Part shown: positions 1-64,000 of the stretch, one piece after another | Layout: the number at the start of each line of letters is the position of its first letter | Position numbering within the stretch: the first letter of the stretch is position 1 | Origin: a virus | Length of the DNA: 64,000 nucleotides | IMG/VR virus record: IMGVR_UViG_3300005841_000001 | Location: 37,658 to 101,657 of that record | Direction: 5' to 3' (one strand) | Made by a program: the position numbers and the translations under genes | The notes under the pieces: generated by a model | What the model was told of the DNA's origin: nothing | The model's database searches: none | What the model saw: the letters and a program-made list of their open reading frames with translations, nothing else

Positions 1-1
1 C

Positions 2-583
2 GACCTGCCCGACGACGAGTTCGGGCGCGCGCTGGTGGCGAAGTACCGCGGCCGGCTGCCCTACTACGGTTCGCCCGACGTGCGGCAGATTCAGTTCGCG
101 AACGGCTTCGCCGAGCTCGCCGCGGTCGCGTTCGCGCGGGCCGAGTTCTACGGCGCGTTGCTGGCCTCCCAGTTCGCCGACGACGGCATGAGGGGCATCG
201 TCGGGTACGAGATGGCCGCGACGATGGCCACGCGCGATTCGGACCCGGAGATCTTCAAGAAGCTCGAGCGCGTCCGCGCGCTGGTGGAGCTCGAGGCGGC
301 GGAGCGGGACCGGGCCGCGGCGATGACGGAGAAGGGCATCCGGCTCGGCATGGAGGCCTCGAAGGTCGACGCGCTGCGCTCCTACGGGCAGACGGTGGCC
401 CAGTTCGCCCGGGCGATGGCGGAGGAGTTCGGGATCAACTGGAGCGACCCGGCGACCCGCCGCGGTGTGCAGCGGGCGCTACTGGCAGCGCGTCAACGAC
501 TGGGGTTCGAGCTGCGCACACCGGCCGAGGCCGGCCCGGCGCTGACGGCCGAAGAGAAGGTGCGCGTACGCGATGACGGCTGA
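2..583 (+). CDS. Unknown helical phage protein, 5' end cut by window
   Basis: The frame is open from the window edge (codons from base 2) to the TGA at 581-583, so the true start lies upstream; an internal GTG at 35 is possible. About 193 residues are visible. The middle is charged and helical and the last third is rich in Ala/Arg. I do not recognise the family. It leads a rightward run of four short genes. Because the terminase large subunit lies 4 kb downstream, a small-terminase role is conceivable, but nothing in the sequence shows it. Confidence 0.7.
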   Translation, partial: DLPDDEFGRALVAKYRGRLPYYGSPDVRQIQFANGFAELAAVAFARAEFYGALLASQFADDGMRGIVGYEMAATMATRDSDPEIFKKLERVRALVELEAAERDRAAAMTEKGIRLGMEASKVDALRSYGQTVAQFARAMAEEFGINWSDPATRRGVQRALLAARQRLGFELRTPAEAGPALTAEEKVRVRDDG

Positions 584-601
584 CGACGGAAAGGCCTCGC
601 G

Positions 602-997
602 ATGAGCTGGAAGTCAGGACTGTCTCGGCTGCTCGGGCAGGACATCGGGGCGGCGCTCGGCGAGTACGTCCCGCCGAAGACCCCGCTGGCCGAGCAGCCT
701 GTGCCTGGCACTCGTGCGGCGCCCTCGGTGCTCGCCGCCGCACGCGAGACGTTGGAGGAGGGCCGCGCGTTCGCCCCGCACTGCGACGCCCGGATTCTGC
801 ACCAGCCCGGCGAGTGCTGGTCGTGCGACCTGTACCCGGACTGGCAGGCCTTGCGGAAGTTGTGGGGCATCGCGTTCACCGGGCGCCAGCCGGCCGGCGA
901 CCAGCTGCCCTGCCCGGCCGATCACAGCCGGCCGCCCGGCTCGCCGTCCGATCACCGGCGGTGGGGGCCGAACACGGCGCAGGGCGACCTCACATGA
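602..997 (+). CDS. Small protein with Cys/His cluster, unknown function
   Basis: Encodes 131 residues, starting 18 bases after the previous stop behind a GGAAAGG-like Shine-Dalgarno. Residues about 60-75 hold an H-C-D...H-x5-C-x2-C pattern (HCDARILHQPGECWSC) that could bind zinc. The last 35 residues are Pro/Arg-rich and look disordered. Its stop overlaps the next start in ATGA, so the two are translationally coupled. The family is not recognised. Confidence 0.7.
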   Translation: MSWKSGLSRLLGQDIGAALGEYVPPKTPLAEQPVPGTRAAPSVLAAARETLEEGRAFAPHCDARILHQPGECWSCDLYPDWQALRKLWGIAFTGRQPAGDQLPCPADHSRPPGSPSDHRRWGPNTAQGDLT

Positions 998-1440
998 GCG
1001 CGAGCGACTTCCCGTACCTGCCGGCCGCGAGCCCGGCCAGTCTTCCGCCCGTCGAGGACGAGCTGCACCGGACAATCACCGCCGAGCTGCTCGAGGGCTG
1101 GAACAAGCTCATGGCCGACGTCGAGCGCGAGCTGCTCGGCGACCTCGACCAGTTCCGGCCGCGCGGGATCCTCGCCGCCCTCGAGGCGCCCGGGTCGCTC
1201 GAGGTGGCCGAGCCGGCACCGCCGTTCACGCTCACGCGGCAGTTCGACGAGGCGCTGGAGCGGCTCTACGCGCCGATCGACCGGCGGGCGTGGGAGACGC
1301 GACCGGAGCCATGCGACCCGCGATCGGTTGAGCCGCCGGCGCTGCCCGTGGTGCACGTTGAGCGCTGGCACCTGCCGATCCCCGGGTCGTACGACCTGCC
1401 GCCGTCGCGGTGGTCGCGGCCGCTGTGGGCGTGGCCGTGA
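994..1440 (+). CDS. Unknown phage protein
   Basis: Encodes 148 residues. The ATG at 994 is chosen because it overlaps the upstream stop as ATGA. The N-terminal half is acidic and helical (TITAELLEGWNKLMADVERE); the C-terminal third is Pro/Trp-rich. No domain recognised. It ends in a GTGA overlap with the next gene. Confidence 0.65.
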   Translation: MSASDFPYLPAASPASLPPVEDELHRTITAELLEGWNKLMADVERELLGDLDQFRPRGILAALEAPGSLEVAEPAPPFTLTRQFDEALERLYAPIDRRAWETRPEPCDPRSVEPPALPVVHVERWHLPIPGSYDLPPSRWSRPLWAWP

Positions 1441-1616
1441 CGCTCTTCGAGCCGGAGCACCCGTGCCGCGTGATGGAGACCCGGCCGTGCCCGACCGACT
1501 ACGCGGGCACGTGCGGCGACCGGCCTTGCGCCCGGTTCGAGTCCGACGACCCGACGCCGTGGGCCGTCGACGTCGCGGCGTGGCGCGCCGAGTACGCCCG
1601 CGAACGGGCCGGCTGA
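1437..1616 (+). CDS. Small Cys-rich protein
   Basis: Encodes 59 residues from a GTG overlapping the previous stop (GTGA). Four cysteines are spaced through the first 35 residues (HPC, RPC, GTC, RPC), suggesting a small metal-binding or disulfide-bonded fold. It is the last gene of this run and is followed by a terminator hairpin. Family not recognised. Confidence 0.6.
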   Translation: MTLFEPEHPCRVMETRPCPTDYAGTCGDRPCARFESDDPTPWAVDVAAWRAEYARERAG

Positions 1617-1637
1617 CGTGACCACCAGCGCACACGA

Positions 1638-1668
1638 AAGCCCCGCCCGGTGCGCCTGGGCGGGGCTT
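1638..1668. terminator. Bidirectional terminator hairpin
   Basis: An 11-bp perfect stem (AAGCCCCGCCC / GGGCGGGGCTT) with a 9-nt loop lies between convergent genes ending at 1616 (+) and 1684 (-), so it can stop transcription from both sides. Confidence 0.85.
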
Positions 1669-1683
1669 CGTGTCTGGCCGGTC

Positions 1684-1989
1684 CTACTTGGTCATGACGC
1701 GGATCTTGCGCTTCGCGGGGTGAATGATCTTGCGCACGCCGTCGTTGTCGTAGCCGTGCAGCGAGCCGTCGGCCTGCGGCACGAAGCGGGTGCGGCAGAA
1801 CAGTCGCACGCCGTCGCGCATGCGGCCCGCGGACTCCCACAGGACGAGGATCTCGCCGACGGTGCCGGTGGCGGCCAGCTCGGCGGCGGTGAAGACGTCG
1901 TTGCGGGCGGTGTTGCTGCGCAGGGTGTGGCGGCCGGTGAAGGTGTCGGCGGCGATGAACGGGGCGGCGGGGGCGGTGGTCGTGGTCAT
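1684..1989 (-). CDS. Unknown early protein on a leaderless transcript
   Basis: Encodes 101 residues beginning MTTTTAPAAP and ending in a basic tail (KIIHPAKRKIRVMTK). The ATG lies 6 nt after the TAGTCT -10 box at 1996-2001, so the mRNA is expected to start at or next to the start codon. No domain recognised. It is the sole gene of this short unit before the terminator at 1638. Confidence 0.75.
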   Translation of the reverse strand: MTTTTAPAAPFIAADTFTGRHTLRSNTARNDVFTAAELAATGTVGEILVLWESAGRMRDGVRLFCRTRFVPQADGSLHGYDNDGVRKIIHPAKRKIRVMTK

Positions 1990-1995
1990 AAGAAG

Positions 1996-2024
1996 AGACT
2001 AGCCGAGCGAACTCGGCTAGTCAA
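1996..2024 (-). promoter_or_regulatory. Promoter with palindromic operator (leftward)
   Basis: On the minus strand: -35 TTGACT, a 17-bp spacer containing CCGAGTTCGCTCGG, and -10 TAGTCT. The next gene starts 6 nt downstream (leaderless type). Confidence 0.85.
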
Positions 2025-2031
2025 GCCTCGG

Positions 2032-2703
2032 TCAGGCGCCGGCCTCGCGCGCCTGCGCCGCCTTGATCCGGTAGTCCAGTCGCTCGAGCCGGTTCGACAG
2101 CGCGGTGTAGCGCTCAAGGTCGCGGTCGAGCTGCTCGAAGCGTCGGCGGCCGGCGTTGCGCGCCGCGCGCGACCGCGCGTTCGGCGACAGGTTCACGATC
2201 GCCGGGTCGTCAGAGCCGGCGCCGGTGATCTTGTCCATCCGGGCCTGAACCTTGTCGCGTTCCTCGATCAGCGAGGCCGCCGAGCGGTACGTCTGGGGGC
2301 GGCGCTCACGCTTCGGGGTGGGCTTCTCCTCGGGCACGATCACGAAGTCCTCGTCGCCGGCCCGGATGAACCATTCCAGCAGCGGCGGCAGAGTGCGGTC
2401 GCCGCCGTTGCGGTGGATCCAGGCGGCCTGCCGGGCGAGCAGAACCGCGATGTAGGCGTCGCCGTCGATCGGCTCGGTCAGCGGGGCCGGCTCGGGCACC
2501 TCGACCGGCTCGATCTTCTCGGCGCCGTCCTCGACGAAGTCGCTCATGATCGAGGTGCGCACGACCAGGATCTTGCCCGGCTTGTCCCAGCCGCCGGCGC
2601 CCTCGATCACCTCGACCTCGTAGAAGCCCGCGTTGATCATCTTGATCACGTTGACGGTGGCGCGGAGGGTGGGGCCGCAAGTGACGGTGGCGGTGCCGAT
2701 CAT
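2032..2703 (-). CDS. Unknown protein with C-terminal coiled coil
   Basis: Encodes 223 residues. The N-terminal 70 residues look like a small beta-rich domain (VTCGPTLRATVNVIKMIN). A Pro/Glu-rich linker follows, and the last 80 residues are a charged helical, probable coiled-coil segment (IEERDKVQARMDKI ... RRRFEQLDRDLERY). A Shine-Dalgarno (AAGGAG) precedes the ATG, and its promoter at 2734-2762 gives a leader of about 25 nt. No function assigned. Confidence 0.75.
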   Translation of the reverse strand: MIGTATVTCGPTLRATVNVIKMINAGFYEVEVIEGAGGWDKPGKILVVRTSIMSDFVEDGAEKIEPVEVPEPAPLTEPIDGDAYIAVLLARQAAWIHRNGGDRTLPPLLEWFIRAGDEDFVIVPEEKPTPKRERRPQTYRSAASLIEERDKVQARMDKITGAGSDDPAIVNLSPNARSRAARNAGRRRFEQLDRDLERYTALSNRLERLDYRIKAAQAREAGA

Positions 2704-2733
2704 GGTGTGCTCCTTGTTCTCGGTGATGACACA

Positions 2734-2762
2734 AGACTAGCCGAGTTTGCTCGGCTAGTCAA
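2734..2762 (-). promoter_or_regulatory. Promoter with palindromic operator (leftward)
   Basis: Minus strand: -35 TTGACT, spacer palindrome CCGAGCAAACTCGG, -10 TAGTCT. It drives the 2032-2703 gene with a short SD-containing leader. Confidence 0.85.
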
Positions 2763-2769
2763 GCATCTT

Positions 2770-3018
2770 TCACCAGATCCGGTGCATCCGTCCCCGGGCC
2801 AGGCTCGCGGCCGTCGGCCCGTGCTTCCCGCAGTACGCACGCCCCGACCGGCCGCCCCAGAACGACCAGCCGAGCGGCTGCCCGATCGCGCGGATCAGGT
2901 CGCGCGGGTTGCGCACATCGTTCGGGTAGGTGGCCAGCGCGGCGGGCCGGATCTCGGCGCCGCACTCGCGCGCGCTGCACCGCGCGCCCATGACGACGAA
3001 GTTTTCGATCAAGCTCAT
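2770..3018 (-). CDS. Small probable zinc-binding protein
   Basis: Encodes 82 residues with cysteines in CSARECGAEI near the N-terminus and YCGKHG near residue 62, plausible as a C-x4-C...C-x2-H zinc site. It begins 4 bases after the stop of the 200-residue gene and shares its transcript from the promoter at 3631. Family not recognised. Confidence 0.7.
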   Translation of the reverse strand: MSLIENFVVMGARCSARECGAEIRPAALATYPNDVRNPRDLIRAIGQPLGWSFWGGRSGRAYCGKHGPTAASLARGRMHRIW

Positions 3019-3021
3019 GAA

Positions 3022-3624
3022 TCAGGCTCCTCCGGCCGCCGCGCGGGCGTCCTGCTGGTCGGCGAACTCGATGCGCAAGCGCTTCAAGAGGGCCGGGTTG
3101 GTGGCACTCAGGTGCGCCGTGAAGGTGTCGAGCAGCCGCGCGAAGGTGCGCGCGTACCGCATCGTGAACTCGTCGAGGTCGAGCACCTCGTTCTGCCCGG
3201 GGTCGAGCACCAGGGCGGAGGCCTGCCGGCCGAGCGCCTCGACGACGTCGGTGGCGTTCGGGAATCGGCGCGGCAGACCGAACTCGCGGAGCTTCGTGTA
3301 GGTGGCCGAGTCGAGGTCGTTGACCTCCGCCGGGTACAGCTCGGCGGTGCCGTCGTCGGTCAGCGCGACGTGCTTGTAGGCGAAGTGGATACCGACCGAG
3401 CGGTGCGACATGCCGGTCTTGATCAAGCCCTCGTTGAGCAGCTCGGCGAGGTAGGTCGCGCGCGGCTGGGGCACCGCCACGGCCTGTTCGCCGACCTTCT
3501 CGAAGAACTCGTAAGGGTCGGCGCCCGTGCCGACCTTGAGGATCACGTCGGTGACGTCGACGCTGCGCAGCGCGAACTCGCGGCCGGCGGCGACCTGGCT
3601 GGGGGTGAGCGGCTTCGTGGTCAT
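3022..3624 (-). CDS. Unknown early protein on a leaderless transcript
   Basis: Encodes 200 residues (MTTKPLTPSQVAAGREFALR...). The ATG is 6 nt from the TAGACT -10 box, again the leaderless spacing. The sequence is soluble, mixed alpha/beta, without a motif I recognise. First gene of a two-gene operon with 2770-3018. Confidence 0.75.
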   Translation of the reverse strand: MTTKPLTPSQVAAGREFALRSVDVTDVILKVGTGADPYEFFEKVGEQAVAVPQPRATYLAELLNEGLIKTGMSHRSVGIHFAYKHVALTDDGTAELYPAEVNDLDSATYTKLREFGLPRRFPNATDVVEALGRQASALVLDPGQNEVLDLDEFTMRYARTFARLLDTFTAHLSATNPALLKRLRIEFADQQDARAAAGGA

Positions 3625-3630
3625 ACTGCG

Positions 3631-3659
3631 AGTCTAGCCGAGCTTGCTCGGAGAGTCAA
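3631..3659 (-). promoter_or_regulatory. Promoter with operator, overlapping an upstream gene's end
   Basis: Minus strand: -35 TTGACT, spacer with CCGAGCAAGCTCGG, -10 TAGACT, then 6 nt to the ATG at 3624. The TAG of the -10 box is also the stop codon of the 130-residue gene (3634-4026), and the -35 box encodes its Leu-Asp. Confidence 0.85.
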
Positions 3660-4026
3660 GGGTGAAGACGTACACCCGCCGGTCTTCGGGCAAGGCTTCT
3701 TCGCACGCGACCATGGCGCGGAACTTCGCCACGGTGATCGGGCGCGAGGTGGTCTTCTGCGGGGTGTCGCTCGGCGCGTCCTCGACGCTCATGACGTTCA
3801 GGCTGTCGCCCGGCTTGCCCGACACCATGCAGGTTTCCGCCTCGACGTGGTTGATCCGGCCGTTCATCTCCCAGTACACCAGGCCGCCCTCGGTGAACAC
3901 GGGGTAGACGCCGGGCTCGACCAGCACCGTTTCGGCCGCGCCGAGCGTCGAGCCGGGCATCGGGAACACGCGGTTGCGCAGTACTTCGACGGTGCCAACC
4001 TGGACGCGGGTTTCGGTCTTGGGCAT
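3634..4026 (-). CDS. Unknown protein whose 3' end is a promoter
   Basis: Encodes 130 residues (MPKTETRVQVGTVEVLRN...), soluble and beta-rich in its first half. The last codons, ending SPSKLG-stop, are supplied by the promoter-operator at 3631-3659. Third gene of the operon starting at 4794, 3 nt after its neighbour. Function unknown. Confidence 0.75.
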   Translation of the reverse strand: MPKTETRVQVGTVEVLRNRVFPMPGSTLGAAETVLVEPGVYPVFTEGGLVYWEMNGRINHVEAETCMVSGKPGDSLNVMSVEDAPSDTPQKTTSRPITVAKFRAMVACEEALPEDRRVYVFTLDSPSKLG

Positions 4027-4029
4027 CGG

Positions 4030-4566
4030 TTACTCCTTGGTAGGTTGACGCTGCCAGAGCGGCCGGCGAGCTTGCTCGTCTCGCCACGCGGCGAGTTCTT
4101 CATGGCCTTTGACGGTCGGGACGATGTACATCTCTTCGGTCACCACGAACCCGTTGCGCTGCAACCAGTTCGCGGCGTTCTGCGCAACCTCGCTGAACCG
4201 CGCGGTACCGTCGTCGCCGGAAATCCAGACGTCCTGTCCGGGGCCGGTTCCGGGGAACCACATCAGGATCTCCTGCTCGGCACACAGCAGCGTCTCGAGC
4301 AGCGGCGGCGTCAAGCGGGTGTCGATCACCAGCCCCGAGGCGACCGCGCATCGGAACGCGATTTTCGTTTGCCGCGCGCGAGGACCATGCTCGACGCTCA
4401 CGTAGTACTCGCCAGTGCGAAGGTCGCCGACGCACGGCCCGAGCAACGGCAGGCCGCCGTCTTCGGGCCGGTGGTGACAGAAGTGCGGTACGTGCGCCTT
4501 GTGGAAGCCGTAGTCCGCGCGCTCGGCGGGCGGCCCCCACGTGATGCCGCGCGGCAAGGTGCGCAT
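4030..4566 (-). CDS. Unknown soluble protein
   Basis: Encodes 178 residues with several Cys/His in the first 50 (HVPHFCHHRP, LLGPCVGD). Second gene of the operon from 4794, separated by 3 nt from both neighbours. The family is not recognised. Confidence 0.75.
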   Translation of the reverse strand: MRTLPRGITWGPPAERADYGFHKAHVPHFCHHRPEDGGLPLLGPCVGDLRTGEYYVSVEHGPRARQTKIAFRCAVASGLVIDTRLTPPLLETLLCAEQEILMWFPGTGPGQDVWISGDDGTARFSEVAQNAANWLQRNGFVVTEEMYIVPTVKGHEELAAWRDEQARRPLWQRQPTKE

Positions 4567-4569
4567 CGG

Positions 4570-4794
4570 CTACAGCTTCGCGATCTCGACGCTGCGGAAC
4601 GAGCCGGCGACGGCGAAGTAGGTGACGTTCGAGTTGACCCGGTCGGTGGGGTCGAACTCGAGGCTCCCGCCTTCCCGGACCGCCCTTTCGGCGCGTGCGC
4701 GGGCGTAGTTGTGCAGATCGCCCCGGATCTTGATCTTGTCCTTCTGTCCGTTGTGGAATGTGACCGTGACCTCGATGATGTTGGTAGGAGTCAT
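4570..4794 (-). CDS. Small unknown protein, leaderless
   Basis: Encodes 74 residues (MTPTNIIEVTVTFHNGQKDK...), predicted as a beta-hairpin followed by a basic helix. The ATG is 6 nt from the -10 box TAGTCT, so it is probably translated from a leaderless mRNA. First gene of a three-gene leftward operon. Confidence 0.75.
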   Translation of the reverse strand: MTPTNIIEVTVTFHNGQKDKIKIRGDLHNYARARAERAVREGGSLEFDPTDRVNSNVTYFAVAGSFRSVEIAKL

Positions 4795-4800
4795 TCCACA

Positions 4801-4829
4801 AGACTAGCCGACTTAACTCGGGGAGGCAA
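4801..4829 (-). promoter_or_regulatory. Promoter with operator (leftward)
   Basis: Minus strand: -35 TTGCCT, spacer with CCGAGTTAAGTCGG, -10 TAGTCT. It lies back to back with the terminase start at 4836, so a bound regulator could affect both directions. Confidence 0.8.
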
Positions 4830-4835
4830 GCTCCG

Positions 4836-6311
4836 ATGACGGACTCGCTCACCCGAGACATCGAACGCTGGTGGGGCGCCGAATCCGGCACCGACCTCAC
4901 CCGCGTCGACTTCGACGCCATCGGCTACGAAGTCGCCGGCATCCGGGTCTCGAATGCCGTCGCCGACCTCGACCCCCAGCTCTACGAAGCTCTCGCACTG
5001 CTCGAGCCGCCGGCCCCCCACCCCTGGCGGCGGACCGCGCTCCCGCACCAGGTCGAGGCCGCCGAGGCGACCGAGCCCTACGTCCTGATGTGCGCCGGCC
5101 GCGGCGCCGGCAAGACCTACACCGCGTCGCACACCCTCACCGAATGGATCGAGGAAGAGCCCGGCGACTACGCGATCATCGCGCCCACGTTCGGTGACGC
5201 CGTCAAGATCTGTGCCGAGGGCCCATCCGGGTTTCTCAAGGCCGCCGGCGACCGCGTCGAATCGTTCAACAAGAACGAGTTCATCGTCTACATGACGAAC
5301 GGTTCACGTGTCGTGCTCGCCTCCGCCGACGCCCCTGACCGCGTCCGCGGCTGGAACCTCACCGGCTTCTGGGCCGACGAACTCGCGTCCTGGAAAAAGG
5401 CTGAGATCTGGGACGAGGGCCTCGAGTTTGCGACCCGCATCGGGCGCACCCGCCGCATCATCACCACGACCCCGAAGCGCGGCTCGAAAGTCCTCAAAGA
5501 CCTGCTCAAGCGCGTCGATGCTGAAGACCCTGACGTCAAGCTGGTCCGCGCGTCCACCTCCGCCAACGCCGCCAACCTGTCCGAGACGTTCCTGCGCACG
5601 ATCCAGCAGCGCTACGCCGGCACCACCCTCGGCCGGCAGGAGCTCGACGGCATCCTGCTCGGCGACGTCGAGGGCGCCCTGGTCACCGGCGCCCAGATCG
5701 AGCGGGCTCGCGTCCGGCCCGCCGAGGTTCCGGAGCTGTGGCGGCTGGTCGTCGGCGTAGACCCCGCGGTCACGAACACCTCCGAGAGCGACGAGACCGG
5801 CATCATCGTCGCCGGCATCGGGCCGGCACCCGAGGGCTGGGAACCGCCCGTCGGCCAGCTCGTGCTCGCCGGCGCGCCGCACATCTACCTGCTCGAGGAC
5901 GTGTCCGGCCGGCGGTCGGTCAACGCGTGGGCTAAGCAAGCGCTCATCACCGCTGACGAGTGGGCCGCGGACGCGATCGTCGCGGAAAAGAACCAGGGCT
6001 ACGACCTGGTCGAATCGAACATCCGGCTCAACGCGCTGGTCGACCGGCTCGCCGTGCCGCACGTGCAGCTCGTGCACGCGGCCAAGGGCAAGTTCACCCG
6101 GGCCGAGCCGGTCGGCGCGCTGTTCGAGCAGGGCCGGTTGCACGTCGTCAACACGATGCCCAAGCTCGAGGACCAGTGGACGGAGTGGATCCCGGGCGAC
6201 GGCACCGTGTCCCCCGACCGGCTCGACGCCTCGGTGTGGGCGGTCGTCGGTTTGATGCCGGAGCTCGGGATTGGTGGCTCGGGTGCGGTCAAGATCCTGT
6301 CGGCCGGCTGA
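4836..6311 (+). CDS. terL: Terminase large subunit
   Basis: Encodes 491 residues, normal for the family. This is the DNA-packaging motor that translocates DNA into the prohead and cuts it. The N-terminal ATPase has Walker A AGRGAGKT (residues 87-94), a Walker B-like GFWADE (177-182) and a coupling motif TTTPK (210-214). The C-terminal RNase H-like nuclease begins around residue 305 with GVDPAV, whose Asp309 is the likely metal ligand. The ATG at 4836 follows a GGGGAGG Shine-Dalgarno. Unusually it stands alone among leftward early operons, 26 kb before the portal gene. Confidence 0.95.
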   Translation: MTDSLTRDIERWWGAESGTDLTRVDFDAIGYEVAGIRVSNAVADLDPQLYEALALLEPPAPHPWRRTALPHQVEAAEATEPYVLMCAGRGAGKTYTASHTLTEWIEEEPGDYAIIAPTFGDAVKICAEGPSGFLKAAGDRVESFNKNEFIVYMTNGSRVVLASADAPDRVRGWNLTGFWADELASWKKAEIWDEGLEFATRIGRTRRIITTTPKRGSKVLKDLLKRVDAEDPDVKLVRASTSANAANLSETFLRTIQQRYAGTTLGRQELDGILLGDVEGALVTGAQIERARVRPAEVPELWRLVVGVDPAVTNTSESDETGIIVAGIGPAPEGWEPPVGQLVLAGAPHIYLLEDVSGRRSVNAWAKQALITADEWAADAIVAEKNQGYDLVESNIRLNALVDRLAVPHVQLVHAAKGKFTRAEPVGALFEQGRLHVVNTMPKLEDQWTEWIPGDGTVSPDRLDASVWAVVGLMPELGIGGSGAVKILSAG

Positions 6312-6358
6312 CCACCCGGGGCGCGGCGCACGACCGCCGTTGCAGCCGCCCCGGGTGG
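6312..6358. terminator. Terminator hairpin after terL
   Basis: A 12-bp perfect inverted repeat (CCACCCGGGGCG / CGCCCCGGGTGG) with a 23-nt loop starts at the terL stop and lies between convergent genes. Confidence 0.75.
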
Positions 6359-6430
6359 CCGTCTCCGGTCGCCCAGCACCTCGACGGTAGGCCGTCCACG
6401 GTCGTCCACGCCAGGTGGTTTGGACAGCGA

Positions 6431-6739
6431 TCAGCCGTCGAGCGCCTCTTTCCGCTGCGGATCGAACAGCTTGTACAGCCGGTACGGCCGGCCGCCGTTG
6501 AGCTGCGGGCTCGTCTCCCATGTCGGGCCACCGATCGTCTTACCCAGGGCTCGCGCGCAGTTGGCGGCATGTTGGCTCGCCTTGCTGCTGTCGCCGCCGA
6601 ACACGGCGACGTGGGTCGCCTCGCCGGGCTGCCCGTACATGTAGGTTGCGCTCGTGGTGGCCATCACGTGATTGTGCACGGATTGTCGCGGATCTGTCCG
6701 GAAGTGTTCGACTTTGTCCAGGCTGCTTGCGCACAACAC
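6431..6739 (-). CDS. Unknown protein
   Basis: Encodes 102 residues from a GTG preceded at good distance by GGAGGG; an ATG at 6664 would give a 77-residue form. The core (TYMYGQPGEATHVAVFGGDSS) looks like a small alpha/beta fold. No family recognised. No regulon promoter is visible upstream, unlike its neighbours. Confidence 0.6.
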   Translation of the reverse strand: MLCASSLDKVEHFRTDPRQSVHNHVMATTSATYMYGQPGEATHVAVFGGDSSKASQHAANCARALGKTIGGPTWETSPQLNGGRPYRLYKLFDPQRKEALDG

Positions 6740-7276
6740 AACCCTCCGGGTTAGCTGGAGGCACCTCCTTCTCGGAGTTGCTTCCTAGTTTGACGGCTGG
6801 AGCTGCACGACCCCTGTCCCCCGGGACGTTGAGCCATCGCGTTAGCGCGCGGGAACATCCCGGCAGGGCAGGGCTTTTGGTGACTGGTTTGGTTCACTCG
6901 CGGTACCTGTCCGACCGCCCGGCTCTGCACCCCGCGTGGGCGCGCGGAGAGCCCGGCCCACAGATAGGAGAACAGCCCCCGCGTCCGCGTGCACAGCGGA
7001 CCAACGGGGGCCGTTCTGTCGTCTGGGTCCTACCCCCCGGGACTGGCCACGACCAGTAGACGTATCCCCGGTTTCTGCCGCTTGCGCAGAGCGACCGTGC
7101 AACCGGTCCGCGGGCGTTGCTGCGCTCGCCGGCGGTCCGGCGCGGGCCCGCTGCCTTCTCCCCGCCTCAACGGGGCGGTATGCGGGTCCGCGTCGACCAT
7201 TGTACGTTCACGGCGGGCCGTATCCGGAGACGCGCACCGCCGTGCCGGGCACTCGAAGTCCCGGAGACGGGAGATC
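6740..7276. other. 537-bp gap with strong RNA hairpins, no gene seen
   Basis: No convincing coding frame on either strand. It holds a very stable double-stem hairpin at 6969-7016 (GCCCCCG/CGGGGGC enclosing GTCCGC/GCGGAC), and around 7133-7195 a set of inverted repeats (CCCCG/CGGGG, and GCGGG/CCCGC around it). It could be a termination region for the leftward operon ending at 7277, or a non-coding RNA locus. Confidence 0.5.
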
Positions 7277-7627
7277 TTAGCCGTCGACGATCTCGCCCAG
7301 TTCCTTCTCGGCTCGCTGGACCAGCGGCAGCATCTCCGTGCACGCTGCGCGGTAGCCGGGCGCTTCGTCACTGTCGTCGCAGCCGTCGATGCCGTTCTCG
7401 GTGTAGTACACCAGCGACGACAGCGCGTCCCAGCCGAGCGCGGTCCGCGGGAACCGCAGCACGATCGAGCCGTCGGGTTTGCGCTCGGCCGCCTTGTAGA
7501 TCCGGCCCAGCTCGACCTCGTCGGGGTACCCTTTGTCCGGCTCGGTGGCCGGCTCCTCCTTGGCGAAGTAGGCGTCCCATCCGGCGGACAGGGTGACCTC
7601 GTAGGTGGGGTCTTCAGTAGTGGTCAT
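7277..7627 (-). CDS. Unknown acidic protein
   Basis: Encodes 116 acidic residues (MTTTEDPTYEVTLSAGWDAY...). Last gene of a six-gene leftward operon from the promoter at 9620. It starts 13 nt after the small membrane protein behind AAAGGAC. No domain recognised. Confidence 0.75.
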   Translation of the reverse strand: MTTTEDPTYEVTLSAGWDAYFAKEEPATEPDKGYPDEVELGRIYKAAERKPDGSIVLRFPRTALGWDALSSLVYYTENGIDGCDDSDEAPGYRAACTEMLPLVQRAEKELGEIVDG

Positions 7628-7640
7628 AGGACTGTCCTTT

Positions 7641-7805
7641 CTAGACGGTCGGGTCGAGCCGCCACGAGGCTGCGCCGGTGACGACGGCGCCGAGGCCGAC
7701 GAATACGGCGGTGGTGTGGCTTCCGTCGAACGCGATGAGGGCGAGCTCGATCACCACGCCCACGAGGGTGAGCAGGGCGCAGAACCGGCGGACGTGGCGA
7801 CGCAT
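7641..7805 (-). CDS. Small membrane protein
   Basis: Encodes 54 residues: a basic N-terminus (MRRHVRRF) and two hydrophobic segments (about residues 9-25 and 31-45) joined by a short polar turn, predicting a two-span inner-membrane hairpin with positive ends inside. AAGGAG precedes the ATG at good distance. It sits between two clear genes in the same operon, which supports it despite its length. Function unknown. Confidence 0.7.
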   Translation of the reverse strand: MRRHVRRFCALLTLVGVVIELALIAFDGSHTTAVFVGLGAVVTGAASWRLDPTV

Positions 7806-7807
7806 GG

Positions 7808-8374
7808 CTACTCCTTGAAAGGATTGGCTTCCAGGTTGTTCGTTTTCAGATGAGCTTCACGGGCGGTGTAGTACGCCGACAGCGGTGCCGCGGTGGCGTG
7901 CTCGACGGGTTCGCTCACGCTGCTGATGACGTCGGCCGCGGACGCGAGCCACACGCCGTGGTCACCGAGGTCGTGAACGATGAGCCGACACAGCCGGTTG
8001 CCGGCCAGCATGTAGATCGGCACCTCGTACTCGGTGAACACCTGGTCCAGCGACGGGCAGGTGTTCAGCTGCTTCAGCGCCTCGCGCCACGGGTTGCCCA
8101 CGTTGCCACGTGCCGGTCGGAGCTCGCCCGGACGATGCTGCGTGCGGCTCAGGCCTTCTGGCGGGGGTTCGCGGCGTTTGCCGTCGACGAAGCCGGTGAT
8201 CTTTGGGTCGAACGACGTCGCGTCCGCGCTGACCCCGTAGGCGTGCTGGTGCGGATACTTCTTGTTCCAGTTGCCCAGCACCACCTTCCACCACTCCTCG
8301 CGCTGTGCGAGTCGTTCGCGGATGGCGGCGGCGAGCTCAGGGCTGGTGCGCCATGCGAAGTTGATCTCGCTCAT
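7808..8374 (-). CDS. Unknown soluble protein
   Basis: Encodes 188 residues (MSEINFAWRTSPELAAAIRERL...). The start is fixed by a 4-bp ATGA overlap with the upstream stop. Trp-rich near residues 28-36 (EEWWKVVLGNW). Possibly nucleic-acid related, but no motif proves it. Fourth gene of the 9613-7277 operon. Confidence 0.75.
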   Translation of the reverse strand: MSEINFAWRTSPELAAAIRERLAQREEWWKVVLGNWNKKYPHQHAYGVSADATSFDPKITGFVDGKRREPPPEGLSRTQHRPGELRPARGNVGNPWREALKQLNTCPSLDQVFTEYEVPIYMLAGNRLCRLIVHDLGDHGVWLASAADVISSVSEPVEHATAAPLSAYYTAREAHLKTNNLEANPFKE

Positions 8375-8685
8375 CCGCGCCGCACCTCCATGAAGTTGAG
8401 CGCCGCTGCGATCGCCGAGGCCGCGATCTTCTTGACCTCGTAGTCGACGTCTTCGTCCTGGTCGTAGTAGAGCACTGCGATTCGGGCGAAGAAGTCGCCG
8501 AAGTCGGACTCCACCAAGATCTCGCGGCGCACGTAAGGGATCGGGGTCGGCTCGACGCCGCCGGCGTACAGGGTCACCGTGGGCAGCATGCCCTCTTCGC
8601 GGGTGAACTGGTCGTGGCGCAGCTTCACAGTGCGGCCGTTCAGCTCGCCGCCGATGACGCGGTACTCCTTGACGTCGGCGGTCAT
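8371..8685 (-). CDS. Unknown small protein
   Basis: Encodes 104 residues, beta-rich in the first 60 (YRVIGGELNGRTVKLRHDQF) and helical at the end. Overlaps both neighbours by 4 bp (ATGA), so it is tightly coupled in the operon. Function unknown. Confidence 0.75.
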   Translation of the reverse strand: MTADVKEYRVIGGELNGRTVKLRHDQFTREEGMLPTVTLYAGGVEPTPIPYVRREILVESDFGDFFARIAVLYYDQDEDVDYEVKKIAASAIAAALNFMEVRRG

Positions 8686-9107
8686 TCCTTGCCCTCACGC
8701 TTCATGATCTCGCCGGTCACGCGCCGGGAAGCCAGGCGCAGTAACGCATCGAGCATGTACAGGCTGCGGTCGGACATATGTGGCTGCGGACCCTCGTCGC
8801 CGTGGTCCACATGGGACATGTTGCCGCCTTCGAAGAACACGAGCTGCGGTTCGGCCGTGGGGGTGAAGGTGTACGACCGCGGGTCCGGCCTGTCGGCGCT
8901 GAACTCGAGGCCGCTCGGACGGACTTTGCGCGGGTCGTTCGAGAGGGCGATCGGCCAGGTGGCCAGGGTGATCGGGTCGGCCGGCCCGCTGATGATCGTG
9001 CCGTCGCTGACGGTCACCCGGTGCCACTCCTTGATGTTCACGAATTTGACGACCAGCACGCCCCCGTTCGGGCTGACCCGGATCTCTTCGACTTCGTGGC
9101 ACGTCAT
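8682..9107 (-). CDS. Unknown protein
   Basis: Encodes 141 residues. The N-terminal part is beta-rich (EEIRVSPNGGVLVVKFVN); the C-terminus is basic and helical (LRLASRRVTGEIMKREGKE). Coupled to both neighbours by ATGA overlaps. Not recognised. Confidence 0.75.
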   Translation of the reverse strand: MTCHEVEEIRVSPNGGVLVVKFVNIKEWHRVTVSDGTIISGPADPITLATWPIALSNDPRKVRPSGLEFSADRPDPRSYTFTPTAEPQLVFFEGGNMSHVDHGDEGPQPHMSDRSLYMLDALLRLASRRVTGEIMKREGKE

Positions 9108-9613
9108 GCCGGCACCTCACCATCGACGGTGACCAAGTGGACGATCTCGTGGGGGTCGAGGGGTCGCGTCACCGCGGTGCTGTCCGCGTGGCGATTCGCG
9201 CGGTGGACGTACTTGCCGTCCTCGAGGTGGTCGATGTCGTCCACGCGCATGATCAGCCGGCTGCCCGCCCCTTCGCGCGGGCACGGCTCGAACGCCTGGT
9301 GTTCGTTGCTCCAACGCACCCAGTACCGGGCGCCGGCGAAGACGGCGTTGACGGTTTCCTGGCCGAGGCGCGCGCGCTCGGCCCGGGCGGTAATGCTGTC
9401 CTGGTCGTCGAAGCGGACGACGGCGCGGCCGCCGAGCCGGCGCACCTCCCTGATCGCCTCGCGGGCGATCAGGTCGAGGTTCGGGCTGGCGGTGCGGCGT
9501 GGGCCGTGGCCGCGGTCCGGGCGATAGAGGTCCCAGCACGATCCGCCAGGCAGGCGCTGCACGAGGATCTCGGGCAGCACTGCGGGCGCGGTGGTGGGTT
9601 CGGTCGTGGTCAT
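9104..9613 (-). CDS. Unknown protein, leaderless operon head
   Basis: Encodes 169 residues beginning MTTTEPTTAP, a start shared in style with several other regulon genes. The ATG is exactly 6 nt from the TAGTCT -10 box. No domain recognised. Heads the six-gene leftward operon 9613-7277. Confidence 0.75.
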   Translation of the reverse strand: MTTTEPTTAPAVLPEILVQRLPGGSCWDLYRPDRGHGPRRTASPNLDLIAREAIREVRRLGGRAVVRFDDQDSITARAERARLGQETVNAVFAGARYWVRWSNEHQAFEPCPREGAGSRLIMRVDDIDHLEDGKYVHRANRHADSTAVTRPLDPHEIVHLVTVDGEVPA

Positions 9614-9619
9614 GCGTCA

Positions 9620-9648
9620 AGACTAGCCGAGATCACCCGGCTACACAA
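9620..9648 (-). promoter_or_regulatory. Promoter with degenerate operator (leftward)
   Basis: Minus strand: -35 TTGTGT, spacer with CCGGGTGATCTCGG, -10 TAGTCT, 6 nt to the start codon of the six-gene operon. Confidence 0.8.
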
Positions 9649-9661
9649 GCCGACCATGAAG

Positions 9662-9812
9662 TGTCCATGAGCTGTCCAGGAAATGTCACCACACCAGCCC
9701 TACGGGCCGATATCGTGGACCTCGGCCAGTGGTTCGCATGACGAGTCCGCCCGCCCCGCAGCGTGTGCCGGGGCGGGCGTTCCTCGTTTCCGCACTGTCC
9801 AACAGGTGTCCA
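9662..9812. repeat. TGTCCA direct repeats at 11-bp spacing
   Basis: TGTCCA occurs at 9662 and 9673, with TGTCAC at 9684, all 11 bp apart. A second pair of TGTCCA lies at 9796 and 9807, again 11 bp apart, followed by a TCCAAG-T-CTTGGA palindrome at 9808-9820. One-helical-turn spacing is typical of iterons or integrase arm sites. The region is non-coding. Confidence 0.55.
9748..9779. terminator. Terminator-like hairpin
   Basis: 11-bp stem CGCCCGCCCCG / CGGGGCGGGCG with a 10-nt loop, in the non-coding stretch 9650-10076. Confidence 0.7.
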
Positions 9813-9884
9813 AGTCTTGGACCTGCGCCGATACGCCGGCTACCGTCGATCCCGTGGTGTTGCCGAGTTGCTGACGTCGCCCAT

Positions 9885-9937
9885 GAAACCGCCCGCACGG
9901 GCCACCGGGGTTGCCGACCCGCCGTGTGGGCGGTTTC
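9885..9937. terminator. Terminator-like hairpin
   Basis: Stem GAAACCGCCCGCACGG / CCGTGTGGGCGGTTTC with one G-T pair and a 21-nt loop. Second of three strong hairpins in the same gap. Confidence 0.65.
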
Positions 9938-10030
9938 GCGTCACGTGGACTCCCCCTGGGCCCTCTCTCCTTCGCGCCGCGGAGGTACCCCTGGCCGCAC
10001 CATAACGGCAGGGGTCCGCGCACCACGACG

Positions 10031-10066
10031 GAAGGCCCGCCCCGACACTTCCCGGGGCGGGCCTTC
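10031..10066. terminator. Terminator hairpin
   Basis: Perfect 14-bp stem GAAGGCCCGCCCCG / CGGGGCGGGCCTTC, 11 nt downstream of the leftward gene ending at 10077, so it probably ends that operon. Confidence 0.85.
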
Positions 10067-10076
10067 CTCGCTGAGC

Positions 10077-10205
10077 TCACTTGCGGTGCGGACAGGTGCC
10101 GCGGTGGTTCCCGAAGGTTCCGCCGCACGTCGAGCAGCTGATATCCCGGTTCTGGCCGTTGCTGTCGCGATTCGCGTCGTCCGGCGCCTGCATCCTCGGC
10201 TTCAT
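10077..10205 (-). CDS. 42-residue zinc-knuckle peptide
   Basis: The second half is CSTCGGTFGNHRGTCPHRK, a clear C-x2-C...C-x-H zinc-knuckle pattern. Its ATG overlaps the stop of the upstream gene (ATGA), which strongly supports translation. Terminator 10031-10066 follows. Function unknown; such knuckles often bind nucleic acid. Confidence 0.7.
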   Translation of the reverse strand: MKPRMQAPDDANRDSNGQNRDISCSTCGGTFGNHRGTCPHRK

Positions 10206-10552
10206 GAGTTCACCCCCGCCCTGATCCCCTCGATTCGTGCCTGTACTCCGCGCAGTCGCGCGGCGTTCGCTGCGTCCTTCTTCGCGCGCATCTCGGCGGC
10301 CGTGGCGCGCCGCTCGAGCGAGTCATCCTGAAACGGCCGCGGGGGCACGTCGCCCGCGGTGATCTCCACTTCGCGGTCGTAGGTGACGACTTCGCCGTAC
10401 TCGCCGCGCATCGGCTCGAGCACGCCGACCATCGTCCCGTGCTCGCCGAAAACCGGGGGCGCGGCCACGAAGTACCAGCGGCTGTTCGTGAGGAAGTACT
10501 GCCCCTTGCACAGGTCCTCGACGGGGATCCGCAGGGTCCGAACTGTCGACAT
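10202..10552 (-). CDS. Unknown protein
   Basis: Encodes 116 residues. The ATG at 10552 has an AAAGGG Shine-Dalgarno 6 nt upstream. The N-terminal 70 residues are beta-rich (PVEDLCKGQYFLTNSRWYFV); the C-terminal 40 are a charged helix (RRATAAEMRAKKDAANAARL). Middle gene of the 10796-10077 operon. Confidence 0.75.
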   Translation of the reverse strand: MSTVRTLRIPVEDLCKGQYFLTNSRWYFVAAPPVFGEHGTMVGVLEPMRGEYGEVVTYDREVEITAGDVPPRPFQDDSLERRATAAEMRAKKDAANAARLRGVQARIEGIRAGVNS

Positions 10553-10562
10553 GTCGACCCTT

Positions 10563-10796
10563 TCAGAAGATGGACGAGACCAGCTCGCCGAGCTCGCCGA
10601 GCAGGCCGGCGATCGTGTACAGGGCCGAGCCGATGGTGTCGACGAACAGCCACTGGAACCCGGCGTAGCACCCGATCCTCGCCGGCTCAAGCACGTCGTG
10701 GACGAGGTGGGCGCCGAGGGGGGTCACGATGAGCAGGCCGAGGACGATCAGCGTGGCAACCGCGGCGGCGGCGTTGCGGGTCTGTGTGGTGGTCAT
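10563..10796 (-). CDS. Two-span membrane protein, leaderless
   Basis: Encodes 77 residues with hydrophobic spans at about 10-27 (AAAAVATLIVLGLLIVTP) and 44-76. The ATG is 6 nt from the -10 box. Small membrane proteins like this in phages may affect lysis or superinfection, but nothing here decides it. Operon head. Confidence 0.75.
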   Translation of the reverse strand: MTTTQTRNAAAAVATLIVLGLLIVTPLGAHLVHDVLEPARIGCYAGFQWLFVDTIGSALYTIAGLLGELGELVSSIF

Positions 10797-10802
10797 GAGG
10801 CG

Positions 10803-10831
10803 AGTCTAGCCGAGCTAACTCGGAGCGTCAA
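10803..10831 (-). promoter_or_regulatory. Promoter with operator (leftward)
   Basis: Minus strand: -35 TTGACG, spacer with CCGAGTTAGCTCGG, -10 TAGACT, 6 nt to the ATG at 10796. The stop of the MazG-like gene directly abuts the -35 box. Confidence 0.9.
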
Positions 10832-11182
10832 CTAGAACTTCTTGCCGCCCTCGCCGGCGCGGGCCTCGCGCTGGTGGTCCAGCCGGGCGGCGTTGTACTG
10901 CATCTTCTCGCGGTAGGCGCCCTCGAGGTCCAGCCTGAACGCACCCGCGTAGTCAAAGATCCGGATCAGCGCGTCGGCCAGTTCGACCTCCTCGGCTGAG
11001 CGGTGCGGCAGATGGTCGTCGGGCCGGCCTTTGCGCACACCCTCGAGCGCCTCGGACAGCTCGGAATGCATCAGGGCGATCAGCTCACCTCGATTGCGCT
11101 CGAGCCGGCGGCCCTGCTCGTCGTACCACCAGATGTGGTTCGCCGCGTGTGCTTCTTCCGCGTACTGGTTCAATCCGTCCAC
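10832..11182 (-). CDS. MazG-like nucleotide pyrophosphohydrolase
   Basis: Encodes 116 residues, the usual size of phage all-alpha NTP pyrophosphatases, which hydrolyse (d)NTPs or alarmones to monophosphates. The Mg-binding pattern is visible: ELSEA (E41, E44) in the first helix and EEVELADALIRIFD (E64-D77) in the second. In phages these enzymes are thought to clean nucleotide pools or lower ppGpp. It follows the 331-residue gene by 13 nt on the transcript from 12270. Confidence 0.85.
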   Translation of the reverse strand: MDGLNQYAEEAHAANHIWWYDEQGRRLERNRGELIALMHSELSEALEGVRKGRPDDHLPHRSAEEVELADALIRIFDYAGAFRLDLEGAYREKMQYNAARLDHQREARAGEGGKKF

Positions 11183-11195
11183 TATGGACTCCGTT

Positions 11196-12191
11196 TCATC
11201 GGACGTTGTACACCCGCGCCTTTGTGACGACGGGAGTTCCTTCGGGCCCGCGGCTGTGCTCGCTGATCTTGCGGCGCACGCGCGTCCGCTCGCCGGTCTC
11301 CTTGTCCACCACCCAGTAGTGCCGATAGTGCTCGCGAACCGTCACCTGGTGATCCAACGGCTTGCCCGAGCCAGGGTTCTGCACCGGCTGCGATGGCCGT
11401 CGCATCTCGATCACCGAGACGTCGCCGGACAACCCGGCCCGTTGCGCTCGCTTGCGGGTGGTTCGCGGCACGTGCACCGGTTCGTCGTCCTCGGGTGGCC
11501 GGGACTCCGGCGTGTCCGCGTGCTTCCACACCGCCATCAGCAGGCGCGCGACGGATACTCGGCCGCCCTGGCTCGGGTCGAACCCGTTCGTGACGGCGTT
11601 CTTCCGTTCCGTTGGGGACAGCCGCGAGGACATCGGGCCGCACTGCTGGAAGTCCAGCATCACCAGCATGTTCGAGATGAAGAAGCCGCCCGTCATGCCC
11701 TGGATCGACTCGATCGTGGTGCTGCCTCCCGTGGCCAACGCACGTTGCTTGAGCATCGCGGTCGCCGTATCTTCGCCGCGGTTCGCGTCGCACCAGGTAG
11801 TGATCGTGTAGCCGTTCGTTTCCTCGCCTTTGGGTGTCGTAAGGAACGCGCGACCCCAGCTGATCATGTGGAAGTACTGCGAGTATCCGCCGACATGCAG
11901 TGAGTTCAAGGGGTCCTCGAACACCAGTAGGCCGTAATCCATGGGTGGCTTGACAGTGTCGACGCGGTCGGTGTCCGAAAAGGACCGAGCGATCCGGTAG
12001 ATTTCCTCGTTCGCCGTCGCGGCGACACGGATGGTTCCCGCCTGCTGGATCTGGTCGGCCACCTTGACGCCTACGTCGGGATCCGACAGCTGGGCACGTT
12101 TTGCCCACGATTGGATCCAGCGACACATCCGCATGTCGTCCAGTCGGACGGCGAGATCGGTGTGAATGTCGACGGCATCGGCGGGCCGCAT
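11196..12191 (-). CDS. Unknown protein of actinomycete mobile-element type
   Basis: Encodes 331 residues from the ATG at 12191 behind GGGAG; an in-frame start at 12275 is rejected because it would lie inside the promoter. The C-terminus ends with a VREHYRHYWVV ... RGPEGTPVVTKARVYNVR pattern that I recall from unknown proteins of actinomycete plasmids and phages. No catalytic motif seen. Operon with the MazG-like gene. Confidence 0.75.
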   Translation of the reverse strand: MRPADAVDIHTDLAVRLDDMRMCRWIQSWAKRAQLSDPDVGVKVADQIQQAGTIRVAATANEEIYRIARSFSDTDRVDTVKPPMDYGLLVFEDPLNSLHVGGYSQYFHMISWGRAFLTTPKGEETNGYTITTWCDANRGEDTATAMLKQRALATGGSTTIESIQGMTGGFFISNMLVMLDFQQCGPMSSRLSPTERKNAVTNGFDPSQGGRVSVARLLMAVWKHADTPESRPPEDDEPVHVPRTTRKRAQRAGLSGDVSVIEMRRPSQPVQNPGSGKPLDHQVTVREHYRHYWVVDKETGERTRVRRKISEHSRGPEGTPVVTKARVYNVR

Positions 12192-12214
12192 CGGCTCTCC
12201 CTCGGGACGGGACA

Positions 12215-12245
12215 GGGGCCGCCGTCCACGATGGACAGCGGCCCC
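12215..12245 (-). other. 5'-terminal mRNA stem-loop
   Basis: The leader of the 11196-12191 mRNA begins near 12240 and folds into GGGGCCGC/GCGGCCCC with an inner TGTCCA/TGGACG-like stem around a 3-nt loop. It could stabilise the mRNA or attenuate it. The Shine-Dalgarno lies downstream and is free. Confidence 0.55.
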
Positions 12246-12246
12246 T

Positions 12247-12275
12247 AGTCTAGCCGAGTTATCCCGGTGAGTCAA
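12247..12275 (-). promoter_or_regulatory. Promoter with operator (leftward)
   Basis: Minus strand: -35 TTGACT, spacer CACCGGGATAACTCGGC, -10 TAGACT. The TGA in the -35 box is the stop codon of the 95-residue gene at 12272. Confidence 0.85.
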
Positions 12276-12559
12276 GCGGGCAGGTGTGACCCTTCCTCGT
12301 GGTCGACGACGGTCTTGAGCGTATGCGCCGGCAGGATCTTGTAATGCTCGGCCAGCGGGCGGGCGGCTCGCCGGTACTGCTGCACGTAGGCCACCAGCGC
12401 GCCGTCGTCGTTTTCAACGCGGTAGCGCTGCTGGCCTTCGCGCAGGATCCAGCCGCCGACGGACTCGAAGGTGCCGTCTTCGGAGGTGATCAAGATGCTG
12501 GCCTTGCCGCGCGAGACGACGTCGATGGACGCGGTCGCTCTCGGCTTCGGGTCGGTCAT
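12272..12559 (-). CDS. Unknown small protein
   Basis: Encodes 95 residues, beta-rich (SILITSEDGTFESVGGWILR) with a His-containing C-terminus. Leader of about 30 nt without a strong Shine-Dalgarno. Its stop codon lies in the -35 box of the next promoter. Function unknown. Confidence 0.7.
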   Translation of the reverse strand: MTDPKPRATASIDVVSRGKASILITSEDGTFESVGGWILREGQQRYRVENDDGALVAYVQQYRRAARPLAEHYKILPAHTLKTVVDHEEGSHLPA

Positions 12560-12594
12560 GGTTGCGCCTCTCGTGCCAGGGTCGTACCTTGGCT

Positions 12595-12623
12595 AATCTA
12601 GCCGACTCAACGCGGAGCGTCAA
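12595..12623 (-). promoter_or_regulatory. Promoter with operator (leftward)
   Basis: Minus strand: -35 TTGACG, spacer CTCCGCGTTGAGTCGGC, -10 TAGATT. Drives the 95-residue gene. Confidence 0.8.
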
Positions 12624-12703
12624 AGACCCCGGCGCGCCGCGCCGGCACTGCTCGAGCGGGGTGGGATGCTGGCCGCGACAACCCGGACGACCAGGGAGAA
12701 CCG

Positions 12704-13165
12704 ATGTCCTACACCGACAGCAGCGGCGCCGCGCTCAGCAAGGCGCAGATCGTCGCGGCCGCGACCACGATCGCCGGCGAGACCGTCTACCAGATCGGCG
12801 CGGACGTCCACCAGCGCGTCACGCAGGACGGCGACGACTTCGAGGCCAACGTCCGGCTCGCCCTGGTGGCCGGCCAGAAGATCACGCAGACGCAGCTCGA
12901 TGCGATGTTCAAGCCGGCCACCATCGACACCGTCACCCCGGCGTCCGGCGCCGCGGCCGGCGGTACCGCGATCACGATCAAGGGCACGAACTTCGGGGGC
13001 GTCACCGCGGTCACCGTCGGCGGCGTCGCGGTGACGAGCCTCAAGGTGGTTTCCGAGACCACCATCACCGCCGTCACGGGTGCGCACGCGGCCGGCGCCG
13101 TGTCGGTTGTCGTGACCGACGACTCGGGTGCGGTCACCAAGACCACGGCCTACACCTACGTGTGA
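12704..13165 (+). CDS. Ig-like (IPT/TIG) domain protein
   Basis: Encodes 153 residues. Residues 75-153 form an IPT/TIG Ig-like fold (PASGAAAGGTAITIKGTNFG ... VTVGGVAV ... TAYTYV). The first 70 residues are helical. In phages such domains decorate capsids or tails and help adsorption, so this may be a virion decoration protein. It sits alone among leftward early operons, with Shine-Dalgarno AGGGAG and no regulon operator, and is followed by a terminator. Confidence 0.8.
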   Translation: MSYTDSSGAALSKAQIVAAATTIAGETVYQIGADVHQRVTQDGDDFEANVRLALVAGQKITQTQLDAMFKPATIDTVTPASGAAAGGTAITIKGTNFGGVTAVTVGGVAVTSLKVVSETTITAVTGAHAAGAVSVVVTDDSGAVTKTTAYTYV

Positions 13166-13199
13166 TCGGACTCCCGGCAGCGGCGGCCGGGGTACGAAG

Positions 13200-13238
13200 A
13201 AGGGCCCCCCTCGGCGACCTCCCCGAGGTGGGGCCCTT
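13200..13238. terminator. Terminator hairpin
   Basis: Stem AAGGGCCCC-CTCGG / CCGAG-TGGGGCCCTT after the Ig-domain gene, between convergent genes. Confidence 0.8.
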
Positions 13239-13261
13239 CCATTTCGCAGCGCGGGAGGCTG

Positions 13262-13339
13262 CTAGCGGGTGATGCCGTCGAAGTAGTCCTCGAGGGCGTC
13301 GACGACGGCTTCGTTCTTGGGGTCGTAGGTGTCGGACAT
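13262..13339 (-). CDS. 25-residue acidic peptide
   Basis: A short frame (MSDTYDPKNEAVVDALEDYF...) is the only reading frame downstream of the promoter at 13444-13472, preceded by a long structured leader. Acidic and helical. It may be a real micro-protein or a regulatory leader peptide. Evidence is limited to its position and a plausible start. Confidence 0.5.
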   Translation of the reverse strand: MSDTYDPKNEAVVDALEDYFDGITR

Positions 13340-13367
13340 GGAGGCTCGCTTTCCGTTCGGTGATGGG

Positions 13368-13438
13368 GTGTCGGGCCGGGCGGGGAACCTGTCGGTGCCC
13401 GGGGGCGGAGGTAGGTAGCATCCCGCCCGGCCTGACAC
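13368..13438 (-). other. Long leader hairpin
   Basis: The transcript from 13444 begins inside a 17-bp inverted repeat (GTGTC-GGCCGGGCGGG against its complement, one mismatch) with a loop of about 37 nt. It lies entirely in the 5' leader of the 25-residue peptide and may act as an attenuator or stabiliser. Confidence 0.6.
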
Positions 13439-13443
13439 TTCCG

Positions 13444-13472
13444 AGACTAGCCGAACCTACTCGGCTTGTCTA
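13444..13472 (-). promoter_or_regulatory. Promoter with operator, inside a gene's 3' end
   Basis: Minus strand: -35 TAGACA, spacer with CCGAGTAGGTTCGG, -10 TAGTCT. The stop codon TAG of the 285-residue gene lies in the operator (13457-13459). Confidence 0.85.
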
Positions 13473-14314
13473 GTCACGAACCGTCGCACCCGACGGAAGG
13501 CGGCCGCTACCGCCTCCGGCGCTCGGTAAATGACGAAATCGATCACTGCGTCGAGCACCTCGAGGATGACGAATCCATCATCACGGCACTGCTCCGCCCA
13601 CCGCTGACGTGCCGTCCTTTGTGGATAGATGATGTGGCTACGGTCGTCGAAATGGGGAATGTCGCCGAGCATGTGTGCCGGCAGTGCGAAGGCCTCGGCG
13701 ATCCACCGTGCCTGCTCCGTCATCTCGCGGCGTCGGCGCACGATGCCCTCGGAGTAACGGACCAAGTCCATCACGCGAGATGCGTCGTTGGCCGGCGGTC
13801 GGACAGACCAGACCGGGTCCACGCTCAGGAACGTCTCGATCCGGCCGTCCATGTGGATCCGAGCATGCGTCACCGTAGCGTGCGCCTGCCACCCGCCGCC
13901 GTGGCCGTTCAGGATGTATGCCTGGCCGGGGAGTGGTGCGATGCGCGGCATGACTCGGAACTCGTTCCCCATGAACAGGTTGTACGCCTCTCGCCGTCGC
14001 TCTTCCCCACGCTGATAGGCGGCCGCGAAGGCTTCGGGTGTCAGGAACTGCATCAGGCCGAACCCGCTCTCGAAATCCGGTTGCTCGGACCGATGCGTCG
14101 GCGTGGCCGGGTGATCCTCGGGCACGACGACTTCGCCGGCCGAGTACGAGTGGAACGGCGACGGCTCGAACTTGCCACCGATCTGCTCGGCCTGCCATGC
14201 CCGTTCGCACGTCTCGCGACAGAAGTCGTCCGACGGGCTCGACTCGGGGATCGTCTTCTTGCACCACTGGCACGGCCGTTCGATCACGGCGTCCAGATCT
14301 TCGAGGAATCCCAC
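13457..14314 (-). CDS. Protein with N-terminal zinc finger
   Basis: Encodes 285 residues from a GTG with GGGGAG upstream. Residues 15-40 carry C-x2-C ... C-x3-C (CQWCKKTIPES / FCRETC), a treble-clef type zinc finger often seen in actinophage proteins. The rest is mixed, with His-rich stretches and a basic C-terminus. It overlaps the DUF2786 gene upstream by 31 nt. Its last six codons form part of the next promoter. Confidence 0.75.
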   Translation of the reverse strand: MGFLEDLDAVIERPCQWCKKTIPESSPSDDFCRETCERAWQAEQIGGKFEPSPFHSYSAGEVVVPEDHPATPTHRSEQPDFESGFGLMQFLTPEAFAAAYQRGEERRREAYNLFMGNEFRVMPRIAPLPGQAYILNGHGGGWQAHATVTHARIHMDGRIETFLSVDPVWSVRPPANDASRVMDLVRYSEGIVRRRREMTEQARWIAEAFALPAHMLGDIPHFDDRSHIIYPQRTARQRWAEQCRDDGFVILEVLDAVIDFVIYRAPEAVAAAFRRVRRFVTRQAE

Positions 14315-15069
14315 GGCTCCCCACCCTCCAATTTGGTCAGTCCGATATCGGCCCGTCGGCCGGCTAGGTTTCCGTCGATGGCTCCGTAGTCGAACATCGT
14401 CGGTGGCTGGTAGTCGACCTTGTTGATGTCCGGGAACCGTTTGTTGTAGTAGTCCTCGGCGTCCTGGTCTCGGGTACGCAAGGCCAGCTCGGTTGATGGT
14501 CCCGCAGGCAGCACATGCTCCTCGTCGCGCTCTTGCTGCACCTCGGCCGCGGTGCGCTGCTCGATCTGGTCGAGCCGGATCCCGACTGCTTGGGAGTACG
14601 CGGCGTACCAGTTGCGGGCGTAGCGCTGGTAGAGCGTTTCGGTGATGAAGTCGCGGCCGGCGGCGTCGGTGGCGAGCCCATTCTGCGCCACGACCGACAG
14701 CGTTTCGAAGAGCATTTCGACGCGGTCGATGTCCACCGGTGCGCCCATCACGAGGGCACCCGAGGGCACACGGTTGCGTTTGTGGCGCAGGTGTACCGAG
14801 CGGCAGTGCACCGCGGCCGCGATGTGCGCGATCAAGACGATCTTCTCTTGCGCGAACGGCGCCTGGACAGTGATCACGCGTTCGGTGACGCCGTCGAGTC
14901 CGCGCGCGTCGTCGAGGTCTTGGGGCTGGATCGCGTGGCGCGCCATCACTTCTGCCGCATGGGACGCGTAGATCCGGGCCTCGGCTTCGGTGGCCGCCGG
15001 GTCGCGGGCCTTCGCGAGCAGACTGTTGATCGTCGCGATCCGCTTTTCGCGGGTCGGCTTCTTGGGCAT
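14284..15069 (-). CDS. DUF2786 family protein
   Basis: Encodes 261 residues. Residues 8-45 (KRIATINSLLAKARDPAAT plus the EAEARIYASHAAEVMAR helix) match my recollection of the DUF2786 helical motif, common in phages and actinomycetes, of unknown function. The start lies 7 nt after a TAGCAT -10 box, close to leaderless spacing. Operon with the zinc-finger gene. Confidence 0.8.
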   Translation of the reverse strand: MPKKPTREKRIATINSLLAKARDPAATEAEARIYASHAAEVMARHAIQPQDLDDARGLDGVTERVITVQAPFAQEKIVLIAHIAAAVHCRSVHLRHKRNRVPSGALVMGAPVDIDRVEMLFETLSVVAQNGLATDAAGRDFITETLYQRYARNWYAAYSQAVGIRLDQIEQRTAAEVQQERDEEHVLPAGPSTELALRTRDQDAEDYYNKRFPDINKVDYQPPTMFDYGAIDGNLAGRRADIGLTKLEGGEPWDSSKIWTP

Positions 15070-15076
15070 GAGGGCT

Positions 15077-15105
15077 ATGCTAGCCGACTTAACTCGGTTC
15101 GTAAA
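15077..15105 (-). promoter_or_regulatory. Promoter with operator (leftward)
   Basis: Minus strand: -35 TTTACG, spacer with CCGAGTTAAGTCGG, -10 TAGCAT. Divergent from the element at 15121. Confidence 0.8.
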
Positions 15106-15120
15106 CGTCGGTGCGTCGTC

Positions 15121-15149
15121 GACCCGCTCCGAGTAAGCCCGGCTAGGAT
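15121..15149 (+). promoter_or_regulatory. Degenerate promoter-operator (rightward)
   Basis: Spacer CTCCGAGTAAGCCCGGC and -10 TAGGAT are recognisable; the -35 (GACCCG) is poor. Likely drives 15181-15932. Confidence 0.6.
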
Positions 15150-15180
15150 GGCCACATCCCGACTCGAAAGGATCATCACC

Positions 15181-15672
15181 ATGAGCCAGTTCGCCGACGA
15201 GCTCGCCGAGCGCATGCAGACCAAACTCGCCAGGCACTTCGCTCGCATGCCCGGTGAGACAGCCATCTCCATTCCCACCAAGATGCTCGCGCGCGCAGTG
15301 GAAGAGATGCTCGCCGACGGCCGCGCCGTCCCCGAGGTCCCGCGCTACGACCCCGAGCTGGCCGAGAAGCTGAAGTGGTCCGGTCTGACGGCCGACCTCA
15401 CCACCTTCGTCCCGCCCACGATCGCCGCGGACGTCGACGGCCCCGGCGTGGTGCTCACCATCCAGCACGGCGTCGAGTACTCCGAGGACGAGGACGCGCC
15501 CGCCCCGCCGCCGATCGTGCTCGAGGCGATGCCGGACACGATGCGCGCGTTCGCGCTGCATCTGCTGTCGGTGTGCGAGCAGGCCGAGGGCGGCACCACG
15601 AAGCCCGAGCTGCACGGGCCGGCCGCCGATGTCGAGCTGGAGCAGCGCGAGATCCGGGTGCTCGGCGGATGA
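15181..15672 (+). CDS. Unknown acidic protein
   Basis: Encodes 163 residues starting MSQFADELAERMQTKLARHF after GAAAGGA. The N-terminal half is helical and the C-terminal half Pro/Glu-rich. No domain recognised. It overlaps the membrane-protein gene downstream (ATGA). Confidence 0.75.
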   Translation: MSQFADELAERMQTKLARHFARMPGETAISIPTKMLARAVEEMLADGRAVPEVPRYDPELAEKLKWSGLTADLTTFVPPTIAADVDGPGVVLTIQHGVEYSEDEDAPAPPPIVLEAMPDTMRAFALHLLSVCEQAEGGTTKPELHGPAADVELEQREIRVLGG

Positions 15673-15932
15673 GGGAAGTTCTGTTCGGCCTCGTCATGCC
15701 TTGGGTCAGCATGATCCCCTTCGTGCTGGTCGTCATCGCGGCCATCGAGATGGTCGTGGACTGGCTGCCCTCGCGGTTGCCCGTCGAGCCCGAGGAATCG
15801 TTCGAGCGCATCGTGATCGTGCCCGGCCACAACGGATTCGCCGCGCGGATCACCGATCCGCTGTTCTTCCAGGGGCCGCCGGTGGTGGATCCCACGGATT
15901 TCATCGGGACCACCGGCCTACTTGACCCCTGA
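15669..15932 (+). CDS. Single-span membrane protein
   Basis: Encodes 87 residues with one long hydrophobic segment at about 4-30 (VLFGLVMPWVSMIPFVLVVI) and a soluble acidic C-terminal domain. Coupled to the upstream gene by ATGA. Function unknown. Confidence 0.75.
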   Translation: MREVLFGLVMPWVSMIPFVLVVIAAIEMVVDWLPSRLPVEPEESFERIVIVPGHNGFAARITDPLFFQGPPVVDPTDFIGTTGLLDP

Positions 15933-15934
15933 GC

Positions 15935-15963
15935 TTGTCGAGCCGAGTAAACTCGGCTAGACT
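15935..15963 (+). promoter_or_regulatory. Promoter with operator ahead of the two-HTH regulator
   Basis: -35 TTGTCG, spacer AGCCGAGTAAACTCGGC with a nearly perfect palindrome, -10 TAGACT. The regulator gene starts 32 nt downstream with a strong Shine-Dalgarno, so autoregulation is plausible. Confidence 0.85.
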
Positions 15964-15995
15964 TCCATCAAGACCGACCAGAAAGGAGGCCCCTC

Positions 15996-16655
15996 GTGGA
16001 GAGCAGGAACACCCGCGCTCAGTGGGCCGACGACGTTCCCGACCTGTACGGGGAGAGCCTCGCCAAGGCCGGCGATTACCTCACCATCGCGCAGGTCAGC
16101 AACCTGACGTCGCTGTCGCCGAACACGCTCAGGGACGCACTCAGCCGGCCCCCGGTGACGCGCAAGGACAACCCGATGTTCGCGCTGTCGCGCCCGGCCG
16201 CCCGCATCGCCAACCAGCCGCTCTACTCCCCCGAGCAGGTCGAGCAGGCGAAGAAGATCCAGAAGGACACCGGCCACCGCCACCTCGGCGGCGGCACCGA
16301 GGCTCTCGAGGTCGTCTCGCCCCAGGAAGCCGAACGGGCGGGGCTCGTCTCGATCGTCGAGTTCAAGGACTTCGCCGGCGTGCACGAGCAGACCGTGCGC
16401 CGGTGGGCCCGTGAGCAGGAGTCGTTCCCGCAGCCGGTCGCCCTGCGTTCGCGCTCGGGCGGCGAGCAGGACGGTGCCCGGGTGCACCCCGGCGTGCCGA
16501 TCGTGATGTACGAGTTCGACGCCGCGAAGAAGTGGCTGCGCAACTACATCGAGACCGGCACCGGCAAGCGCGTCGAGCGGATCGCGGAACACATGCGCGC
16601 CGCGCACGACTGGAAGATCCGGGCCGGTTCCCGAGCGGAAGCGATCAGCGCGTAA
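15996..16655 (+). CDS. Two-HTH DNA-binding protein, candidate regulon regulator
   Basis: Encodes 219 residues from a GTG with AGGAGG 8 nt upstream. Two helix-turn-helix-like segments are visible: about residues 27-45 (YLTIAQVSNLTSLSPNTLRD) and 123-145 (VEFKDFAGVHEQTVRRWARE), the second of MerR/excisionase style with a following wing-like strand. The C-terminus is basic. It is a single-gene unit controlled by a copy of the repeated operator and ended by a strong terminator. That makes it the best candidate in the window for the protein that reads the operators; binding itself is inference. Confidence 0.7.
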   Translation: MESRNTRAQWADDVPDLYGESLAKAGDYLTIAQVSNLTSLSPNTLRDALSRPPVTRKDNPMFALSRPAARIANQPLYSPEQVEQAKKIQKDTGHRHLGGGTEALEVVSPQEAERAGLVSIVEFKDFAGVHEQTVRRWAREQESFPQPVALRSRSGGEQDGARVHPGVPIVMYEFDAAKKWLRNYIETGTGKRVERIAEHMRAAHDWKIRAGSRAEAISA

Positions 16656-16695
16656 ACTCCCCTCTCGAGCGGCTCGTTGCTCAGGGGAGCAAGGA

Positions 16696-16732
16696 GAAGA
16701 CCCCGTCGGCCGGTGATGGCGACGGGGTCTTC
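16696..16732 (+). terminator. Terminator hairpin
   Basis: 13-bp stem GAAGACCCCGTCG / CGACGGGGTCTTC followed by TTA, between convergent genes. Confidence 0.85.
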
Positions 16733-17566
16733 TTACGTCCACAATCGACTGACCATTCGCTCGAGGGCCTCGAGCAGCGGCAGCAGCGCACCGAACACCG
16801 CGAGCACTGCCACGCCGGCGCCGGCGATCGACAGCGGGAAAATCAGCCGTTTCTCTACCGCCTTGCCGGCCTTGAACCGCAGCGGCGTCGGCGAGCCGGC
16901 GGAGAACCAACGCTGCCCTTTGATCACCAGCGGGAAGAACAGCGGCGCCCCGTAGTCGGTGAGTGCGTCGCCAAGAGCGTGCACCCACGCGCCGAGGCCG
17001 ACGACCAGACCGATCATGATCGGCATCTGGTCGGCGTAGGTGCCGTGCAGCGCGAGGTACGCGGCACCGGTGAGGATGGTCGCGGTGCCGTAGTCGCGAC
17101 TCGCCTTGTGCTTGGGCGGCAACGCGCGCAGCGCCCACACCAAGAACAACCAGATCACCGCGAGGGTTGCCCAGGTACCTGGTGTCGTGCCCCAAATCCC
17201 GGCGACCGCGGGAATGCCGCCGAAGAGCAGGCCGAGGCCTGGCGGTCCGAACGGTGTATGCGTGATGCCGCGGTGCCCGTCGAGGTTCTTGCGATCACGG
17301 GCGGTCTTGGTGCGGGCGTACACGCTCGCGGACAGCGTCTGGATTGCCGCTGATCCGACAGCGGAGACGACACCGAGAGAGCGGGACGCGGTGGCGTTGG
17401 GGTGGTCGAGGTCGGGCGCGATCGCGGCGCCGGCGCACAGCATGCCGAGGGTGAGCGCGGTCGGGATGTTCATCGGCTGGTCGAGGACGGGGGCGAAGGT
17501 GCTCGCGGCAAGGCCGGCGGTCAGTCCGTGCAGGGCGTGCGTCGGTCCCATGACCATGATCGTCAT
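16733..17566 (-). CDS. YdjM-like membrane metal-dependent hydrolase
   Basis: Encodes 277 residues with several hydrophobic spans. Conserved residues of the LexA-regulated YdjM/DUF457 family are present: PTHALHG (H10), APDLDHP (D52-H55), DGHRGITHTP (H98, H103) and HALGDALTDYG near residue 197. Members are multi-pass membrane proteins with a putative metal site; substrates are unknown. It starts with its own regulon promoter at 17606. Confidence 0.85.
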   Translation of the reverse strand: MTIMVMGPTHALHGLTAGLAASTFAPVLDQPMNIPTALTLGMLCAGAAIAPDLDHPNATASRSLGVVSAVGSAAIQTLSASVYARTKTARDRKNLDGHRGITHTPFGPPGLGLLFGGIPAVAGIWGTTPGTWATLAVIWLFLVWALRALPPKHKASRDYGTATILTGAAYLALHGTYADQMPIMIGLVVGLGAWVHALGDALTDYGAPLFFPLVIKGQRWFSAGSPTPLRFKAGKAVEKRLIFPLSIAGAGVAVLAVFGALLPLLEALERMVSRLWT

Positions 17567-17605
17567 CCTTTGCGGCGTGTCGAGGCGGAGTCCTCTTGTC
17601 AGGCT

Positions 17606-17634
17606 AGTCTAGCCGAGCTACCGTGGTGAGGTTC
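17606..17634 (-). promoter_or_regulatory. Promoter with degenerate operator, probably two-way
   Basis: Minus strand: spacer CACCACGGTAGCTCGGC and -10 TAGACT, weak -35. Plus strand: TTGTCA (17596-17601), 17 bp, TACCGT (17619-17624), which could start the 17668 operon. Confidence 0.65.
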
Positions 17635-17667
17635 CGACCCGGCCATCACCCGGAAAGGGCAAGACTC

Positions 17668-17937
17668 ATGTACGGCTATCCCAGCGTTTACAAGGACCAA
17701 TTCGGCAAGAACTGGATCGCGGACTATTGCGGTGGCACCCGCGAGAACCCCAGTGGCCCGCTCGGGCGCGAGGGTTTCACCAACTTCGGGGCCGCGGTCG
17801 AGGCGGCGGACACTTACGCCCGCCGGGAGCGCGGCCTGTATCACGTGCGACTCCAGGAGACCTACGCCGCCGAGCGGGTCGAGGAGGTCCACAAACGGGC
17901 CGCCGACAACCGCGGTCGGCGTTTGGTTTCCGCGTGA
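17668..17937 (+). CDS. Unknown small protein
   Basis: Encodes 89 residues (MYGYPSVYKDQFGKNWIADY...), aromatic at the N-terminus and basic-helical at the C-terminus. The N-terminal pattern resembles small integrase-type AP2-like beta sheets, but this is weak. GAAAGGG lies 9 nt before the ATG. Ends in a GTGA overlap. Confidence 0.7.
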   Translation: MYGYPSVYKDQFGKNWIADYCGGTRENPSGPLGREGFTNFGAAVEAADTYARRERGLYHVRLQETYAAERVEEVHKRAADNRGRRLVSA

Positions 17938-18164
17938 GCAACCGGCGCACCCTCAAGCTCGAGGCGAAGCCGATCTTGGACTCGCGTGCGTTCATCGGGA
18001 TGGCCAGTCGGCACGGCCAGTTCGTCTGCACCTGTGGACACCCGGCCGGTCACCTGCACCCCGAGGACGCGATCACCTGCGTGGGCGTCATGGCGGCCGA
18101 GCTCACGGTGGACGTCCGCAAGGCCTTGACGCGCCTAGCTAACTCGGCTAGTCTCGCAGGATGA
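17934..18164 (+). CDS. Small Cys/His protein with operator-encoded C-terminus
   Basis: Encodes 76 residues from a GTG overlapping the previous stop. CTCGHPAGHLHPEDAITC (about residues 32-49) could bind zinc. The last 12 codons (LTRLANSASLAG) are read from the promoter-operator at 18126-18154, and its stop overlaps the next ATG. Confidence 0.7.
   Translation: MSNRRTLKLEAKPILDSRAFIGMASRHGQFVCTCGHPAGHLHPEDAITCVGVMAAELTVDVRKALTRLANSASLAG
18126..18154 (+). promoter_or_regulatory. Promoter with operator inside a coding end
   Basis: -35 TTGACG, spacer CGCCTAGCTAACTCGGC, -10 TAGTCT, then 6 nt to the ATG at 18161 (leaderless). Confidence 0.85.
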
Positions 18165-18628
18165 CCACCATACCGCTCACCCCCGCCATGTACGCCATGT
18201 TGGCGCGCGCCGGCGCCCGGCCGGACGGCAGCATCGAGACCAGGAAGCAGACCGCCGACGCCTTGCGCGTACGCGGCCTGGCCGTGGTCACGCTGCTGTC
18301 GTCAGGCCGGGTCGGCGTCACCCTGACCGCCCTCGGTCGGCACCGGCTCAAGGAGGCCGAAGCCGAGGAGGCCGCCGCGCCGCGTCCGCTCGTTACGTGG
18401 ACATCCGGGCGCTACGGCACGCTCACCGGCACCGTGGGCACTGTCGACGTCTTCTCGATCGCCCGGAGCACCAGCACGAGCAACCCCGGCTTTTACCTCG
18501 ACAGCCGGCTGTTCGTCACCTCTCGCGAGCTCCACCGCGACGAGACCGCGGCGAAAGACACCGCCGAGGTCAACTTCCGGGCGTGGATCGCCGAACTCGG
18601 GCTCCAGCCCATCCCTGGCGGTGCGTGA
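18161..18628 (+). CDS. Unknown protein, leaderless
   Basis: Encodes 155 residues beginning MTTIPLTPAMYAMLARAGAR. The first 60 residues look like a winged-helix type fold (helix, helix, then GRVGVTLTALGRHRL), so DNA binding is possible but unproven. It overlaps the next gene by 1 bp. Confidence 0.7.
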   Translation: MTTIPLTPAMYAMLARAGARPDGSIETRKQTADALRVRGLAVVTLLSSGRVGVTLTALGRHRLKEAEAEEAAAPRPLVTWTSGRYGTLTGTVGTVDVFSIARSTSTSNPGFYLDSRLFVTSRELHRDETAAKDTAEVNFRAWIAELGLQPIPGGA

Positions 18629-18924
18629 TGCAGGCGATTCCGACACCCGAGGTGCCGGCGGAGCTCGACCCGGTGCTGAATCGGCCCGAGGTCGGCGAGC
18701 CCTGCTACGTGATCGGCAGGCCGTCCGTCGACGCGCGACTGGTCGAACTGGCCGGCCCGATGGGCGCCGAGTGGACGCATGGCACCGCGACGCTCACCTG
18801 GACCGTTCCGGGCGAGTCCGCGCCGCGTCTGCGATGCTTCCGCGCGAGCCTCGTCACGTCGTCGCTGAAGGTCGCTACGACGCCGGCGCTCGAGCTCCGG
18901 CGGTACGGCTGGAACCTCCCCTAA
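18628..18924 (+). CDS. Unknown small protein
   Basis: Encodes 98 residues. Start chosen by the TGATG overlap with the previous stop. Beta-rich C-terminal half. No domain recognised. It ends just before the tRNA promoter. Confidence 0.7.
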   Translation: MQAIPTPEVPAELDPVLNRPEVGEPCYVIGRPSVDARLVELAGPMGAEWTHGTATLTWTVPGESAPRLRCFRASLVTSSLKVATTPALELRRYGWNLP

Positions 18925-18931
18925 ACAGCTG

Positions 18932-18960
18932 TTGACAAGCCGAGTAAACACGGCTAGTTT
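18932..18960 (+). promoter_or_regulatory. Promoter with operator for tRNA-Glu
   Basis: -35 TTGACA, spacer AGCCGAGTAAACACGGC, -10 TAGTTT, 48 nt before the tRNA. This puts a stable RNA under the same control as the small proteins. Confidence 0.8.
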
Positions 18961-19008
18961 CGAAGACGTCGGGCCTCGGACCCTCCCCCCTCGCCGGGGC
19001 CCGCGTAC

Positions 19009-19080
19009 GGCGCACTGGTCCAGCGGAACGGACACCCGGTTCTCACCCGGGAGACTCGAGTTCGACTCTCGGGTGCGCTA
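19009..19080 (+). tRNA. tRNA-Glu(CTC)
   Basis: A complete 72-nt cloverleaf: acceptor GGCGCAC / GTGCGCT, D stem GTCC/GGAC with a GG-containing loop, anticodon stem CCCGG/CCGGG around TTCTCAC (anticodon CTC), T stem TCGAG/CTCGG around TTCGACT, discriminator A. CCA is not encoded. It decodes GAG, the preferred Glu codon of this GC-rich genome. Confidence 0.93.
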
Positions 19081-19085
19081 CGCAA

Positions 19086-19338
19086 GTGATCCCCGGTCAA
19101 GCGTGTCGGACTGCAAACTTCGGGGCAGGCCGACTGCGGGATTGGATCACAGGACGGGAGAAATACCGGGCAGAGCTCCCGCCCTTACCCTGGTGCGGTC
19201 TGGACCACCGCCTCTAACGACCAGGGCTCGACAGTCAGCGGGAACGGTCCAGGCGAGAAGCCCGGGCGCTGGTGGGTGGACCCACCCCCCTAGTGCGACC
19301 GGCGGTTCAATTCCGCACGGCGCCCGGCTTCTCGCCCC
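19086..19338 (+). ncRNA. Structured RNA region, tRNA-like fragments
   Basis: Several closed stems follow the tRNA. 19086-19150 has a 7-bp closing stem GTGATCC/GGATCAC around a CTGCAAA loop sequence. 19200-19252 is closed by CTGGACC/GGTCCAG. 19253-19338 is closed by a 17-bp stem (GGCGAGAAGCC-GGGCGC and its complement, one bulge) holding GGTGGG/CCCACC and a GCGG-TTCAATT-CCGC arm like a tRNA T arm. None folds as a full tRNA. They may be decayed tRNAs or one multi-domain RNA. Confidence 0.5.
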
Positions 19339-19652
19339 ACAATTTCGAGTTCCGAGGATGATCACCGCTGACCGGCCTCATCAACCGGAAAGTGCCGGGC
19401 GCAAGCCAGGGCAGGGACTCACGTAAACCCCCCGGCGCCCGGCCGGGTTGAGAACGAACCGGGCGCGCCGTGGTGATGAGCCCGGCGCAGGCTGGCAGCA
19501 TCCCAGGAAACGGGCGTGGTGCCGTCGGCCAGGAACTACATGACCCGGCGTGCGGCATGCACACCGACGCCTCCGACGCCCCGAGACGTCAGCCTCGGCC
19601 GCCAGGCCCCGGGTCCGGTTCCGTCCCGCATTGACACGAGGAGGAGATCACG
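19339..19652. other. 314-bp gap, no gene seen
   Basis: No credible reading frame. A GGCGCCCGG...GGCGCGCC near-palindrome lies around 19432-19470. The stretch continues the structured, tRNA-linked region and ends with the GAGGAGG Shine-Dalgarno of the next small gene. Confidence 0.5.
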
Positions 19653-19808
19653 ATGTCCGCACCCGACAAGGGGGCCGCCAAGGACGGCAGCTCGCTCGCC
19701 GAGACCGTCTCGAAGAACCTCGAGGCGAGGGGCGTGCACGGCGCCACCGGCAACACCCGGACCAACGCCACCGGCACGCGGAACACTGCCGGCAACCCCC
19801 GTCGGTAG
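19653..19808 (+). CDS. 51-residue basic protein
   Basis: Starts MSAPDKGAAKDGSSLAETVS behind GAGGAGGAG with ideal spacing. The C-terminal half is a low-complexity Thr/Asn/Gly/Arg stretch (TGNTRTNATGTRNTAGNPRR). Probably a small disordered nucleic-acid-binding or virion protein; unrecognised. Confidence 0.65.
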   Translation: MSAPDKGAAKDGSSLAETVSKNLEARGVHGATGNTRTNATGTRNTAGNPRR

Positions 19809-19913
19809 AACCCAGGACTCCCGGGCGCGGCTATCGGACGGAGCTGCCCCTGCGGCTCTGGCCGGCGTCCCGATCGCCGGCGGGTTGCGACCTTCCAGGG
19901 CGGCCCGGGAAAC

Positions 19914-19947
19914 GAAAGCCCCCACGGCGAGCACCGTGGGGGCTTTC
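19914..19947 (+). terminator. Terminator hairpin
   Basis: 14-bp stem GAAAGCCCCCACGG / CCGTGGGGGCTTTC with a 6-nt loop. Confidence 0.85.
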
Positions 19948-19980
19948 TCATGCCGCTGAAATGTCAACGTTGTCGGGAGT

Positions 19981-20009
19981 GTTCGTTGCCGAGCCACGTC
20001 GGTTAGTCT
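19981..20009 (+). promoter_or_regulatory. Promoter with degenerate operator
   Basis: Spacer contains CCGAGCCACGTCGG, -10 TAGTCT, and 6 nt to a GTG start at 20016. The -35 (GTTCGT) is weak. Confidence 0.7.
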
Positions 20010-20015
20010 CATCCG

Positions 20016-20285
20016 GTGAACCACTGGCTACCGTGGTTGCTCGCGATGGGCAACCTTTCGTCGATCTTTCTCACCGGCCGCGGCAAGCTCGCCGGCTTCG
20101 TTGTGTTGGTGCCTACGCAGCTCGTGTTCGCGGGCTACGCCGCCTACACAGATCAACTCGGGTTTGTGCTACAGGGAGTAGCAATGGCGTCCATGGCGGG
20201 CGTCGGTTGGTATAAATGGGTGAACGATGGCGTCCATCGGGATGGCCGCCAACCCCGTGAAAAAGTATCGCCGGCAACCGAGTAG
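20016..20285 (+). CDS. Small membrane protein, PnuC-like pattern
   Basis: Encodes 89 residues from a leaderless GTG. Three short hydrophobic segments (about 4-18, 25-45, 50-68) end in GVGWYKWVND, reminiscent of the repeat unit of PnuC-type transporters, although only one unit is present. The similarity is by eye. It may be a phage membrane protein of other function. Confidence 0.65.
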   Translation: MNHWLPWLLAMGNLSSIFLTGRGKLAGFVVLVPTQLVFAGYAAYTDQLGFVLQGVAMASMAGVGWYKWVNDGVHRDGRQPREKVSPATE

Positions 20286-20320
20286 TTCCGGCTTGACAAA
20301 CCCCTGGTCATACTGGAGCG

Positions 20321-20356
20321 GGGACCCCGGCTTGGTGATGGCAGGCCGGGGTTCCC
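20321..20356 (+). terminator. Terminator hairpin
   Basis: Stem GGG-CCCCGGC / GCCGGGG-CCC with a 14-nt loop followed by TTA, downstream of the membrane-protein gene. Confidence 0.7.
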
Positions 20357-20443
20357 TTATGCGCCGGCCGGGGGCTGGGGCGGTGCTCCAGCGTGATCGT
20401 ATCGGCGTACGGGTCGTTCAACGAGCAGGCTCACCGAAAGGTG

Positions 20444-20472
20444 TTGACGCTCCGAGCTAACTCGGCTAGTCT
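20444..20472 (+). promoter_or_regulatory. Promoter with consensus operator
   Basis: -35 TTGACG, spacer CTCCGAGCTAACTCGGC, -10 TAGTCT. Leader of 20 nt with GAGGAGGA before the 20499 gene. Confidence 0.9.
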
Positions 20473-20498
20473 AGGGTTATCCGAATGAGGAGGACCCC

Positions 20499-20732
20499 AT
20501 GGCCAGGATCAAGACTCCCGCCGGAAGTCGCCGGGGTAGCCCGCGAGTGGGCGACGTTGTGCTCATCGCTCATCTGGACGGTTCGGGTTACACCCGCACC
20601 CTGGTCACCCGCGTCGCCGTGCGACAGGTCAAGATCGGCGATTTCGTCAGCGAGCGCTACGCGATTGACACGGCCGCGTTCGGTTTCGACGGATACCGCT
20701 CCCGGGGTGACTTCTACCTCCTTGCGGCATGA
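20499..20732 (+). CDS. Unknown small protein
   Basis: Encodes 77 residues: basic N-terminus (MARIKTPAGSRRGSPRVG) followed by a beta-rich, SH3-like looking region (GDVVLIAHLDGSG ... VAVRQVKIGDFV). Overlaps the next gene in ATGA. Function unknown. Confidence 0.7.
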   Translation: MARIKTPAGSRRGSPRVGDVVLIAHLDGSGYTRTLVTRVAVRQVKIGDFVSERYAIDTAAFGFDGYRSRGDFYLLAA

Positions 20733-21022
20733 CCGATCTCCCCTTGCTTCCCACCACGATCACCCGGCTCCACGAAGCGATGGAGCCTGGGTTTGTCCGG
20801 GTGCCGGAAATCGCGCCCGGTTGGTTCGTGATCGGTCCGGAACGCGCGGTGGTCCCCGGTTACCCGTGCCGCGTCTACCGCTGGACCACGCACGACTACG
20901 TCACGGTCGAACTGGACCGGCTCGTGGCCGCGCGGGTCGTCGAGCACAAACCAGGCAGTCGGTACGGGACCGGTCGGCAACGCTACGTACTCGCCTCGAT
21001 CAAGATCAGCAAGAAAAGCTGA
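20729..21022 (+). CDS. Unknown small protein
   Basis: Encodes 97 residues, mixed, ending in a basic tail (LASIKISKKS). Coupled to 20499-20732 by ATGA. Not recognised. Confidence 0.7.
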   Translation: MTDLPLLPTTITRLHEAMEPGFVRVPEIAPGWFVIGPERAVVPGYPCRVYRWTTHDYVTVELDRLVAARVVEHKPGSRYGTGRQRYVLASIKISKKS

Positions 21023-21035
21023 GAGGAAGATCATC

Positions 21036-21458
21036 ATGGGTTACGACACCAAGATCTACGGCGAGATCACGATCACGCCGCCGCTGCCCTACGGCAAGAT
21101 CAAAAACTCGCCGTTCCGCTCGATCAGCCGCGAGGACACAACGCTCATGTTCGACGAGGACTCGCATGTCGAGGACACCGAAGAGGGCACGCTGAGCAAG
21201 ACCAGCGCGGTCGGGATCAAGATCCGTTACGACGAGACCGGCCGGCACTACGGGATCGACACCGAACTGACCAAGATCGTCGACGCCTTCCCGGACCACG
21301 AGTTCGAGGGCAGTTTCGTCTCCGTGGGCGCGGACCCCGGCGACATCCGTCGCGTGCGCGTCGAGCGGGTCGCCGGCCCTGGCCGCGGGATGAGCCGCCG
21401 CGTGGTCGAGGAGAAGGCAGAGCTGCACTGGCCGGACGGCACCAAGGTCGAGTTCTAG
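21036..21458 (+). CDS. Unknown conserved-type actinomycete protein
   Basis: Encodes 140 residues. The start MGYDTKIYGEITITPPLPYG follows a pattern (MGY-x-T...GEI-x-I-x-PPL) that I associate with an actinobacterial/phage DUF family of unknown function. Acidic middle and beta-rich C-terminal half. Third gene of the unit, with GAGAGGA before the ATG. Confidence 0.75.
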   Translation: MGYDTKIYGEITITPPLPYGKIKNSPFRSISREDTTLMFDEDSHVEDTEEGTLSKTSAVGIKIRYDETGRHYGIDTELTKIVDAFPDHEFEGSFVSVGADPGDIRRVRVERVAGPGRGMSRRVVEEKAELHWPDGTKVEF

Positions 21459-21493
21459 GTCCGTCGTCGACGTTCTAGGCCCCCATGACGTCG

Positions 21494-21547
21494 CACCCCC
21501 CACGGTTGTTCGGGCTACCAGCCAGTATTCACCCGTTTGGGGGGGTG
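21494..21547 (+). terminator. Possible terminator
   Basis: CACCCCCC / GGGGGGTG inverted repeat with a 38-nt loop in the gap before the next promoter. A weak candidate. Confidence 0.4.
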
Positions 21548-21559
21548 TGGGATTCAGGC

Positions 21560-21588
21560 TAGACAAGCCGAGTTAACTCGGCTAGACT
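21560..21588 (+). promoter_or_regulatory. Promoter with perfect palindromic operator
   Basis: -35 TAGACA, spacer AGCCGAGTTAACTCGGC containing the fully symmetric CCGAGTTAACTCGG, -10 TAGACT, 6 nt to the ATG. Confidence 0.9.
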
Positions 21589-21594
21589 AGGTTC

Positions 21595-22314
21595 ATGACC
21601 GAGACGCAGAAGCCCCTCGCCCAGCAGACGCCCCGCGAGATCGACGAGCAGCTGGCCACCTTGGACGGCGCCTACCTCGCGATGTCCGACAAGCGCAAGG
21701 CCAAGATCGAGTTCGCCCACAGCCTCAACGGCGAGCGCGCCCGCTACGTCGGCCGCCGCCGCAAGGAGTGGCCGACCACCACCGACGAGGTGCTAGAGCA
21801 GCTGGCCCTCAAGCTGGCCGACGAGAAGATTCCGGCCTACGACGTCGCCAAGGTCACCGAGCTGATCGAGACCGTCGACGGTCTGGCTCGCGAGATGCGC
21901 GCCAACCGCGAGGCCTGCGAACCGCTGGACGCCGAGTACGACCGCCGCCACTGGGCCCGGTTCTTCCAGGTCGAGGACGGACACATCCACTCCGGGATGC
22001 GTTGCCAGGGCGGTTCGATCCGGGTCACCACTCGCGTGGGGTGGCGGCCCGAGCTGTCCGACAAGGACGTGACCGAGGCCGTCGCCGCCCTTGGGCCGAC
22101 GCTGTGCACGAAGTGCTTCCCCTCGGCGCCGGTCGAGTACACCCGGGGCCCGGAGAAGAAGCTGACGCCGGGCTACTGCGGCGGCCAGGGCAAGCTGGGC
22201 GTCGAGCTCCAGATGCGGTACGCGAGCCCGCGCGGGAAGTGCCCGGACTGCGGGCAGCGCGTCGGCGTGACGAGCCTCGGGAAGGTGCGCCGGCACAAGC
22301 TGCCCACCGCGTGA
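21595..22314 (+). CDS. Zinc-binding actinophage-type protein, leaderless
   Basis: Encodes 239 residues. A helical N-terminal part (residues 1-120) is followed by a segment HWARFFQVEDGHIHSGMRC ... TLCTKCFPSAPVEY and a second knuckle CPDCGQRVG, three Cys-pair sites likely to bind zinc. This layout resembles proteins common in actinophages whose function is unknown to me. The start is 6 nt from the -10 box. Confidence 0.8.
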   Translation: MTETQKPLAQQTPREIDEQLATLDGAYLAMSDKRKAKIEFAHSLNGERARYVGRRRKEWPTTTDEVLEQLALKLADEKIPAYDVAKVTELIETVDGLAREMRANREACEPLDAEYDRRHWARFFQVEDGHIHSGMRCQGGSIRVTTRVGWRPELSDKDVTEAVAALGPTLCTKCFPSAPVEYTRGPEKKLTPGYCGGQGKLGVELQMRYASPRGKCPDCGQRVGVTSLGKVRRHKLPTA

Positions 22315-22321
22315 CCGACCG

Positions 22322-22353
22322 CTCAGGATCCCCTCAAATGAGGGGATTCTGAG
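22322..22353 (+). terminator. Terminator hairpin
   Basis: CTCAG-ATCCCCTC / GAGGGGAT-CTGAG with a 4-nt loop, directly before the -35 box of the next promoter. Confidence 0.75.
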
Positions 22354-22354
22354 C

Positions 22355-22383
22355 TTGCGTAGCCGAGCTAACTCGGCTAGACT
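22355..22383 (+). promoter_or_regulatory. Promoter with operator
   Basis: -35 TTGCGT, spacer AGCCGAGCTAACTCGGC, -10 TAGACT, 6 nt to the ATG at 22390. Confidence 0.9.
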
Positions 22384-22389
22384 CGACTC

Positions 22390-22599
22390 ATGGTCCAGAT
22401 CAGTGAGTACGGCGAGCACCCGGTCTTCAGCACGAAGTGCATCCCCTGCGGGCGCTCGATCGGGCTGTGTCGGAACGAGGACGGCGAACCGGTGTACGTG
22501 GACGACCTCGGTCGCACGCTTTGCCCGGACCCGGAGCAGGACGGCGAACTGTTCATCCACGAGCCGACCAACCACGTGTTCCCCCGCGACTTGGTCTAG
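22390..22599 (+). CDS. Small zinc-binding protein, leaderless
   Basis: Encodes 69 residues with CIPCGRSIGLC and LCPD cysteines, a probable zinc ribbon. First gene of the unit that also holds the WhiB-like gene. Function unknown. Confidence 0.75.
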   Translation: MVQISEYGEHPVFSTKCIPCGRSIGLCRNEDGEPVYVDDLGRTLCPDPEQDGELFIHEPTNHVFPRDLV

Positions 22600-22684
22600 A
22601 CCATGCCTGTTCGAATCCACTGCGCGACCTGCGGGGGCGACCCTCACGCAGGCCCGTGCCGACGCACCGGAGGAGGTGCCCACG

Positions 22685-22927
22685 ATGAAGATCGATTTCG
22701 ATTGGCTGGAGTTCGCGCTGTGCCGGGGCGCCGACCCGGGGCTGTTCGACGCGCTCGACGGCACGCGCGACCAGGCCCGCGCCCTCGGCATCTGTGCCGA
22801 GTGCCCGGTCCGTTCCGAGTGCCTCGGCGCCGCGCTGCTCGAGGGCGACGACACGACCGTGCGTGGCGGCCTCACCCCGGAGCAGCGGCGCATAATCCGC
22901 CGGCGCGCCCATGTGCGTGCGGCTTGA
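22685..22927 (+). CDS. WhiB-like iron-sulfur transcription factor
   Basis: Encodes 80 residues behind GGAGGAGG. The four [4Fe-4S] ligands are C13, C37, C40 and C46 (C...C-x2-C-x5-C in ICAECPVRSEC), with the DPGLFDA segment and the turn VRGGLTPEQRR before a basic C-terminal DNA-contacting tail (RRIIRRRAHVRAA). WhiB proteins are actinobacterial; phage versions such as TM4 WhiB can block host WhiB2 and septation. It probably retunes host transcription early in infection. Confidence 0.92.
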   Translation: MKIDFDWLEFALCRGADPGLFDALDGTRDQARALGICAECPVRSECLGAALLEGDDTTVRGGLTPEQRRIIRRRAHVRAA

Positions 22928-22988
22928 CCTCGAGCCGGCCGGCCCCGCACCTGGCCGGCTCGAGCTGCTCCCCCCGAGAGAAGGCTTC

Positions 22989-23270
22989 ATGATCAACGTC
23001 CGGAGGTTGTTGTTGCGTCCCCGTCTGCCCGAGCCCGAGATCCCTGGTGCGCACTCCGCCACCCCCGACCGACCGGCCGGCTTCCGCTGGCTCGCCGGCA
23101 TCGCCCTGAAGGGCCAGGATGTCGCCTCGTTCTTCGTGCCTTTCTCGTGGCTGCTGCACCGCTCTGACAACGTGCTGCTTCGCCGGCAGGAGCAGCTTCA
23201 CCGCGCCACCGCCTACGGCGTTGTGCCGGCGGAGCTCGCTGCTTCGGTGGTCTCTGCTCCGATCGAGTGA
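22989..23270 (+). CDS. Unknown basic protein
   Basis: Encodes 93 residues with a basic N-terminus (MINVRRLLLRPRLPEPEIPG) and an amphipathic middle (DVASFFVPFSWLLHRSDNVL). GAGAGAAGG lies upstream. Third gene after the WhiB-like gene. Not recognised. Confidence 0.7.
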   Translation: MINVRRLLLRPRLPEPEIPGAHSATPDRPAGFRWLAGIALKGQDVASFFVPFSWLLHRSDNVLLRRQEQLHRATAYGVVPAELAASVVSAPIE

Positions 23271-23275
23271 CAAGC

Positions 23276-23304
23276 TAGACAAGCCGAGACAGTTCGGCTA
23301 GTCT
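23276..23304 (+). promoter_or_regulatory. Promoter with operator
   Basis: -35 TAGACA, spacer AGCCGAGACAGTTCGGC, -10 TAGTCT, with a 29-nt leader carrying GAGGAG. Confidence 0.85.
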
Positions 23305-23333
23305 AGCTTTATCACCGAGACGAGGAGCCCGAG

Positions 23334-23786
23334 ATGATCACCGCGACCTACACCACTCCCGAGATCAAGTTCGCCGACTTCGCCGACTACAACCCCGGCC
23401 ACGGCACCGAGACCGTACGGGAGACCGTCCTCGGTCTGCGGGACGAGTACGCCGCGACCAAGATCAAGACGGTCACTACGCCGGTCGGGCACCAGTTCAT
23501 CGTCACCGGCCCGATCGTCGACATCGCCCGGCTGGCCGCGCTGTACAACCAGCGCATCGACGGCAGCACGCTCCCCACCGCCGAGCACTACGAGCACATG
23601 CGCACCGTCGAGGCCCGGCAGCTCGGCTGCTGGCTCGACGAGGGCATGTACGCCCGGGGCAGTGCGCTGCACGTCGCCGCTATGGACGAGCTGCACCTGC
23701 GCGCCCTGGACGAGGACGTCGAGCGTTGCCACGGCTGGGCGCTGGAGGACTACACCGTCGGCAAGAGCGTCTTCCCGGTCCGCTGA
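23334..23786 (+). CDS. Unknown protein
   Basis: Encodes 150 residues: beta-rich N-terminus (MITATYTTPEIKFADFADYN) and helical, His-containing C-terminal half. Single-gene unit ended by a strong terminator. No domain recognised. Confidence 0.75.
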   Translation: MITATYTTPEIKFADFADYNPGHGTETVRETVLGLRDEYAATKIKTVTTPVGHQFIVTGPIVDIARLAALYNQRIDGSTLPTAEHYEHMRTVEARQLGCWLDEGMYARGSALHVAAMDELHLRALDEDVERCHGWALEDYTVGKSVFPVR

Positions 23787-23800
23787 CCTGGGCAAACGCC

Positions 23801-23832
23801 AGCCCCGCCCCACCTCCCCGGGGCGGGGCTTG
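23801..23832 (+). terminator. Terminator hairpin
   Basis: 11-bp stem AGCCCCGCCCC / GGGGCGGGGCT with an 8-nt loop, then TGCTCC. Confidence 0.85.
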
Positions 23833-23861
23833 CTCCGTTCGAGTGAAGCCGCCGTGGGGGC

Positions 23862-23890
23862 TTGTCTAGCCGAGCCTGCTCGGCTAGTCT
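23862..23890 (+). promoter_or_regulatory. Promoter with operator
   Basis: -35 TTGTCT, spacer AGCCGAGCCTGCTCGGC, -10 TAGTCT, and a 43-nt leader. Confidence 0.85.
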
Positions 23891-23933
23891 AGGTACATCA
23901 CCACGGAGCACCACCCGAGACCCGGAGGCCAGG

Positions 23934-24215
23934 ATGACCACCACGACCACCGCCCAGCACCGTTCCGCCGGCGCCCTCGCCACCGGCCAGATCGCCGACG
24001 ACATGATCCTGATCCACCACGCGGCCGTCACCTACGGCTACGACGACATGGCGCAGGACTACCTCAACCGGTACGACGACGCGATCGCCTACCTGCACAC
24101 GGACGCCACCCTCGACGCCCAGATCGCCGGGATCAAGCTCACCCTCGCCGGCCCCGCCGCGGGCCGCTGCCCGAGCCACGGCTACTACCCGCAGGGCCGC
24201 TGCGGGATCTGCTGA
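23934..24215 (+). CDS. Unknown small protein with C-terminal Cys/His
   Basis: Encodes 93 residues starting MTTTTTAQHRSAGALATGQI behind GGAGG. Helical, ending CPSHGYYPQGRCGIC, a compact C-x2-H...C-x2-C zinc knuckle. A hairpin follows the stop. Confidence 0.75.
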   Translation: MTTTTTAQHRSAGALATGQIADDMILIHHAAVTYGYDDMAQDYLNRYDDAIAYLHTDATLDAQIAGIKLTLAGPAAGRCPSHGYYPQGRCGIC

Positions 24216-24222
24216 CCACCTC

Positions 24223-24249
24223 GAGGCCCCGCCCACCGGGCGGGGCCTC
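24223..24249 (+). terminator. Terminator-like hairpin
   Basis: 12-bp stem GAGGCCCCGCCC / GGGCGGGGCCTC with a 3-nt loop. The next gene follows with only a Shine-Dalgarno, so read-through or partial termination is likely. Confidence 0.75.
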
Positions 24250-24272
24250 GGCCGCTCTTCGAGGAGGACACC

Positions 24273-24494
24273 GTGAACCTGCGCAAGTGGATCAAGGAAT
24301 TCCGCGAGGACTGGGCCGCCGCCGGTGAGGCCCTCGACCGGGCGGAGCGCGCCCGTGCGCGGCGTCGCGCGGCCGCGCCCCGGCCGCCCCAGGACGCCAC
24401 CGCGGCCGCCGCTGGGGGTCTCGCCGCGGCCGCCGGGGCGCAGGCTGCGCAGGCCGCCGCTTGCCCGCCGGACGCGGGTTGCACTGGGGCTTGA
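24273..24494 (+). CDS. Small Ala-rich protein
   Basis: Encodes 73 residues from a GTG with GAGGAGG. A basic amphipathic helix (LRKWIKEFREDWAAAGEALD) is followed by a low-complexity Ala/Pro tail. The stop codon lies in the -35 box of the next promoter. Function unknown. Confidence 0.65.
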   Translation: MNLRKWIKEFREDWAAAGEALDRAERARARRRAAAPRPPQDATAAAAGGLAAAAGAQAAQAAACPPDAGCTGA

Positions 24495-24519
24495 CGCTCC
24501 GAGCTAACTCGGCTAGACT
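24491..24519 (+). promoter_or_regulatory. Promoter with consensus operator
   Basis: -35 TTGACG, spacer CTCCGAGCTAACTCGGC, -10 TAGACT. Identical over all 29 bases to the element at 24899. Confidence 0.9.
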
Positions 24520-24548
24520 AGGTCTCACACCGAGCAGGGAGGCACCCC

Positions 24549-24902
24549 GTGGACATCACCGCCGCGATCACCGAGTTCCGCAAGCACAACGCCGCCCTCC
24601 GGCGGATCGAGCAGCGCACCGGCACCCGCGTCGCCGCCGGGAACTGGACCGTCAGCCCGCGCACCCGCGCCGCCGTCGCCCGCCACCGCGACGCCATCGA
24701 CGACGTCCGGACCGCGCTCGACCTCGCCGGGCACCGCTACCTCGTGGCCACGCTGGTGATCGAGGCGCAGGAGCGCAGCAACCTCGCGTGGGCACGCCGC
24801 GAGCGCCTCGCGTACGAGGTGGCCCGCCTGACCCCGGCGATCGCGGCCGAGGGCAAGCGCGTCCGGGCCTACGTCCAGAACCACACCCCCGCCGCGGCTT
24901 GA
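24549..24902 (+). CDS. Unknown helical protein
   Basis: Encodes 117 residues from a GTG behind GGGAGG. Almost wholly helical and rich in Ala/Arg/Glu, so a coiled coil is possible. Its stop TGA is inside the next -35 box. Not recognised. Confidence 0.7.
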   Translation: MDITAAITEFRKHNAALRRIEQRTGTRVAAGNWTVSPRTRAAVARHRDAIDDVRTALDLAGHRYLVATLVIEAQERSNLAWARRERLAYEVARLTPAIAAEGKRVRAYVQNHTPAAA

Positions 24903-24927
24903 CGCTCCGAGCTAACTCGGCTAGACT
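24899..24927 (+). promoter_or_regulatory. Promoter with consensus operator
   Basis: -35 TTGACG, spacer CTCCGAGCTAACTCGGC, -10 TAGACT. Exact duplicate of the 24491 element. Confidence 0.9.
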
Positions 24928-24957
24928 CACCTTACCAGCCGGAACGAGGAGGGCACC

Positions 24958-25239
24958 GTGACCGAGACCACCGCCACCGCGAAGGTCGTCCACAACTGCA
25001 ACCCCCGACAGCCGGGCAAGCCGCTCCCCTTCGGGAAGCGCGACCCCAGGGGCGAGTGCCCGCGGTGCGCGGAGCTCGACGCCGGCGCCGAACCGCGCAC
25101 GCTCGGATGGGTCGAGGCCAAGAGCCGGCAGGCCGAGTTCGACGCGGACCGCTCCCGCGGCATCGAGGCCCACTTCGCTCCCGGCGGCCCGCACGCGCGC
25201 GGCGAGTGCGGCCCCGTCTGCACCGCCTACGACTGGTGA
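24958..25239 (+). CDS. Unknown small protein with CxxC
   Basis: Encodes 93 residues from a GTG behind GAGGAGGG. ECPRCAEL (residues 34-41) and GECGPVC near the end give four cysteines, with several histidines between. A small zinc-binding fold is likely; the family is unknown. Confidence 0.7.
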   Translation: MTETTATAKVVHNCNPRQPGKPLPFGKRDPRGECPRCAELDAGAEPRTLGWVEAKSRQAEFDADRSRGIEAHFAPGGPHARGECGPVCTAYDW

Positions 25240-25307
25240 TCTTCCGGCCGGACCCTCTCCCGCGGGGCCCGGCCGGTTCCCTGCCCACCCCCTACCAGGA
25301 GACCAAC

Positions 25308-25817
25308 ATGCCTCACGTGATCGAACCCCTCGCGCTGCCCGCCATGCGGCAGCACACCGGGCTGTACCTCGGCCCGCGCCACGCCAAGCCGGTCACCGAC
25401 GACGTGATTTTGCAGGTCGCGCAGCGCACCACCGGCGGCGGCGCGTCCATCCTGCTCGACGTCGCCGACGTCTCCCGCGCCGTCTGCTGGCTCGTCGCCG
25501 CCACCGGACAGGACCCGAAGGTCGAGGGCTACGGCAGCCGTCGCCAGGCGCCGGGGCCGGTGCTGAACCCGTTCGTCGCCGTCGCCCGCTACGGCGACTA
25601 CGCGGACGTGCTGACCCTGTACGTCGCCGACGGCGAGGTGGTTGCCAGCGTGCAGCACTTCGCGACCGACTTCGGCAACGCGGGCCCGCAGGGCACCACC
25701 CGGCTCACCATCGTGCAGTCCGGGCAGCTGCGCGACTGGCTCGCCGCGTGGCACCTGCACGGCTGGCCGGGTGTCCCCCGCGCCGGCGCCGGCGAGCCGG
25801 CGGCGGTGACCCGGTGA
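25308..25817 (+). CDS. Unknown soluble protein
   Basis: Encodes 169 residues (MPHVIEPLALPAMRQHTGLY...) with AGGAG upstream. Looks alpha/beta. No catalytic motif recognised. Ends in a GTGA overlap with the next gene. Confidence 0.75.
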   Translation: MPHVIEPLALPAMRQHTGLYLGPRHAKPVTDDVILQVAQRTTGGGASILLDVADVSRAVCWLVAATGQDPKVEGYGSRRQAPGPVLNPFVAVARYGDYADVLTLYVADGEVVASVQHFATDFGNAGPQGTTRLTIVQSGQLRDWLAAWHLHGWPGVPRAGAGEPAAVTR

Positions 25818-26221
25818 GCGCCGGCGGTAAGGCCGAGGCGATGTCACGCTTGGTGACGGCCTACGACCGTGTCGGCGGGTACACGGTGTGGGTGGCGAGT
25901 GAGCTCACGCCGCCGGCGCGCCCGGTGTTCGGACCGTGGCCGGCGTGGGTCGGCGCGGCCGCCGAGCTCGCCGAGACGGCGATGCGTCTCGCCGCGACGC
26001 GCATCGAGATGAGCGAGACGGACCCGGTTCCTACCGAGACGCTCGCGCCCGTCGTGGTGCTTCTCGACGAGACGGCGCCGTGGGGTCGCGTCTCGCTGGT
26101 GCGAGACGCGATGGCCCGCGTCGACGTGAACCTGATCATGGTGAACCGAGACGGTACGGTCAGCACGGGCCCGAGTCGCTTCGCGCCGGCCCGAGACGAA
26201 AACGAGACGGAGGAGCCGTGA
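25814..26221 (+). CDS. Unknown protein whose gene is packed with CGAGACG
   Basis: Encodes 135 residues from a GTG overlapping the previous stop. No domain recognised. Its DNA carries ten CGAGACG/CGTCTCG heptamers in 238 bp, read in different codon phases (Glu-Thr, Arg-Asp, Arg-Leu, Val-Ser), which suggests selection on the DNA and not only on the protein. Ends in GTGA with the next gene. Confidence 0.7.
   Translation: MSAGGKAEAMSRLVTAYDRVGGYTVWVASELTPPARPVFGPWPAWVGAAAELAETAMRLAATRIEMSETDPVPTETLAPVVVLLDETAPWGRVSLVRDAMARVDVNLIMVNRDGTVSTGPSRFAPARDENETEEP
25972..26209. repeat. CGAGACG heptamer cluster, rightward
   Basis: CGAGACG on the plus strand at 25972, 26014, 26035, 26068, 26102, 26147, 26192 and 26203, and inverted copies at 25985 and 26089. 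From base composition well under one copy would be expected. Confidence 0.85.
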
Positions 26222-26481
26222 CGCTGCCCGCCCGGAGGGACATCCGCCGTGACCTCGCGGCCGCCGTAACGATCTTGATCGGCCTCACCTTCGCTGTCTG
26301 GTCATGCGCCTGGGGCGGCCCGCCGATGATCTTCATGTGGGGCGCGTGGATCATGTTCGCGTGCGCCGCCAAGCTCGGCTTGCACGAACCGACGCCGCCC
26401 GCGCGCGACCCCGGGCTGGCCGACCCCGAGGACCCGAACGCGATGCATGTCGAGTCCGTGCGCGGGCCTGACACGACGTAG
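26218..26481 (+). CDS. Two-span membrane protein
   Basis: Encodes 87 residues from a GTG overlapping the previous stop. Basic N-terminus (TLPARRDIRRDL), then hydrophobic segments at about 12-30 and 35-52, then an acidic tail. In position next to a TraB-like gene it resembles the small spread (Spd) membrane proteins of actinomycete plasmids, but this is inference. Confidence 0.7.
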   Translation: MTLPARRDIRRDLAAAVTILIGLTFAVWSCAWGGPPMIFMWGAWIMFACAAKLGLHEPTPPARDPGLADPEDPNAMHVESVRGPDTT

Positions 26482-26484
26482 CGC

Positions 26485-26517
26485 GCACGCGCCTACTCGC
26501 GCGTAGGTACGCGCACG
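26485..26517. repeat. Palindromic DNA, GCGCACG flanked
   Basis: CGCGCCTAC / GTAGG-CGCG inverted repeat with a 6-nt centre, bounded by direct GCGCACG copies, in the gap between convergent genes and between the two heptamer clusters. Confidence 0.5.
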
Positions 26518-26551
26518 AACGCCCCCGCACTCGTGAGTGCGGGGGCGTTTT
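26518..26551. terminator. Strong intrinsic terminator
   Basis: Perfect 16-bp stem AACGCCCCCGCACTCG / its complement, followed by TTTT, ending the rightward early transcript. Confidence 0.9.
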
Positions 26552-26595
26552 CCGTGCGGAAAGGGTTGGGAAAGGATCTACAGGTGGGGGCCCAT

Positions 26596-26656
26596 TTTCC
26601 GCCGTTCCGCGGGCCTATGGAAGGCGACGGAACAGGCCCGCGGAACGGCGCGGAAA
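26596..26656 (-). terminator. Long inverted repeat after the TraB-like gene
   Basis: Arms TTTCCGCCGTTCCGCGGGCC and GGCCCGCGGAACGGCG-CGGAAA pair over about 20 bp with a small bulge, 17 bp beyond the stop of the leftward translocase gene. Probably its terminator; a transfer-related role is possible. Confidence 0.6.
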
Positions 26657-26672
26657 GCTCGTGGAACGGCGG

Positions 26673-28694
26673 TCAGTTCGAGCTGGCCAGCACCTCGGTG
26701 AGCGCCCACGTCCCCTTGCTCGTGCGCCTCACCCGGCCGGCCTCCTCGTGCTCGGACAGCCGCTCGTATACCCACGACTTCTTGCGCGTGGCGGCCTCGC
26801 CCAGCTGTTCGTAGTCGAGCCCGGGCGCGCCCGCTTCGCGCAGCGCGGACAGCAGTGCGGCGCGCGCGTCTTCGTCGCTCAACCGCTCCGGCTCGGCCTT
26901 CAACGCGGCCGCGGTGGCGGCTCGACGCGCGTCGTCCTCGGCGAGCTCTTCGGGCGACATGTGCGCCCGGGCGGCCGCCTGGATGTCCTCGATCGTCGCG
27001 CTACCGTCCTCGACGAACGGCGGGATCGTCTCGGGTCCCGTCTCGCTCGTCTCGCCGTCGGTGACCTGCGCGTCTCCCTCGGCGTCTCGCCCATCTCGTT
27101 CGTCGTCTCGCATCTCGGTGACCTCCTGTCGGTTGGCGTATGCCTCGAGCTTCTCGATCCCGTCTCGGATCGAGTCGGCGTCCATCTCGGGTGTCTCGCC
27201 GCGCATCACGTCGGCGATTTGCTTCACGGTGTTGCGCGTGCCGTTCGAGCCATCGCCCACGAACACGATCCGCATCGGGATCCGGTCGAGCTTGTCGCCG
27301 TCCTGGTGGTAGCACGTACCCGGCCGCTCCGAGTCGATTTCCTCGGCGTGAACGTCACCCACGGTGATGACGAAGCTCTCGCCAGAGCTGCTCTGCATGC
27401 GGAAGCAGAACGCCTGGTCCAGCTGCTCACGGATCTGGCTCGACCCGATCGCGTCGAGGGTGGCGTACTGCGTGGCGATGATCAGCGACACTCCGACGGC
27501 GCGACCCTTGCGGGCGATCTCTTCGACCCGGAAAAGGGCCTTCGAGTCCATCTTCCCGAGCAGCGACGCAGCTTCGTCGATCGAGATCGCGAGCCACGGG
27601 TGCTCAGGTGAGCCCTCCCAGGACTTCCACCCGTACTTCTTCAGCAGCTGTCCGCGGCGCTCCACGATCTGTTCCGCGGCCTCGATCATCCGCATGGCGG
27701 ACGCGTAGTCGTTGACGATCCAGTCGAATACGCCCTCCCACGGGCCGAGCTCGGCGCCACCCTTGAGGTCGATGCCCCACTGCACGACGTCGTCGCACAG
27801 CGACAGCGTGGTCCAGATCAGGTTCAGCAGGCCGGACTTTCCCGACCCCTTGGTGCCGGCGATCAGCAGGTTGCGCGCGCCCCACCCTGCCTTGAAGATC
27901 CGCAGGAACTTCTCGGTGCCGTCGGCCCGGATTCCGACCTTGATCGGGTCGCCGCCGTGCAACGTGCGCAGTCGCGGGCCGTCCTCGGTCGGCTCGATCG
28001 GCGGCGCCCACATGATCCCCTTGGCGTGGGGGTCGTTGAGGGTGACTTGCAAGATCACCGAGTGGTTCGAGCGGCCGTCGCGTTCGATCTTGAGCGAGTT
28101 GTGCGGCAGGTCCAGTGCACCCTCGATCTCGTGCTCGATCTTCTCGACCTTCTTGATCGAGTGCATGCCCGGCTGCCACGACAGCTTGCCGACCCAGCCC
28201 ACCGCGGTGTGCGTGATTCCGACCAGGCGGGTGTCGCCGAGGCCGATCCGCGCGCCACGTACCGGCCAGTGTCGAATCAGGCCCTCGAGGTTCACGCGGG
28301 TGCGCTTGACCTGGTCCATCCAGTGTGGAATTGCCAGCACGATCGTGCCGGAAGCGAGTAGGCCCAGCGCCCACAGCCAGCCCTTGCCGGTGGAGAGTGT
28401 TGCGGCCCAGATGATCCAGCCGTTGATCGAGGTCATGATGGCGAGCCAGTGCAGCCGGCGCCATCCCTCGGGCACCCGGGTGACCACCCAGGCGGTCACT
28501 CCGAGGGTCCACGAGACCATGCAGATGGCCAGCAGCAACGTCTCGATGGTGATGTTGGCGAGGATGCCCATGATCAGCACGGGCACCGCGAGGTACACCG
28601 GCGCGAGGCCGATGCGGTGCATCCGCAGCCACTCGACGAGGCCGTACGATTCGACCTCCTCGACGGCCGGGGCAGAGGTCTTGCGCTTGCCCAT
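26673..28694 (-). CDS. TraB/FtsK-like DNA translocase
   Basis: Encodes 673 residues. The second ATG is chosen because AAAGGAG lies 6 nt before it. Membrane spans occupy about residues 31-70 and 85-125. The FtsK/SpoIIIE motor has Walker A AGTKGSGKS (279-287) and Walker B LAISIDE (368-374). An acidic linker (about 485-575) leads to a winged-helix C-terminus (ARAALLSALREAGAPGLDYE...). This is the layout of TraB proteins, which pump double-stranded plasmid DNA between actinomycete mycelia and bind 8-bp repeats through the C-terminal domain. The linker DNA carries the second CGAGACG cluster. A role in moving phage DNA is the alternative. Confidence 0.88.
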   Translation of the reverse strand: MGKRKTSAPAVEEVESYGLVEWLRMHRIGLAPVYLAVPVLIMGILANITIETLLLAICMVSWTLGVTAWVVTRVPEGWRRLHWLAIMTSINGWIIWAATLSTGKGWLWALGLLASGTIVLAIPHWMDQVKRTRVNLEGLIRHWPVRGARIGLGDTRLVGITHTAVGWVGKLSWQPGMHSIKKVEKIEHEIEGALDLPHNSLKIERDGRSNHSVILQVTLNDPHAKGIMWAPPIEPTEDGPRLRTLHGGDPIKVGIRADGTEKFLRIFKAGWGARNLLIAGTKGSGKSGLLNLIWTTLSLCDDVVQWGIDLKGGAELGPWEGVFDWIVNDYASAMRMIEAAEQIVERRGQLLKKYGWKSWEGSPEHPWLAISIDEAASLLGKMDSKALFRVEEIARKGRAVGVSLIIATQYATLDAIGSSQIREQLDQAFCFRMQSSSGESFVITVGDVHAEEIDSERPGTCYHQDGDKLDRIPMRIVFVGDGSNGTRNTVKQIADVMRGETPEMDADSIRDGIEKLEAYANRQEVTEMRDDERDGRDAEGDAQVTDGETSETGPETIPPFVEDGSATIEDIQAAARAHMSPEELAEDDARRAATAAALKAEPERLSDEDARAALLSALREAGAPGLDYEQLGEAATRKKSWVYERLSEHEEAGRVRRTSKGTWALTEVLASSN
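27027..27166. repeat. CGAGACG heptamer cluster, leftward
   Basis: Read as CGTCTC(G) on the plus strand at 27027, 27039, 27048, 27071 (last base C), 27083, 27104 and 27161, with CATCTCG and TGTCTCG variants between, inside the linker-coding part of the translocase gene. Orientation is opposite to the 25972-26209 cluster. Confidence 0.85.
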
Positions 28695-28761
28695 GCTCAT
28701 CTCCTTTACGGGCAGGGCCCGGCCGAGGAGTCCCCGGCCGGGCGCGTCGTGTTTTTCCTGG

Positions 28762-29991
28762 TCAGCTGCGTGCCGGCGCGATCGCCGGCGCGGTGAGCAT
28801 GCCGCGCAGGTACGGCCAGTAGTACGTTTCGAAGTCCGCGATCACGGTGGTCAGACCGCGCGCGGTCTGCGCCATGCCTTCGCGAGCCATCCGCATCCCG
28901 GGTCGCGTGATCGACATGTCGATGTTGCAACCGCGCTGCGGACCACCCGGTCGATTCAGGGTGCGCTCTGCCGTGTCGAGCGCCTCGGCGCCGACGACGA
29001 ACGCGCGCTCGAGTCCGACGATCCAGGCGCGGAGTTCGTCGAGGGTCCACGGCTTGTCCGCTCGAGGCTTGAGCTCACCCCACGCGAGCAGCGCCTGTTG
29101 CACATTGCGTGCCTCACCGCAGTCGGTCATCGCCTTTTCTCCAATCCTGACGAGCTGGTCACTGTGGGCCTTGATGTAGTCCTCGGCCTTGAACCGGCGC
29201 CGGCGGTGGCCGGGGCGGTGTCGCCCGGCCGGCGTGCGCCGGCGGCCGCGGCGTCCGTGCGCCGGCGGCAGGACGCGTACGGTGCCTGCCGTCGCCTTCG
29301 TCGTGCCGGGGGCGAGCAGGGCCTGCTCGCCCGAGCCGGTCGCCAGTGACGCCTCGCCTTCGTGCTCGGCGAGCCAATGCGCGTTCAGCGCCTCGGCGTT
29401 GGCGTAGGTCTTGTCGCAGCACTGGAACTTCGAGCCCCACCCTGCTGGGCGTCGCTTGCGCGGCGAGGTCGCTGCCTGGGCCGCACGCCGGGCGCGGGCC
29501 CGCTTCGCAGCTTTGGCCGCTTTCGTGGCAATGCGCACTGAGCCGGCGGTCGTCGCCCCTGCGCCGACCGCCACCCACGCCACAGCGCGGGTGATCTTCA
29601 TCTTCTTGGGGATCCGGTGCACGAACTTCTTGCGCGCCTTCCACCGGTCCTTGGTGGTCTTCTGCTTCTTGGTCTTGGGCGTCTTGCCCGGCTTCAACGA
29701 CGCCGGCAGCTTCGCCGGCTTGGCGCCCACGGTGCCGGTTGCCGTCGCGGCCGCGACCTCCGCCGCCCGGCGTTGGGCCCGGGTCTGCTTGACCTCTCCG
29801 GTCTGGGCGAGCATGCGCAGGGCCTCGCGCGCCTGCTCTTCGCGACCAACCTCATGGCGCAAGCTTCGCTTGGCGCCGGTACCCAGATCAGCGTCGGCGG
29901 GCCTGTTGGTGTCAGCGTTTCGTCGACGTTGCCGCGCGGTTCGCTCGTCCCTGCGCAGGGTCCCGTCCCCGAGTCGCTCAGGCTGGCTCAC
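28762..29991 (-). CDS. C2H2 zinc-finger, membrane-linked plasmid-transfer type protein
   Basis: Encodes 409 residues from a GTG overlapping the DUF2637 stop. The N-terminal 140 residues are very basic; one weak span lies near 140-165 (AVAWVAVGAGATTAGSVRIA). A C2H2 finger follows (CCDKTYANAEALNAHWLAEH, about residues 190-212), then an Arg/Gly-rich stretch and a helical C-terminal domain. Its place between translocase and DUF2637 genes matches transfer loci of actinomycete plasmids. Confidence 0.75.
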   Translation of the reverse strand: MSQPERLGDGTLRRDERTARQRRRNADTNRPADADLGTGAKRSLRHEVGREEQAREALRMLAQTGEVKQTRAQRRAAEVAAATATGTVGAKPAKLPASLKPGKTPKTKKQKTTKDRWKARKKFVHRIPKKMKITRAVAWVAVGAGATTAGSVRIATKAAKAAKRARARRAAQAATSPRKRRPAGWGSKFQCCDKTYANAEALNAHWLAEHEGEASLATGSGEQALLAPGTTKATAGTVRVLPPAHGRRGRRRTPAGRHRPGHRRRRFKAEDYIKAHSDQLVRIGEKAMTDCGEARNVQQALLAWGELKPRADKPWTLDELRAWIVGLERAFVVGAEALDTAERTLNRPGGPQRGCNIDMSITRPGMRMAREGMAQTARGLTTVIADFETYYWPYLRGMLTAPAIAPARS

Positions 29992-30767
29992 TGTGCGATC
30001 GCCTCCTTGGTCTCCTGCTGCTGCGCGAGCCACGTCGCGCGCACCTTCCGGCCGAGCGTCGGCCGGGTGCCGAGGTACTGCGCACCGAACCGGTCCAGTT
30101 CGGCGCCGGTGGTGTCTCCGTGCTCGTCGAGGTAGCGCAGCATCGCGTCACGGGGGCGGCTACGCAGGTCGTCGGTGAGCCATGCCGGCGCGCCGGCGAC
30201 AGGCAAGGCCTCGCCTTCGCCGGAGAGGACTCGCAGCGACGTCCCCGTAGCGGGCGCCGCGTCCGGCTCGACCGCTACCGGGGGGGCGGGGACGTCGCTG
30301 CTGGGAACCCCCGACGCTGCTGGTGACGGCACAGCAGCGGCGGGGGCGGCCTTGCGAGCGCGCTTGATGCGCGGCTTCACGTCGAGGCGGACCAGCTTCA
30401 GGATCAGTTCGTACGCGAACGCGAACGCGGCGGCCGGCCACATGTTGATCACCTGTCCGGCGGCGTCCGCCGCGGGTGCGGAGAAGTTCGCTACCAGGGA
30501 AATCGCGAGCGCGACCACGATCGCTACAACGGCGAGCGCGGGGACCTTTTCGCCGTTGCGGCGGGCCTGCACGACCACGATCGAGGCAACCACCATGAGT
30601 GCGTCGACGGACAGCGGAGTGAGCCACGAGAGCCACTCGGTTCCGGTGGCCGCGTGGTGGGCAGCGAGCTCCCGCATGTGCACGTAGCTGGCCGTGGCTG
30701 CCACGCCGGCGACCAGGCCACCGAAGCCAAGACCGGCGTTCCGGACGCTTGCGCTGGTGCTCGACAT
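29988..30767 (-). CDS. DUF2637 (Spd-like) membrane protein
   Basis: Encodes 259 residues. The ATG at 30767 has GGAAG 7 nt upstream. Four hydrophobic segments in the first 135 residues, with the HHAATGTEWLSWLTPLSVDALM region characteristic of DUF2637, then a Pro/Ala linker and a wHTH-like end (LRSRPRDAMLRYLDEHGDTT). Such proteins accompany TraB in plasmid spread between hyphae. Leftward operon head, under the bidirectional promoter at 30825. Confidence 0.85.
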   Translation of the reverse strand: MSSTSASVRNAGLGFGGLVAGVAATASYVHMRELAAHHAATGTEWLSWLTPLSVDALMVVASIVVVQARRNGEKVPALAVVAIVVALAISLVANFSAPAADAAGQVINMWPAAAFAFAYELILKLVRLDVKPRIKRARKAAPAAAVPSPAASGVPSSDVPAPPVAVEPDAAPATGTSLRVLSGEGEALPVAGAPAWLTDDLRSRPRDAMLRYLDEHGDTTGAELDRFGAQYLGTRPTLGRKVRATWLAQQQETKEAIAQ

Positions 30768-30824
30768 GCCCACTCTTCCTGTCGATTTGTCGACTGGTCA
30801 GTAGCTACGGTTTGTACGTACCAC

Positions 30825-30853
30825 TATGCAACTGGTGCACCCAGTTGTAAAGT
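30825..30853. promoter_or_regulatory. Bidirectional promoter with GntR-type operator
   Basis: Rightward: TATGCA, 17 bp, TAAAGT. Leftward: TTTACA, 17 bp, CATAGT. The shared spacer holds the palindrome CAACTGG-TGCAC-CCAGTTG, flanked by ACCACT/AGTGGT. It stands between the DUF2637 and GntR genes, so the GntR protein probably represses both directions (KorSA-like). Confidence 0.75.
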
Positions 30854-30887
30854 GGTAGCCACCAGTGGATCGGAAGGGAATACGAAC

Positions 30888-31631
30888 TTGACCAAGAAAC
30901 AGGACGTAGCGGACGCCCTTCTCGAGGCGATCACCGCTGGTCAGCTGCGTCCTGGCCATAGGTTGCCCTCGGAGCGAGAGCTGGCCGACAAGCACAGCGC
31001 CAGTCGCGAGGCCGTGCGCGGCGCGCTGCACCTGCTCGCCGAGACCGGCCACGTCTACGCCGAACACGGATCCGGCTGGTATGTCCGCGACCTCGAGCCG
31101 CTGCGTTACCCGCTGCACACCATCGACGCCGGCCGAGCCAGCGCCACCGCCGACGTCTGGGACAAGTTCGTGCTCGGACTGGGGCGCACCGCAGGCAGTG
31201 AGCTCATCGTCAACCCGAGCGTCATCCCGCCCGAACGCATCCGCGCGAAGCTGGGACTCGAGTACGGCGAACCCGCGGTCGAGCGGCGCCGCGTCCGGCT
31301 CGTCGACCGCGAGCCGTGGATGATCTCGACCGGGTGGTGGCCGCGGTGGATCGCCAAGGGCACGGACATCGAGAAGCCGCACCAATGCTCCCCGCTGAAG
31401 ATCGCCGGACAGCTGGGCCATGGGCAGTTCAAGAGCGAAAACGAGATCGCTTCACGGATGCCGTTCGGCTCCGAAGTCGAGGTGCTCAAGACCGGGCGCG
31501 GCGTCCCGGTGATGGACATGCTCACCACCGGATGGGACGAGGGCGGCCGCGCAATCCGCTGCACGTCCGATGTCTTCCCTGCCCACCGGTTCCTGCTGGT
31601 TTTCCAACACGACTGGAGCGACGGAAGATGA
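30888..31631 (+). CDS. GntR/HutC-family repressor (KorSA-like)
   Basis: Encodes 247 residues. The first credible start is a TTG with GGAAGGG upstream. The N-terminal winged helix is typical (AITAGQLRPGHRLPSERELA ... ASREAVRGALHLLAETGHVY, residues 10-62) and the C-terminal 170 residues fit a UTRA ligand-binding domain. KorSA-type GntR proteins silence tra genes and plasmid functions in actinomycete elements. Overlaps the GNAT gene by ATGA. Confidence 0.9.
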   Translation: MTKKQDVADALLEAITAGQLRPGHRLPSERELADKHSASREAVRGALHLLAETGHVYAEHGSGWYVRDLEPLRYPLHTIDAGRASATADVWDKFVLGLGRTAGSELIVNPSVIPPERIRAKLGLEYGEPAVERRRVRLVDREPWMISTGWWPRWIAKGTDIEKPHQCSPLKIAGQLGHGQFKSENEIASRMPFGSEVEVLKTGRGVPVMDMLTTGWDEGGRAIRCTSDVFPAHRFLLVFQHDWSDGR

Positions 31632-32185
31632 CCGCCACCATGACCAACCCGGCCGCCGAGAAGAGCCTGCATGTCGAGGCTGTCGACAGCGAGATGATCG
31701 AATACGCGCTGGGCCCGCTCGACGCCGCTGCGCGCTGGCTCGCCGACTGCGGGATCGAACAGTGGCCCATGTCGTTCACCGAGTCGCCCAAGCGCACCGA
31801 CTGGCTCAAGGAACAGGCCGACCTCGGCAACGTCCTCGTGTGGTTCGCGCTCGGCACCAATCCGGTCGCCACCCTCACGCTGACCCCGTGGCAGGACCCC
31901 GACTTCGCCGCTGGCTGGCCGCAACGGGACGCGTTCGCGCAGTATGTTGCCCGGTTCGCCGTCGCGTCGCTCGGCCGGCGGTTGCTGCCCGGTCTCGGCG
32001 CGCGCATGCTCGATCACGCCGCCACGATCGCTGCGCAGCGTGGCGCCCGGGTCTTGCGTCTGGACTGCGCGAAGCGCAACGACCGGCTCCAGCGCTACTA
32101 CCTGGACCACGGGTTCGAGCACGTCGGCACTGTGGAAGTCCCGGGCCGCAAGTCCGGCGCGCTGTTCGAAAGGGTCATCCCATGA
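31628..32185 (+). CDS. GNAT-family N-acetyltransferase
   Basis: Encodes 185 residues. The acetyl-CoA-binding region shows GLGARMLDHAATIAAQRGAR followed by LRLDCAKRNDRLQRYYLDHG, the typical A and B motifs. It uses acetyl-CoA to acetylate an unknown amine, perhaps a protein or antibiotic. GntR-GNAT pairs recur in actinomycete integrative elements. Coupled to both neighbours by ATGA. Confidence 0.88.
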   Translation: MTATMTNPAAEKSLHVEAVDSEMIEYALGPLDAAARWLADCGIEQWPMSFTESPKRTDWLKEQADLGNVLVWFALGTNPVATLTLTPWQDPDFAAGWPQRDAFAQYVARFAVASLGRRLLPGLGARMLDHAATIAAQRGARVLRLDCAKRNDRLQRYYLDHGFEHVGTVEVPGRKSGALFERVIP

Positions 32186-32349
32186 ACATCAACTGGAAGT
32201 TCTGGATCGGCCTCGCTATCACGGCGCTGATCCTGTACGCGGTGATCAAGTACCCCGAGACATCCGCCGCCAACGTGCACACCGGACTGAACAAGGCCGG
32301 TGACGGCGCTGACCACATCGGCACCTTCCTCGGCGGCCTGTTCAAATAG
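32182..32349 (+). CDS. 55-residue single-span membrane protein
   Basis: MNINWKFWIGLAITALILYA begins a single membrane span (residues 6-23), then a short polar tail with a Gly-rich end (HIGTFLGGLFK). Overlaps the GNAT gene by ATGA and ends the GntR operon. Function unknown. Confidence 0.75.
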   Translation: MNINWKFWIGLAITALILYAVIKYPETSAANVHTGLNKAGDGADHIGTFLGGLFK

Positions 32350-32362
32350 CCCGCTCCACCCG

Positions 32363-32397
32363 AACGCCGAGGTCCCCCGCGTGGTGACCTCGGCGTT
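32363..32397 (+). terminator. Terminator hairpin
   Basis: 12-bp perfect stem AACGCCGAGGTC / GACCTCGGCGTT separating the accessory module from the virion genes. Confidence 0.85.
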
Positions 32398-32448
32398 CTG
32401 TCGTTCCCGGCTACCCTCGGCACGTGATCGTGACGGAGGTGGCGAAGC

Positions 32449-34044
32449 GTGGCCAAGCGTGAGTTCCTGCCCGCATTGCGCGGCCTCGCCGCCGCCGTGT
32501 GGGGCAGTGGCGCCGTGGAGTCCAAGGACCTCGCGCAGCGGGTGCGCGCATCCTCGGCCGGCTACCAAACCCCTGGTCAGCCCTACGTCGATAACTGGAA
32601 CGTCCGCCGCGCCACGAAGGAAGCCTACGAGGGAAACCCGCTGGTCTACCGGGCCATCGAGGTCATCTGCCAGCAGGCGATCGCCCAGCGGATCATTATC
32701 CGCCGCGGTGACCCGGAGGAAGGCCCGATCGTCCGCCCCGGCAACGACCCAAGTCGCCTGCTCTACGTGCTCAACCGCCGGGCGAACCCGTGGGAAACCG
32801 CGCTGATCTTCCGGCATCGGCTGGTCGCGCAGTTCCTGCTCTCTTCGCGCGGCGTCTTCATCGAGGTCATCCGCACGCGCTCGGGCAAGATCGGCATCCT
32901 CAACCTCCTCGACCCGGACCTGTGCGCGAACATCCCGGTCGAAAAGCGCGATCCCGTCACCAACGAGGTCCTCGAGTCCGACCCGATTGGCGTGGTGGAA
33001 GTCCAGGTCCCCGGAGGCGGGTACGACTACCTGCCCCGGTTCAACCCGCACGCCACCGCTGAGAACCAGCCGGCTTCCGTCCTGTGGATCCGCTCACCGC
33101 ACCCGCTCGTGCTCTGGCGGGGCATGTCCCCCGTTCAGGCGGCTGGCCTGCCGATCGACCTCGACCGTTACGCCCGGATTTACAACCGCCGGTTCCTCCA
33201 GAACGACGGCCGGCCCGGCGGGCTGATCTCGATCAAAGGCACCGTCGACAAGGGCACGATGGAGCGGATCCAAGCCCAGTTCAACGGCGGCCCCGAGTCG
33301 GCCGGCCGGACCACCGTCGTCGAGGGTGACTCGGTCAGCTACGCCGACACCTCCGGCAGCCCCCGGGACATGCTGTGGGGTGAGCTGTCGAACGCCACCC
33401 GCAAGGACATTGCGATGACCTTCGGTACGCCCGAGTCGGTGCTGGGAGACGCGTCCGGGCGCACGTTCGACAACGCGGATGCCGAGTGGGAGATCTTTTG
33501 GGAGGGGCGAATGAAGCCCCTGCTGGGCACGTTGGACGATCAACTCGACGTGCTTACTGGCGGGTACGACGACGACTTCTACCTGCGTCACGACCTGTCC
33601 AAAGTGTACGTTTTGGGTCGTCACCAGCGCGCCGAAGAAGATCGCGCCGTTGCCGACTACGACAAGGGCATCCGCACCATCGACGAAGTTCGGGACGTCA
33701 AGAGGCTGAGGACGTACGACATCCCCGCTACCCGTGTGCTCTGGCTCGCCGGCGGCAAAATCCCCGTCGGGCAGGACGAGGCCGACACCGAAGCGGCCGC
33801 CGCGCTCCAGACTGCCGGCATCGGACAACCGGCCAACGCCGGCGCCGAAGCGCAGGCCGGCGCCGCGGTTGGGTCGGCGCTCGGCGCTCGGATCTCTGCC
33901 AACGACAACGACGCCCGCGTCCTGCGCGTGCAGTCTTCGCGCGCGGACCTCGAGCCGGCCCTGGGCACCAAGGCGCTGCCCGCGGAGGATCCGGAGGGTG
34001 AGCAGAGCCGCGCGCGAGCCGTACGCACCCCTGAGTGGCGATGA
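32449..34044 (+). CDS. Portal protein
   Basis: Encodes 531 residues from a GTG with GGAGGTGG upstream. HK97/SPP1-type portal features: EGNPLVYRAIEVICQQ near residue 60, the VLWIRSPHPLVLWRGMSPVQ region, LDRYARIYNRRFLQNDGRPG, and FGTPESVLGDASGRTFDNAD, where portal proteins contact the terminase side. It forms the dodecameric DNA gate at one capsid vertex. The C-terminal 80 residues are Ala-rich and overlap the MuF-like gene. Confidence 0.93.
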   Translation: MAKREFLPALRGLAAAVWGSGAVESKDLAQRVRASSAGYQTPGQPYVDNWNVRRATKEAYEGNPLVYRAIEVICQQAIAQRIIIRRGDPEEGPIVRPGNDPSRLLYVLNRRANPWETALIFRHRLVAQFLLSSRGVFIEVIRTRSGKIGILNLLDPDLCANIPVEKRDPVTNEVLESDPIGVVEVQVPGGGYDYLPRFNPHATAENQPASVLWIRSPHPLVLWRGMSPVQAAGLPIDLDRYARIYNRRFLQNDGRPGGLISIKGTVDKGTMERIQAQFNGGPESAGRTTVVEGDSVSYADTSGSPRDMLWGELSNATRKDIAMTFGTPESVLGDASGRTFDNADAEWEIFWEGRMKPLLGTLDDQLDVLTGGYDDDFYLRHDLSKVYVLGRHQRAEEDRAVADYDKGIRTIDEVRDVKRLRTYDIPATRVLWLAGGKIPVGQDEADTEAAAALQTAGIGQPANAGAEAQAGAAVGSALGARISANDNDARVLRVQSSRADLEPALGTKALPAEDPEGEQSRARAVRTPEWR

Positions 34045-35353
34045 CCTGCCGGTCTACGACCCGGCCAATGTCACCATTCGGGAGGCCGCGCCGACGCCGG
34101 CGCCCGGTCCGAGGCGCGACGTCCTTGTGGCCATGTCCGAGCAGCAGGCCCAGCGCGCCGAGGACCAGATGCTCGGCGTGCTCAACGACTGGCTCGAGCG
34201 CTTCCAGGCGAAGGTCACTGCGACCTTGAACGGTCCACGCGCCCGCAGGGGCACGAAATGGTGGGCACCCTCCGGTGCGATCGAACACAAGCTCATGCCG
34301 GTGCACGTCGAGACGAAGACGCGCGCGCTGGACGCGCCCTACATCGTGCCCGAAAAGTTGGTGGACGAAGCCGCCACCGCGGTCCGCCCGGTTGCCCTGC
34401 GAATCGCCCTCGACGCCGGCGCGGACACCGCCGGCCGGCTCGGCATCCTGCCCGAGGACCGTCGCGGCGACGGCATGTTCGCCGTTGATCAGCTCGCCCT
34501 CGAGGATGCAGTGGACCAGGCCGTGAGCCGCATCCTGAGCACCATCGAGGCGCACGTGATCGAGGTTCGCAAGGAGATCCTCAAGGCCGATTCCTCTGCC
34601 GAATCGCTGGACGAAGTGCTCGACCTGATCGAGGCCGCGCACCAGCGCGGCGGAAACTGGATCCGCATGACCGGTCGAACACTGTCCAACGCCTTGCGCA
34701 ACGAGGCCGCCTTGCGCACCGCGCAGGCCCTCGGCGTCACGCACATGCAATGGCTGTCCCGGCGGGACGGCCGCGTCCGGTTGACCCACGTCCGGGCCGA
34801 TGGCCAGGTGCGCCGGATCGACGACGAGTTCGACGTGGGCGCCTGGCGGCTGCGTTTCCCCGGCGACCCGAAAGACCTCCCGGCCAGCTGGGCGGAGGTG
34901 GCGGGGTGCCGCTGCTCGCCGCTGTTCCGGGCCCCGGACGCCAAGGTGACCGAGGCCGTGCGGCTGCTCAACGACCAGGCGGCCGGCGGCGATCCCAAGG
35001 CTGTTCGCCGGCTGCTCGCGGCGGCTGCCTCTGCGCCCGAAGTGCCGGTGCCGGCCGACGCACCGCCGGCGCCGTGGGCCTCGCAGGTCGTGCTCGCTGA
35101 GCCGATCGTGGCCTACCGGGCGCTCGAATCTGTCATCGACGCCGTGCCCGGGCAGTGGCTCGCGTTCGCCGGTGCGCTGTCGCTCGGCCTGGCCGCGCCG
35201 GCGGCGTTCAGCGCCGCATCCCCGATGCTGGCCGTTGCGCTGCCCGCGGGCGCGATCGTGGTCGTGGTCGGTGGATCGGTGGTGCTTCCCGAGGGGACAG
35301 CGATCGAGGTGGTCGGCACGACGCCGGAGGCGACCCTGACCCGGTTGGCCTGA
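33998..35353 (+). CDS. Phage head morphogenesis protein (MuF/SPP1 gp7-like)
   Basis: Encodes 451 residues. The GTG at 33998, with GGAGG nearby, overlaps the portal gene by 47 nt. The conserved MuF region is at about residues 225-310: GRTLSNALRNEAALRTAQAL, SRRDGRVRLTHVRADGQVRR, and FPGDP ... AGCRCSPLF. MuF proteins bind the portal and enter the capsid, and may be ejected with DNA. The C-terminal 100 residues are hydrophobic and Ala-rich (LAFAGALSLGLAAPAAFSAA), which is unusual and may insert in a membrane. Confidence 0.88.
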   Translation: MSRAAREPYAPLSGDDLPVYDPANVTIREAAPTPAPGPRRDVLVAMSEQQAQRAEDQMLGVLNDWLERFQAKVTATLNGPRARRGTKWWAPSGAIEHKLMPVHVETKTRALDAPYIVPEKLVDEAATAVRPVALRIALDAGADTAGRLGILPEDRRGDGMFAVDQLALEDAVDQAVSRILSTIEAHVIEVRKEILKADSSAESLDEVLDLIEAAHQRGGNWIRMTGRTLSNALRNEAALRTAQALGVTHMQWLSRRDGRVRLTHVRADGQVRRIDDEFDVGAWRLRFPGDPKDLPASWAEVAGCRCSPLFRAPDAKVTEAVRLLNDQAAGGDPKAVRRLLAAAASAPEVPVPADAPPAPWASQVVLAEPIVAYRALESVIDAVPGQWLAFAGALSLGLAAPAAFSAASPMLAVALPAGAIVVVVGGSVVLPEGTAIEVVGTTPEATLTRLA

Positions 35354-35355
35354 AA

Positions 35356-35405
35356 CGCCGACCGGCCCCGTCCATCTCGGGGGAGTGGACAGGGCCGGTC
35401 AGGCG
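35356..35405 (+). terminator. Terminator-like hairpin
   Basis: GACCGGCCC-GTCCA / TGGAC-GGGCCGGTC stem with outer ACGCC/GGCGT pairing, after the MuF gene. It may dampen but not stop virion-gene transcription. Confidence 0.7.
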
Positions 35406-35501
35406 TCAGTACAAAATCGAACGGCTGGACGCTACCGCAGCGCCCCCCATGGTCACAATCCCTCGCGCGCCTCCCCGGCCGCGGCGTTCCCGCCTGCGAC
35501 G

Positions 35502-36953
35502 ATGTCGCCCATGGCAGAAGAGCAGACCGGCGGCATGATCGCCCTCATCCCGCGCGCGCAGGATGCCGCCGCGCTGGTCGTTCCGGGCGGGGAAACCGCT
35601 GACGAGATGCACCTGACGTTGACCTTCCTCGGGGATGACATCAGCGGGTGGGACGCCGGCCAGATCGCGGCAGCCGCCGGCGCCGCCGGCTCGGCCGCGG
35701 CGCAGCTTGCCGCCATCACCGCACGCGTCATGGGGCATGCGGTGTTCAACCCCGACGGTCACGCCGATCGCGAGCCGTGTGCGGTGTACCTGGTCGGGGA
35801 CTCGAACGTTCTCGCGCCGCTGCGCAACGCGCTGGTGCCCTACGCCGACCACGAGCAGCATGAGCCGTACCTGCCGCACATCACCGCCGGCTTCGGCGTG
35901 CCGGTCGGCAAGCTGACCTTCACCGGCCCTGTCGTGTTCGATCGCGTGCGGGTGGCGATCGGTCCGCAGGTCCTGGACTTCCCACTCGGCGACGCGGAGG
36001 AGATCAAGCGGATCATGGCCGAATTCGAGACCGAGACCAAGGGCAATATGCCACCCCAGTTCGCGGCCAACGCGGCGAAGAAGAAGGGCGCCGGGAAGTC
36101 CGACGACAAGGGCGGTACCGACGATAAGGGCATCAACAACATCGGTGACCTCGCAGCCGCGGTGAAGCGATACAAGGCAGCCAAGCCCGAGGCGCAGGCC
36201 GAGCTGTGGCCGAAGCTGAGCGCGGCTGCGAAGAAGCTCAAGGCCACCAAGATGATCGCCGGTCTCGCGCCCAAGGGCGGCGCCGGGAAGTCCGACAACA
36301 GCGACGAAAAAGCCTTGTTCGAGGCTGTCGCGCTCGAGTTCAAAGTCACCAGCGAAGACCCTCGCGCGATCAAGATGCGCCGGTGGTGGGCGATGTCGGC
36401 CAAGGCGCGCGCGATGTGGAAGCCCGGCGTTCCGGGCGACTTCAAGCGTCTGGTGCGGGCGCTCAAGGAGCACACGAGCATGCCTACTCGGATGATCAAG
36501 GGCTTCGCCGCGAACGTGCATCACCTCGCTCTCGGCGCATGGCCAGGACGCGAAGGACGCAAGGAGGCTTTCGACTGGCTCGACATGATCGAAACCAAGG
36601 CCGCGCACGAAGGGGAAATGGTGGACGGTCGCGCATTGCTGGAGCAGTACAAGGCGATTCGGTCCCAGCTGGACGCGGCCATCGATGATGACGAGGACGG
36701 CGACACCGAGGCATCCGGTGACATCGCCGATGTGGGGGCGGGCGATGACGGAGTTTCGCCCGAAGAGGTCTATGACGAGGCGATGGACCTGGACATCGAC
36801 TGGGCGCTGGAGGGCGATGGCAGCTTGTCGGGCGGCCCGGACGAGGAGCTTGACTCTCCGAGTGAACCCGGAGAGAATAGCGAGGCCGACGAGGATGACG
36901 ACGCCGAGCTGGAGGAGCTCGAAAGCCTCTTCAACGCCGGCGCGTCCAGGTAG
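35502..36953 (+). CDS. 2H-phosphoesterase domain fused to capsid-cargo-like region
   Basis: Encodes 483 residues; the ATG at 35511 is an alternative and neither has a clear Shine-Dalgarno. Residues 1-180 form a 2H phosphoesterase (2'-5' RNA ligase-like) fold, with both catalytic motifs HLTLTFLG (from residue 37) and HITAGFG (about 129). 2H enzymes hydrolyse 2'-5' or cyclic phosphate bonds, and in phages can degrade host oligoadenylate signals. The rest is Lys/Ala linker, a helical domain and a highly acidic tail (DDEDGDTEASG, EADEDDDAELEELE). Position suggests packaging in the head. Confidence 0.8.
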   Translation: MSPMAEEQTGGMIALIPRAQDAAALVVPGGETADEMHLTLTFLGDDISGWDAGQIAAAAGAAGSAAAQLAAITARVMGHAVFNPDGHADREPCAVYLVGDSNVLAPLRNALVPYADHEQHEPYLPHITAGFGVPVGKLTFTGPVVFDRVRVAIGPQVLDFPLGDAEEIKRIMAEFETETKGNMPPQFAANAAKKKGAGKSDDKGGTDDKGINNIGDLAAAVKRYKAAKPEAQAELWPKLSAAAKKLKATKMIAGLAPKGGAGKSDNSDEKALFEAVALEFKVTSEDPRAIKMRRWWAMSAKARAMWKPGVPGDFKRLVRALKEHTSMPTRMIKGFAANVHHLALGAWPGREGRKEAFDWLDMIETKAAHEGEMVDGRALLEQYKAIRSQLDAAIDDDEDGDTEASGDIADVGAGDDGVSPEEVYDEAMDLDIDWALEGDGSLSGGPDEELDSPSEPGENSEADEDDDAELEELESLFNAGASR

Positions 36954-37012
36954 CGCCACCTTCGTTCGACCATACGATCAACGCCGCCAGGCAGCAGAGA
37001 GGGACGCCCGTC

Positions 37013-40000
37013 ATGACCGTGCCCGCAGGGCTGGAGTACAAGACCGCCGGCACGCTCACGCCGGAGATCCCGCCGGCGCTCGCGGGGCCGAAGCACGAGG
37101 GCATCGTCACCGCCATCGTCGCGGTTACCGGCGTCAAGGACGATGTCGACGACGTCATCATTCCCGGCGCGTTCAAGCGGACTCTTGCCGAGCGACGACC
37201 CAAGGTCTGCCTCGGACATGACTGGAATCGTCCCATCGGCAAGACCCTGGACATCAAGGAGCTGATGCCGGGCGACCCTGACCTGCCGAAGACCACGGGG
37301 GAGGGGCAGCCGTGGCCGGTCGAGGCCGGTGCCGTCATCGCGCGTTCGCAGTACAACATGGACACCGAGGACGGCCGGAAAGCCTTCCAGGATGCCATGT
37401 TCTACGGCGAGCAGGAGTGCTATCAGTCCATCGGGTACCGTGTCCCGCCGGAAGGTAAGAAGTTCAAGGGCGGCGTGCGCTATATCCATGACCTCGACCT
37501 CTTCGAGTACGGGCCTGTACTGCACCCGGCGAACCGGCTCGCCACGATCCAGTCCACGAAGGACGACGGCGGAGCTCGCGAGGACAACGCCGTCAAGCCA
37601 GCCGAGATCAAGGCGCGAAAGTACGTCAAGGATTCCGCGTACTGGGGCTTGCCCGTCGGAACTTTGATCACGCCCGGCATGAAGCCGCGCGGTCGGACTG
37701 CGCTCGCCGAACGACGAGCAGGCAAGACTCCCGACCGCAACGCCGGTGTTGCTACCGAGCCGCTCAAGCCTTCGCCCGCGACCGGGAAGCCGCGGTCGGT
37801 GCCGCACAAGCCCGAGAAGGCGAAGGAAGAGCGCGACTCGGCCGGCCTCTTCCCCGAGCCGGACGCGCCCGAGGGTGCACGGGTCAAGCCGTCCGACCCG
37901 CAGGGCCTCGACGCCGAGCACGTGCAGGATCTCGTCGAGAACGAAGCCGGCGAGCAGGACCACGTCGCGCGCGATCACGCGTTCAACGGCCTGATCGATG
38001 AGGGCATCACCCCGGCCGAGCTCGAAGAGGACTTGCGCGCCTCCGAGCACTGGCCTGACGAGATGCCCGAAGAGGACCGGCAGGCCCGGATCGACGACGT
38101 CGTCAACGACTATCGCCGGCAGTACCGCCGTGAAGCTGCGCGCCAGGCCAGCAACCCCGAACCGCGCGAGCAGCACCCCGATGACGACAACCTCGCCGTC
38201 GAGAAGGAAGAGGCCGAAGGAACCGCGAAGCCCGAACTCGAGCCGGATGCCAAGCGCGACATCACTACGCTGACGCCCGAGGAGCTCGACAAATACATGG
38301 AGGTGGCCCGAAAGGGTTCGCTGTCCAACGTCGGGGACAAGCAGCGTCGGTACCAGGACGTGTACGCCAAGGCGCAAGCGGAAAAGCTGCGCCGCGCTGA
38401 CGTCGAGCGCCGGTCCGTGCCTGCGCATCCGCTTGACCCCAAGGCGTACGCCGAAGCCACCCGCGCCGTCGAGGCGCGACGCGGCCGCGTCGCCGACGTG
38501 CAGCGACGCAACCAGGAAATCAGCAAGACCAACGCGCAGATTGACGCGTCCGAAGAGGTTGCGACGAACGCGCCCGAGACGATGAAGAAGCTTCCGGCTG
38601 GTGCCGGGAAGAAGGTGTCGAAGGCAGGCAACGGCCGAGTCGCTTTCCGTGGGAAGGGCACAGCGAACTGGGCCATCGTGTCCGCCGATGGCCGAGCCAT
38701 CGTGTCGCCGCTGAACTTCGAGAGTGAGGGACGCGGGAACGTCAAGCTGTCCGGCCCGCAGCTGGATGAACTTGCCGATCGGATCGTCGGCATCACCAAC
38801 TCGAAGGGCGACCGCGCACCGTTCACTGACCCCGACTCTGAGAAGTGGGTGCCCGGCTTCCGCGACTCCGATGGGCGCAGCCTCGAGCAAGCAGTGTCCA
38901 AAGTGGTCGCCGACTACGCGAACGAGCGCGGCCTGAAGTCGGGCACGCGCACGCGCATCGGTGCGGACTCCGTCCCATGGGGCCACAAACAGGGTGAACA
39001 CGGCGTGGTCAACGCCGAAGGGTTCCACCCGCAGGAGCGGATTCAAGACGTCGGTATCGGCGACCAGGTGAAGCTCCGCAACGGTGATGTCAAGACGATC
39101 GCGAAGAAGGAGGAAGCCACCGGCTCGCAGCGGGACCGCTACGGTGTCGACGTTTTCACGCTCACGTTCGACGACGGTACGACCGAGAAGTTCAGCACCG
39201 GCCAACGGTTCGACACCAAGTACAGCGACGAGAACAACCCCGACGCCGAAGGCCGACTCAACGACCCGGGCATGGGGTACACCAGCGACTCGAACCTGGG
39301 CAGCAAGCGGGACAAGCTGCGTCCGACGTTCAAGGGCGACGGCGACGTGCCCGCGGGGACCCGGTTCATCTACACCCCGGATCGCGCCGACGGCGACAAC
39401 CGCCCCCGTGTCGGCACCGTCACCGACCGCGTGATGAACGCCAACGGGCACGAATTTCAGGTCGTCGAGTACGACGATGGAACTTTCGATGGCGTCAACG
39501 TCTCGAAGCTCGCGGCCGACGGCAAGATCAAACTCAAGCCGACGCCCGAAGACGAGGCCGATGCCCGAGCGCAGTGGGGTGTCGGTGACGGTGCAACAGA
39601 AACCGGTTCCGACTTGGGAGAAGGCGAGTCGGACACCGAGGATGTTGGAGCGTCCGAGGGCGACGGCACGCCACCCGAGGGTGAGCCGGCCGACGACACC
39701 GCGCCCGAGGGCGATCAGCCACCCGCGGCCGATGACGACGAAGCCGCCCGGGTCGCCAAGCTCGGCGCCGAAGACAATCCTGACCGCACCCCGATCGCCG
39801 GCCTGGCGAACCAACTCACCGGCCAGGCGAAGCCGGACGTCTCCGACGTCAGCACCGAGGACCTGAACGCGCTGGACCAGGAGTTCGCCCGGCGCGCCGA
39901 CCTGCTCGGCAAGCCCGGCGCCGTCACCCGTGCACACCAGGCGGTCAAGGACGAACTGACCACTCGGACCGACACCGGTGCCGAACCGGCCCCAGAGCCG

Positions 40001-43000
40001 GACGGTGGGCTCGGCGCCGACGAAGCGGTGATCAGCCGCGCTGAAGTCGATGACGCCCAGCGCATCGCCGACGAAATCCTGGGTGTCACCGAGGGGCCCG
40101 ACGGCGAGCTGGAAGCCGACCCCGACGTAGCCGACCGGCAGGATCGCGTGGAAGCCCTGCTCGATCAGGCCGAATCCGGCGCACTCGACCTCGAGTCCGC
40201 CAGTGACGATGTCGTGACCGGACAGCGGCGGGACCTGGTCGAGGAGCTGCGGTTCCAGAACGCTGTCGCTCGGCGTGACAGCCGACAGCGGCAGATCACC
40301 CGGGCCGATGAAGGCGGCCGACAGCCCCGCGCCGAAGGCGACACTGAGCCGGATGCCGGCACGGAGGCGGAGGGCACCGGACCCGCGCCTGAGTCGAAGG
40401 CGCGTCCGGGCGTCGCCGGCGCGGCCGAGGACCTCGCCGATGCGCTCGATGACAACGACCAGCAGGCCGCCGCCGCCGCGGTCGCTCGGCTCGAGTCCTC
40501 GGTGCGTCGTTCCCGTTCCGATTCCGAGCACCTCGCTCCCCTGCGCGAAGCTCTCGCCGGCGACGGCGGGATCCAGGCCGCGCTCGACGCCGGCACGATC
40601 ACTCCCGCAACGCTGCGCGACTTCGCGAAGAACCTGCGCGACGAACGCCGGCAACAGGCCAACACTCGAGCCCGCGCCCGACGCACGGTCAAGCGGCTCG
40701 AGCGTGAGCGGTTGCGCGGCCTGATCGGCGCCTACGACACCGAGCTGCGCCGGCGCAACCTCGAGCCCGAGAACTTCGGCGGCCTGGTGCCTGCCATCGA
40801 CGAGGGCGCCGGCCGGCCCGAGGTGACCGGGGATGCCGACCTGCCGGAGGGCACTGAAGCCGGCGAGCTGGATGTCAGCAATGCTGAGACCGGCCCGAGC
40901 GGCGAGCGAGCCTCCCGGCTGGTCGCCGAGCCGTGGCGGGTCGTCAACTCGGACGATGCCGCGATGAACGGCGGCGACGCCACCTCGGCGGCCACCCGGA
41001 AGGCCGCCGCCGCCGCGTTCGCCGAGGTGGCCGACAAGTATGCGCCGGTCCTGCGAGAGGCCACGCCCGAGCAGCTCGCCGCCGCCGAGGCGAAGCTGGA
41101 CAAGCGGGGCGCCGACGTCCGCAGTGAAGCGATGGTGATCGCCCTGCTGCTGCCCCGCGGGACGCAGCGAGACGCCTTCATGGCCGACATGCGTACCGCA
41201 ATGGGCAACTACCAGACCAATCTCGCAGCCCTACAGGCTCGCGCCGACCGCGGCGAAGTCAGCCTCGACCCGGCGCCCGAGCTGGGTTCGATCGCGCCCG
41301 GGCGCGTCGGGTGGGGCGGCCGGCTCAATGCGCTGGCACCTCGCCAGCGAGCAGACCGGCCGGCCGGTACGCCGCCGTTCAGCACGGTCTCGCAGGTCAA
41401 GAGCAACCTCAAGTCGCTGACCGCGCCCGCCGGATCGAGCGACTTCGAGCAGAAGACGTTCACCGAGGGCCGTGACCAGTTGATTCGCGAGATCGACGCC
41501 GCCGGCAACGACGTCTTCCTCTCCCCTGGTGGTGGGCTGCTCGCTTTCCGGGCCACCACCCGCGACGGCAAGCGCTGGTTCTTGATCCATACCCAGAGCG
41601 GGCAGTCCATCCCGTCGCTGTTCAACTTCGACGGTCGACAGACCGCCCTCACTCCGGCCACCGGACGCGGTGTGGAAGCTCAACGCTACGACCTCGACGG
41701 GCCGGCCATGCGTCGACTGATGACCGCGTTCGAGACCATGCAGGATCCGCGCGGCCGGCAAGTCGACTTCACCGAGTCGGATCCGGATCGGTTCGCGCAG
41801 AACTTGGTCGGGTGGCGAGACTTCTCCGCTGACGGAACCGTGCGCCCGGCCTTTGTGGATGGACGCCCTCGCTACAACGATTCGATGGAAGGGGCCGCCA
41901 TTCTCGAGGCGGTCCGCGATGACATGCGCCGCTACGGCACCACCTCCGCAGTGCACCGTGCGACACAGATGGTGGCAGGCGGCACCGAGTACACCGGCGT
42001 CAACGGACGCAGCCCGCAGCAGTACCGGCAACTGATGAACGAGCAGTTTCCGTTCGCGTTGCAGGACTTTAACTACGGGCGCAAGCGAGTGCGCGGCATC
42101 GGCCCATCCGAAGACCGCACGCCGGGGGAGCTGAAGAGCGACAAGGACACCGCCGCCGCGATCGATCAGGCACGCGCACTGATCCAGACCGGTAACCCCG
42201 TCGAGGCAGTGTCGGTGTTACGTGCCCGCGCGGCTGAGCTCAAGGACACCGACGGCGAGCGCGGTGGTCGGTTCGGCTCGCAGCGGCTCGAGGGCCTGGC
42301 CAACCAGACCGCCGACCTGTTCTCGCCGGCGCAGTCCGATATGGACCGTCTGATCGGCGCGCAACAGAATGACGTCATCGCGGTGGCCAGCACCGACGAC
42401 GAGCCTCCGATGTTGTTCCGGCTCACCGTCGAACCGCGGCTCGTGCTCACCCGCAATGACGGCACCCGGCTTTACCAGGCCAGCGTCACCAGCGACCGCA
42501 TGGGTGACCAGGACGTCACCATCGACACCGCCGATCAGTACGGCGTGCGCATTGGCGATCGGTCCGCCACCCGCGAGCAGACCAACCTCGGTCAGTCCGG
42601 AATCAACCAGTGGGCGGTGTACCGCGCCGAGGAAGGGCAGGGCGCGCCGGTGGACAACACGCAGATCTTGCGCGATTCGAAGCGCACCCTGCGCGAGTTC
42701 GACCGGTCGGCCGGGTTCGGCGACGGTGAAGACGAGGGCGATCAGGGTGGTGGCGGGGGAGGGCCAGACCAGGGGCCCGACGGCGGCCCCGATGAGACCG
42801 GCGGTGAACGACCGGTGGCCGCCGAGGGAAAAGCGATCACCGTCGACCAGGCCAAGATCGGCGACCTGGTCGCCATCCCGTCCGGACAGGATGAGCCGCC
42901 GTTCGTCGGGCACGTCATGGGCAAGAACGTCCTCGAGGACACCCGGGCGCTGCTCGTGCTGGGCCCGCAGGGCGATGTCCGCACCTACCCGCTGGACGCC

Positions 43001-45886
43001 AGCGGGGTCATTCACCGGATCGAGCTCACCGACCAGGACGTCCTCGACCGGTTGCCCGACTTCGAGAACTCGCCACGCATCACCGTCGGGGAGGCCTACC
43101 AGGTTTTCCCTTCGCTGGCCGATGGCACTCCGGTGCGCATCACGACCGGCATCGGAGAGGACTACCGCGCGCTGGCCGCGGGGGTGATCACTATCGGACC
43201 CGACGGCCCGATGTTGCGCACCGGCGACGGCCGGCTGCTCTCGGCGAACGCCCTGATCGACGATGCCAAGGTGCACGCCGCACGTGTCGAGATGGTCGCC
43301 GATCCAGGCGACTTCACCGGTGAAGAAGACCGCTACATCAACGGCGAAAAGTCCGTGCAGGTAGCGGCCGGCGATCGAGTTCAGGCGTTCATCGAGATGG
43401 AGGACCCCAGCGCCGACGGGGGCGTGCGCACCCGGTGGGCCAACGGATGGGTCGAGCAGGTGGATCAGAGCGGCAGCGGGGAGACTCTCGGCGCGCTGGT
43501 GCGCCTGCCCTCGGGTGCGGCGGTTCGAGTGCAGTTCACTGACGGCAAAACCAGTCGTCTACGTCGCAAGGGCGGCCCGACGAAGCGGACCCTGGCCGCG
43601 GTCAATGCGGCCAGTCCGACCGCGCGGGGGATCCAGAAGCCCGACCCGCAGCTGAGCGGTGGCGTGCAAGCGGTGTCGATGTCCACGATGCTGCTCGGAT
43701 TGAACGCTTTGGACGGCACTGATCACCTGTTGGACAACGAGGCCGCACCATCGGAACGGCTGCGTGAACTCGCCGACCTTCTCGAGCACGATCAGCCTGA
43801 TCTCTCGCCGAACGGCGGGGCGACGCTCTATCACAACGAGGTCCCCGTCTCGCCGCGCCTGATCCGGTTCTTCGCCGGCCGGCCGCCGACTTCCGGGGAC
43901 GAGGAATTGCCTCCCGAGGCACGCGACGCCGCGGTGGCGTTCTCGCGCGCGTTCGCCGTTCGGTCGTTGCGCGCGGCCGCCGACTCGATTGCCCAGTTCG
44001 AGCAGATCGAGGAGCCGGACCCGGAGCGTCGGAAGGAACGGCTCGAGAACGTCCTGCGCACGACAATGACCAGTCGTTCACTGGCCAACCGTGCCGTCAC
44101 CGAGATCAACGCCGCCTACGGAGAAGCGATCGCCAAGGCCGGCGAAACGAACGCCGTCGACGACAACGCGCCTGCCGAGGGCCTGCGCCGGCGCGTCACC
44201 GACGGCGCCGCGCGCGCCGCGCAGACGACGTTCGACAACACCGTTTTGGCCATGGTCAACTCCGGACAGACGGACCTGAGTCCGGTTCAGATTCGCGCCG
44301 TGGTCGAGCGGACGATGGACGACCCCAAGGTGGGCGGTCACCTGGCCGGATTCAACGACGCGACCGCCGGCGACACCGAGGCCTCGAGCAAACTGCGTTC
44401 GACGATCGCCGAGGCCGTCGCAAAGGACGTCCTCGAGGCGCAGCAGGGTGGCAAGCTCAAGAGCGAGTGGGACGCGATCATCCAAGAGCGCTCCACCGGC
44501 GACGTCGCACCGGCCCCGCAGGCTCACGCCGCGGTGGCGAGCGTCGTCGCGGCCGAGCTCGAGCGGGCCGACGTGCTTTCGAAGGTCGATCCGAGCCAGC
44601 CCTACACCGAGCGGATCGCCGCACTACGAGCTCAGTTGCCCGCCAAGGGGCAGGTCGGGAAGCGGGGCTCGACGGTCTACCGGCTCACTGGCGACGTGCT
44701 CGACGGCAAGCTGGAGCTCGTTGCCGAGCAGGCCTACCTCGACGACATTGCGCCCGACGGGGGGCCCGGTCGCGAAGCAATGCGACACCTGGCCGTCCTG
44801 CGGGCCCTCGGCCAGGAAATCCAGGCCGAGTCCCGCCGGCGACTCGACGAGAAGATCGCCGGCGACTCGGACACGCAATTCCGGCGCAGGCGGCTCGAGG
44901 AGATCCGGACGGAGCTGGCCGGCATGCCCACCGAAGCGGAGCTCAAGGCCCGCATCGACGCGGCGCTACAGGCCGAAGCGAGCCAGGAAGACGGCTCGCT
45001 CACCGCAAGCCAGATCGGGGCGATGCGTGTCGCCCTCATCCGCGGGTTCGGTGCGGTGGAGAAGTTCGCCGGCGACCGTAGCTACGGCCGCGCCGGCGCG
45101 AAGATGACGGCGGTGGCCCAGCGGGTCCAGGAGAAACTCGGCTCGGACATCGCGGCCGCTCGCAAGGTCCGTGACCAGCGGGAAGAGCTGCTCGATTCTC
45201 GGCGCCGGATCAAGGCCGCGCAGGACAAGTTCGAGGCGCCGCTACTGGCTCAGACTCGCCGTGAAGCCCTCGCCGGTGTGCGCGATCTGGGCAAGCCGGG
45301 CGACGCGCGGTTCGAGCTCGGCGAGACCGGCACGATGACGGCGGAAAAGACGAAGGGGTACATGGACTGGGTGGCCCAGCACTACCCGGCCGAGTGGCTC
45401 CCCCACGCCGGCGAGGTCACGATCACGCAGCAGACTGGCCGCGGGTTCTACAGTGACTTCAACGATCGCATCGAAGTGTCGAACGTCTACGACCAGCCTC
45501 GGTTCGCCAACGCCGTCGGCGGGCCGTACGGCCAGGTGTTCATCCACGAGTACGGGCACCGGATGGAGAAGAAGATCCCCGGTCTACTGCACGCCGAGTG
45601 GCTGTTCCACTGGGACCGGACCAGCACCGGCGCGGTCGGCTCGCGCGAACGCGAAGGCACCCAATGGGTGGGCGACCTCGTGCCCGGCGGTGGGTACGGC
45701 CAGGATGAGTTCACGATGCCGGACGACTTCGTCCACGCCTACTCGGGGAAGGTGTACGGCAATGCCGACCTGAATACCCCTGCGTGGGAGGTCTTCACGA
45801 TGGGGATGGAGTCGCTGTTCGCCGGCTCGACACACCTGGACAATGACTACGAAAACTGGATGCTGGGCGTCCTGGCGGGAGTTTGA
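37013..45886 (+). CDS. Giant polyvalent protein: prohead protease N-terminus, zincin C-terminus
   Basis: A single uninterrupted frame of 2,957 residues. Residues 25-180 are an HK97-type (U35) prohead protease: GIVTAIVAVTG, PGAFKRTL, VCLGHDW (H69), CYQSIGYRV (S139), FEYGPVLHPANRL. Charged, partly disordered linkers and several small beta domains follow (for example around 670-850 and 1940-2200). Residues 2250-2800 are long helices. The end is a metallopeptidase with HEYGH (2845-2849) and a possible third ligand in WEVFTMGMESL. This matches the polyvalent proteins of phages and conjugative elements, which are thought to enter the host with the DNA. The protease may free the parts. Confidence 0.85.
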   Translation: MTVPAGLEYKTAGTLTPEIPPALAGPKHEGIVTAIVAVTGVKDDVDDVIIPGAFKRTLAERRPKVCLGHDWNRPIGKTLDIKELMPGDPDLPKTTGEGQPWPVEAGAVIARSQYNMDTEDGRKAFQDAMFYGEQECYQSIGYRVPPEGKKFKGGVRYIHDLDLFEYGPVLHPANRLATIQSTKDDGGAREDNAVKPAEIKARKYVKDSAYWGLPVGTLITPGMKPRGRTALAERRAGKTPDRNAGVATEPLKPSPATGKPRSVPHKPEKAKEERDSAGLFPEPDAPEGARVKPSDPQGLDAEHVQDLVENEAGEQDHVARDHAFNGLIDEGITPAELEEDLRASEHWPDEMPEEDRQARIDDVVNDYRRQYRREAARQASNPEPREQHPDDDNLAVEKEEAEGTAKPELEPDAKRDITTLTPEELDKYMEVARKGSLSNVGDKQRRYQDVYAKAQAEKLRRADVERRSVPAHPLDPKAYAEATRAVEARRGRVADVQRRNQEISKTNAQIDASEEVATNAPETMKKLPAGAGKKVSKAGNGRVAFRGKGTANWAIVSADGRAIVSPLNFESEGRGNVKLSGPQLDELADRIVGITNSKGDRAPFTDPDSEKWVPGFRDSDGRSLEQAVSKVVADYANERGLKSGTRTRIGADSVPWGHKQGEHGVVNAEGFHPQERIQDVGIGDQVKLRNGDVKTIAKKEEATGSQRDRYGVDVFTLTFDDGTTEKFSTGQRFDTKYSDENNPDAEGRLNDPGMGYTSDSNLGSKRDKLRPTFKGDGDVPAGTRFIYTPDRADGDNRPRVGTVTDRVMNANGHEFQVVEYDDGTFDGVNVSKLAADGKIKLKPTPEDEADARAQWGVGDGATETGSDLGEGESDTEDVGASEGDGTPPEGEPADDTAPEGDQPPAADDDEAARVAKLGAEDNPDRTPIAGLANQLTGQAKPDVSDVSTEDLNALDQEFARRADLLGKPGAVTRAHQAVKDELTTRTDTGAEPAPEPDGGLGADEAVISRAEVDDAQRIADEILGVTEGPDGELEADPDVADRQDRVEALLDQAESGALDLESASDDVVTGQRRDLVEELRFQNAVARRDSRQRQITRADEGGRQPRAEGDTEPDAGTEAEGTGPAPESKARPGVAGAAEDLADALDDNDQQAAAAAVARLESSVRRSRSDSEHLAPLREALAGDGGIQAALDAGTITPATLRDFAKNLRDERRQQANTRARARRTVKRLERERLRGLIGAYDTELRRRNLEPENFGGLVPAIDEGAGRPEVTGDADLPEGTEAGELDVSNAETGPSGERASRLVAEPWRVVNSDDAAMNGGDATSAATRKAAAAAFAEVADKYAPVLREATPEQLAAAEAKLDKRGADVRSEAMVIALLLPRGTQRDAFMADMRTAMGNYQTNLAALQARADRGEVSLDPAPELGSIAPGRVGWGGRLNALAPRQRADRPAGTPPFSTVSQVKSNLKSLTAPAGSSDFEQKTFTEGRDQLIREIDAAGNDVFLSPGGGLLAFRATTRDGKRWFLIHTQSGQSIPSLFNFDGRQTALTPATGRGVEAQRYDLDGPAMRRLMTAFETMQDPRGRQVDFTESDPDRFAQNLVGWRDFSADGTVRPAFVDGRPRYNDSMEGAAILEAVRDDMRRYGTTSAVHRATQMVAGGTEYTGVNGRSPQQYRQLMNEQFPFALQDFNYGRKRVRGIGPSEDRTPGELKSDKDTAAAIDQARALIQTGNPVEAVSVLRARAAELKDTDGERGGRFGSQRLEGLANQTADLFSPAQSDMDRLIGAQQNDVIAVASTDDEPPMLFRLTVEPRLVLTRNDGTRLYQASVTSDRMGDQDVTIDTADQYGVRIGDRSATREQTNLGQSGINQWAVYRAEEGQGAPVDNTQILRDSKRTLREFDRSAGFGDGEDEGDQGGGGGGPDQGPDGGPDETGGERPVAAEGKAITVDQAKIGDLVAIPSGQDEPPFVGHVMGKNVLEDTRALLVLGPQGDVRTYPLDASGVIHRIELTDQDVLDRLPDFENSPRITVGEAYQVFPSLADGTPVRITTGIGEDYRALAAGVITIGPDGPMLRTGDGRLLSANALIDDAKVHAARVEMVADPGDFTGEEDRYINGEKSVQVAAGDRVQAFIEMEDPSADGGVRTRWANGWVEQVDQSGSGETLGALVRLPSGAAVRVQFTDGKTSRLRRKGGPTKRTLAAVNAASPTARGIQKPDPQLSGGVQAVSMSTMLLGLNALDGTDHLLDNEAAPSERLRELADLLEHDQPDLSPNGGATLYHNEVPVSPRLIRFFAGRPPTSGDEELPPEARDAAVAFSRAFAVRSLRAAADSIAQFEQIEEPDPERRKERLENVLRTTMTSRSLANRAVTEINAAYGEAIAKAGETNAVDDNAPAEGLRRRVTDGAARAAQTTFDNTVLAMVNSGQTDLSPVQIRAVVERTMDDPKVGGHLAGFNDATAGDTEASSKLRSTIAEAVAKDVLEAQQGGKLKSEWDAIIQERSTGDVAPAPQAHAAVASVVAAELERADVLSKVDPSQPYTERIAALRAQLPAKGQVGKRGSTVYRLTGDVLDGKLELVAEQAYLDDIAPDGGPGREAMRHLAVLRALGQEIQAESRRRLDEKIAGDSDTQFRRRRLEEIRTELAGMPTEAELKARIDAALQAEASQEDGSLTASQIGAMRVALIRGFGAVEKFAGDRSYGRAGAKMTAVAQRVQEKLGSDIAAARKVRDQREELLDSRRRIKAAQDKFEAPLLAQTRREALAGVRDLGKPGDARFELGETGTMTAEKTKGYMDWVAQHYPAEWLPHAGEVTITQQTGRGFYSDFNDRIEVSNVYDQPRFANAVGGPYGQVFIHEYGHRMEKKIPGLLHAEWLFHWDRTSTGAVGSREREGTQWVGDLVPGGGYGQDEFTMPDDFVHAYSGKVYGNADLNTPAWEVFTMGMESLFAGSTHLDNDYENWMLGVLAGV

Positions 45887-45888
45887 TC

Positions 45889-46254
45889 ATGATCTGGGTC
45901 ATGGGCACCGACAGCGATGGCGTCGCTTACGAAGTGGCCATCGGTCGCGACGGCGGGGGCACCCTGGTCGACAACATCACCGGCGAGCACCTGCCGGCGG
46001 ACATGTACCCCGCGGTCTACGGCGGGGGCGTGGCAGGAACAGAGATCATCTGCTCGGACCTGACGGCCGCCGACGGGGAGGCGGTGCTGCTCACCCCCAC
46101 CGGCCCCACGGTTCCGCTGTCGGCTGACGACCCTCGTTCGGTGGTGCTGTGGCTCATGGCGAACACGACCGTGAGCACGATCGCCGGCGACCTGAGTCCG
46201 ATCCAGGTGACGCCGGAAGTGGTCGGCGACCGGACACCGGACGCCGTGTTCTGA
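45889..46254 (+). CDS. Unknown protein before the capsid gene
   Basis: Encodes 121 residues from the ATG at 45889 (GGGAG 7 nt upstream, starting 2 nt after the giant gene). Beta-rich, acidic, Gly-rich. A head-fibre or decoration role would suit its place, but no motif shows it. Confidence 0.7.
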   Translation: MIWVMGTDSDGVAYEVAIGRDGGGTLVDNITGEHLPADMYPAVYGGGVAGTEIICSDLTAADGEAVLLTPTGPTVPLSADDPRSVVLWLMANTTVSTIAGDLSPIQVTPEVVGDRTPDAVF

Positions 46255-46316
46255 TCCTCTTCGGCGCGTCGCCACGGCGACAAGTCGACAAATCATTAGC
46301 CTCTCGCGTGAGAGAC

Positions 46317-46365
46317 GCTTGGTACTGACCGGCGCCCCTCGTGCGCGCTTGGTGCTGACCGGCGC
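46317..46365. repeat. Tandem 19-bp direct repeat upstream of capsid gene
   Basis: GCTTGGTACTGACCGGCGC at 46317 and GCTTGGTGCTGACCGGCGC at 46347, 30 bp apart with one mismatch, in the non-coding stretch 46255-46409. Confidence 0.75.
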
Positions 46366-46409
46366 GAAGTAGTCAGCCCGTGATCAAGCACGCACAGAGG
46401 AGAGGGCCA

Positions 46410-47786
46410 ATGCCCGGTATCGCTACCCGGATCGAAGAGCTTCAGAAGGAAGGCGCCGCGCTCAAGACCAAGATGGACGAGGTCTTCGAGAACGGTTACA
46501 AGTCGACCGACGACGGCGCGGTCCTCGACCCGAAGATGGTCAAGGAGTTCCGCGCGATGAACGAGCGCGCGACCGCCATCGTCAAGGAGATCAACGAGTA
46601 CAAGGGCGGGTACAACGCCCTGGCCGCGCTCGCCGGCAAGAACGCCGGTGACGGTGACGACGAACTCGCCGCCCTCCCGCTGGCCGCCCGCGGTCTGCTG
46701 CTGCCCCCGGGTGCCGGCCAGTTCAAGAGCGTGGGCACGCGCTTCCTCGAGTCCAAGGAGTTCAAGAACCGCCAGCCGAACGGCAACACCGCGAGCTTCG
46801 AGCTCGAGCACGACATCGTCGGCGGCGGCGTCGAGCGCAAGGATCTCTACAGCGCGACCGGCGGCACCCTGACGCACCTGGCGTTCGGCCACGTCGACCG
46901 CGAGCCGCTGGTGCAGCGGCCCTACCGCAGCGGTCGTGTGCGCGACCTGTTCCCGGTGGCCAACACCACCGCGAACCTGATCGAGTATCTGCGGGTCCTG
47001 GGCTACCTCAACGGTGCGAACAACGCCGGCATGGTGCCGGAGCGGACCAGCGACAACTCGAACTTCGGCCTCAAGCCCCACACCGAGCTCCAGTTCCAGC
47101 CGGCGCAGGCACCGATCCGCACGATCGCCCACTGGGAAGTCGCGCACCGCAACACCCTCGACGACGAACCCCAGCTCCAGTCCATCATCGACACCGAGCT
47201 GCTCTACGGCCTCCGGCTGATGGAAGACGCGCAGCTGCTCAACGGTGACGGCAACGGCGAGAACATCCTGGGCATCCTGCGCACCCCCGGCATCCAGGAG
47301 TACCCGGGCGCCGGCCTGGGCTACGGCCAGACCGGTACGCCGGTGCAGGCGAAGGACACCCGGATCGACGCGGTGCGTCGCGCTGCGACCCGGATCATGC
47401 TCGCCTACTACGAGCCGACCGGTGTCGTCTGCCACCCGTTCGACTGGGAAGCGATGGAGCTGACCAAGGACGCGAACGGCAACTACATCGTCACGTCCAA
47501 CGTCCAGATCGGCGCCGAGCAGCGGATCTGGCGGATGCCCGTCGTCGCCACCCCGGCGATCGACGAGGGTACGGCGCTGACCGGCGCGTTCGGTCTCGGC
47601 GCGAAGGTCTACGACCGGCAGCGCTCGAACATCCGGATCGCCGAGCAGCACGGCGACCTGTTCGTTCGCAACGCCGTGGTCGTGCTGGCCGAAGAGCGCG
47701 TCGGCCTCACCGTGAGCCGGCCGGAGTCCTTCATCAAGATCGACTTCGACTCGGCTGTGGCGACCCCGGCGGCCCCGGCGGTCTGA
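46410..47786 (+). CDS. Major capsid protein (HK97 fold)
   Basis: Encodes 458 residues from an ATG with GAGGAGAGG upstream. Residues 1-110 are a helical scaffold-like delta domain (RIEELQKEGAALKTKMDEVF). The body shows capsid features: PYRSGRVRDLFPVANTTANL, PIRTIAHWEVAHRNTLDDEP, MEDAQLLNGDGNGENILGIL and AVVVLAEERVGLTVSRPESF. It assembles the icosahedral shell; the delta domain is probably removed by the prohead protease encoded just upstream. Confidence 0.95.
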   Translation: MPGIATRIEELQKEGAALKTKMDEVFENGYKSTDDGAVLDPKMVKEFRAMNERATAIVKEINEYKGGYNALAALAGKNAGDGDDELAALPLAARGLLLPPGAGQFKSVGTRFLESKEFKNRQPNGNTASFELEHDIVGGGVERKDLYSATGGTLTHLAFGHVDREPLVQRPYRSGRVRDLFPVANTTANLIEYLRVLGYLNGANNAGMVPERTSDNSNFGLKPHTELQFQPAQAPIRTIAHWEVAHRNTLDDEPQLQSIIDTELLYGLRLMEDAQLLNGDGNGENILGILRTPGIQEYPGAGLGYGQTGTPVQAKDTRIDAVRRAATRIMLAYYEPTGVVCHPFDWEAMELTKDANGNYIVTSNVQIGAEQRIWRMPVVATPAIDEGTALTGAFGLGAKVYDRQRSNIRIAEQHGDLFVRNAVVVLAEERVGLTVSRPESFIKIDFDSAVATPAAPAV

Positions 47787-47803
47787 TCGGAGAACCCGCG
47801 TAC

Positions 47804-47831
47804 GGGCCCCGTGGCGCTTGCCACGGGGCCC
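47804..47831 (+). terminator. Terminator hairpin after the capsid gene
   Basis: 12-bp perfect stem GGGCCCCGTGGC / GCCACGGGGCCC with a 4-nt loop. It may set the capsid-to-tail expression ratio. Confidence 0.85.
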
Positions 47832-47878
47832 CCGCGTGGCTCCCCGGCCCCCTGACCGGGCGGACTTAGGGTGATCGC

Positions 47879-48286
47879 ATGACCGAGACCACCGAGGGCG
47901 ACGGCGTCGCCCACCTCAAGAACCGACGCAAGAATCCGCCGCCCGCGCAACGCCGGCGACCGGCCGTACTGGTCGCCGCCGGCAAGGCCACCTCGACCGG
48001 CTCGCCGATCGCCGACGCGATGTCCCGGCGCGAGACGCTGCTGTTCGACCCGGGCGAGATTCAGCCCGTCGTGCCCGGCTCGGTGCTGGGCACCGGCGCC
48101 AAGCTGGACGACCTCTACGACGTCGCCGAGTGCGACTTCACCGAGCTGATCGTGCCCGACGGTTGCCGCACCGCGACGGCGATCAAGCGCTGGAACAAGA
48201 GCGACTTGGTACGCAAAGACATCTACGCCGCGTGGCGGAAGGCCTACGGATCCGAGGCCGGAGACGGGAAGACCGGGACGGAATGA
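47879..48286 (+). CDS. Unknown small head-tail protein
   Basis: Encodes 135 residues. No Shine-Dalgarno is visible, but a TAGGGT box ends 6 nt before the ATG, the same distance as in the leaderless early genes. Basic N-terminus and an acidic middle. Precedes the connector gene, overlapping it by ATGA. Confidence 0.75.
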   Translation: MTETTEGDGVAHLKNRRKNPPPAQRRRPAVLVAAGKATSTGSPIADAMSRRETLLFDPGEIQPVVPGSVLGTGAKLDDLYDVAECDFTELIVPDGCRTATAIKRWNKSDLVRKDIYAAWRKAYGSEAGDGKTGTE

Positions 48287-48918
48287 CGGAACCGGGCTGG
48301 GACGACGAAGAAGAGATCAACAGCATCGTCACACCGGCGAGGCTGAACCGCTTCATGTCCAGCCCGCGGTGGACGGACGAGCAGTGGCTGGCCAGCGTCG
48401 ACGTGCTCGAGGGCCTCGAAAGCCAGCTGGCCGGCAAGCTCAACACCTACATCAAGCCCGTGCCCTACGCCGAGACGGTGACCATCCTCGGCTCCGGCCA
48501 GCTGAACACCTCCCATCCGGTCGCCGAGGCGACGAAGATCGACACCACGGTGGTGGTCGGCGGCGTGCTTCCGAGCGGATGGACGCTGCGCGAACACCGG
48601 CTCTACAGCCCGCCGCCGTCTCCGCTGCTCGGCCAGCCGTTCAGCCTCTCGCAGTGGAGCACCGGCTACGGCGAGACGGCTCGAGTCGCGGGCGTCGGCA
48701 CAGCCACCGTCGAGTACCTGGCCGGGTGGGGCAACGTGCCCGCCCTGCGCCTGGCGCTGCTGAAGAAAGCTCGGATCGTCTTCCGCAACCAGCACGACGA
48801 CAGCGTGCGCGTGTCCGATCTGGACGCCGAGAACCTGCCGGAACCCGGCGAGGAGGAGTGGACCGAGGCCGAACTGAAGGACCTCGAGCGCTTCCGCAAC
48901 CTCGTCGCGTGGCGGTGA
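48283..48918 (+). CDS. Head-tail connector-type protein
   Basis: Encodes 211 residues. Position after the capsid gene and the helical C-terminus (ALRLALLKKARIVFRNQHDD) fit gp6-like adaptor proteins that extend the portal. The N-terminal part is less typical, so the assignment rests mainly on gene order. Confidence 0.7.
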   Translation: MTEPGWDDEEEINSIVTPARLNRFMSSPRWTDEQWLASVDVLEGLESQLAGKLNTYIKPVPYAETVTILGSGQLNTSHPVAEATKIDTTVVVGGVLPSGWTLREHRLYSPPPSPLLGQPFSLSQWSTGYGETARVAGVGTATVEYLAGWGNVPALRLALLKKARIVFRNQHDDSVRVSDLDAENLPEPGEEEWTEAELKDLERFRNLVAWR

Positions 48919-48921
48919 GCC

Positions 48922-49413
48922 ATGAAGGTCACTTTCACCGCGCGCGGGTTCGACAAGGCTCGCCACGATCTGCATGCGATGCGGGAACGGGTGCAGGATG
49001 TCCGGCCGGCCTGGGATGTGGTGCTGACCTGGTGGGCCGAGCGAAACGTGACGAATTTTCGTAACGCCGGGAAGCGGTGGCGTGCAGCGTGGAAACCGCT
49101 CGCGCCGGCCACGCTGGGGGAGAAGCTCCGGCTCGGTTACCCGCCGGACATCCTGGTGCGCTCCGGCGACCTGCGCAAAAGCCTCACGATCCGTCCGCTG
49201 GGCGTCGAGATGCTGCGTCCGCACGACGTCGAGGCCGGCACGGATGTCGACTACGCCGGCTTTCACCAGCGCGGGACGAAACGGATGCCACGGCGTCTGC
49301 TGGTCAACGCCCGGGCAGTCCAGCAGGAAGGCGTGGTCACCGCCGCTTTGATCAACTGGATCGTCTCCGGCAAGCAGAGCACCCGCAGTCGCAAGATCGA
49401 GAGGGTGAACTGA
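48922..49413 (+). CDS. Phage virion morphogenesis / tail-completion protein
   Basis: Encodes 163 residues. RWRAAWKPLAPATLGEKLRL followed by LVRSGDLRKSLTIRPLG and GFHQRGTKRMPRRLLV matches the Mu gpG / P2 gpS virion morphogenesis family, which joins tail and head in contractile phages. Confidence 0.85.
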   Translation: MKVTFTARGFDKARHDLHAMRERVQDVRPAWDVVLTWWAERNVTNFRNAGKRWRAAWKPLAPATLGEKLRLGYPPDILVRSGDLRKSLTIRPLGVEMLRPHDVEAGTDVDYAGFHQRGTKRMPRRLLVNARAVQQEGVVTAALINWIVSGKQSTRSRKIERVN

Positions 49414-49415
49414 CC

Positions 49416-50051
49416 GTGAAAGGTGCCGACGGCGTCCGCGACCAGATCGCCGCGCTGCTCCAGTTCGAAGTCGCCCGGAAGGTCCCGCTGCTGCGCACCG
49501 CGTGGGACCTGACCGCTACCTCGATGCCCGAGATCGAACAGCTCGTGTCCGGTGAGCCACCGGACAGCGTGCTCGATTCCAGCGGCAATACGTGGGTCAA
49601 CGTGATCAACCCGCGCTTCCTGAAGACGCAGCGGGTCGATATCCAGCGCGGACTCCCGGTCTACCTCACCCGTTACTCGTGCCGCATCTACGTCTGGGCC
49701 AAGGCCGACAGCTGGGCCGACGTCCGTGCTGCGCGCGACCATCTCGCCGCGGCCTGCCGGCTCGCGCTCTTCGAATATCCGAACCTCACCCCGGGCGCCC
49801 GCGGGGACACCGGGTACCGACTGCACGAGAACACCTACACCGAGGAGTTCGGCGAGCCGTTCCGGGTGCGCAACTCGAAGGGCAACCGGGCGTGGGCCGG
49901 CGCGGTGCTCGCCATCGACGCCGATGTGCAGGAAACCCTCGAGGACGGATCGACCCGGCCACCGATCGGGGAGCTGGAGAACCCGCAGAACACGATCACC
50001 GTGACCGCCGCGGCCGCCGGCCCCGGCCAACCACTGCCAGGAGAGGACTGA
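49416..50051 (+). CDS. Tail terminator-type protein
   Basis: Encodes 211 residues from a GTG 2 nt after the previous stop, with GAGAGGG upstream. The YSCRIYVWAKADSWADVRAA region and its place between tail-completion and sheath genes fit minor tail or tail-terminator proteins. The function is inferred from gene order. Confidence 0.7.
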   Translation: MKGADGVRDQIAALLQFEVARKVPLLRTAWDLTATSMPEIEQLVSGEPPDSVLDSSGNTWVNVINPRFLKTQRVDIQRGLPVYLTRYSCRIYVWAKADSWADVRAARDHLAAACRLALFEYPNLTPGARGDTGYRLHENTYTEEFGEPFRVRNSKGNRAWAGAVLAIDADVQETLEDGSTRPPIGELENPQNTITVTAAAAGPGQPLPGED

Positions 50052-50327
50052 TTGATCATGCCCGGAACCCAGCGCAAGAAGACCGACACCGTCGCCCCCG
50101 AGCCGGACCCGGAGGAAAGCAGCTCGGCCCCGCAGGTCAAGCCGGAGGCCGACACCGCCTCGAAGTCGGACGAATCGGCCAAGCACACCCTCCTCAACCC
50201 GGGTAACACGACGATCACCTACACCGAGGATGGCCAGCAGCTCGACCCGGGCAAGACCGTCAACGTCGACGAACTCGACGACGTCGCCAAGGCCGCGATC
50301 GAGCGCGGCTACCTGATCGAGAAGTAG
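50052..50327 (+). CDS. Small tail-region protein
   Basis: Encodes 91 residues from TTG at 50052 (AGGAG at 8 nt) or 89 from ATG at 50058. Disordered charged N-terminus, then a compact beta domain (LLNPGNTTITYTEDGQQLDP ... AIERGYLIEK). Proteins like this often stand before sheath genes; role unknown. Confidence 0.75.
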   Translation: MIMPGTQRKKTDTVAPEPDPEESSSAPQVKPEADTASKSDESAKHTLLNPGNTTITYTEDGQQLDPGKTVNVDELDDVAKAAIERGYLIEK

Positions 50328-50427
50328 GCCGATCCCGGCGCGCCGACCCGGTCGGACGCGGGCTCGGTGACATCATTCGCACTGGTAGCGCGCGGCGCGC
50401 GACACCCGATGAGGAGAGGACCAGCAC

Positions 50428-51897
50428 ATGCCCGGAGTGTCCGTCACCACCGGCACGATCTCGGGCCCGAGCGCGCCAGCTCGTGCCCCGTCCAGCACAT
50501 ACTTCGCGGCCGGCCTCACCGAGCGGGGGCCCATCACCCCGCCGACCGTGCGCAACGCCATCTACAGCTTCAACCAGTTCGTCGCCACCTACGGCGCCCG
50601 GCCCTCCTTCGGCACCGCGTGGGACGACATCAAGACGTTCTTCGAGGAGGGCGGCACCCGGCTGTACTTCCAGCGGATCGTCGGCCCCGCGGCCGCCGCC
50701 GGAACTCTCGGCTCGGCGCTCGCCGACCGGGCCACCACTCCGGACGACACGCTGACCGTGGCCGCGGCAAGCCCTGGGGCCTGGTCCTCGCGCGTCAGCT
50801 TGAACGTGGTCGACGGTCCGACGGCCGCGACCTACCGGATCCAGGTGATGCTCGACGGGGCGGTGGTCGAGGACTTCACGAACCTCTCCAGCCCGCAGAA
50901 CGGCATCTCGAAGATCAACGCGACATCGCAGTTCATCCGGCTGGCCGACGCCGGCTCGACCACCGCGGCGCCGAACAACAACCCGAAGGCCACCACGACG
51001 CCGGTCACGATCGCCGCCGGCACCGACGACCGGGCCTCGATCAACACCGCGAGCTACATCGCCGCGCTGGACAAGTTCAGCGACGGCCTCGGCGACGGAA
51101 TCGTGGCACTGCCCGGCATCGGCCCCTCCGTGCACACCGCGCTGATCGCTCACGCTGACGCCCACAACCGAGTCGCCGCGCTGGCCGGTGCCCGGGGTGA
51201 CGACAAGGCGACGATGGCCAGTTACGCGGCCTCGATCGACGCCAAGCGGGCCGGCTACTTCGCGCCGTGGGTGCAGATCCAGGACGGGTTCGGCGGTGTG
51301 CGGGCCATCTCGCCCGAGGGCTTCGTGGCTGCCTGCCGAGCTCGAGCGCACGAACGGGTCGGCCCCTGGAAGGCCGCCGCCGGCGAGACCGGCAAGGCCC
51401 GGTTCCTGGTCGGCCCCGATCAGGTGTTCACCCCGGCGGAGGCGAACGACCTCGACGGCTCGAAGGTCAACATCATCCGGATCCTCGCCGGAGCGACCCG
51501 GCTCTACGGGTGGCGATCGCTCGCGGCCGACGTCGACAACTGGGGCATGCTCACCGGCGCGGACGTGATCAACCGGATCGTCGTCGAGGCGGCCGCGCAG
51601 ATGGAGCCGTACGTGTTCGACGTGATCGACTCTTCCGGGCACCTGCTCGCCTCGGTCACCGGCACGTTGACCGGCATCGTGCAGCCCATGGCCTCCGCCG
51701 GCGGGCTGTTCGCCGGCCGCGACCCCGCCGGGGACATCGTGGACCCCGGCTACAAGGTCACCGCCGACGACACGAACAACCCCGTGCAGTCGTTGGCGCT
51801 CAACCAGATTCTCGGTGCGGTCGGCGTGCGTGTCTCGCCGACCGCGGCGATGGTGTTCATCCAGGTGTCCAAGGCCGGCGTCACGGCCTCGCTGTAA
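50428..51897 (+). CDS. Tail sheath protein
   Basis: Encodes 489 residues behind GAGGAGAGG. Sheath features: MPGVSVTT start, STYFAAGLTERGPITPPTVR, a YFAPWVQIQDGFGGVRAISP stretch, and the C-terminal FIQVSKAGVTASL with the core PVQSLALNQILGAVGVRVSP. It polymerises around the tube and contracts to drive it through the cell wall, showing the phage is a myovirus. Confidence 0.93.
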   Translation: MPGVSVTTGTISGPSAPARAPSSTYFAAGLTERGPITPPTVRNAIYSFNQFVATYGARPSFGTAWDDIKTFFEEGGTRLYFQRIVGPAAAAGTLGSALADRATTPDDTLTVAAASPGAWSSRVSLNVVDGPTAATYRIQVMLDGAVVEDFTNLSSPQNGISKINATSQFIRLADAGSTTAAPNNNPKATTTPVTIAAGTDDRASINTASYIAALDKFSDGLGDGIVALPGIGPSVHTALIAHADAHNRVAALAGARGDDKATMASYAASIDAKRAGYFAPWVQIQDGFGGVRAISPEGFVAACRARAHERVGPWKAAAGETGKARFLVGPDQVFTPAEANDLDGSKVNIIRILAGATRLYGWRSLAADVDNWGMLTGADVINRIVVEAAAQMEPYVFDVIDSSGHLLASVTGTLTGIVQPMASAGGLFAGRDPAGDIVDPGYKVTADDTNNPVQSLALNQILGAVGVRVSPTAAMVFIQVSKAGVTASL

Positions 51898-51916
51898 GAA
51901 AGGAGGTGCGCACCAA

Positions 51917-52321
51917 ATGACCGTTTCCGCACAGCGGCAGGCGTTGATCAAGGTCGACGGCATCGACGGGTTCTTCGCGCAGAAGACCGGCGGTGAGGTC
52001 GGATCCGACACGAACAAGGCCTGGAACGGCGGCGAACGCAAGCCGCAGGTCGTGGCCGCGCCACCGGAGACCGGCGACGTCGTGGTCACCCGGCCCTACG
52101 ACGCCGAGCTGCACCAGGACCTGATCGAGCGGCTCGCGAAGATGGTGGGCATGTGGGAGACCACACTGTCGATCACCCCGACGCACACCGACCTGACGGC
52201 GGTGAAGGCGACCCCGACGGTGCACCCGAACGCGCTGCTGACCAACCTCCGTCGGCCGGAGTGGGACGCGTCCTCGGGCGACGTCTCCGACTGGGAGCTG
52301 ACGTTCGCCGTCCCTGAATAG
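51917..52321 (+). CDS. Tail tube protein
   Basis: Encodes 134 residues behind AAAGGAGGTG. Starts MTVSAQRQALIKVDGIDGFF and ends in a beta-rich SDWELTFAVPE; size and position directly after the sheath fit the inner tube of contractile tails. Confidence 0.85.
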   Translation: MTVSAQRQALIKVDGIDGFFAQKTGGEVGSDTNKAWNGGERKPQVVAAPPETGDVVVTRPYDAELHQDLIERLAKMVGMWETTLSITPTHTDLTAVKATPTVHPNALLTNLRRPEWDASSGDVSDWELTFAVPE

Positions 52322-52327
52322 ACCCCT

Positions 52328-52419
52328 GCCGGGCGCGGCGGAGCGGTCATGGAGCTTCCCTCCCACGGGTGTGCTCCGTGGCCGCCCCGCCGCGCCCGGC
52401 CCGTACAACACCCGTGGGA
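52328..52419 (+). promoter_or_regulatory. Two mutually exclusive long stems (possible RNA switch/terminator)
   Basis: Stem A: GCCGGGCGCGGCGG (52328-52341) pairs perfectly with 52387-52400. Stem B: TCCCACGGGTGT (52361-52372) pairs perfectly with 52408-52419, next to the Shine-Dalgarno of the chaperone gene. The 5' arm of B lies in the loop of A. Confidence 0.65.
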
Positions 52420-52431
52420 AGGAACACCCTC

Positions 52432-53058
52432 ATGACCGAATTCGATGGGTCCACCGCCGGCGCAGGCACGCTGCCCGGCTACCCAACCGGGACGCCCCCG
52501 TACGTGTCGACCGGCCCGCAGCACGAGCTCGAGGAGGAACCGGCCGCGCCGGTGTCCTCGTTGGACATGCTCGTCAAGGCCGTCGCCGAGCGGGACGCGG
52601 CACAGGACACCGGCCACGTGCGCATCCCCATTCCGGGGCTGGACGGTGTGCGCATGGTGTGCCGCATCGACTTCCCGTATCCGGAGTGGGAGAAGTGGCA
52701 GACGCTCGCCATTCCGAAGGAGAAGCGGCGCAAGCCCGAACCGATGGACATGCGGCAGAACGTCCTCATGACATTGGCGCTGAACAACACCTGCGAGTAC
52801 CTCGAGTTCAAAACCGGGGAGACATGGGCGCCCATCACCGGGTCGAACGGCGCGCCGATGGAGTACGCCGGCGATGAGATGCTGCGCAAGTTCAACGTGA
52901 TGGACAAGGTGTCGCTCCTGCGGGCGCTGTTCGGTGGCAAGGACGGGCACATCCTGCGGGCCGGCCGGCGAGTCGTCGCGGCGGCCGGCTACAGCGACGA
53001 GGCCGAGGAACGCGAGGCGCTCGCCGAGGACGAGGCCGAGTCGGACCCTTTGGGCTGA
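52432..53058 (+). CDS. Tail assembly chaperone, unshifted form
   Basis: Encodes 208 residues. Acidic N-terminus, a central domain (VRIPIPGLDGVRMVCRIDFP ... NNTCEYLEFKTG) and an acidic end. Placed between tube and tape measure, with a -1 slippery site just before its stop, as for lambda G/GT-type chaperones that coat the tape measure during tail assembly. Confidence 0.88.
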   Translation: MTEFDGSTAGAGTLPGYPTGTPPYVSTGPQHELEEEPAAPVSSLDMLVKAVAERDAAQDTGHVRIPIPGLDGVRMVCRIDFPYPEWEKWQTLAIPKEKRRKPEPMDMRQNVLMTLALNNTCEYLEFKTGETWAPITGSNGAPMEYAGDEMLRKFNVMDKVSLLRALFGGKDGHILRAGRRVVAAAGYSDEAEEREALAEDEAESDPLG

Positions 53059-53309
53059 ACGCGCTCTCCGGCGCTCCACCGCGGTCGACGCGGGCCGAGC
53101 GGTTCGCCGAGCGGATCGAGTGGCTCTCGCACCACCGCACGGTGGTGACGATCGCCCGGGTGGCGAAGATGTTCGGGATGGACCCGGTGGCCGTGCTGCA
53201 AGACGGCGGCGACGAGACCATCCTGCACATCAGGCTCGCGGCCTACGCGGTTGCGGCTCGAGATGAGGAAGAGCAAGCCCGGAAGATGAAGTCGAAAGGG
53301 AAGTCGTGA
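53043..53309 (+). CDS. Frameshift extension of tail assembly chaperone (GT-like)
   Basis: The heptamer C-CCT-TTG at 53046-53052, two codons before the zero-frame stop, is a standard X-XXY-YYZ slippery site. A -1 shift continues without stop to 53309, adding about 86 residues (FAERIEWLSHHRTVVTIARV ... MFGMDPVAVLQ). There is no own start with a Shine-Dalgarno. The fusion of about 292 residues would be made at low ratio. Confidence 0.85.
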   Translation, partial: GPFGLNALSGAPPRSTRAERFAERIEWLSHHRTVVTIARVAKMFGMDPVAVLQDGGDETILHIRLAAYAVAARDEEEQARKMKSKGKS

Positions 53310-53476
53310 GCGCTATCGAATGGTGCTTTGCCATCGCGCTGGGCCTGGTGATCGTTTACTGCATCACGCCATGGGACAAGTACGGCGCCTTGCGGATCAC
53401 GCTCGCCGTCCTGGCTGCGGTCGCGCTGCTGATCGGAGTGCTGATCGGCACCGGGGTCATCCCGACGGCGAGGTAA
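53306..53476 (+). CDS. 56-residue two-span membrane protein
   Basis: Starts at a GTG overlapping the frameshift product's stop (GTGA). Two hydrophobic segments (about 6-20 and 30-50) around a polar ITPWDKYGALRIT loop. Possibly holin-like in shape, but an unusual place; role unknown. Confidence 0.65.
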   Translation: MSAIEWCFAIALGLVIVYCITPWDKYGALRITLAVLAAVALLIGVLIGTGVIPTAR

Positions 53477-53511
53477 GCTGTCGGCAATGGCTCGCCAGGG
53501 TCCATGATCAC

Positions 53512-53546
53512 AACGAAGCCCCCAGGTCTCCCCTGGGGGCTTCGTT
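53512..53546 (+). terminator. Terminator hairpin
   Basis: Stem AACGAAGCCCCCAGG / CCTGGGGGCTTCGTT with a 5-nt loop, before the tape measure gene. Confidence 0.85.
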
Positions 53547-53592
53547 GTATCACCGATGGAACCTTCCCCGCGTCCCGCAGGACGACAGTACG

Positions 53593-53621
53593 AGCATAGC
53601 CGACGTGAGCCGGCTTGTCTA
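53593..53621 (-). promoter_or_regulatory. Isolated leftward promoter-operator in the tail block
   Basis: Minus strand: -35 TAGACA, spacer AGCCGGCTCACGTCGGC, -10 TATGCT, with a second half-operator (TCTAGCCGAGCTA) adjoining at 53619-53631. It points against the tail genes and has no leftward gene downstream. Confidence 0.6.
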
Positions 53622-53726
53622 GCCGAGCTATCGACAAGTCGACCCGGCCGCCCGCGCGCCTCCCGGCCGGCCGCACACCAGCCCGCGATGATCGCTGTGA
53701 CCTGCGTACCCATGAGGAGGTGAGCG

Positions 53727-56700
53727 GTGCCCGACGGCAGCGAGGAAGCGCGGATCAAGGCCTCCGTCGACGACGATATGTCGGCGGCTCTGGCCCGGAT
53801 CGAACAGCGCATCCGCAGTGTCGAGGACGCCGTGGACGACCTCGGGCACGCCGGCGAGAAGGCCGGCGCCGAGGGTGGCGCCGGGTTTGACCAGCTCGGC
53901 GACAAGGTCGCCGGCGCCGGCCGGAAAGCGACCAAAGCCAAGAGGCCGATCGGCGAAGCCGGTGACGAGGCCGTCAAATCCGGGCTCAAGGCCGAGGTCG
54001 CCTCGAAGCAGTTCGACGACCTCGGCAAGAAGTTCCGGAAGGTCGGGAAGGAGGGCGGCGGCCTCTCCACGATCTTCAAGGTGTTCAAGCTCGCCGGCAT
54101 CATCACCGGGGCATTCGCCCTCGCCGGCGGCCTGTCGGCCATCGGCGCCGGCGGAGCGATCGCCGTCGGCGGGCTCGCGCCGGTCGTGGGTGTCGTCGCC
54201 GGTGCGCTTCCGATCTTCGCCGCGGCGAAGCTATCGATGCTGCTGTTCAAGCTCGCAGCCGACCAGCTCGAGCCATCGCTGACCCGGATCAAGAACCAGT
54301 TCACCGAGCTGGGCCCGGTCATCGCCCGCGGCGGCCTACAGTCCGGGCTGGACTACTTCGCGAACTCGCTGGAGAAGCTCGCCAAAGTCACCGGGCGCGG
54401 GCTCGCCGGCCTCGGCGGGGAACTCGGCCTGGCCGCCCGCAATGCCGGTGACATCGCGAAGTCCTCGCCGTTCCTGGCTCAGGTGTCGCGGATCTTCGAG
54501 GGCCTGCGCCCCATCCTGCGGTTCGTGCTCGCCGGCCTGCTCTCGATCGCACAGGCGGTGCTCAACGTCACCGAGGCAGCGATACCGGCCGCGCAGGACA
54601 TGGCGAAGATGTTCGCCAACATCGCCGAGGACCTGCGCAAGTGGACCGCCGAGCAACTCGCCAACGGCAAGATGACGCAGTTCATCACGAACGCGTGGAC
54701 GCTGTTCGTGCGGATCATCGGTGTGGTCGTTGACGTCGTGGTCGGGCTCTACAACATCTTCCGCGTCGCGGCCGGCTTCTCCGGCGAGTTCGGCCAGTCC
54801 ATCCATGATCTTGCGTGGGAGTTCCGCCTGTGGACCGCGTCAGCAGAGGGACAAGCGCGGATTACGAAGTACTTCCAGGACTCGCTCCCCGCGCTGCGCG
54901 AGATGGGCAAGCTGATCGGCTTCGTTGTCGGAGGACTCGCCGGCCTGGGGGCCAACCAGAACGTCGCACCGCTGCTGGCACAGATCAACTCCGAGTTGTT
55001 GCCCGCCTTGGCTTTGCTGGTGAACAAGCTCGCCGGCGCGGGTGGCCTCGGCCCGACACTGATCGATGTAGCCACGCAGCTTGCGACCCTCTTCGCCGGA
55101 CTGGACTTCTCCGGGCTCGGCGCGTTCGTGATGGCCATCAACGGGCTCCTGCACGCCCTGGTGTGGCTTCAGCAGAACGTGCCCGGCGCCAACTTCGTGA
55201 TCTCCTCGCTGCTGTTCACCATGCTGGGGTTCAAGCTGATGGGCCCGGTGTTCGACACGATCGGCCGGGGGGCGCAGGCGTTCGGCTGGATGAAGGCTGC
55301 GCTCACCGCGACCGAGGGCCTGTCGGTCGGGCAGAAGATTTTCGGTGGCGCACTGAAGTGGGTGGGCGGGCTACTCTCCAGCCTCGGCAGCGTCGTGATG
55401 AACGTCGTGGTGCCCGCCCTGCGCATGATCGCTATCGCCGGCGTCGGGGCCCTGCGCACGCTCTCAACGGCGCTGTTCACCACCCCCGTCGGCTGGATCA
55501 TCTTGGCGATCATCGCCATCGTCGCGGCCATCTATCTACTGTGGACCAAGTGCGCGTGGTTCCGCGATGCCGTGAAGGCCGTGTGGGAAGCGATCAAGAC
55601 GGCGGCGATGGCGGTATGGAACGCGATCAAGATCGCCATCACAGCCGTGGTCGACGCCGTCGTGGCAGCGTGGAACTGGGCCGGCAACCTCGTGATGACA
55701 GTGTGGAATGCACTGAAAACCGCGTGGCAGGCGACCGTCGATTTCGTCGTCATGGTAGCAATGTGGATCTGGGATCACGGCCTTAAGCAAGTGCTTAGCG
55801 TCATCGCTACCGGCTTCAATATCGCATTCTCGATCGTCAAGTTCATCGTGCAGACGGTGATCTTCTTCATTGCATTGCAGATCAAGCTCATCGCAACGGC
55901 CGCGGAATTTGTCTGGAGCATCATCGTCGCCGTGTTCAAGTGGGGCGTCGGAATTGCCATGACGGTGTTTCAGGCAATGACAGACGCCCTCGCGGCTGCC
56001 TGGAACTGGCTATGGACAACGATCATCAAGCCGGTGATCGACCTTTTCGTGACCGCCTGGAACAACACGGTCACGACGCTGACGCAGGCCTGGAATTTGC
56101 TCACCGGCATCATTGCAGCCGGTTGGAATTGGCTCTGGACGACGATCATCAAGCCGGTCATCGACTTCTTCGTGTGGGCTTGGAATACCGCGGTCACCGG
56201 AATTCAGACCGCGGCTAGTTGGTTGTGGGATGGGATCACCGCGCGCGTCCAGGCATTCTGGAATTGGATTTCTCCATTCTTCACTTGGATCGGAAATGTC
56301 GGCTCGGCCGCGTGGCGGATAATTTCGGACACCGCGTCGACGATCTGGGATGCCGTCAGCGGCGTGTGGAACAAGGTAACCGGCTTCCTTGGCGGCGTGT
56401 TCGACAGACTCAAGAGCGCCGGCACCGGCGTGTGGGACGCGATCAAGAGCGCTGCGAGCGCCGTCGGTGATGCGATCCAAGGCGTCTGGAACGGCATCGT
56501 CAGCACCGTCAAGGGCGTCTGGAACTTCATCGCCCGCGGCTGGAACTCGATACCCGGCGTGACGATCCCCGACTGGGTCCCGATGATCGGCGGCAAAACT
56601 TTCTCACTTCCGAAGCTGCCCATGCTGTGGCGTGGTGGTGACGTCGCCGGCGGTGGGCCGGCGATCGTCGGCGAGCACGGACCCGAACCGCTGGTGGTCA

Positions 56701-57062
56701 ACGGTCGCTACGCCGGCATGGTCGGCCAGGGTGGACCCGAGGTGGCCAACATCCCCAAGGGTGGGTACGTCGTGCCCAACCTGAGTACCCTGTCCGCGCT
56801 GCCCGGCTTGGCCAAGACCATTCCATCCGGCGTCGCCCGTGCGGTGGCGGCCAGTGTGCCCGGCTACGCTGCCCCCTCCGGCGGTGGCGCTTCCACTGCC
56901 GCGCTCGCTCGCGAGGTACGTCACCTTGCCGCCGCCATCGCCGAACGCACCCCGCCCATCGTGGCGAACAGCTCCGACACCGCGGCCGAGGTCCTCGCCG
57001 CACTCAAGCAACGTGACCGCGAGAAGGAACTCAGCGGCAAGTACCACTATGGGAGTAACTGA
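53727..57062 (+). CDS. Tail tape measure protein
   Basis: Encodes 1,111 residues from a GTG behind GAGGAGGTG. N-terminal coiled coil ([20 protein letters not shown]), hydrophobic segments near 110-180 and 560-640, then Trp-rich repeats ([17 protein letters not shown] and near copies, residues 740-850) and a C-terminal conserved stretch [20 protein letters not shown] typical of tape measures. It sets tail length and probably helps DNA cross the membrane. An interior band of AT-richer codons (about 55.8-56.4 kb) marks the repeats. Confidence 0.92.
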
Positions 57063-57766
57063 TGGCCAGCTACGGGAGTCTCGGCGTCATCCGGGACCGC
57101 GTGTCCGGCCTGAACTTCGGCGGCCGTGTCGGCGAACGCATGTACCTGGTCACCGAAGACGGCAGGGTCAGCTACTCGTTTCACCTTGCTCCGCGCGAGA
57201 TCGACTACGGCGGGTTCAATCAGGACTGGGTCGAGACCGACCGGTCCGGGAACACGCCGCTGCTGCTGCGCAAGGGCGACAACCTCGACACCATGGCGTT
57301 CACGTTCATGATGGTCGAGACGCGCAACCGCGACTTCGTCGAGATGACCGAGTCGATCCTTGCGCTCAAAGCTGTAGCGAAGTCCAGGCTTCGCGTGCTG
57401 GTGTCGTATTCCCGGCTCGAGGCCGGCCTGTGGCGCATCACCGACGCCTCGGCATCGTCGGTTCTGCGTCATCCCGATCCGGAGAACAACGAGCCGATCC
57501 AGGCCACCGCAACGGTCAAGTTGACCCGCGCTTCCGATCCGGCAGTGGCGATCGGCCCGGTGTCAGGTGGGACACAGCCGGCGCCCTCCGCTCCGAAGCC
57601 GGCGCCCCCGCGCACCTACACCGTCCGCAAGGGCGATTGCCTGTGGAACATTGCGCAGCGGTACTACGGGAAGGGCACTTTGTGGCCGCGGATCTTCGAT
57701 GCGAATCGCTCGAAGATCAAGGATCCACATTGGATTTACCCGGGGCAGGTGTTCGTCATCCCATGA
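57062..57766 (+). CDS. LysM baseplate/tail protein (XkdP-like)
   Basis: Encodes 234 residues. Residues 1-165 are a tail-type domain ([20 protein letters not shown]). A Pro-rich linker leads to a LysM domain at 185-234 ([20 protein letters not shown] ... [11 protein letters not shown]), which binds peptidoglycan or docks the hub. Overlaps the tape measure stop by 1 bp. Confidence 0.9.
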
Positions 57767-58089
57767 GCGACAACGAAAACCCGACCGAAGACCGCCGAGT
57801 GGACCTCGGTCACGGCGTCTTCTACTCGAAGTGCATGTGGCACGGCTCGTGGGTGGCCATCCACGAGTGGCACAGGTGCGCCTCCCGCGTCGTGCCTGGA
57901 ATCTACGGTGATGGCACGACGGCCGGCTGGATCCCGTTCAACATCGCCGCCGCTGACGAGGTCACGACCGGGATCGGACCGCGCTGGGAGGTCGTTCAGT
58001 TCGAGCCGCTCACCCTGTCGCCGTCGCTGCAATGCCGGCTGTGCCCGCATCACGGGTTCATCCGGGAAGACCGCTGGGTTCCGGCATGA
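57763..58089 (+). CDS. DUF6527-like protein
   Basis: Encodes 108 residues. The C-terminal [20 protein letters not shown] resembles the DUF6527 signature (SPS-x2-C-x2-C...HG-x-I), a small zinc fold. The N-terminal 60 residues are Trp/His-rich. It is coupled to both baseplate neighbours by ATGA, so it is probably expressed with the baseplate; its role there is unknown. Confidence 0.75.
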
Positions 58090-59927
58090 CGACACTGTCC
58101 GCCGCGCAGGTTGCTGCCCTCGTCAAACAGGCCGGATTCCCGCAGAACGTGTGGGTGACCATGGTGGCCGTCTGCCGCCAGGAGTCCGGGTTCGTTGTCG
58201 AGGCGAAGAACCCGTCCTCGGCCTCCGGGCTGTTCCAGATTCTCTGGTCCGTGCACAAGCAGTACGACCAACGCAAGCTGCTCTCGGACGCCGCCTACAA
58301 CACCAAGGCTGCGTATGACATCTACAAGTCTCAGGGGCTCAACGCGTGGGTCGCCTACAGCTCCGGGGCGTACAAGAAGTACCTCAACTTGGCCGAGCAG
58401 GGCGTGGCACAAGCCGCAAGCGTCAACGGAAACGCCAGCGTACCCACCGCCGACAGCTCCAGTGGCTCGGGTAGCACGAGTCAGCCGGCGATCACCTACG
58501 GGCCGAACGGCCCGCAGATCACCGCGGCCGGTACAGGCGTGGCCCAACGGTCCGACGAAGACATCTCCGGGCCACTGCGAAATTTCTGGATCAGAGGAAC
58601 GCAGGTACAGGGCGACTTTGCGGATACGATCATCGGCGAGCCGTCGTTCGAGGCCGGAATGGACACCGCGCCGCATGTCGTGTTTACCATCGCCGATCCC
58701 GAGGGAAACCTGCTCTATACCCTCGACCAACAGGGCTGGTTCTGGACTCGCGGTGGCCGCGTCCAGTACGAAGACCTGAACCTACGGATGGATGAGATCA
58801 AGTTCGAGCCTGGCTCGCACATGACCGGACAGCTGACCGTGACCGCTGTCGATGACATCGTGTTCGGCCTGATGAGCCTGCAAGGGCCGCGCGCGGCTTC
58901 GAACATCTCGGCCACCGAATGGATTGCCCAGGAGCTCGCCTTGGCCGGCTTCGATCCAGACAGAGTGTTCCTCGGCGAGTCGGTGCCGAGCCAGTCCACG
59001 ATCGCCCGCGATGAGGAGGACCAGTCCGGCAATAACACCTCGGGCGACGTTCCCTCGGCCTGGACAACCGTTGTGCGCCTGGCAAAAGAGCTGGGTAAGC
59101 GAGTATTCATCTCCGGCGGCCGACTGGTGTTCGGGTCGGCGGCGTTCGCGATGCAGTGGGCAGCGGCCGGCACGATGCGCTTGTCCTACCACGGCTACGA
59201 GGAGGGGGAGCGATTCCTATCCCTGCCGGCCGCCACGCGGGTGTCGGTTGGCTCGAAGAGCGGCGTCTTGCAAATCGTGGGCAAGATTCCGCTTAACCGA
59301 GCCAAGTTCTTCCGCCCCGGGGTCCGGGTATCCATCATCGCCATCCCGAGCGTGGTCGGCTCGAATGAGAAGATGATGATGGTCTCGCATGTGGCGCACT
59401 CGATCGGCACCGACACCGACGGAGCCGAGGTTACCCTGCTCGAGCCGATCGACCCGCCCGCGCAGCCGCCGACGTCGCCGACATCCGGCGGAGCGAACAA
59501 CTCGTCGACCGCGGCCGGCAGCATTTCGGGCAGCGGTGGCGATGGTCAGATCGACCGCTTCGTCTCCCTCGCCCTCCAGCAGGCCGGCAAGACCTACCGG
59601 TTCGGCGCTGAAGCCTCACCGAGCGATCCGAACCCCAGGGCGTTCGACTGCTCCGAGTTGGTCGAGTGGTGCGCCGCGCGCGTCGGCATCTCGCCCAAGG
59701 TGCCCGACGGCTCGGCCGCGCAGAAAGCCCATTGCAAACCGATCAGTGTGCAGCAAGCCATCAACACGAAGGGGGCCCTGCTGTTCCTGCCCGGACACGT
59801 GGCGATCAGCCTGGGCAACGGAAAGACCATCGAAGCGATGAACCCGACCAACGGTGTACGACAGGGGAACGCGGCCGGTCGCTTCAGCTCGGCGGGCCTC
59901 ATCCCCGGAGCGCAGGGGTACCGCTGA
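58086..59927 (+). CDS. Baseplate hub with N-terminal transglycosylase and C-terminal NlpC/P60
   Basis: Encodes 613 residues. Residues 10-110 are an SLT/lysozyme-like domain (VWVTMVAVCRQESGFVVEAK, likely Glu33; SASGLFQILWSVHKQYD). The middle (150-470) looks like a gpD/XkdQ-type hub. The C-terminus is an NlpC/P60 peptidase with FDCSELVEW (Cys522) and GHVAISLGNG (His571). It would cut both glycan and peptide bonds as the tail penetrates the wall. Confidence 0.88.
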   Translation: MTTLSAAQVAALVKQAGFPQNVWVTMVAVCRQESGFVVEAKNPSSASGLFQILWSVHKQYDQRKLLSDAAYNTKAAYDIYKSQGLNAWVAYSSGAYKKYLNLAEQGVAQAASVNGNASVPTADSSSGSGSTSQPAITYGPNGPQITAAGTGVAQRSDEDISGPLRNFWIRGTQVQGDFADTIIGEPSFEAGMDTAPHVVFTIADPEGNLLYTLDQQGWFWTRGGRVQYEDLNLRMDEIKFEPGSHMTGQLTVTAVDDIVFGLMSLQGPRAASNISATEWIAQELALAGFDPDRVFLGESVPSQSTIARDEEDQSGNNTSGDVPSAWTTVVRLAKELGKRVFISGGRLVFGSAAFAMQWAAAGTMRLSYHGYEEGERFLSLPAATRVSVGSKSGVLQIVGKIPLNRAKFFRPGVRVSIIAIPSVVGSNEKMMMVSHVAHSIGTDTDGAEVTLLEPIDPPAQPPTSPTSGGANNSSTAAGSISGSGGDGQIDRFVSLALQQAGKTYRFGAEASPSDPNPRAFDCSELVEWCAARVGISPKVPDGSAAQKAHCKPISVQQAINTKGALLFLPGHVAISLGNGKTIEAMNPTNGVRQGNAAGRFSSAGLIPGAQGYR

Positions 59928-61273
59928 TGCCCGACTACGGCTATCTACACCTGGGGAAGGTGGTCAGTCAGGACCCCATCACCGGGGCCTACTACCTCGA
60001 GTCGGTGAGCTTGGCCCGTACCCAGAAGTGGGGACCCACGGCATCGTGCGTACCGAACCTGGTCAAGGGGGATCGGGTGATCCTTGGGGCGACTGGCACC
60101 AGCCGGGATACCTTGACGATCATCGGGAAGGTGGGAGCCGGGCCGGTCACCATCGACCAGGTTCCGGGACTTCTCGCTGCGCTGCATGACAAAGCCAGCG
60201 CGGCCGCGGTCGAGGACCTGGCCGCGCAAGTCGTGGCTCTCGGTTCCGCTGATGACACGTTGACCGGTCGGCTCGATGCCGTCGAGGACCGAGCAACCGC
60301 GCTGGAGGGTCGTGTCTCCGTGCTGGAAGACGTGGCCGTATCCGGCGGTGCTTGGTACATCGGCCCGGACGACTACGAGTGCCCGGGCACCGCCTTGCAG
60401 GAGTGCGACCGGATGCCCTTCCCCAACCAGCTGTGGAAGGTCGGGAACGACCTCACGCTGGGGTCGGACAGCAAGCACTGGATCTTCAACCGTACCGGGA
60501 TCTGGCGGCCCAGCTTCCAGCCGCGCTGGACTATCCCGACCCCGGCCGGGGTTGCCGGCGAGGGCACTGATCGGTCGTTCCACATCGGAGTGACCAGCCG
60601 GGAGTTCGGGCCGAGTAACTGCGCCTTCGAGACCGGAGTGGCCAACTGGACCCTTTCGCCTGCCGAGGGCGCGATCGCCCCGTCGGCAACGCAGAAACAC
60701 AGCGGTGCGCAGTCGATGCGGGTCACCCCGACCGGAACTTCGGCCACCGTGGGACCGGTCTCGGACAAGATCGCGGTGGTACCCGGCGAGAAGGTCACCG
60801 CCACCACTTGGGTATGGGTCACCGCCGCTGTGACGGGGGACTACTCCTCGGCGGTGAATTGGTACAACGCAAGTGGCACCTACCTGAGCACCAGTTCCAC
60901 TGCGGTGTCGGTGCCGGCGACCACGTGGACGCCAGTGCTTCAGACCTACGTCGCGCCCGCCGGCGCGGCCTTCGCTGCCCTCGTGCCGCTGCTCAGCGGA
61001 ACGCCGGCGGCCTCCCAGGTCTTCTACGTCGACGACGTCTCGATCGGCCCGAGCATCCTCGACAGCGCGATGTTCCTGTTCGAGGAGTCCTGGAACGAGG
61101 CCAATGCCGGCAACCAGCACAACCAGACGAAGAAGCTCGGCTCCGATCTGCTGCTCGCCGCGGGGGACAGGATGTGCCTTTACCCGTACTGGGGCGGAGC
61201 GGGCACCGACCGGCTCGTGTTCCCGGCCAGCTCGAACCGCATGTCGATAACCTACGTCGGCCCACTCCCCTGA
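59927..61273 (+). CDS. Baseplate spike-like protein with carbohydrate-binding module
   Basis: Encodes 448 residues. N-terminal 85 residues are an OB-like fold (GYLHLGKVVSQDPITGAYYL ... DRVILGATGTSRDTLTIIGK), then a short coiled coil (DTLTGRLDAVEDRATALEGR), then a CBM4/9-like beta-sandwich from about 225 (NCAFETGVANWTLSPAEGAI). Probably a spike or receptor-contact protein. Overlaps the hub stop by 1 bp. Confidence 0.8.
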   Translation: MPDYGYLHLGKVVSQDPITGAYYLESVSLARTQKWGPTASCVPNLVKGDRVILGATGTSRDTLTIIGKVGAGPVTIDQVPGLLAALHDKASAAAVEDLAAQVVALGSADDTLTGRLDAVEDRATALEGRVSVLEDVAVSGGAWYIGPDDYECPGTALQECDRMPFPNQLWKVGNDLTLGSDSKHWIFNRTGIWRPSFQPRWTIPTPAGVAGEGTDRSFHIGVTSREFGPSNCAFETGVANWTLSPAEGAIAPSATQKHSGAQSMRVTPTGTSATVGPVSDKIAVVPGEKVTATTWVWVTAAVTGDYSSAVNWYNASGTYLSTSSTAVSVPATTWTPVLQTYVAPAGAAFAALVPLLSGTPAASQVFYVDDVSIGPSILDSAMFLFEESWNEANAGNQHNQTKKLGSDLLLAAGDRMCLYPYWGGAGTDRLVFPASSNRMSITYVGPLP

Positions 61274-61321
61274 TCCGCGCGCCTGCCCAGGTGAGAGGCC
61301 CTGTCATGACACCATGCCCCC

Positions 61322-61648
61322 ATGCCCCGACTGATCAGCTTCCCGTTCGCGATCGACGCCACCGGCGCGGTCGCCACGGTCGAGCAGAACAGCGACGCCG
61401 AGGTGGAACAGCAGCTCGCCGTCGCCATGCTGACCCGCCCGGGCGAGCGCATCGTGGTGCCGAGCTTCGGGGTGGCCGACCCCGCTTTCGACGGCTTCCT
61501 GGTCGGCGCGCTCCAGCGACACTGCCTCGACTTCGGGCCGGCTGTTTCGGTGCGCTCGGTCAGCACGGAGGTGCTCGACGACGTCCGACAACGCGACATC
61601 ATCCAATGGTCTCGAAACGATGACACGGTGGGGGCGAACGGCCAGTGA
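61322..61648 (+). CDS. gp25-like baseplate wedge protein
   Basis: Encodes 108 residues. SDAEVEQQLAVAMLTRPGER followed by VVPSFGVADPAF is the GPW/gp25 core fold. It nucleates the sheath at the baseplate. An upstream ATG in another frame is not used. GTGA overlap with the J gene. Confidence 0.88.
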   Translation: MPRLISFPFAIDATGAVATVEQNSDAEVEQQLAVAMLTRPGERIVVPSFGVADPAFDGFLVGALQRHCLDFGPAVSVRSVSTEVLDDVRQRDIIQWSRNDDTVGANGQ

Positions 61649-62802
61649 CCAGCCCGAGCATCCAGCCCTCCCCGGACCTGTCCGGGTACGTCGACCTGCG
61701 AGTTTTCGACCTGAGTGATCAGGACATCGTCGCCGGCGCCATCGCCGCGCTCCAGCTGAACATGCCCGGCTGGATCCCGCGGGAAGGCAACACCGAGATT
61801 CTGATCTTGGAATCTCTCGCGCTGGAGATCGCCGAAGGAATCGTGGCGATCAACCGCCTGCCCGGCGCCGTCGTGCAAGCGTTGCTTCTGCTGGCCGGGG
61901 TCGACAAGGACTTCGGCGCGGCGCCGGTCGCGTCGGCGACGTTCACCCTCGGCGACGCCAACGGCTACACCATCCCGGCCGGAACCCGGCTTTACTTGCC
62001 GCTCGAAGACGGCTCGACGGTGGCGTTCCTGGTGCAGGTCCCTGGCCTCGAGATCCCCGCCGGTGACGTCACCGGCACATGCGCGATCATCGCCGACACC
62101 TTCACCGGCCGCGCCAATGGGACGCCGATCGGCAGTCCGTTGATCATGGCGAGCCCCGTTCCGTTCGTCGAGTCCGTCCAGCTCGCGACCGCGATCGCCG
62201 ACGGTGCCGACCCCGAAACCGATGACCAGTGGCGCGACCGCGGCGTGGCCCGGTTGTCTCGGCTGTCCGACGCCCTCGTGGTGCCCCGTCACTTCGAGGC
62301 CGCCGCGCTCGAGCTGCCCGAGGTCACGCGCGCCGTCGGCATCGACCTGTGGGACCCGCTCGGTGGCGGTGTGCCGGGTGACGACCCCGGGCATATGACG
62401 GTGGCCGTCCTCGGCGAGAACGGCGCCGCGCTGTCCACTGAAGCCAAGGACGCCATCGAGCAGAGCATGGAGGCTCGCGCGGTCGCGGTGCTCGACGTGC
62501 ACGTCATTGACGTCTCGATCACCACCGTGGCGCTCACCGCCAGCGTGACCGTGCTCGACGGCTACGACGTCGCGACCACCCTCACCGCGGTGCACGACGC
62601 GCTCGTGACCTACGTCGACCCGCTCACCTGGGCCTGGGGCGGCGTCATCCGTCGCAACGAGGTCATCTCGCTGGTCGACCGGGTGCCCGGCGTCGACTAC
62701 GTCGTGGACATCTCGATCGCCGGCGCGCCCGGGGACTACACGATCGTCGGCCCCGCGGCGCTGCCCAAGGCCGGCGCCGTGACCGTCACGGAGGGGCCGT
62801 GA
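61645..62802 (+). CDS. Baseplate J-like protein
   Basis: Encodes 385 residues, typical length for the P2 gpJ / T4 gp6-like family. Visible core: IPAGTRLYLPLEDGSTVAFL, ATAIADGADPETDDQWRDRG, VPRHFEAAALELPEVTRAVG, and a C-terminal gpJ domain. It forms the wedge ring around the hub. Coupled by GTGA overlaps on both sides. Confidence 0.92.
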   Translation: MTSPSIQPSPDLSGYVDLRVFDLSDQDIVAGAIAALQLNMPGWIPREGNTEILILESLALEIAEGIVAINRLPGAVVQALLLLAGVDKDFGAAPVASATFTLGDANGYTIPAGTRLYLPLEDGSTVAFLVQVPGLEIPAGDVTGTCAIIADTFTGRANGTPIGSPLIMASPVPFVESVQLATAIADGADPETDDQWRDRGVARLSRLSDALVVPRHFEAAALELPEVTRAVGIDLWDPLGGGVPGDDPGHMTVAVLGENGAALSTEAKDAIEQSMEARAVAVLDVHVIDVSITTVALTASVTVLDGYDVATTLTAVHDALVTYVDPLTWAWGGVIRRNEVISLVDRVPGVDYVVDISIAGAPGDYTIVGPAALPKAGAVTVTEGP

Positions 62803-64000
62803 CGGATCCCCTCACCTCCGAGCCGATGCCCGGTGACGGCCAGGTGCCGTACCTGACGTTGTTGGTGCAGCGGCTGTGGGGCCGCCTGCCCGAGACCTAC
62901 CGCACTTTCGACGCGGTGAACCGGACCTGGCCGTTCAAGCGCTACCTCGGCGCGGCCATGGAGCAGGCCGGCGTCATCGACGACACCGTCACCGCGATCG
63001 CCGGCGAGAACCCGGTGGGACCGGCGACGCCCGAGCCGTGGTCGCTCGACGGTGACCAGCTCGAGCAGTGGCGGGCGGCCCGGCGCTTTCGGCCCTCGGC
63101 CCTCGGTGACCCGGACCAAGCCGATGCGAAGTGGCTGACGTGGCTGGCTCAGCTGGTCGGTGCTCGACTGGACCCGGCGGCGACGGAAGCGGAGAAGCGG
63201 AACACGATCAAGTTCGCGACGTCAGGATGGCGGGCCGGCACCCGGCAGGCGATCGCCGACGCCGCGAGGACGGCGCTCACCGGCTCGAAATACGCCGTGG
63301 TGATGCCGCACAAGATCCCCGCGGTCGGCGGGGGCGTGACCGACGGGACGATCTGGGACGTCACGATCGTGACGCAGACCGCGGAGACGCCGGACTCGGC
63401 CGCGGTGCTCGCCGCGGTGCTGCGCGCCGGGGTGAAGCCGGCCGGCGTGGTGCTGCACGTGGCCGACTACGGCTCGACGTGGGACTTGATCGAGGCCTAC
63501 TACCCGACGTGGGACGACCTCGAGCTGGCTACCTGGGACGAGATCGAGCAGATCGGACGGGAGTACGCGACCGTGCCCGGCAACATCCTGGTCAACCCCA
63601 GCTTCGAGGCCGATCTGACGCACTGGAGCGCCCAGGGCGGGAACTCGACAATCGGGCGGATCGCCGGCGGCCTCGACGGCGTCGCGATGTGCCGGGTCAC
63701 CACGACCGGGGCCGGCACCGGCGGTATCCAGCACGACGGCGCCGTGTCCTCGGCCGTCACGCCGGGGCCCTACCTGTTCGTGCTGTCGGTGCGCCCGGAT
63801 CTCGCCCGCAACGCGCAGGTGGTGGCGAACTACTTCGCCGGCGCGACGCCGCTGGGCACGCAGACAGTGGGCCCCTACGCGCTGGTCGCCGACGAGTGGA
63901 ACCGGGTTGGCGGTTCGTTCACCGCGCCGGCCACCTGTAACAAGATCGTCTTCTACGTGCAGGTCCTCGGCATGGGGTCGGGCGAGCTGTTCGACGTCGA
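62799..64000 (+). CDS. Tail protein I-like with carbohydrate-binding module, 3' end cut by window
   Basis: Starts at a GTG overlapping the J stop; open to the window end (400 codons). The first 250 residues have the gpI-type layout (LTLLVQRLWGRLPETYRTFD ... TKFATSGWRAGTRQAIADAA-like core). From about 265 a CBM4/9-type sandwich begins (GNILVNPSFEADLTHWSAQG), so it may carry a receptor-binding tip. Confidence 0.85.
   Translation, partial: MTDPLTSEPMPGDGQVPYLTLLVQRLWGRLPETYRTFDAVNRTWPFKRYLGAAMEQAGVIDDTVTAIAGENPVGPATPEPWSLDGDQLEQWRAARRFRPSALGDPDQADAKWLTWLAQLVGARLDPAATEAEKRNTIKFATSGWRAGTRQAIADAARTALTGSKYAVVMPHKIPAVGGGVTDGTIWDVTIVTQTAETPDSAAVLAAVLRAGVKPAGVVLHVADYGSTWDLIEAYYPTWDDLELATWDEIEQIGREYATVPGNILVNPSFEADLTHWSAQGGNSTIGRIAGGLDGVAMCRVTTTGAGTGGIQHDGAVSSAVTPGPYLFVLSVRPDLARNAQVVANYFAGATPLGTQTVGPYALVADEWNRVGGSFTAPATCNKIVFYVQVLGMGSGELFDV

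Follow-up and report, generated by a model that had tools for sequence, protein, structure and literature searches.

A closed genome of a contractile-tailed phage carries, directly before its portal gene, a conserved operon for a TraB/FtsK-like translocase, a zinc-finger protein and a DUF2637 membrane protein, flanked by a divergent gene for a GntR/UTRA regulator. We propose, with a probability of roughly 0.55 for the explanation as a whole, that this module is a plasmid-type system for transfer of double-stranded DNA, which the phage lineage would have owned since its common ancestor. The stretch analyzed (the window, 64,000 nt) comprises bases 37658–101657 of a 101,657-base virus record (G000). 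The ends of the record are identical over 120 bases, so we take it as a closed assembly, giving a phage genome of 101.5 kb.

Genes of the operon and structure of the translocase

Tail sheath, portal, terminase and capsid genes are all present, with matches in the record to major head protein (3.5e-54) and tape measure (2.1e-35). The assignment to a contractile-tailed phage, made in a preliminary description of this DNA, thus holds. That description had also read the region ahead of the portal gene as the standard transfer kit of Streptomyces-type plasmids. Pfam searches confirmed its translocase, DUF2637 and divergent GntR/UTRA genes, as well as their location directly before the portal gene (Table 1). 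The traB, zinc-finger and DUF2637 genes form one minus-strand operon, and the module as a whole, GntR/UTRA gene included, occupies 26673–31631. Other parts of the proposed kit fared less well. The zinc-finger gene does belong to the operon, but the protein that it encodes here has a degenerate finger (CC...H...H) and no Pfam match. Homologs lie between the traB and DUF2637 genes in L020, L026 and L045, and a C2H2 pattern is seen in the proteins of L029, L035 and L045; C2H2 models match one relative's protein weakly, below the cut-off. The GNAT acetyltransferase gene is real, yet phmmer found no match to it, or to the 55- and 87-aa membrane proteins, beside the portal gene of relatives. Hence these three are not established as kit components, and the acetyltransferase probably lies outside the module. 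What stands of the kit is the TraB-like operon, real and conserved. As read from the sequence, the zinc-finger gene probably starts at a GTG that overlaps the DUF2637 stop, and the GntR gene probably at a TTG at 30888.

Table 1. Features of the window, with positions counted from its first nucleotide
Feature	Position	Strand	Evidence
Terminase large subunit	4836..6311	+	PF03237 1.9e-18
87-aa membrane protein, convergent with traB	26218..26481	+	no match in relatives
Repeat cluster, candidate clt	26482..26672	noncoding, directly after traB	repeat search; window scoring
TraB/FtsK-type dsDNA translocase, 673 aa	26673..28694	-	PF01580 (FtsK_SpoIIIE) 1.1e-10; AF2; Foldseek; tree
Degenerate C2H2 zinc-finger protein, 409 aa if started at GTG 29991, 350 aa if at 29814	28762..29991	-	position and relatives
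DUF2637 membrane protein, helix-turn-helix-like C-terminal end, Spd-like candidate	29988..30767	-	PF10935 5.8e-15; hydrophobic segments; 13-sequence alignment
17-nt inverted repeat (88%), candidate GntR operator	30819..30857	between divergent genes	repeat search
GntR/UTRA transcriptional regulator	30888..31631	+	PF00392 3.4e-16; PF07702 5.6e-17
GNAT acetyltransferase	31628..32185	+	PF00583 5.6e-08; none in relatives
55-aa one-helix membrane protein	32182..32349	+	no match in relatives
Phage portal protein, anchor of conserved neighbourhood	32449..34044	+	PF04860 (Phage_portal) 6.7e-40; tree
Tail sheath protein	50428..51897	+	phrog_23 7.7e-36; sheaths of Gordonia and Brevibacterium phages 41-46% identical

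The AF2 model of the translocase (mean pLDDT 72) has helices at 31–149 and a winged-helix pattern at 607–665, where secondary structure is predicted with pLDDT of about 84–90. Hydrophobic segments fall at 28–46, 53–71 and 105–123. By prediction, then, the protein consists of N-terminal membrane helices, a RecA-type motor, a disordered linker and a C-terminal winged helix. The best Foldseek matches were TcpA (1.6e-17) and the FtsK motor (4.7e-17), placing the modeled fold nearest to this conjugative coupling protein and to FtsK. Streptomyces TraB likewise has an FtsK/SpoIIIE motor domain (found here by PF01580 and by Foldseek), an N-terminal membrane part and a C-terminal winged helix (both predicted here). 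In sequence, the translocase does not group with plasmid TraB; it belongs to a separate clade, about equally close to phage FtsK-like proteins and to plasmid TraB. The likeness to TraB therefore rests on architecture and on the candidate cis-site described below. A second FtsK-like match of the record, at G000 10650–10835, is a UvrD-type helicase and not a translocase.

Inheritance of the module within the phage lineage

The operon lies beside a homologous portal gene in at least eight further IMG/VR contigs (L020, L026, L028/L029, L033, L035, L045, L032 and L027), the zinc-finger gene of some carriers being recognized by position or pattern only. Contigs were scanned with a portal alignment, a profile built from seven assorted FtsK/TraB proteins being too diverse. 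In L027 the whole block is turned around, and GntR remains divergent from the operon. GntR homologs adjoin the portal gene in L020 and L024/G003, and GntR was not recognized in several clade members.

Translocases of the nine contigs form one clade (support 95/96) in a tree of 24 rows. For these contigs the order of the portal tree is that of the translocase tree, the one difference being a pairing of L027 with L032 in the portal tree. A single translocase clade and a near-matching portal tree indicate that the module is old and co-inherited with virion genes. The three operon genes are under purifying selection, with NG86 dN/dS for L029/L035 of 0.17/0.63 (traB), 0.25/0.62 (DUF2637) and 0.45/0.76 (zinc finger).

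In G002 and G003 the place of the module is taken by DUF2637-like and GntR genes together with a very different P-loop ATPase, which rules out simple loss of the module there. Profile comparison linked this second ATPase type to the first translocase (98.2%, E 3e-14); its AF2 model (pLDDT 34) gave no usable fold. That the module is lineage-wide, and that its slot is kept despite exchange of the translocase, suggests that cell-to-cell DNA transfer is a selected trait.

Comparison with plasmids and phages

The idea of such a hybrid is not new: the Streptomyces plasmid-phages pZL12 and pCQ4 already join tra and virion genes, as the closed genome studied here does. In pZL12 (NC_013420) and pCQ4/pCQ3 (NC_019307, NC_013449), which are circular and 85–90 kb, a GntR gene lies in the vicinity of a tra operon that includes an FtsK/TraB gene, and genes for terminase, portal and capsid are close by, as in the clade. 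pCQ3 and pCQ4 also share with the clade short repeats right after traB. DUF2637 genes lie near traB-like genes, on the same strand, in three plasmids. The portals of pZL12 and pCQ4/pCQ3, however, are absent among the matches of the window portal, and both pZL12 and pCQ4 encode ParA and an integrase, neither of which was detected here.

Other elements resemble the lineage in part. The nearest cultured virion relatives are the Gordonia phages Chidiebere, ChisanaKitsune and GMA6 and the Brevibacterium phage Cantare (portal identity 34–37%; sheath in Table 1), yet no record of any Gordonia or Brevibacterium phage gave an FtsK/TraB-like match. The Streptomyces phage Gilgamesh and circular plasmids of 125–132 kb such as CP108533 have a portal and capsid protein about 31–37% identical and part of a tape measure about 25% identical. 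They also have an FtsK-like gene, but one that lies at a distance from the portal gene, falls outside the clade and is not followed by a repeat cluster; they have ParA and an integrase, and no annotated sheath. The conjugative Streptomyces plasmid pJV1 matches the clade in having GntR divergent from a traA–traB operon with an FtsK-type translocase. But pJV1 is an 11-kb plasmid, its TraB is distant (75–92 bits to the window protein), and TraA adjoins TraB, with no DUF2637 in the stretch viewed. We found no such hybrid among contractile-tailed phages without plasmid partition and integration genes. New here are the contractile tail, the lack of detectable ParA or integrase, and an operon and candidate cis-site conserved across a lineage.

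The resemblance to pCQ4, where divergent GntR, traA and traB are followed by terminase, portal and capsid genes, raises the possibility that the element is a phage-plasmid of this kind: a circular plasmid prophage, with the module serving conjugation in the plasmid phase and partition and replication genes too diverged to recognize. This is a special case of the transfer reading rather than an alternative, and we regard it as a serious prospect, somewhat short of even odds. About 30 promoter-like sites (TTGAC-palindrome-TAGTCT) ahead of early genes suggest one master repressor, that is, a repressed quiet state, as this scenario would have it. Against it, ParA (PF13614) and integrase, present in all five reference elements, were not detected in any of the nine records of the clade, several of which are fragments. 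Nor did any clade member appear among 741 actinomycete genomes (best score 311 bits, versus 600–914 for clade members) or in a scan of genome contigs, and none of the plasmid records had a close sheath. Given the 741 genomes, no lysogen or plasmid form of the clade is known. The hosts are probably actinomycetes, and may have been missed because they are unsequenced. Readings as an AICE or other integrase-based element were rejected, since no tyrosine or serine recombinase was found in the record.

Repeats after traB and the proposed transfer

Streptomyces TraB is reported to assemble at clt on 8-bp TRS repeats (PMC4170104). The noncoding stretch after traB in the window contains a perfect 17-nt inverted repeat (26600–26616/26634–26650), direct repeats GCCCGCGGAACGGCG, and, in diverged form, the clade element ACCTGTA...CTCCCCCAGCCCCCT. 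Scored against the windows of this genome, the 160 nt past the traB stop rank in the top 0.35%. All nine contigs have a short-repeat cluster directly after traB, though the repeat unit varies (combined p 1.2e-12). Clusters occupy the same place in pJV1 (0.7% of windows; CCGCACA nine times immediately after traB) and pCQ3/pCQ4 (1.2–1.3%). None follows the traB/FtsK-like gene in Gilgamesh, CP108533, pZL12, an S. globisporus plasmid or phage Tomas; the fraction of windows scoring as high as the gene end is 0.61 for Tomas and 0.65 for Gilgamesh. Repeats of the window are weaker than those of G011 or pJV1, with GGAACGG occurring 32 times in the genome, three of them in the cluster. From these scores and placements, the cluster is likely a clt site, as a candidate. 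Contig-specific 6-mer clusters (CGAGAC and kin) were rejected as the TraB site: G000/L020 and G002/G003 share CGAGAC and have different translocases, making the translocase an unlikely reader of it.

The cluster could instead serve as an origin of replication, a site for partition or a terminator region. The genes on its two sides are convergent, and it contains an inverted repeat resembling a terminator (26518–26549) as well as the conserved element, which has no assigned role. We consider this rather unlikely, in view of the same-place clusters in plasmids with a known or annotated TraB (pJV1, pCQ3, pCQ4). Moreover, a search of G002 and G003, the carriers of the second translocase, did not recover the conserved element (best match, 8 mismatches).

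In the transfer model, the translocase would be anchored in the membrane by its N-terminal helices, and its winged helix would bind the cluster of short repeats that follows traB. It would then pump double-stranded phage DNA between hyphal compartments or cells. The membrane protein SpdB2 is reported to bind DNA and to interact with TraB (PMC4170104); the DUF2637 protein, perhaps with the zinc-finger protein, may likewise act as a spread protein at the cross-wall. GntR/UTRA would keep the operon repressed. The likeliest use would be spread of the phage genome outside virions through the mycelium of a presumably filamentous host, perhaps to contacting hyphae.

A second possibility is that the translocase is an intracellular FtsK-like factor of the phage, for DNA entry, genome separation or septum clearing before packaging, oriented by the repeats much as by KOPS. 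FtsK-like genes are found in many Streptomyces phages (e.g. Tomas and the StarPlatinum/Karimac group), to which the clade protein is about as near as to plasmid TraB, and the lack of detectable ParA and integrase leaves a plasmid state without evident sign. However, the FtsK-like genes of Tomas and Gilgamesh end without a repeat cluster, and neither DUF2637 nor GntR occurs in the stretch viewed around that of Tomas. The clade operon joins its translocase with DUF2637, and often with GntR, as plasmids do. We therefore judge a purely intracellular role unlikely. Less likely still is a variant of the transfer model in which the conjugation-type translocase is a movement system comparable to plant-virus movement proteins, pumping the naked, replicating genome across cross-walls with neither virions nor a plasmid prophage. 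Acquisition of the module by recent chance, or its creation by a join in the assembly, the latter a refuting condition named in the preliminary description, is refuted: the record is closed, a second contig (17,249 bp, possibly from the same sample) matches G000 61340–78588 at 99.98% identity through module and portal, the neighborhood is conserved, and the trees match.

Plasmid-phages with transfer genes have so far been known as a handful of Streptomyces elements. Here, an uncultured lineage of large contractile-tailed phages retains such a module, inherited with the portal gene, and the candidate cis-sites and regulator operator make the transfer idea testable. If true, phages of filamentous bacteria would spread by two routes, and the divide between phage and plasmid would be weaker than often assumed.

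Gene content and conservation of the portal-side module

We used Pfam and PHROGs searches to assess a preliminary description that had placed an actinomycete transfer module beside the portal gene of a contractile-tailed phage. The named genes (FtsK_SpoIIIE, DUF2637, GntR plus UTRA, GNAT and portal) were all present, and tail sheath, tape measure, major head protein and terminase were identified in the record. Thus the observation is real, and its parts had been almost correctly identified. Replication genes are of the phage kind: DNA polymerase/primase, UvrD-type helicase, exonucleases and SNF2-type helicase. The window covers positions 37658-101657 of a 101,657-base IMG/VR record. The first and last 120 bases of this record are identical, so the assembly closes. 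Moreover, another contig, 17,249 bases long and possibly from the same sample, shows 99.98% identity across the module, the portal and the genes beyond. The module is therefore a real part of the sequence and did not arise by an assembly join. Between the portal-side genes and the capsid gene lies the gene of a 2957-aa protein, short parts of which resemble large proteins of Gilgamesh and CP108533, from Streptomyces.

Coordinates of features in the window and in related contigs
Feature	Location	Remark
Promoter-like sites, TTGAC-n-AGCCGAGnnnnCTCGGCT-AGTCT	window ~1999-24907; whole record (G000) 12690-37548	palindrome in spacer
tRNA-Gln gene	window 14535-14626	phage-borne
219-aa protein	window 15996-16655	two HTH-like stretches (below cut-off); clade homologs
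tRNA-Glu gene	window 19009-19081	phage-borne
WhiB-like protein	window 22685-22927	PF02467, 4.3e-15; clade homologs
6-mer clusters	window 25960-26220 and 27000-27210	CGTCTC/CGAGAC
Candidate clt repeats	window 26482-26672	after traB stop
traB-ZnF-DUF2637 operon, divergent GntR/UTRA	window 26673-31631	operon on minus strand
2957-aa protein	window 37013-45886	
6-mer cluster, contig G002	39500-42500	CGAGAC
6-mer cluster, contig G003	41000-44000	CGAGAC

Portal matches came from Streptomyces phage Gilgamesh, seven Streptomyces circular plasmids (125-132 kb), a Thermobispora plasmid, and Gordonia and Brevibacterium phages. A portal alignment search gave 80 IMG/VR loci, ∼20 of which form a close clade with about 46-61% identity. 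In bacterial genomes it gave 31 loci, every one at ≤38%. The operon traB-ZnF-DUF2637, where ZnF is a degenerate zinc-finger protein, adjoins the portal at loci L020, L026, L028/L029, L033, L035, L045 and L032, with GntR recognised in some only and the zinc-finger gene in some by position only. At L027 the operon is an inverted block with divergent GntR. The GNAT and small membrane proteins of the window were not found in these relatives.

Kinship and inheritance of the translocase

In translated searches the translocase matched FtsK/TraB proteins of phages and plasmids only distantly, and no match reached 80% coverage. An AF2 model built from nine sequences (mean pLDDT 72) has N-terminal helices of modest confidence, an alpha/beta motor, a low-confidence linker (∼514-572) and a C-terminal winged-helix pattern. 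Foldseek ranked the conjugative coupling protein TcpA (1.6e-17) first, followed by the FtsK motor (4.7e-17), consistent with sequence profiles. Because bit scores are similar for plasmid TraB, Gilgamesh FtsK and other plasmid translocases, sequence alone does not assign the protein to TraB over FtsK.

The window's translocase and its homologs (type A, n = 9) form a single clade with support of 95/96 in a tree of 24 proteins. For these contigs the portal tree branches as the translocase tree does, except for an L027-L032 pair in the former: among type-A carriers G000 and L020 group in both, and L026, L045, L033, L029 and L035 are ordered alike. Pairwise dN/dS for L029/L035 (NG86 only) was 0.17/0.63 for traB, 0.25/0.62 for DUF2637 and 0.45/0.76 for the zinc-finger gene. 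These values indicate purifying selection on traB and DUF2637, and weakly on the zinc-finger gene. Together with the matching trees, they make the module a long-standing trait of the phage lineage.

Type A is absent from G002 (128,202 bases, 91-base identical ends) and from G003, a 55-kb fragment. In both, the portal-side slot is occupied by a divergent GntR, a DUF2637-like protein (weak in G002, 0.0053, below cut-off; by alignment only in G003) and an ATPase of 814-835 aa. This ATPase has a P-loop and a DEAS motif and is linked to type A by profile comparison (98.2%, E 3e-14). The G003 portal, L024, pairs with that of type-A carrier L020 despite their different translocases, so translocase type has probably been exchanged within the lineage.

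A candidate clt behind traB

In Streptomyces conjugation, TraB reportedly assembles on clt via 8-bp TRS repeats, and SpdB2 is described as a DNA-binding membrane protein that makes contact with TraB (PMC4170104). All nine type-A contigs have noncoding short direct and inverted repeats immediately 3' of the traB stop, with a contig-specific unit. An element near ACCTGTAnnnACTCCCCCAGCCCCCTC is common to seven, with 0-3 mismatches in G004, G007, L033 and L035, and 6-7, partly via one-base shifts, in G000, L020 and G011; it was not found in L027 or L032. The cluster in the window is modest, with a perfect inverted repeat of 17 bases and a few GGAACGG-type units. A fixed stretch of 160 bases following the stop ranks within the top 0.02-2.1% of the windows of its contig (n = 9; Fisher's combined p 1.2e-12, the true value being less extreme since related contigs were taken as independent). 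Among controls, a comparable cluster is present in conjugative pJV1 (0.7%), pCQ4 (1.2%) and pCQ3 (1.3%) but missing at that place from Gilgamesh, CP108533, pZL12, an S. globisporus plasmid and phage Tomas; the remaining plasmids are intermediate (1.7-5%). The repeat cluster is a candidate clt.

Separate contig-specific 6-mer clusters extend from the operon end to ≤2 kb beyond, partly inside translocase-linker coding sequence. Besides the window, G002 and G003, they occur in L020 (CGAGAC) and, as CGGGAC, CGGGAA, GCGGGA or CGGGGA, in G004, G005, G007, G011, L033 and L035. They are the most enriched region in seven of nine contigs tested and rank four in G011; the truncated L032 contig is unassessable. 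They track phage lineage rather than translocase type, and the DUF2637 C-terminal HTH co-varies.

Regulation, life style and relation to plasmid-phages

Some 30 sequences with the layout TTGAC-palindrome CCGAGnnnnCTCGG-TAGTCT stand a short way 5' of early genes, on either strand. They are mostly intergenic and frequently 10-50 bases before a start codon; the same search on shuffled sequence gave 1-7 hits. G002 has a promoter-like family of equal layout, with CCTAGnnnnCTAGG. The palindromes are probably operators for a repressor or regulator acting throughout the phage genome. Their position inside the promoters suggests a single master repressor, and hence a possible quiet state. The 219-aa HTH-like protein, whose gene such a promoter precedes, is a candidate for this regulator. 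Nine clade records, of which several are fragmentary, yielded no ParA and no tyrosine or serine integrase, whereas Gilgamesh, CP108533, pCQ4, pZL12 and the Thermobispora plasmid all carry ParA and a tyrosine integrase. No clade member was found among 741 actinomycete genomes, where the best score was 311 bits; full-length clade portals score 600-914.

Gordonia and Brevibacterium phages, whose virions are the closest in culture, gave no FtsK/TraB match by translated search. Streptomyces plasmid-phages carrying transfer genes are already established: Zhong et al. call pZL12 a plasmid-phage in their title (see also PMC4487206), and pCQ4 has GntR, traA, traB, terminase and portal within one stretch. 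Unlike these, the present element has a contractile tail and no detectable ParA or integrase, and belongs to a lineage that retains the module; these features are what is new. Spread between hyphae by means of the module is plausible.

Follow-up and report, generated by a model that had tools for sequence, protein, structure and literature searches.

The 64,000-nt stretch analysed here (the window) is part of a 101,657-bp record of a large virus of soil actinobacteria. Near 26.5 kb, two dense clusters of the heptamer CGAGACG lie around the 3' end of a gene for a DNA translocase, and the question is which protein reads them. TraB transfer is the simplest known form of conjugation, needing a single pump and a single DNA site, and few such sites are known. 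A sequence-only reading had proposed the clusters as candidate recognition sites for the translocase itself, and our analysis bears this out: they are probably where the phage's own TraB-type translocase recognises the DNA (clt, or TraB recognition sequences), as suggested by co-placed clusters in two related phages, by the match to the place of clt in plasmids and by the type of the protein.

A TraB-type protein in a phage genome

The protein has the TraB domain order: an N-terminal membrane region, an FtsK/SpoIIIE motor, an acidic linker and a winged helix (Table 1). Its motor matches Pfam FtsK_SpoIIIE (PF01580, E 1.1e-10) and, by profile, FtsK in the PDB, and over their full length the 675 residues can be aligned with TraB proteins of plasmids (22-28% identity). 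The C-terminal winged helix claimed from the sequence is recovered in an AlphaFold2 model of residues 590-675, with a pLDDT of about 94 over the domain and the order H-H-H-E-E; the structural neighbours of this model are winged-helix DNA-binding domains. FtsK gamma is absent among the neighbours shown, which is uninformative either way. A model of the full-length protein was too poor (mean pLDDT 43) and was set aside. With its motor, its full-length alignment and its GntR and DUF2637/Spd neighbours, the protein qualifies as a TraB-type translocase, and by analogy it would act in DNA transfer.

Table 1. Features of the locus and its surroundings (positions in the window)
Feature	Position	Strand	Remarks
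Large terminase	4836..6311	+	marks the record as a phage
ORF, 135 aa, no family	25814..26221	+	codons carry the downstream cluster
Downstream cluster	25972..26209	+	10 CGAGACG (8 +, 2 -), +464 to +701 bp past the traB 3' end; putative clt half
ORF, 87 aa, no family	26218..26481	+	
Non-coding gap between convergent genes	26482..26672	.	hairpin and second repeat set
traB-type DNA translocase, 675 aa	26673..28700	-	Pfam FtsK_SpoIIIE and full-length alignment
C-terminal winged helix, residues 609-675	26676..26876	-	AlphaFold2 model
Predicted recognition helix alpha-3, residues 641-653 (KSWVYERLSEHEE)	26742..26780	-	sequence comparison and model
In-gene cluster	27027..27167	-	6 exact CGAGACG on the coding strand, in the traB linker between motor and winged helix, -494 to -354 relative to the traB 3' end; putative clt half
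Basic protein, 409 aa, C2H2-like stretch	28762..29991	-	homologue at the same place in L110 (27% identity, E 1e-15)
DUF2637 (SpdB-like) membrane protein	29988..30773	-	5.8e-15
GntR/UTRA regulator	30852..31631	+	divergent from the tra genes
GNAT acetyltransferase	31628..32185	+	
Phage portal protein	32449..34044	+	adjoins the transfer cassette

Since a portal gene adjoins these genes and the record encodes a large terminase, we conclude that a plasmid-type transfer cassette lies within a tailed phage. The same GntR-GNAT pair is found in an Amycolatopsis TraB plasmid. The C2H2-like stretch of the 409-aa protein, CCDKTYANAEALNAHWLAEH, recurs in its homologue in the related phage L110 (see below), and the protein is possibly a DNA-binding partner. 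As a candidate, the heptamers were also considered as the GntR operator, which was rejected since none is present in the divergent tra promoter region; this region has inverted repeats of its own, ACCACT...AGTGGT and CAACTGGTGCACCCAGTTG, in the GntR/DUF2637 intergenic stretch at 30774-30851, and these are likely the operator. Between the head genes and the remaining structural region the phage carries a 2957-aa ORF (37013-45886, + strand) with weak matches to phage families; phage Gilgamesh has a still longer ORF at the same relative place.

No integrase, ParA-type ATPase, resolvase or tyrosine or serine recombinase was found in the record, which may be incomplete. This weighs against reading the clusters as TraB sites, as transfer presupposes a stable plasmid or prophage state. 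The phage structural genes argue against this being an actinomycete integrative and conjugative element (AICE), a type of element that carries a site-specific integrase. A phage with conjugal transfer does have a precedent in pZL12 (Zhong et al. 2010; GQ919031), a Streptomyces plasmid-phage with transfer functions going by its title as cited in PMC4487206 and PMC7157519, which like the present record joins a phage genome to plasmid transfer functions. The pZL12 record carries ParA/ParB and an annotated integrase, whereas neither ParA nor an integrase was found here.

Number, position and codon context of CGAGACG

The exact positions confirm what had been claimed for the left cluster, namely ten heptamers in 238 bp, eight rightward (starting at 25972, 26014, 26035, 26068, 26102, 26147, 26192 and 26203) and two inverted (25985 and 26089). 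For the right, seven near-exact copies had been counted; the cluster stands and all of it points leftward, but only six copies are exact (starting at 27027, 27039, 27048, 27083, 27104 and 27161, the last ending at 27167), the seventh being a 6/7 match. The clusters face each other, with 14 of the 16 copies on the coding strand of their own gene. An equal density of the heptamer elsewhere would have spoken against special sites, and this comparison was run. The full record holds 65 copies, 49 of them scattered outside both clusters at about the chance rate, so the surplus of CGAGACG is local; the window as a whole holds 42, compared with 36.6 in dinucleotide shuffles. Among all 7-mers in 250-bp windows across the 101 kb, the left cluster ranks top (Poisson P 2.6e-15; next 7e-9).

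Translation of the heptamer falls in either of two frames: one yields Glu-Thr (..C GAG ACG), the other Arg-Asp (CGA GAC G..). The latter depends on CGA, a codon that accounts for just 11% of those for Arg here. When codons were resampled with the protein kept and the phage's codon usage applied, the observed count was reached in 0 of 20,000 trials for the left ORF and in 0-2 of 20,000 for the right segment. A harsher shuffle, keeping each segment's own codons, reached it in 0 of 20,000 on the left and in 1,142 of 20,000 on the right; because this shuffle fails to reject the right cluster, that cluster taken alone is the weaker half. The earlier argument from differing codon phases thus holds: protein sequence and codon usage do not produce the clusters, and codon choice is bent so as to keep heptamers in the traB linker and in the downstream gene.

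The gap between the convergent genes, to which a palindrome had been ascribed, contains a perfect 15-bp terminator-like hairpin at 26518-26549 and a separate perfect 17-bp inverted repeat at 26600-26616/26634-26650. Right after the traB stop (26556-26672), a second repeat set comprises this inverted repeat together with GCGGAA and CGGAAC copies, GCGGAA being present five times.

Clusters in related phages and in TraB plasmids

Single-protein scans for close relatives yielded a near-identical contig (IMGVR_UViG_3300026088_000493; 99.98% identical, clusters unchanged) and, beyond this same phage, no close relative; scans with the terminase and portal added none. In Genome_contigs, a first scan found no relative, an alignment of six proteins was too divergent, and an alignment of two proteins led only to an unrelated FtsK. 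Two independent relatives, L110 and L025, both of them phage contigs, came out of profile searches of viral contigs. L110 encodes portal and head proteins, a GntR protein, a DUF2637-like protein and a TraB with 41% identity to the present one over the best tblastn segment (42% in the alignment); L025 encodes a terminase, major head and tail proteins, a DUF2637 protein and a TraB at 35% (37% in the alignment).

In both relatives the clusters are again paired: the first lies in the traB linker, the second 0.2-0.8 kb downstream. In L110 the motif is CGAGAC(G/A), with nine copies in the linker (-499..-282) and 14 downstream (+428..+782; P 1e-16). The genes downstream of traB have no detectable relation between L110 and the present phage, yet the heptamer is the same, so the conservation that the sequence-only reading had asked for is seen even in a non-homologous gene; the 135-aa ORF likewise has no homology to the downstream genes of L110 or L025. 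In L025 the motif is CGGGACA, present 50 times; 18 copies fall in the linker (-525..-253) and the other 32 lie downstream of the gene (+203..+540; P 3e-80). It dominates the linker codons in either orientation, since the codon null never exceeded nine copies and 18 are present, and the downstream cluster of 32 is non-coding. Counts at the locus are 16 CGAGACG and no CGGGACA in the present phage, 13 and none in L110, while L025 has a single CGAGACG within the same 1.4 kb as its CGGGACA clusters. The recognition-helix regions are ATRKKSWVYERL in the present phage, ATRKSTWLYDRL in L110 and ATRSSSWLYPKL in L025. A similar helix accompanies the same heptamer, and a changed helix a changed heptamer, though three phage loci are too few for a code.

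The 3'-end cluster scan was applied unchanged to plasmids, prophages and other phages. At the 3' end of the transfer gene it recovers the published clt of pWTY27 (TGACACC) and of pJV1 (CCGCACA, nine copies at +6..+123). The pWTY27 clt consists of four to five copies of a 7-bp repeat footprinted by the Tra protein, and the replication iterons of this plasmid lie away from it (PMC3583192). Like the clusters here, it is a set of short 7-bp repeats at the 3' end of an FtsK-type transfer gene; it overlaps the last codons of that gene and is bound by the cognate Tra. It differs in its heptamer, in being a single, mostly non-coding cluster and in belonging to a plasmid rather than a tailed-phage genome. 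As cited in PMC3583192 and PMC4170104, the clt of pJV1 is given as nine CCGCACA[C/G][C/G] repeats and the TRS of pSVH1 as 8-bp repeats read by helix alpha-3 of TraB. The pJV1 repeats too cluster near the 3' end of the transfer gene, just downstream of it, and pSVH1 pairs a winged helix with short repeats, a reading predicted for the present protein as well. In contrast to both, the motif here is another one, and the sites lie partly inside the traB frame and for the rest in a convergent gene.

The scan also found 3'-end clusters of CTGACA(C) type in another seven TraB plasmids or prophages (S. sp. NBC_01506, Amycolatopsis, S. globisporus, pCQ3, S. longwoodensis, L028 and L033), and a GGGTGACA cluster at the traB 3' end of an eighth, L030. 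Some results point the other way. The 3'-end cluster ranks only third to sixth in its record for pWTY27, Amycolatopsis, S. longwoodensis and L028, and the remote TraB-like plasmid proteins L116, L117 and L119 have none. In favour of the TraB reading, the FtsK-like genes of LukeCage, Tomas, Wofford, Gilgamesh, L026 and L027 show no 3'-end cluster. The translocases of the Streptomyces phages (Gilgamesh, Stanwilliamsviridae) share with the present one an FtsK/SpoIIIE motor and a large actinophage genome, but identity is 27-29% over the motor only and the C-termini differ. About 2 kb downstream of the FtsK-like gene, LukeCage (L018, 23419-23554) and Wofford (L020, 12067-12200) have a non-coding cluster of TGTCAC/TGTCAT type. 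Since it is missing from Tomas and the C-terminal domain is a different one, this Stanwilliamsviridae TGTCACG cluster is a lead only.

A blind DNA search for triple heptamers was not diagnostic: no more than 3 of the 200 loci had TraB. Contigs without TraB do carry dense clusters of CGAGACG or CGGGACA, which also counts against the TraB reading. In the three TraB-carrying viral contigs retrieved by the DNA pattern alone (L188, L241 and L299), clusters of CGAGACG or CGGGACA lie upstream of traB instead of at its 3' end. CGGGACA is very dense (11-16 copies in 300 bp) in L325, L265, L244 and L290, where no TraB was detected.

Readings of the clusters

If the clusters are TraB sites, one expects a TraB with a winged helix, co-placed clusters in relatives, a motif that follows the helix and a match to the place of clt. 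All four were found, the relation of motif to helix being consistent across three phage loci. Another protein encoded nearby (the zinc-finger-like 409-aa protein, a replication initiator, a partition protein or a small terminase) could bind the clusters instead, which would make them an origin, a centromere or a pac site. Clustered short repeats also make up iterons, parS arrays and the P1 pac site, and L110 has the 409-aa protein alongside TraB. On the other hand, no ParA-type ATPase was found in the record, plasmid clusters in this position have been published as clt to which Tra binds, pWTY27 having its replication iterons at another place (PMC3583192), and the motif switches between phages whose TraB recognition helices differ. 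We consider such a role unlikely. That the clusters are a by-product of acidic stretches rich in Glu-Thr and Arg-Asp under codon bias finds some room in the own-codon shuffle of the right segment, but the usage-based resampling, the two reading frames, the same heptamer in the non-homologous stretch of L110 and the non-coding cluster of L025 leave it scarcely any probability.

The sequence-only reading had further suggested that the heptamers are read with polarity, as by FtsK, and converge on the 26.5-kb gap; like FtsK/SpoIIIE guide sequences, they would steer a translocase to a recombination or resolution site there. Gap-facing copies do prevail here (14 of 16) and among the CGAGACG of L110 (11 of 13), yet in L025 the orientation is mixed, with eight of 18 copies on the coding strand in traB and 18 of 32 downstream on the opposite strand. 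The strand bias follows the coding strand, and a coding-strand constraint on convergent genes could itself give the convergence. KOPS and SRS keep a consistent orientation along the replicon up to a recombination site, whereas the present motif is not spread along the genome. Because of the mixed orientation in L025 and the absence of a detected tyrosine or serine recombinase, polar reading is unsupported, and we regard it as very improbable.

As TraB recognition sites, the clusters might work as follows. The C-terminal winged helix would read CGAGACG through its third helix, which the conservation of the motif and its switch both support. By analogy with TraB/clt plasmids, the many sites within about 1.2 kb flanking the traB 3' end, one half written in the acidic linker of traB and the other in the downstream convergent gene, would load several TraB units and nucleate a hexameric motor. 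Judging from the content of the cassette, this motor may then pump double-stranded phage or prophage DNA across a septum or a contact with a neighbouring cell, possibly with help from the DUF2637/SpdB-like protein and the 409-aa protein and under restraint by the GntR regulator.

TraB/clt systems and the plasmid-phage pZL12 with its transfer functions are already known. New are phage cassettes with a two-part putative clt, part of it inside traB, and related phages between which the motif has switched naturally; clt sites of tailed phages were not described in the papers reached by a literature search, whose coverage lacked many subscription papers. The results suggest that some phages use a plasmid-style transfer cassette, in which a candidate DNA site is embedded in the gene for the very protein predicted to read it. 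More tentatively, and with slightly more doubt than confidence, a tailed-actinophage lineage may spread both as virions and by TraB/clt transfer of double-stranded DNA, with clt partly inside the traB frame and a heptamer that switched with the helix, which would amount to a natural helix-to-site code. Three related phage proteins with their site sets, two alike and one switched, make the repeat specificity of TraB testable.

Two smaller observations concern the repeats themselves. CGAGACG, CGGGACA, CCGCACA and CCTGACA all end in (G/C)AC(A/G), which we record as a pattern only. Repeats just past the traB stop are seen in the relatives too, as seven copies of CGGACA at +2..+135 in L110 and as a CTGGAC-type set at +5..+105 in L025, and a second site just past traB may be shared among the phages.

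What the first reader, a model, noticed from the sequence alone, without database searches (positions are those of the whole stretch)
37013..45886. 2,957-residue fusion of prohead protease and zincin between portal and capsid
An 8.9-kb gene, about 14% of the window, occupies the slot where a protease of about 200 residues normally lies. Its N-terminus keeps the U35 protease residues, while the C-terminus has HEYGH and a downstream acidic ligand. Polyvalent proteins are proposed to be delivered with phage or conjugative DNA to counter host defences; fusion to the maturation protease offers a way to pack it in the prohead and cut it into effectors. That the element also has a conjugation module fits the known range of these proteins.
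Basis: partly seen in the sequence, partly recalled or inferred. Interest (0 to 1): 0.88.

Follow-up and report, generated by a model that had tools for sequence, protein, structure and literature searches.

The report
Phage protease fused to giant cargo
In this uncultured phage the enzyme that matures the virus head is made as one 2,957-residue protein with a large tail ending in a second protease, and related phages carry different toxin-like parts on the same framework, which suggests a system for loading proteins into the virus head and possibly delivering them to the next host.

Summary
The ORF is real: 2,957 codons without a stop, even codon-position GC, and the same fusion in independent contigs from other metagenomes, one at 3,143 aa with the same layout. 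The N-terminus is an S78 (assemblin-type) prohead protease with H69, S139 and E165 invariant in 11 relatives. The C-terminus is a zincin (HEYGH 2845-2849, third ligand E2926). 'Polyvalent protein' is only partly supported: no other recognised polyvalent domain was found.

New here: (1) every complete member, down to a 626-aa minimal one, shares a backbone S78-sp302-helA-helB, into which modules are inserted: zincin (this ORF, L011), ParB-like plus zeta toxin (L105; absent from 60-73% identical L107), or nothing (L012). (2) All but L012 carry a ~30-residue tag (V-R-D-x-x-Y-W-G-x-P-x-G-T-P-I) just after the protease. It recurs on phage-head ADP-ribosyltransferases, HNH proteins and MuF/protease fusions, and has the lowest dN/dS of the segments compared. 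(3) In many Streptomyces-type phages a homologous giant is a separate gene upstream of the protease, its zincin site degenerate.

Best reading: a protease-headed prohead-core polyprotein carrying cargo. Delivery into the host is inferred, not shown.

The parts
37013..45886 (+). fusion gene, 2,957 aa, 319 kDa
   Evidence: same fusion in L011 and other contigs
37013..37564 (+). S78 / assemblin-type prohead protease domain, residues 1-184; H69, S139, E165 invariant
   Evidence: Pfam PF04586 E=3.4e-6; 42-50% identity to annotated head maturation proteases of Cantare, ChisanaKitsune and homologues in GMA6, Gilgamesh; invariant residues
37565..37597 (+). hypervariable linker, about residues 185-195
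   Evidence: alignment A5; 13% identity over 185-199 against L011
37598..37693 (+). head-cargo tag, residues 196-227 (about KPAEIKARKYVKDSAYWGLPVGTLITPGMKPRG)
   Evidence: profile hit iE 2.9e-16; shared with ART, HNH and MuF/protease proteins of other actinophages; lowest dN/dS of the segments compared
37934..38128 (+). backbone element sp302, residues 308-372
   Evidence: present in all complete family members including 626-aa L012
38657..38893 (+). repeat domain copy 1, residues 549-627
   Evidence: iterated profile, (569-627; 549-627); also in separate giant proteins such as Gilgamesh gp48
40028..40288 (+). backbone element helA, residues 1006-1092
   Evidence: 63% identity to L011 over 993-1092
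40484..40816 (+). backbone element helB, residues 1158-1268
41471..41839 (+). repeat domain copy 2, residues 1487-1609; modelled pLDDT 76.7, pTM 0.75, no PDB match
45326..45883 (+). C-terminal zincin domain, residues 2772-2957; HEYGH 2845-2849, third ligand E2926
   Evidence: iterated profile and alignment; PHROG 8561 E=6.6e-5, and minor head protein phrog_19443 only at E=0.063; model of 2530-2957 pLDDT 82.5
35385..36953 (+). upstream 2H phosphoesterase / RNA-ligase-like head-cluster gene; its homologues in L013 and L016 carry the tag
46380..47786 (+). HK97-type major capsid protein, with an N-terminal helical region read as a delta-domain (by eye), presumed protease substrate
   Evidence: PF05065 E=4.6e-40; sequence

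Best explanation
The ORF encodes a prohead-core polyprotein. Shown by sequence: an S78 maturation protease sits at the head of a conserved backbone (S78 - tag - sp302 - helA - helB), and large modules are spliced in frame into and after it. In this phage the terminal module is a zincin. In relatives the same backbone carries a ParB-like module plus a zeta toxin, or nothing. Inferred: the backbone, acting as protease with a scaffold-like part, is built into the prohead and carries the cargo in with it. The protease then cuts itself and the capsid protein free. The freed cargo stays inside the head and is ejected with the DNA. The ~30-residue tag, shared with other head-cluster effectors (ADP-ribosyltransferases, HNH proteins), most likely serves as the docking or sorting signal for the prohead interior. 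The zincin either trims the polyprotein further or acts in the host. Its survival with a dead active site in many Streptomyces-type giants suggests it also has a non-catalytic packaging or structural role.
For: Fusions with the same order in several diverged lineages. Close relatives L105 and L107 (60-73% identity) differ by two in-frame insertions: ParB-like at about residues 265-347, and zeta toxin PF06414 at 1794-1947, E=1e-13, between helB and a shared C-terminal tail. Tag: a 27-aa query against 50,697 phage records hit 26, nearly all annotated as ADP-ribosyltransferases or MuF/protease fusions or hypothetical proteins at those positions; 18 IMG/VR loci confirmed, most of them directly after an S78 domain; 30 ORFs with strong hits against one at E=0.81 in shuffled ORFs. 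Tag dN/dS 0.09 (L015/L096) and 0.20 (window/L011) against 0.36-0.40 for the protease. Zincin HExxH plus Glu kept in P0001, L011, L021, L029 and two Firmicutes phages, one of which carries it at the C-terminus of a Pfam-recognised MuF protein. Only S78 in the record, so it is the candidate to mature the capsid. Published precedents: P1 DarB's first 30 residues suffice for capsid targeting (PMC9024508); T4 internal proteins use a CTS removed by the prohead protease (PMC5694885); 20% of putative MuF toxins carry a metallopeptidase domain (PMC5576092).
Against: No proteomics: packaging, cleavage and ejection are all inferred. The tag also occurs in VanLee gp128, encoded outside the head cluster, with no maturation protease annotated in the parts of that genome read, so it is not simply an S78 cleavage site. 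Between S78/tag and the zincin no known effector domain was recognised. The minimal member L012 has no tag, and Cantare, GMA6 and Gilgamesh proteases lack it directly after S78. A 319-kDa protein at the copy number usual for a maturation protease would be a large mass in the head.
Confidence: 0.6

Rival explanations
1. Assembly-only polyprotein: the long middle is an oversized scaffold or core protein and the zincin helps take it apart after assembly. Nothing is delivered to the host.
For: Protease-plus-extension layout; helA/helB, read as helical/charged by eye, are the most widely shared parts. Acidic stretches, net -23 over 870-1000. The zincin occurs at the end of head proteins in other phages. 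No effector domain recognised in the middle of this ORF.
Against: A relative carries recognisable effector modules (ParB-like, zeta toxin) on the same backbone, and separate tagged genes are ADP-ribosyltransferases and HNH proteins. Many giants have lost the zincin active site, so disassembly by it is not general.
Confidence: 0.27
2. A typical polyvalent protein that happens to be fused to the protease, acting against host defence after injection, with the zincin as the autoprocessing enzyme.
For: Size, zincin, head-gene context and an FtsK/DUF2637 transfer-type module in the same record. PMC5512222 describes zincins as the commonest domain of polyvalent proteins and reports assemblin-like peptidases in them.
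Against: No LPD, ArdC-N or other polyvalent domain at E<=1. [quoted passage not shown] here it is N-terminal.
Confidence: 0.1
3. Artefact: two adjacent genes joined by a frameshift or misassembly.
For: In many relatives protease and giant are separate genes.
Against: Even codon-position GC, independent contigs with the same fusion, conserved tag across the junction.
Confidence: 0.01

Closest known systems
Polyvalent proteins (Iyer et al. 2017, PMC5512222)
   Same: Very large multidomain phage protein in the head-gene cluster, zincin domain, predicted to be packaged
   Different: None of the other described polyvalent domains recognised; the assemblin-like peptidase is N-terminal instead of C-terminal; a conserved protease backbone and a shared tag organise the family
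MuF polymorphic toxins (Jamet et al. 2017, PMC5576092)
   Same: Conserved N-terminal head protein with variable C-terminal effectors, metallopeptidases among them; the same zincin ends the MuF protein of Bacillus phage vB_BboS-125 and a head-cluster protein of Streptococcus phage 315.3
   Different: The carrier domain here is the maturation protease, not MuF; MuF is a separate gene two genes upstream
T4 internal proteins/Alt and P1 DarB with capsid-targeting sequences
   Same: Short sequence on otherwise unrelated packaged proteins, with a prohead protease in the system
   Different: No sequence similarity claimed or tested; this tag is often internal and can directly follow the protease; targeting is untested
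Streptomyces phage Gilgamesh gp48 plus gp52
   Same: gp52 is a homologous S78 protease; gp48 (4,624 aa) shares the repeat domain twice and the C-terminal domain
   Different: Separate genes; zincin site degenerate; no helA/helB found
Mycobacteriophage Taptic gp7 (MuF/maturation protease fusion, 1,668 aa)
   Same: Head maturation protease fusion carrying the same tag at 874-904
   Different: MuF-led; tag far downstream; no zincin recognised

Membership tests
Peptidase S78 (Caudovirus prohead protease) | sequence family match above curated cut-off | tested here: met
   27.7 bits against 21; 37.4 bits with both stretches joined
Peptidase S78 (Caudovirus prohead protease) | catalytic His and Ser conserved | tested here: met
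   H69 and S139 invariant in 11 fusion members and in 4 cultured-phage proteases
Peptidase S78 (Caudovirus prohead protease) | gene next to HK97-type capsid gene | tested here: met
   capsid gene PF05065 at 46380, one small gene between
Peptidase S78 (Caudovirus prohead protease) | cleaves the capsid precursor | not testable with these tools
   needs biochemistry or virion proteomics
Zincin metallopeptidase | HExxH and downstream Glu ligand, conserved in relatives | tested here: met
   HEYGH 2845-2849 and E2926; same in L011, L021, L029, BboS-125, 315.3
Zincin metallopeptidase | fold match to a solved zincin | tested here: inconclusive
   the order of helices and strands in the model fits the core described in PMC5512222; PDB search found nothing significant
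Polyvalent protein | two or more recognised conflict-related domains in one polypeptide | tested here: not met
   Pfam finds only S78; the zincin comes through PHROGs and motif. Relative L105 would meet it (ParB-like, zeta toxin)
Polyvalent protein | delivered with the DNA at infection | not testable with these tools
   no proteomics
Polyvalent protein | assemblin-like peptidase, when present, is C-terminal | tested here: not met
   it is N-terminal here
MuF polymorphic toxin | N-terminal MuF domain in the same protein | tested here: not met
   no MuF hit in the ORF; MuF is in 33734-35353
Capsid-targeting sequence (functional class) | same short sequence on several unrelated head-cluster proteins | tested here: met
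Capsid-targeting sequence (functional class) | sufficient to direct a reporter into the head | not testable with these tools
   bench experiment

The most novel reading that the evidence does not exclude
Actinobacteriophages share a transferable ~30-residue head-loading tag, and in this lineage the maturation protease itself has become the carrier of a polymorphic cargo system: a conserved protease backbone with swappable effector modules (zincin, ParB-like, zeta toxin), parallel to but separate from MuF toxins.
Probability: 0.45. Interest if true: 0.85.

Novelty: new variant of a known kind. Interest (0 to 1): 0.7.

Why it matters
If right, the head protease doubles as a delivery vehicle: being needed inside every prohead, anything fused to it is packed. 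The tag gives a simple, testable handle for finding head cargo in actinobacteriophages, where many head-cluster genes have no known function, and could serve to load proteins into such phages. The L105/L107 pair shows effector modules coming and going on one backbone, as in polymorphic toxins.

Tried and rejected
Frameshift or misassembly: rejected. Internal restart at the tag producing a free cargo protein: no ATG, GTG or TTG in frame within 45 codons upstream of the tag core in this ORF; in relatives a few start codons have weak SD-like matches, so not excluded there. Tag as a pure S78 cleavage signal: weakened because VanLee carries the tag and no maturation protease is annotated in the parts of its genome read. 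PDB sequence search with the C-terminus: nothing. Foldseek of the C-terminal model against PDB: no significant match, the top rows being mostly PI3K entries, which I take to be matches to the long helices; against BFVD three unnamed phage proteins, best E=1e-10. Foldseek of the repeat domain: no match. Search of bacterial genomes with the S78-tag region: only one tag-bearing protein, in a head-gene cluster of Dactylosporangium roseum, no fusion.

Full report
What is there. The ORF at 37013-45886 (+) is 2,957 codons without a stop, with even codon-position composition from end to end and an RBS-like sequence before its ATG. It lies in the head cluster of an uncultured contractile-tailed phage (sheath at 50428, tape measure at 53727): portal, MuF-like protein, a 2H/RNA-ligase-like gene, this ORF, a small gene, HK97-type capsid. 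The window is part of a 101,657-bp IMG/VR record. It is the only S78 gene in that record.

The two named ends are right. Residues 1-184 match Peptidase_S78 and align with head maturation proteases of cultured actinophages at 42-50%. H69, S139 and E165 are invariant in 11 relatives. Residues 2772-2957 are a zincin with HEYGH at 2845-2849 and a third ligand E2926; the same HExxH and Glu are kept in L011, L021, L029, Bacillus phage vB_BboS-125 and Streptococcus phage 315.3. In a model of 2530-2957 (mean pLDDT 82.5, pTM 0.78) the order of elements is helix, three strands, HExxH helix, Glu helix, as described for these enzymes in PMC5512222. No solved fold matched significantly.

It is not unique. 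Among 80 IMG/VR loci found with the S78 profile, proteases in most are 420-870 aa, but several are giants: L011 3,143 aa, L014/L015 2,044, L017 2,053, L013 1,578, L021 1,282, L025 1,242. L011 is colinear with this ORF (50% over residues 6-366, 36% over 1173-2957) and ends in a zincin with HELGH. A tag search added L094, L096/L099, L104, L105/L106, L107, L109 and showed the tag in L110, which is the same contig as L016.

A backbone with swappable modules. Iterated profiles show sp302, helA and helB in that order in all complete members, including a 626-aa one, L012, that has little else. Here they are at 308-372, 1006-1092 and 1158-1268. L105 and L107 are 60-73% identical along the backbone, yet L105 has two extra in-frame pieces: about 265-347, matching ParB-like PHROGs, and a zeta-toxin kinase (PF06414, 1794-1947, E=1e-13) between helB and a C-terminal tail both share. 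The zincin of this ORF also lies after helB. A repeat domain of about 100 aa occurs twice here (549-627, 1487-1609) and in the separate giants of Streptomyces-type phages. Its model has no PDB match.

Separate versions. In Streptomyces phage Gilgamesh a 4,624-aa gene (gp48) lies upstream of the S78 protease gp52, with three small genes between. It shares the repeat domain and the C-terminal domain with this ORF. In gp48 and the similar IMG/VR giants the HExxH motif and the Glu are lost. A domain kept without its active site suggests a role other than catalysis. PMC5512222 notes that in N4 virion RNA polymerase the region with the zincin is needed for encapsidation.

The tag. Directly after S78, separated by a hypervariable linker, lies a stretch of about 30 residues (196-227) with consensus K-x-R-x-V-R-D-x-x-Y-W-G-x-P-V-G-T-P-I-x-P-G-M-K-P. 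In the 11 fusions used for alignment, V205, D207, Y210, W211, G212, P214, G216, T217, I219, M223, P225 and G227 are invariant. Its dN/dS is the lowest of the segments compared: 0.09 against 0.36 for S78 in L015/L096, and 0.20 against 0.40 in window/L011 (the second pair is diverged and the tag is short, so the values are rough). It recurs near the start of Gordonia-phage ADP-ribosyltransferases, twice in the HNH/zincin proteins of GMA6 and ChisanaKitsune, in Cantare gp11 and gp12, in the mycobacteriophage MuF/protease fusions, in homologues of the upstream 2H gene (L013, L016) and in a protein between the MuF-like and capsid-like genes of a Dactylosporangium prophage-like region (gene roles in that last region read by eye). 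In 2.9 million viral contigs the core pattern gave 28 matches, 18 confirmed. Profile hits on shuffled ORFs: one at E=0.81. The known exception to head-cluster placement is VanLee gp128.

Mechanism. Best reading: the protease backbone is part of the prohead core and brings attached cargo with it; the tag docks core proteins; the protease then processes the capsid protein and itself; cargo is ejected with DNA. The gene anatomy, module swapping, tag sharing and conservation are shown. Packaging, cleavage and action in the host are inferred from T4, P1 and MuF precedents (PMC5694885, PMC9024508, PMC5576092). An assembly-only role is the main rival (0.27).

Limits. No expression, proteomics or host information. 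The middle of the protein (about 370-1000 and 1610-2760) is unassigned apart from the repeat domain. 'Scaffold-like' for helA/helB rests on position and apparent helical, charged sequence. Several family contigs are incomplete at the 3' end (L094, L096, L104, L109, L110). I did not find a published description of the tag in seven literature searches, which covered only open-licence papers and were not aimed at the tag's sequence.

Noticed in passing
26673-30773 (-): FtsK/SpoIIIE ATPase (675 aa, PF01580 E=1e-10) and a DUF2637 membrane protein beside a 423-aa unassigned gene, as in actinobacterial transfer modules, between terminase (4836-6311) and portal of a phage.
   Followed up: partly
1618-4839 (+): A 1,073-codon ORF just upstream of the large terminase, without any Pfam match; several shorter ORFs overlap it on the other strand, so it may not be a gene.
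   Followed up: no
35385-36953 (+): 2H/RNA-ligase-like head-cluster gene with a phrog_6439 element; homologues in L013 and L016 are 1,281 and 1,005 aa and carry the tag.
   Followed up: partly
L010:11979-25853: Streptomyces phage Gilgamesh gp48, a 4,624-aa annotated hypothetical protein, about 11% of its genome, with a degenerate zincin end.
   Followed up: partly
L090:5920-6759: Gordonia phage VanLee gp128 carries the tag but is encoded far from the head genes, near a Ro-like protein and an acetyltransferase.
   Followed up: partly
L114:9992-10831: Tag-bearing 279-aa protein in a head-gene cluster of the Dactylosporangium roseum chromosome, weakly like endonuclease VII.
   Followed up: partly
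L006:9947-11872: The Gilgamesh maturation protease carries a NUDIX domain after S78 (PF00293 E=5e-16), another enzyme fused to the protease.
   Followed up: no
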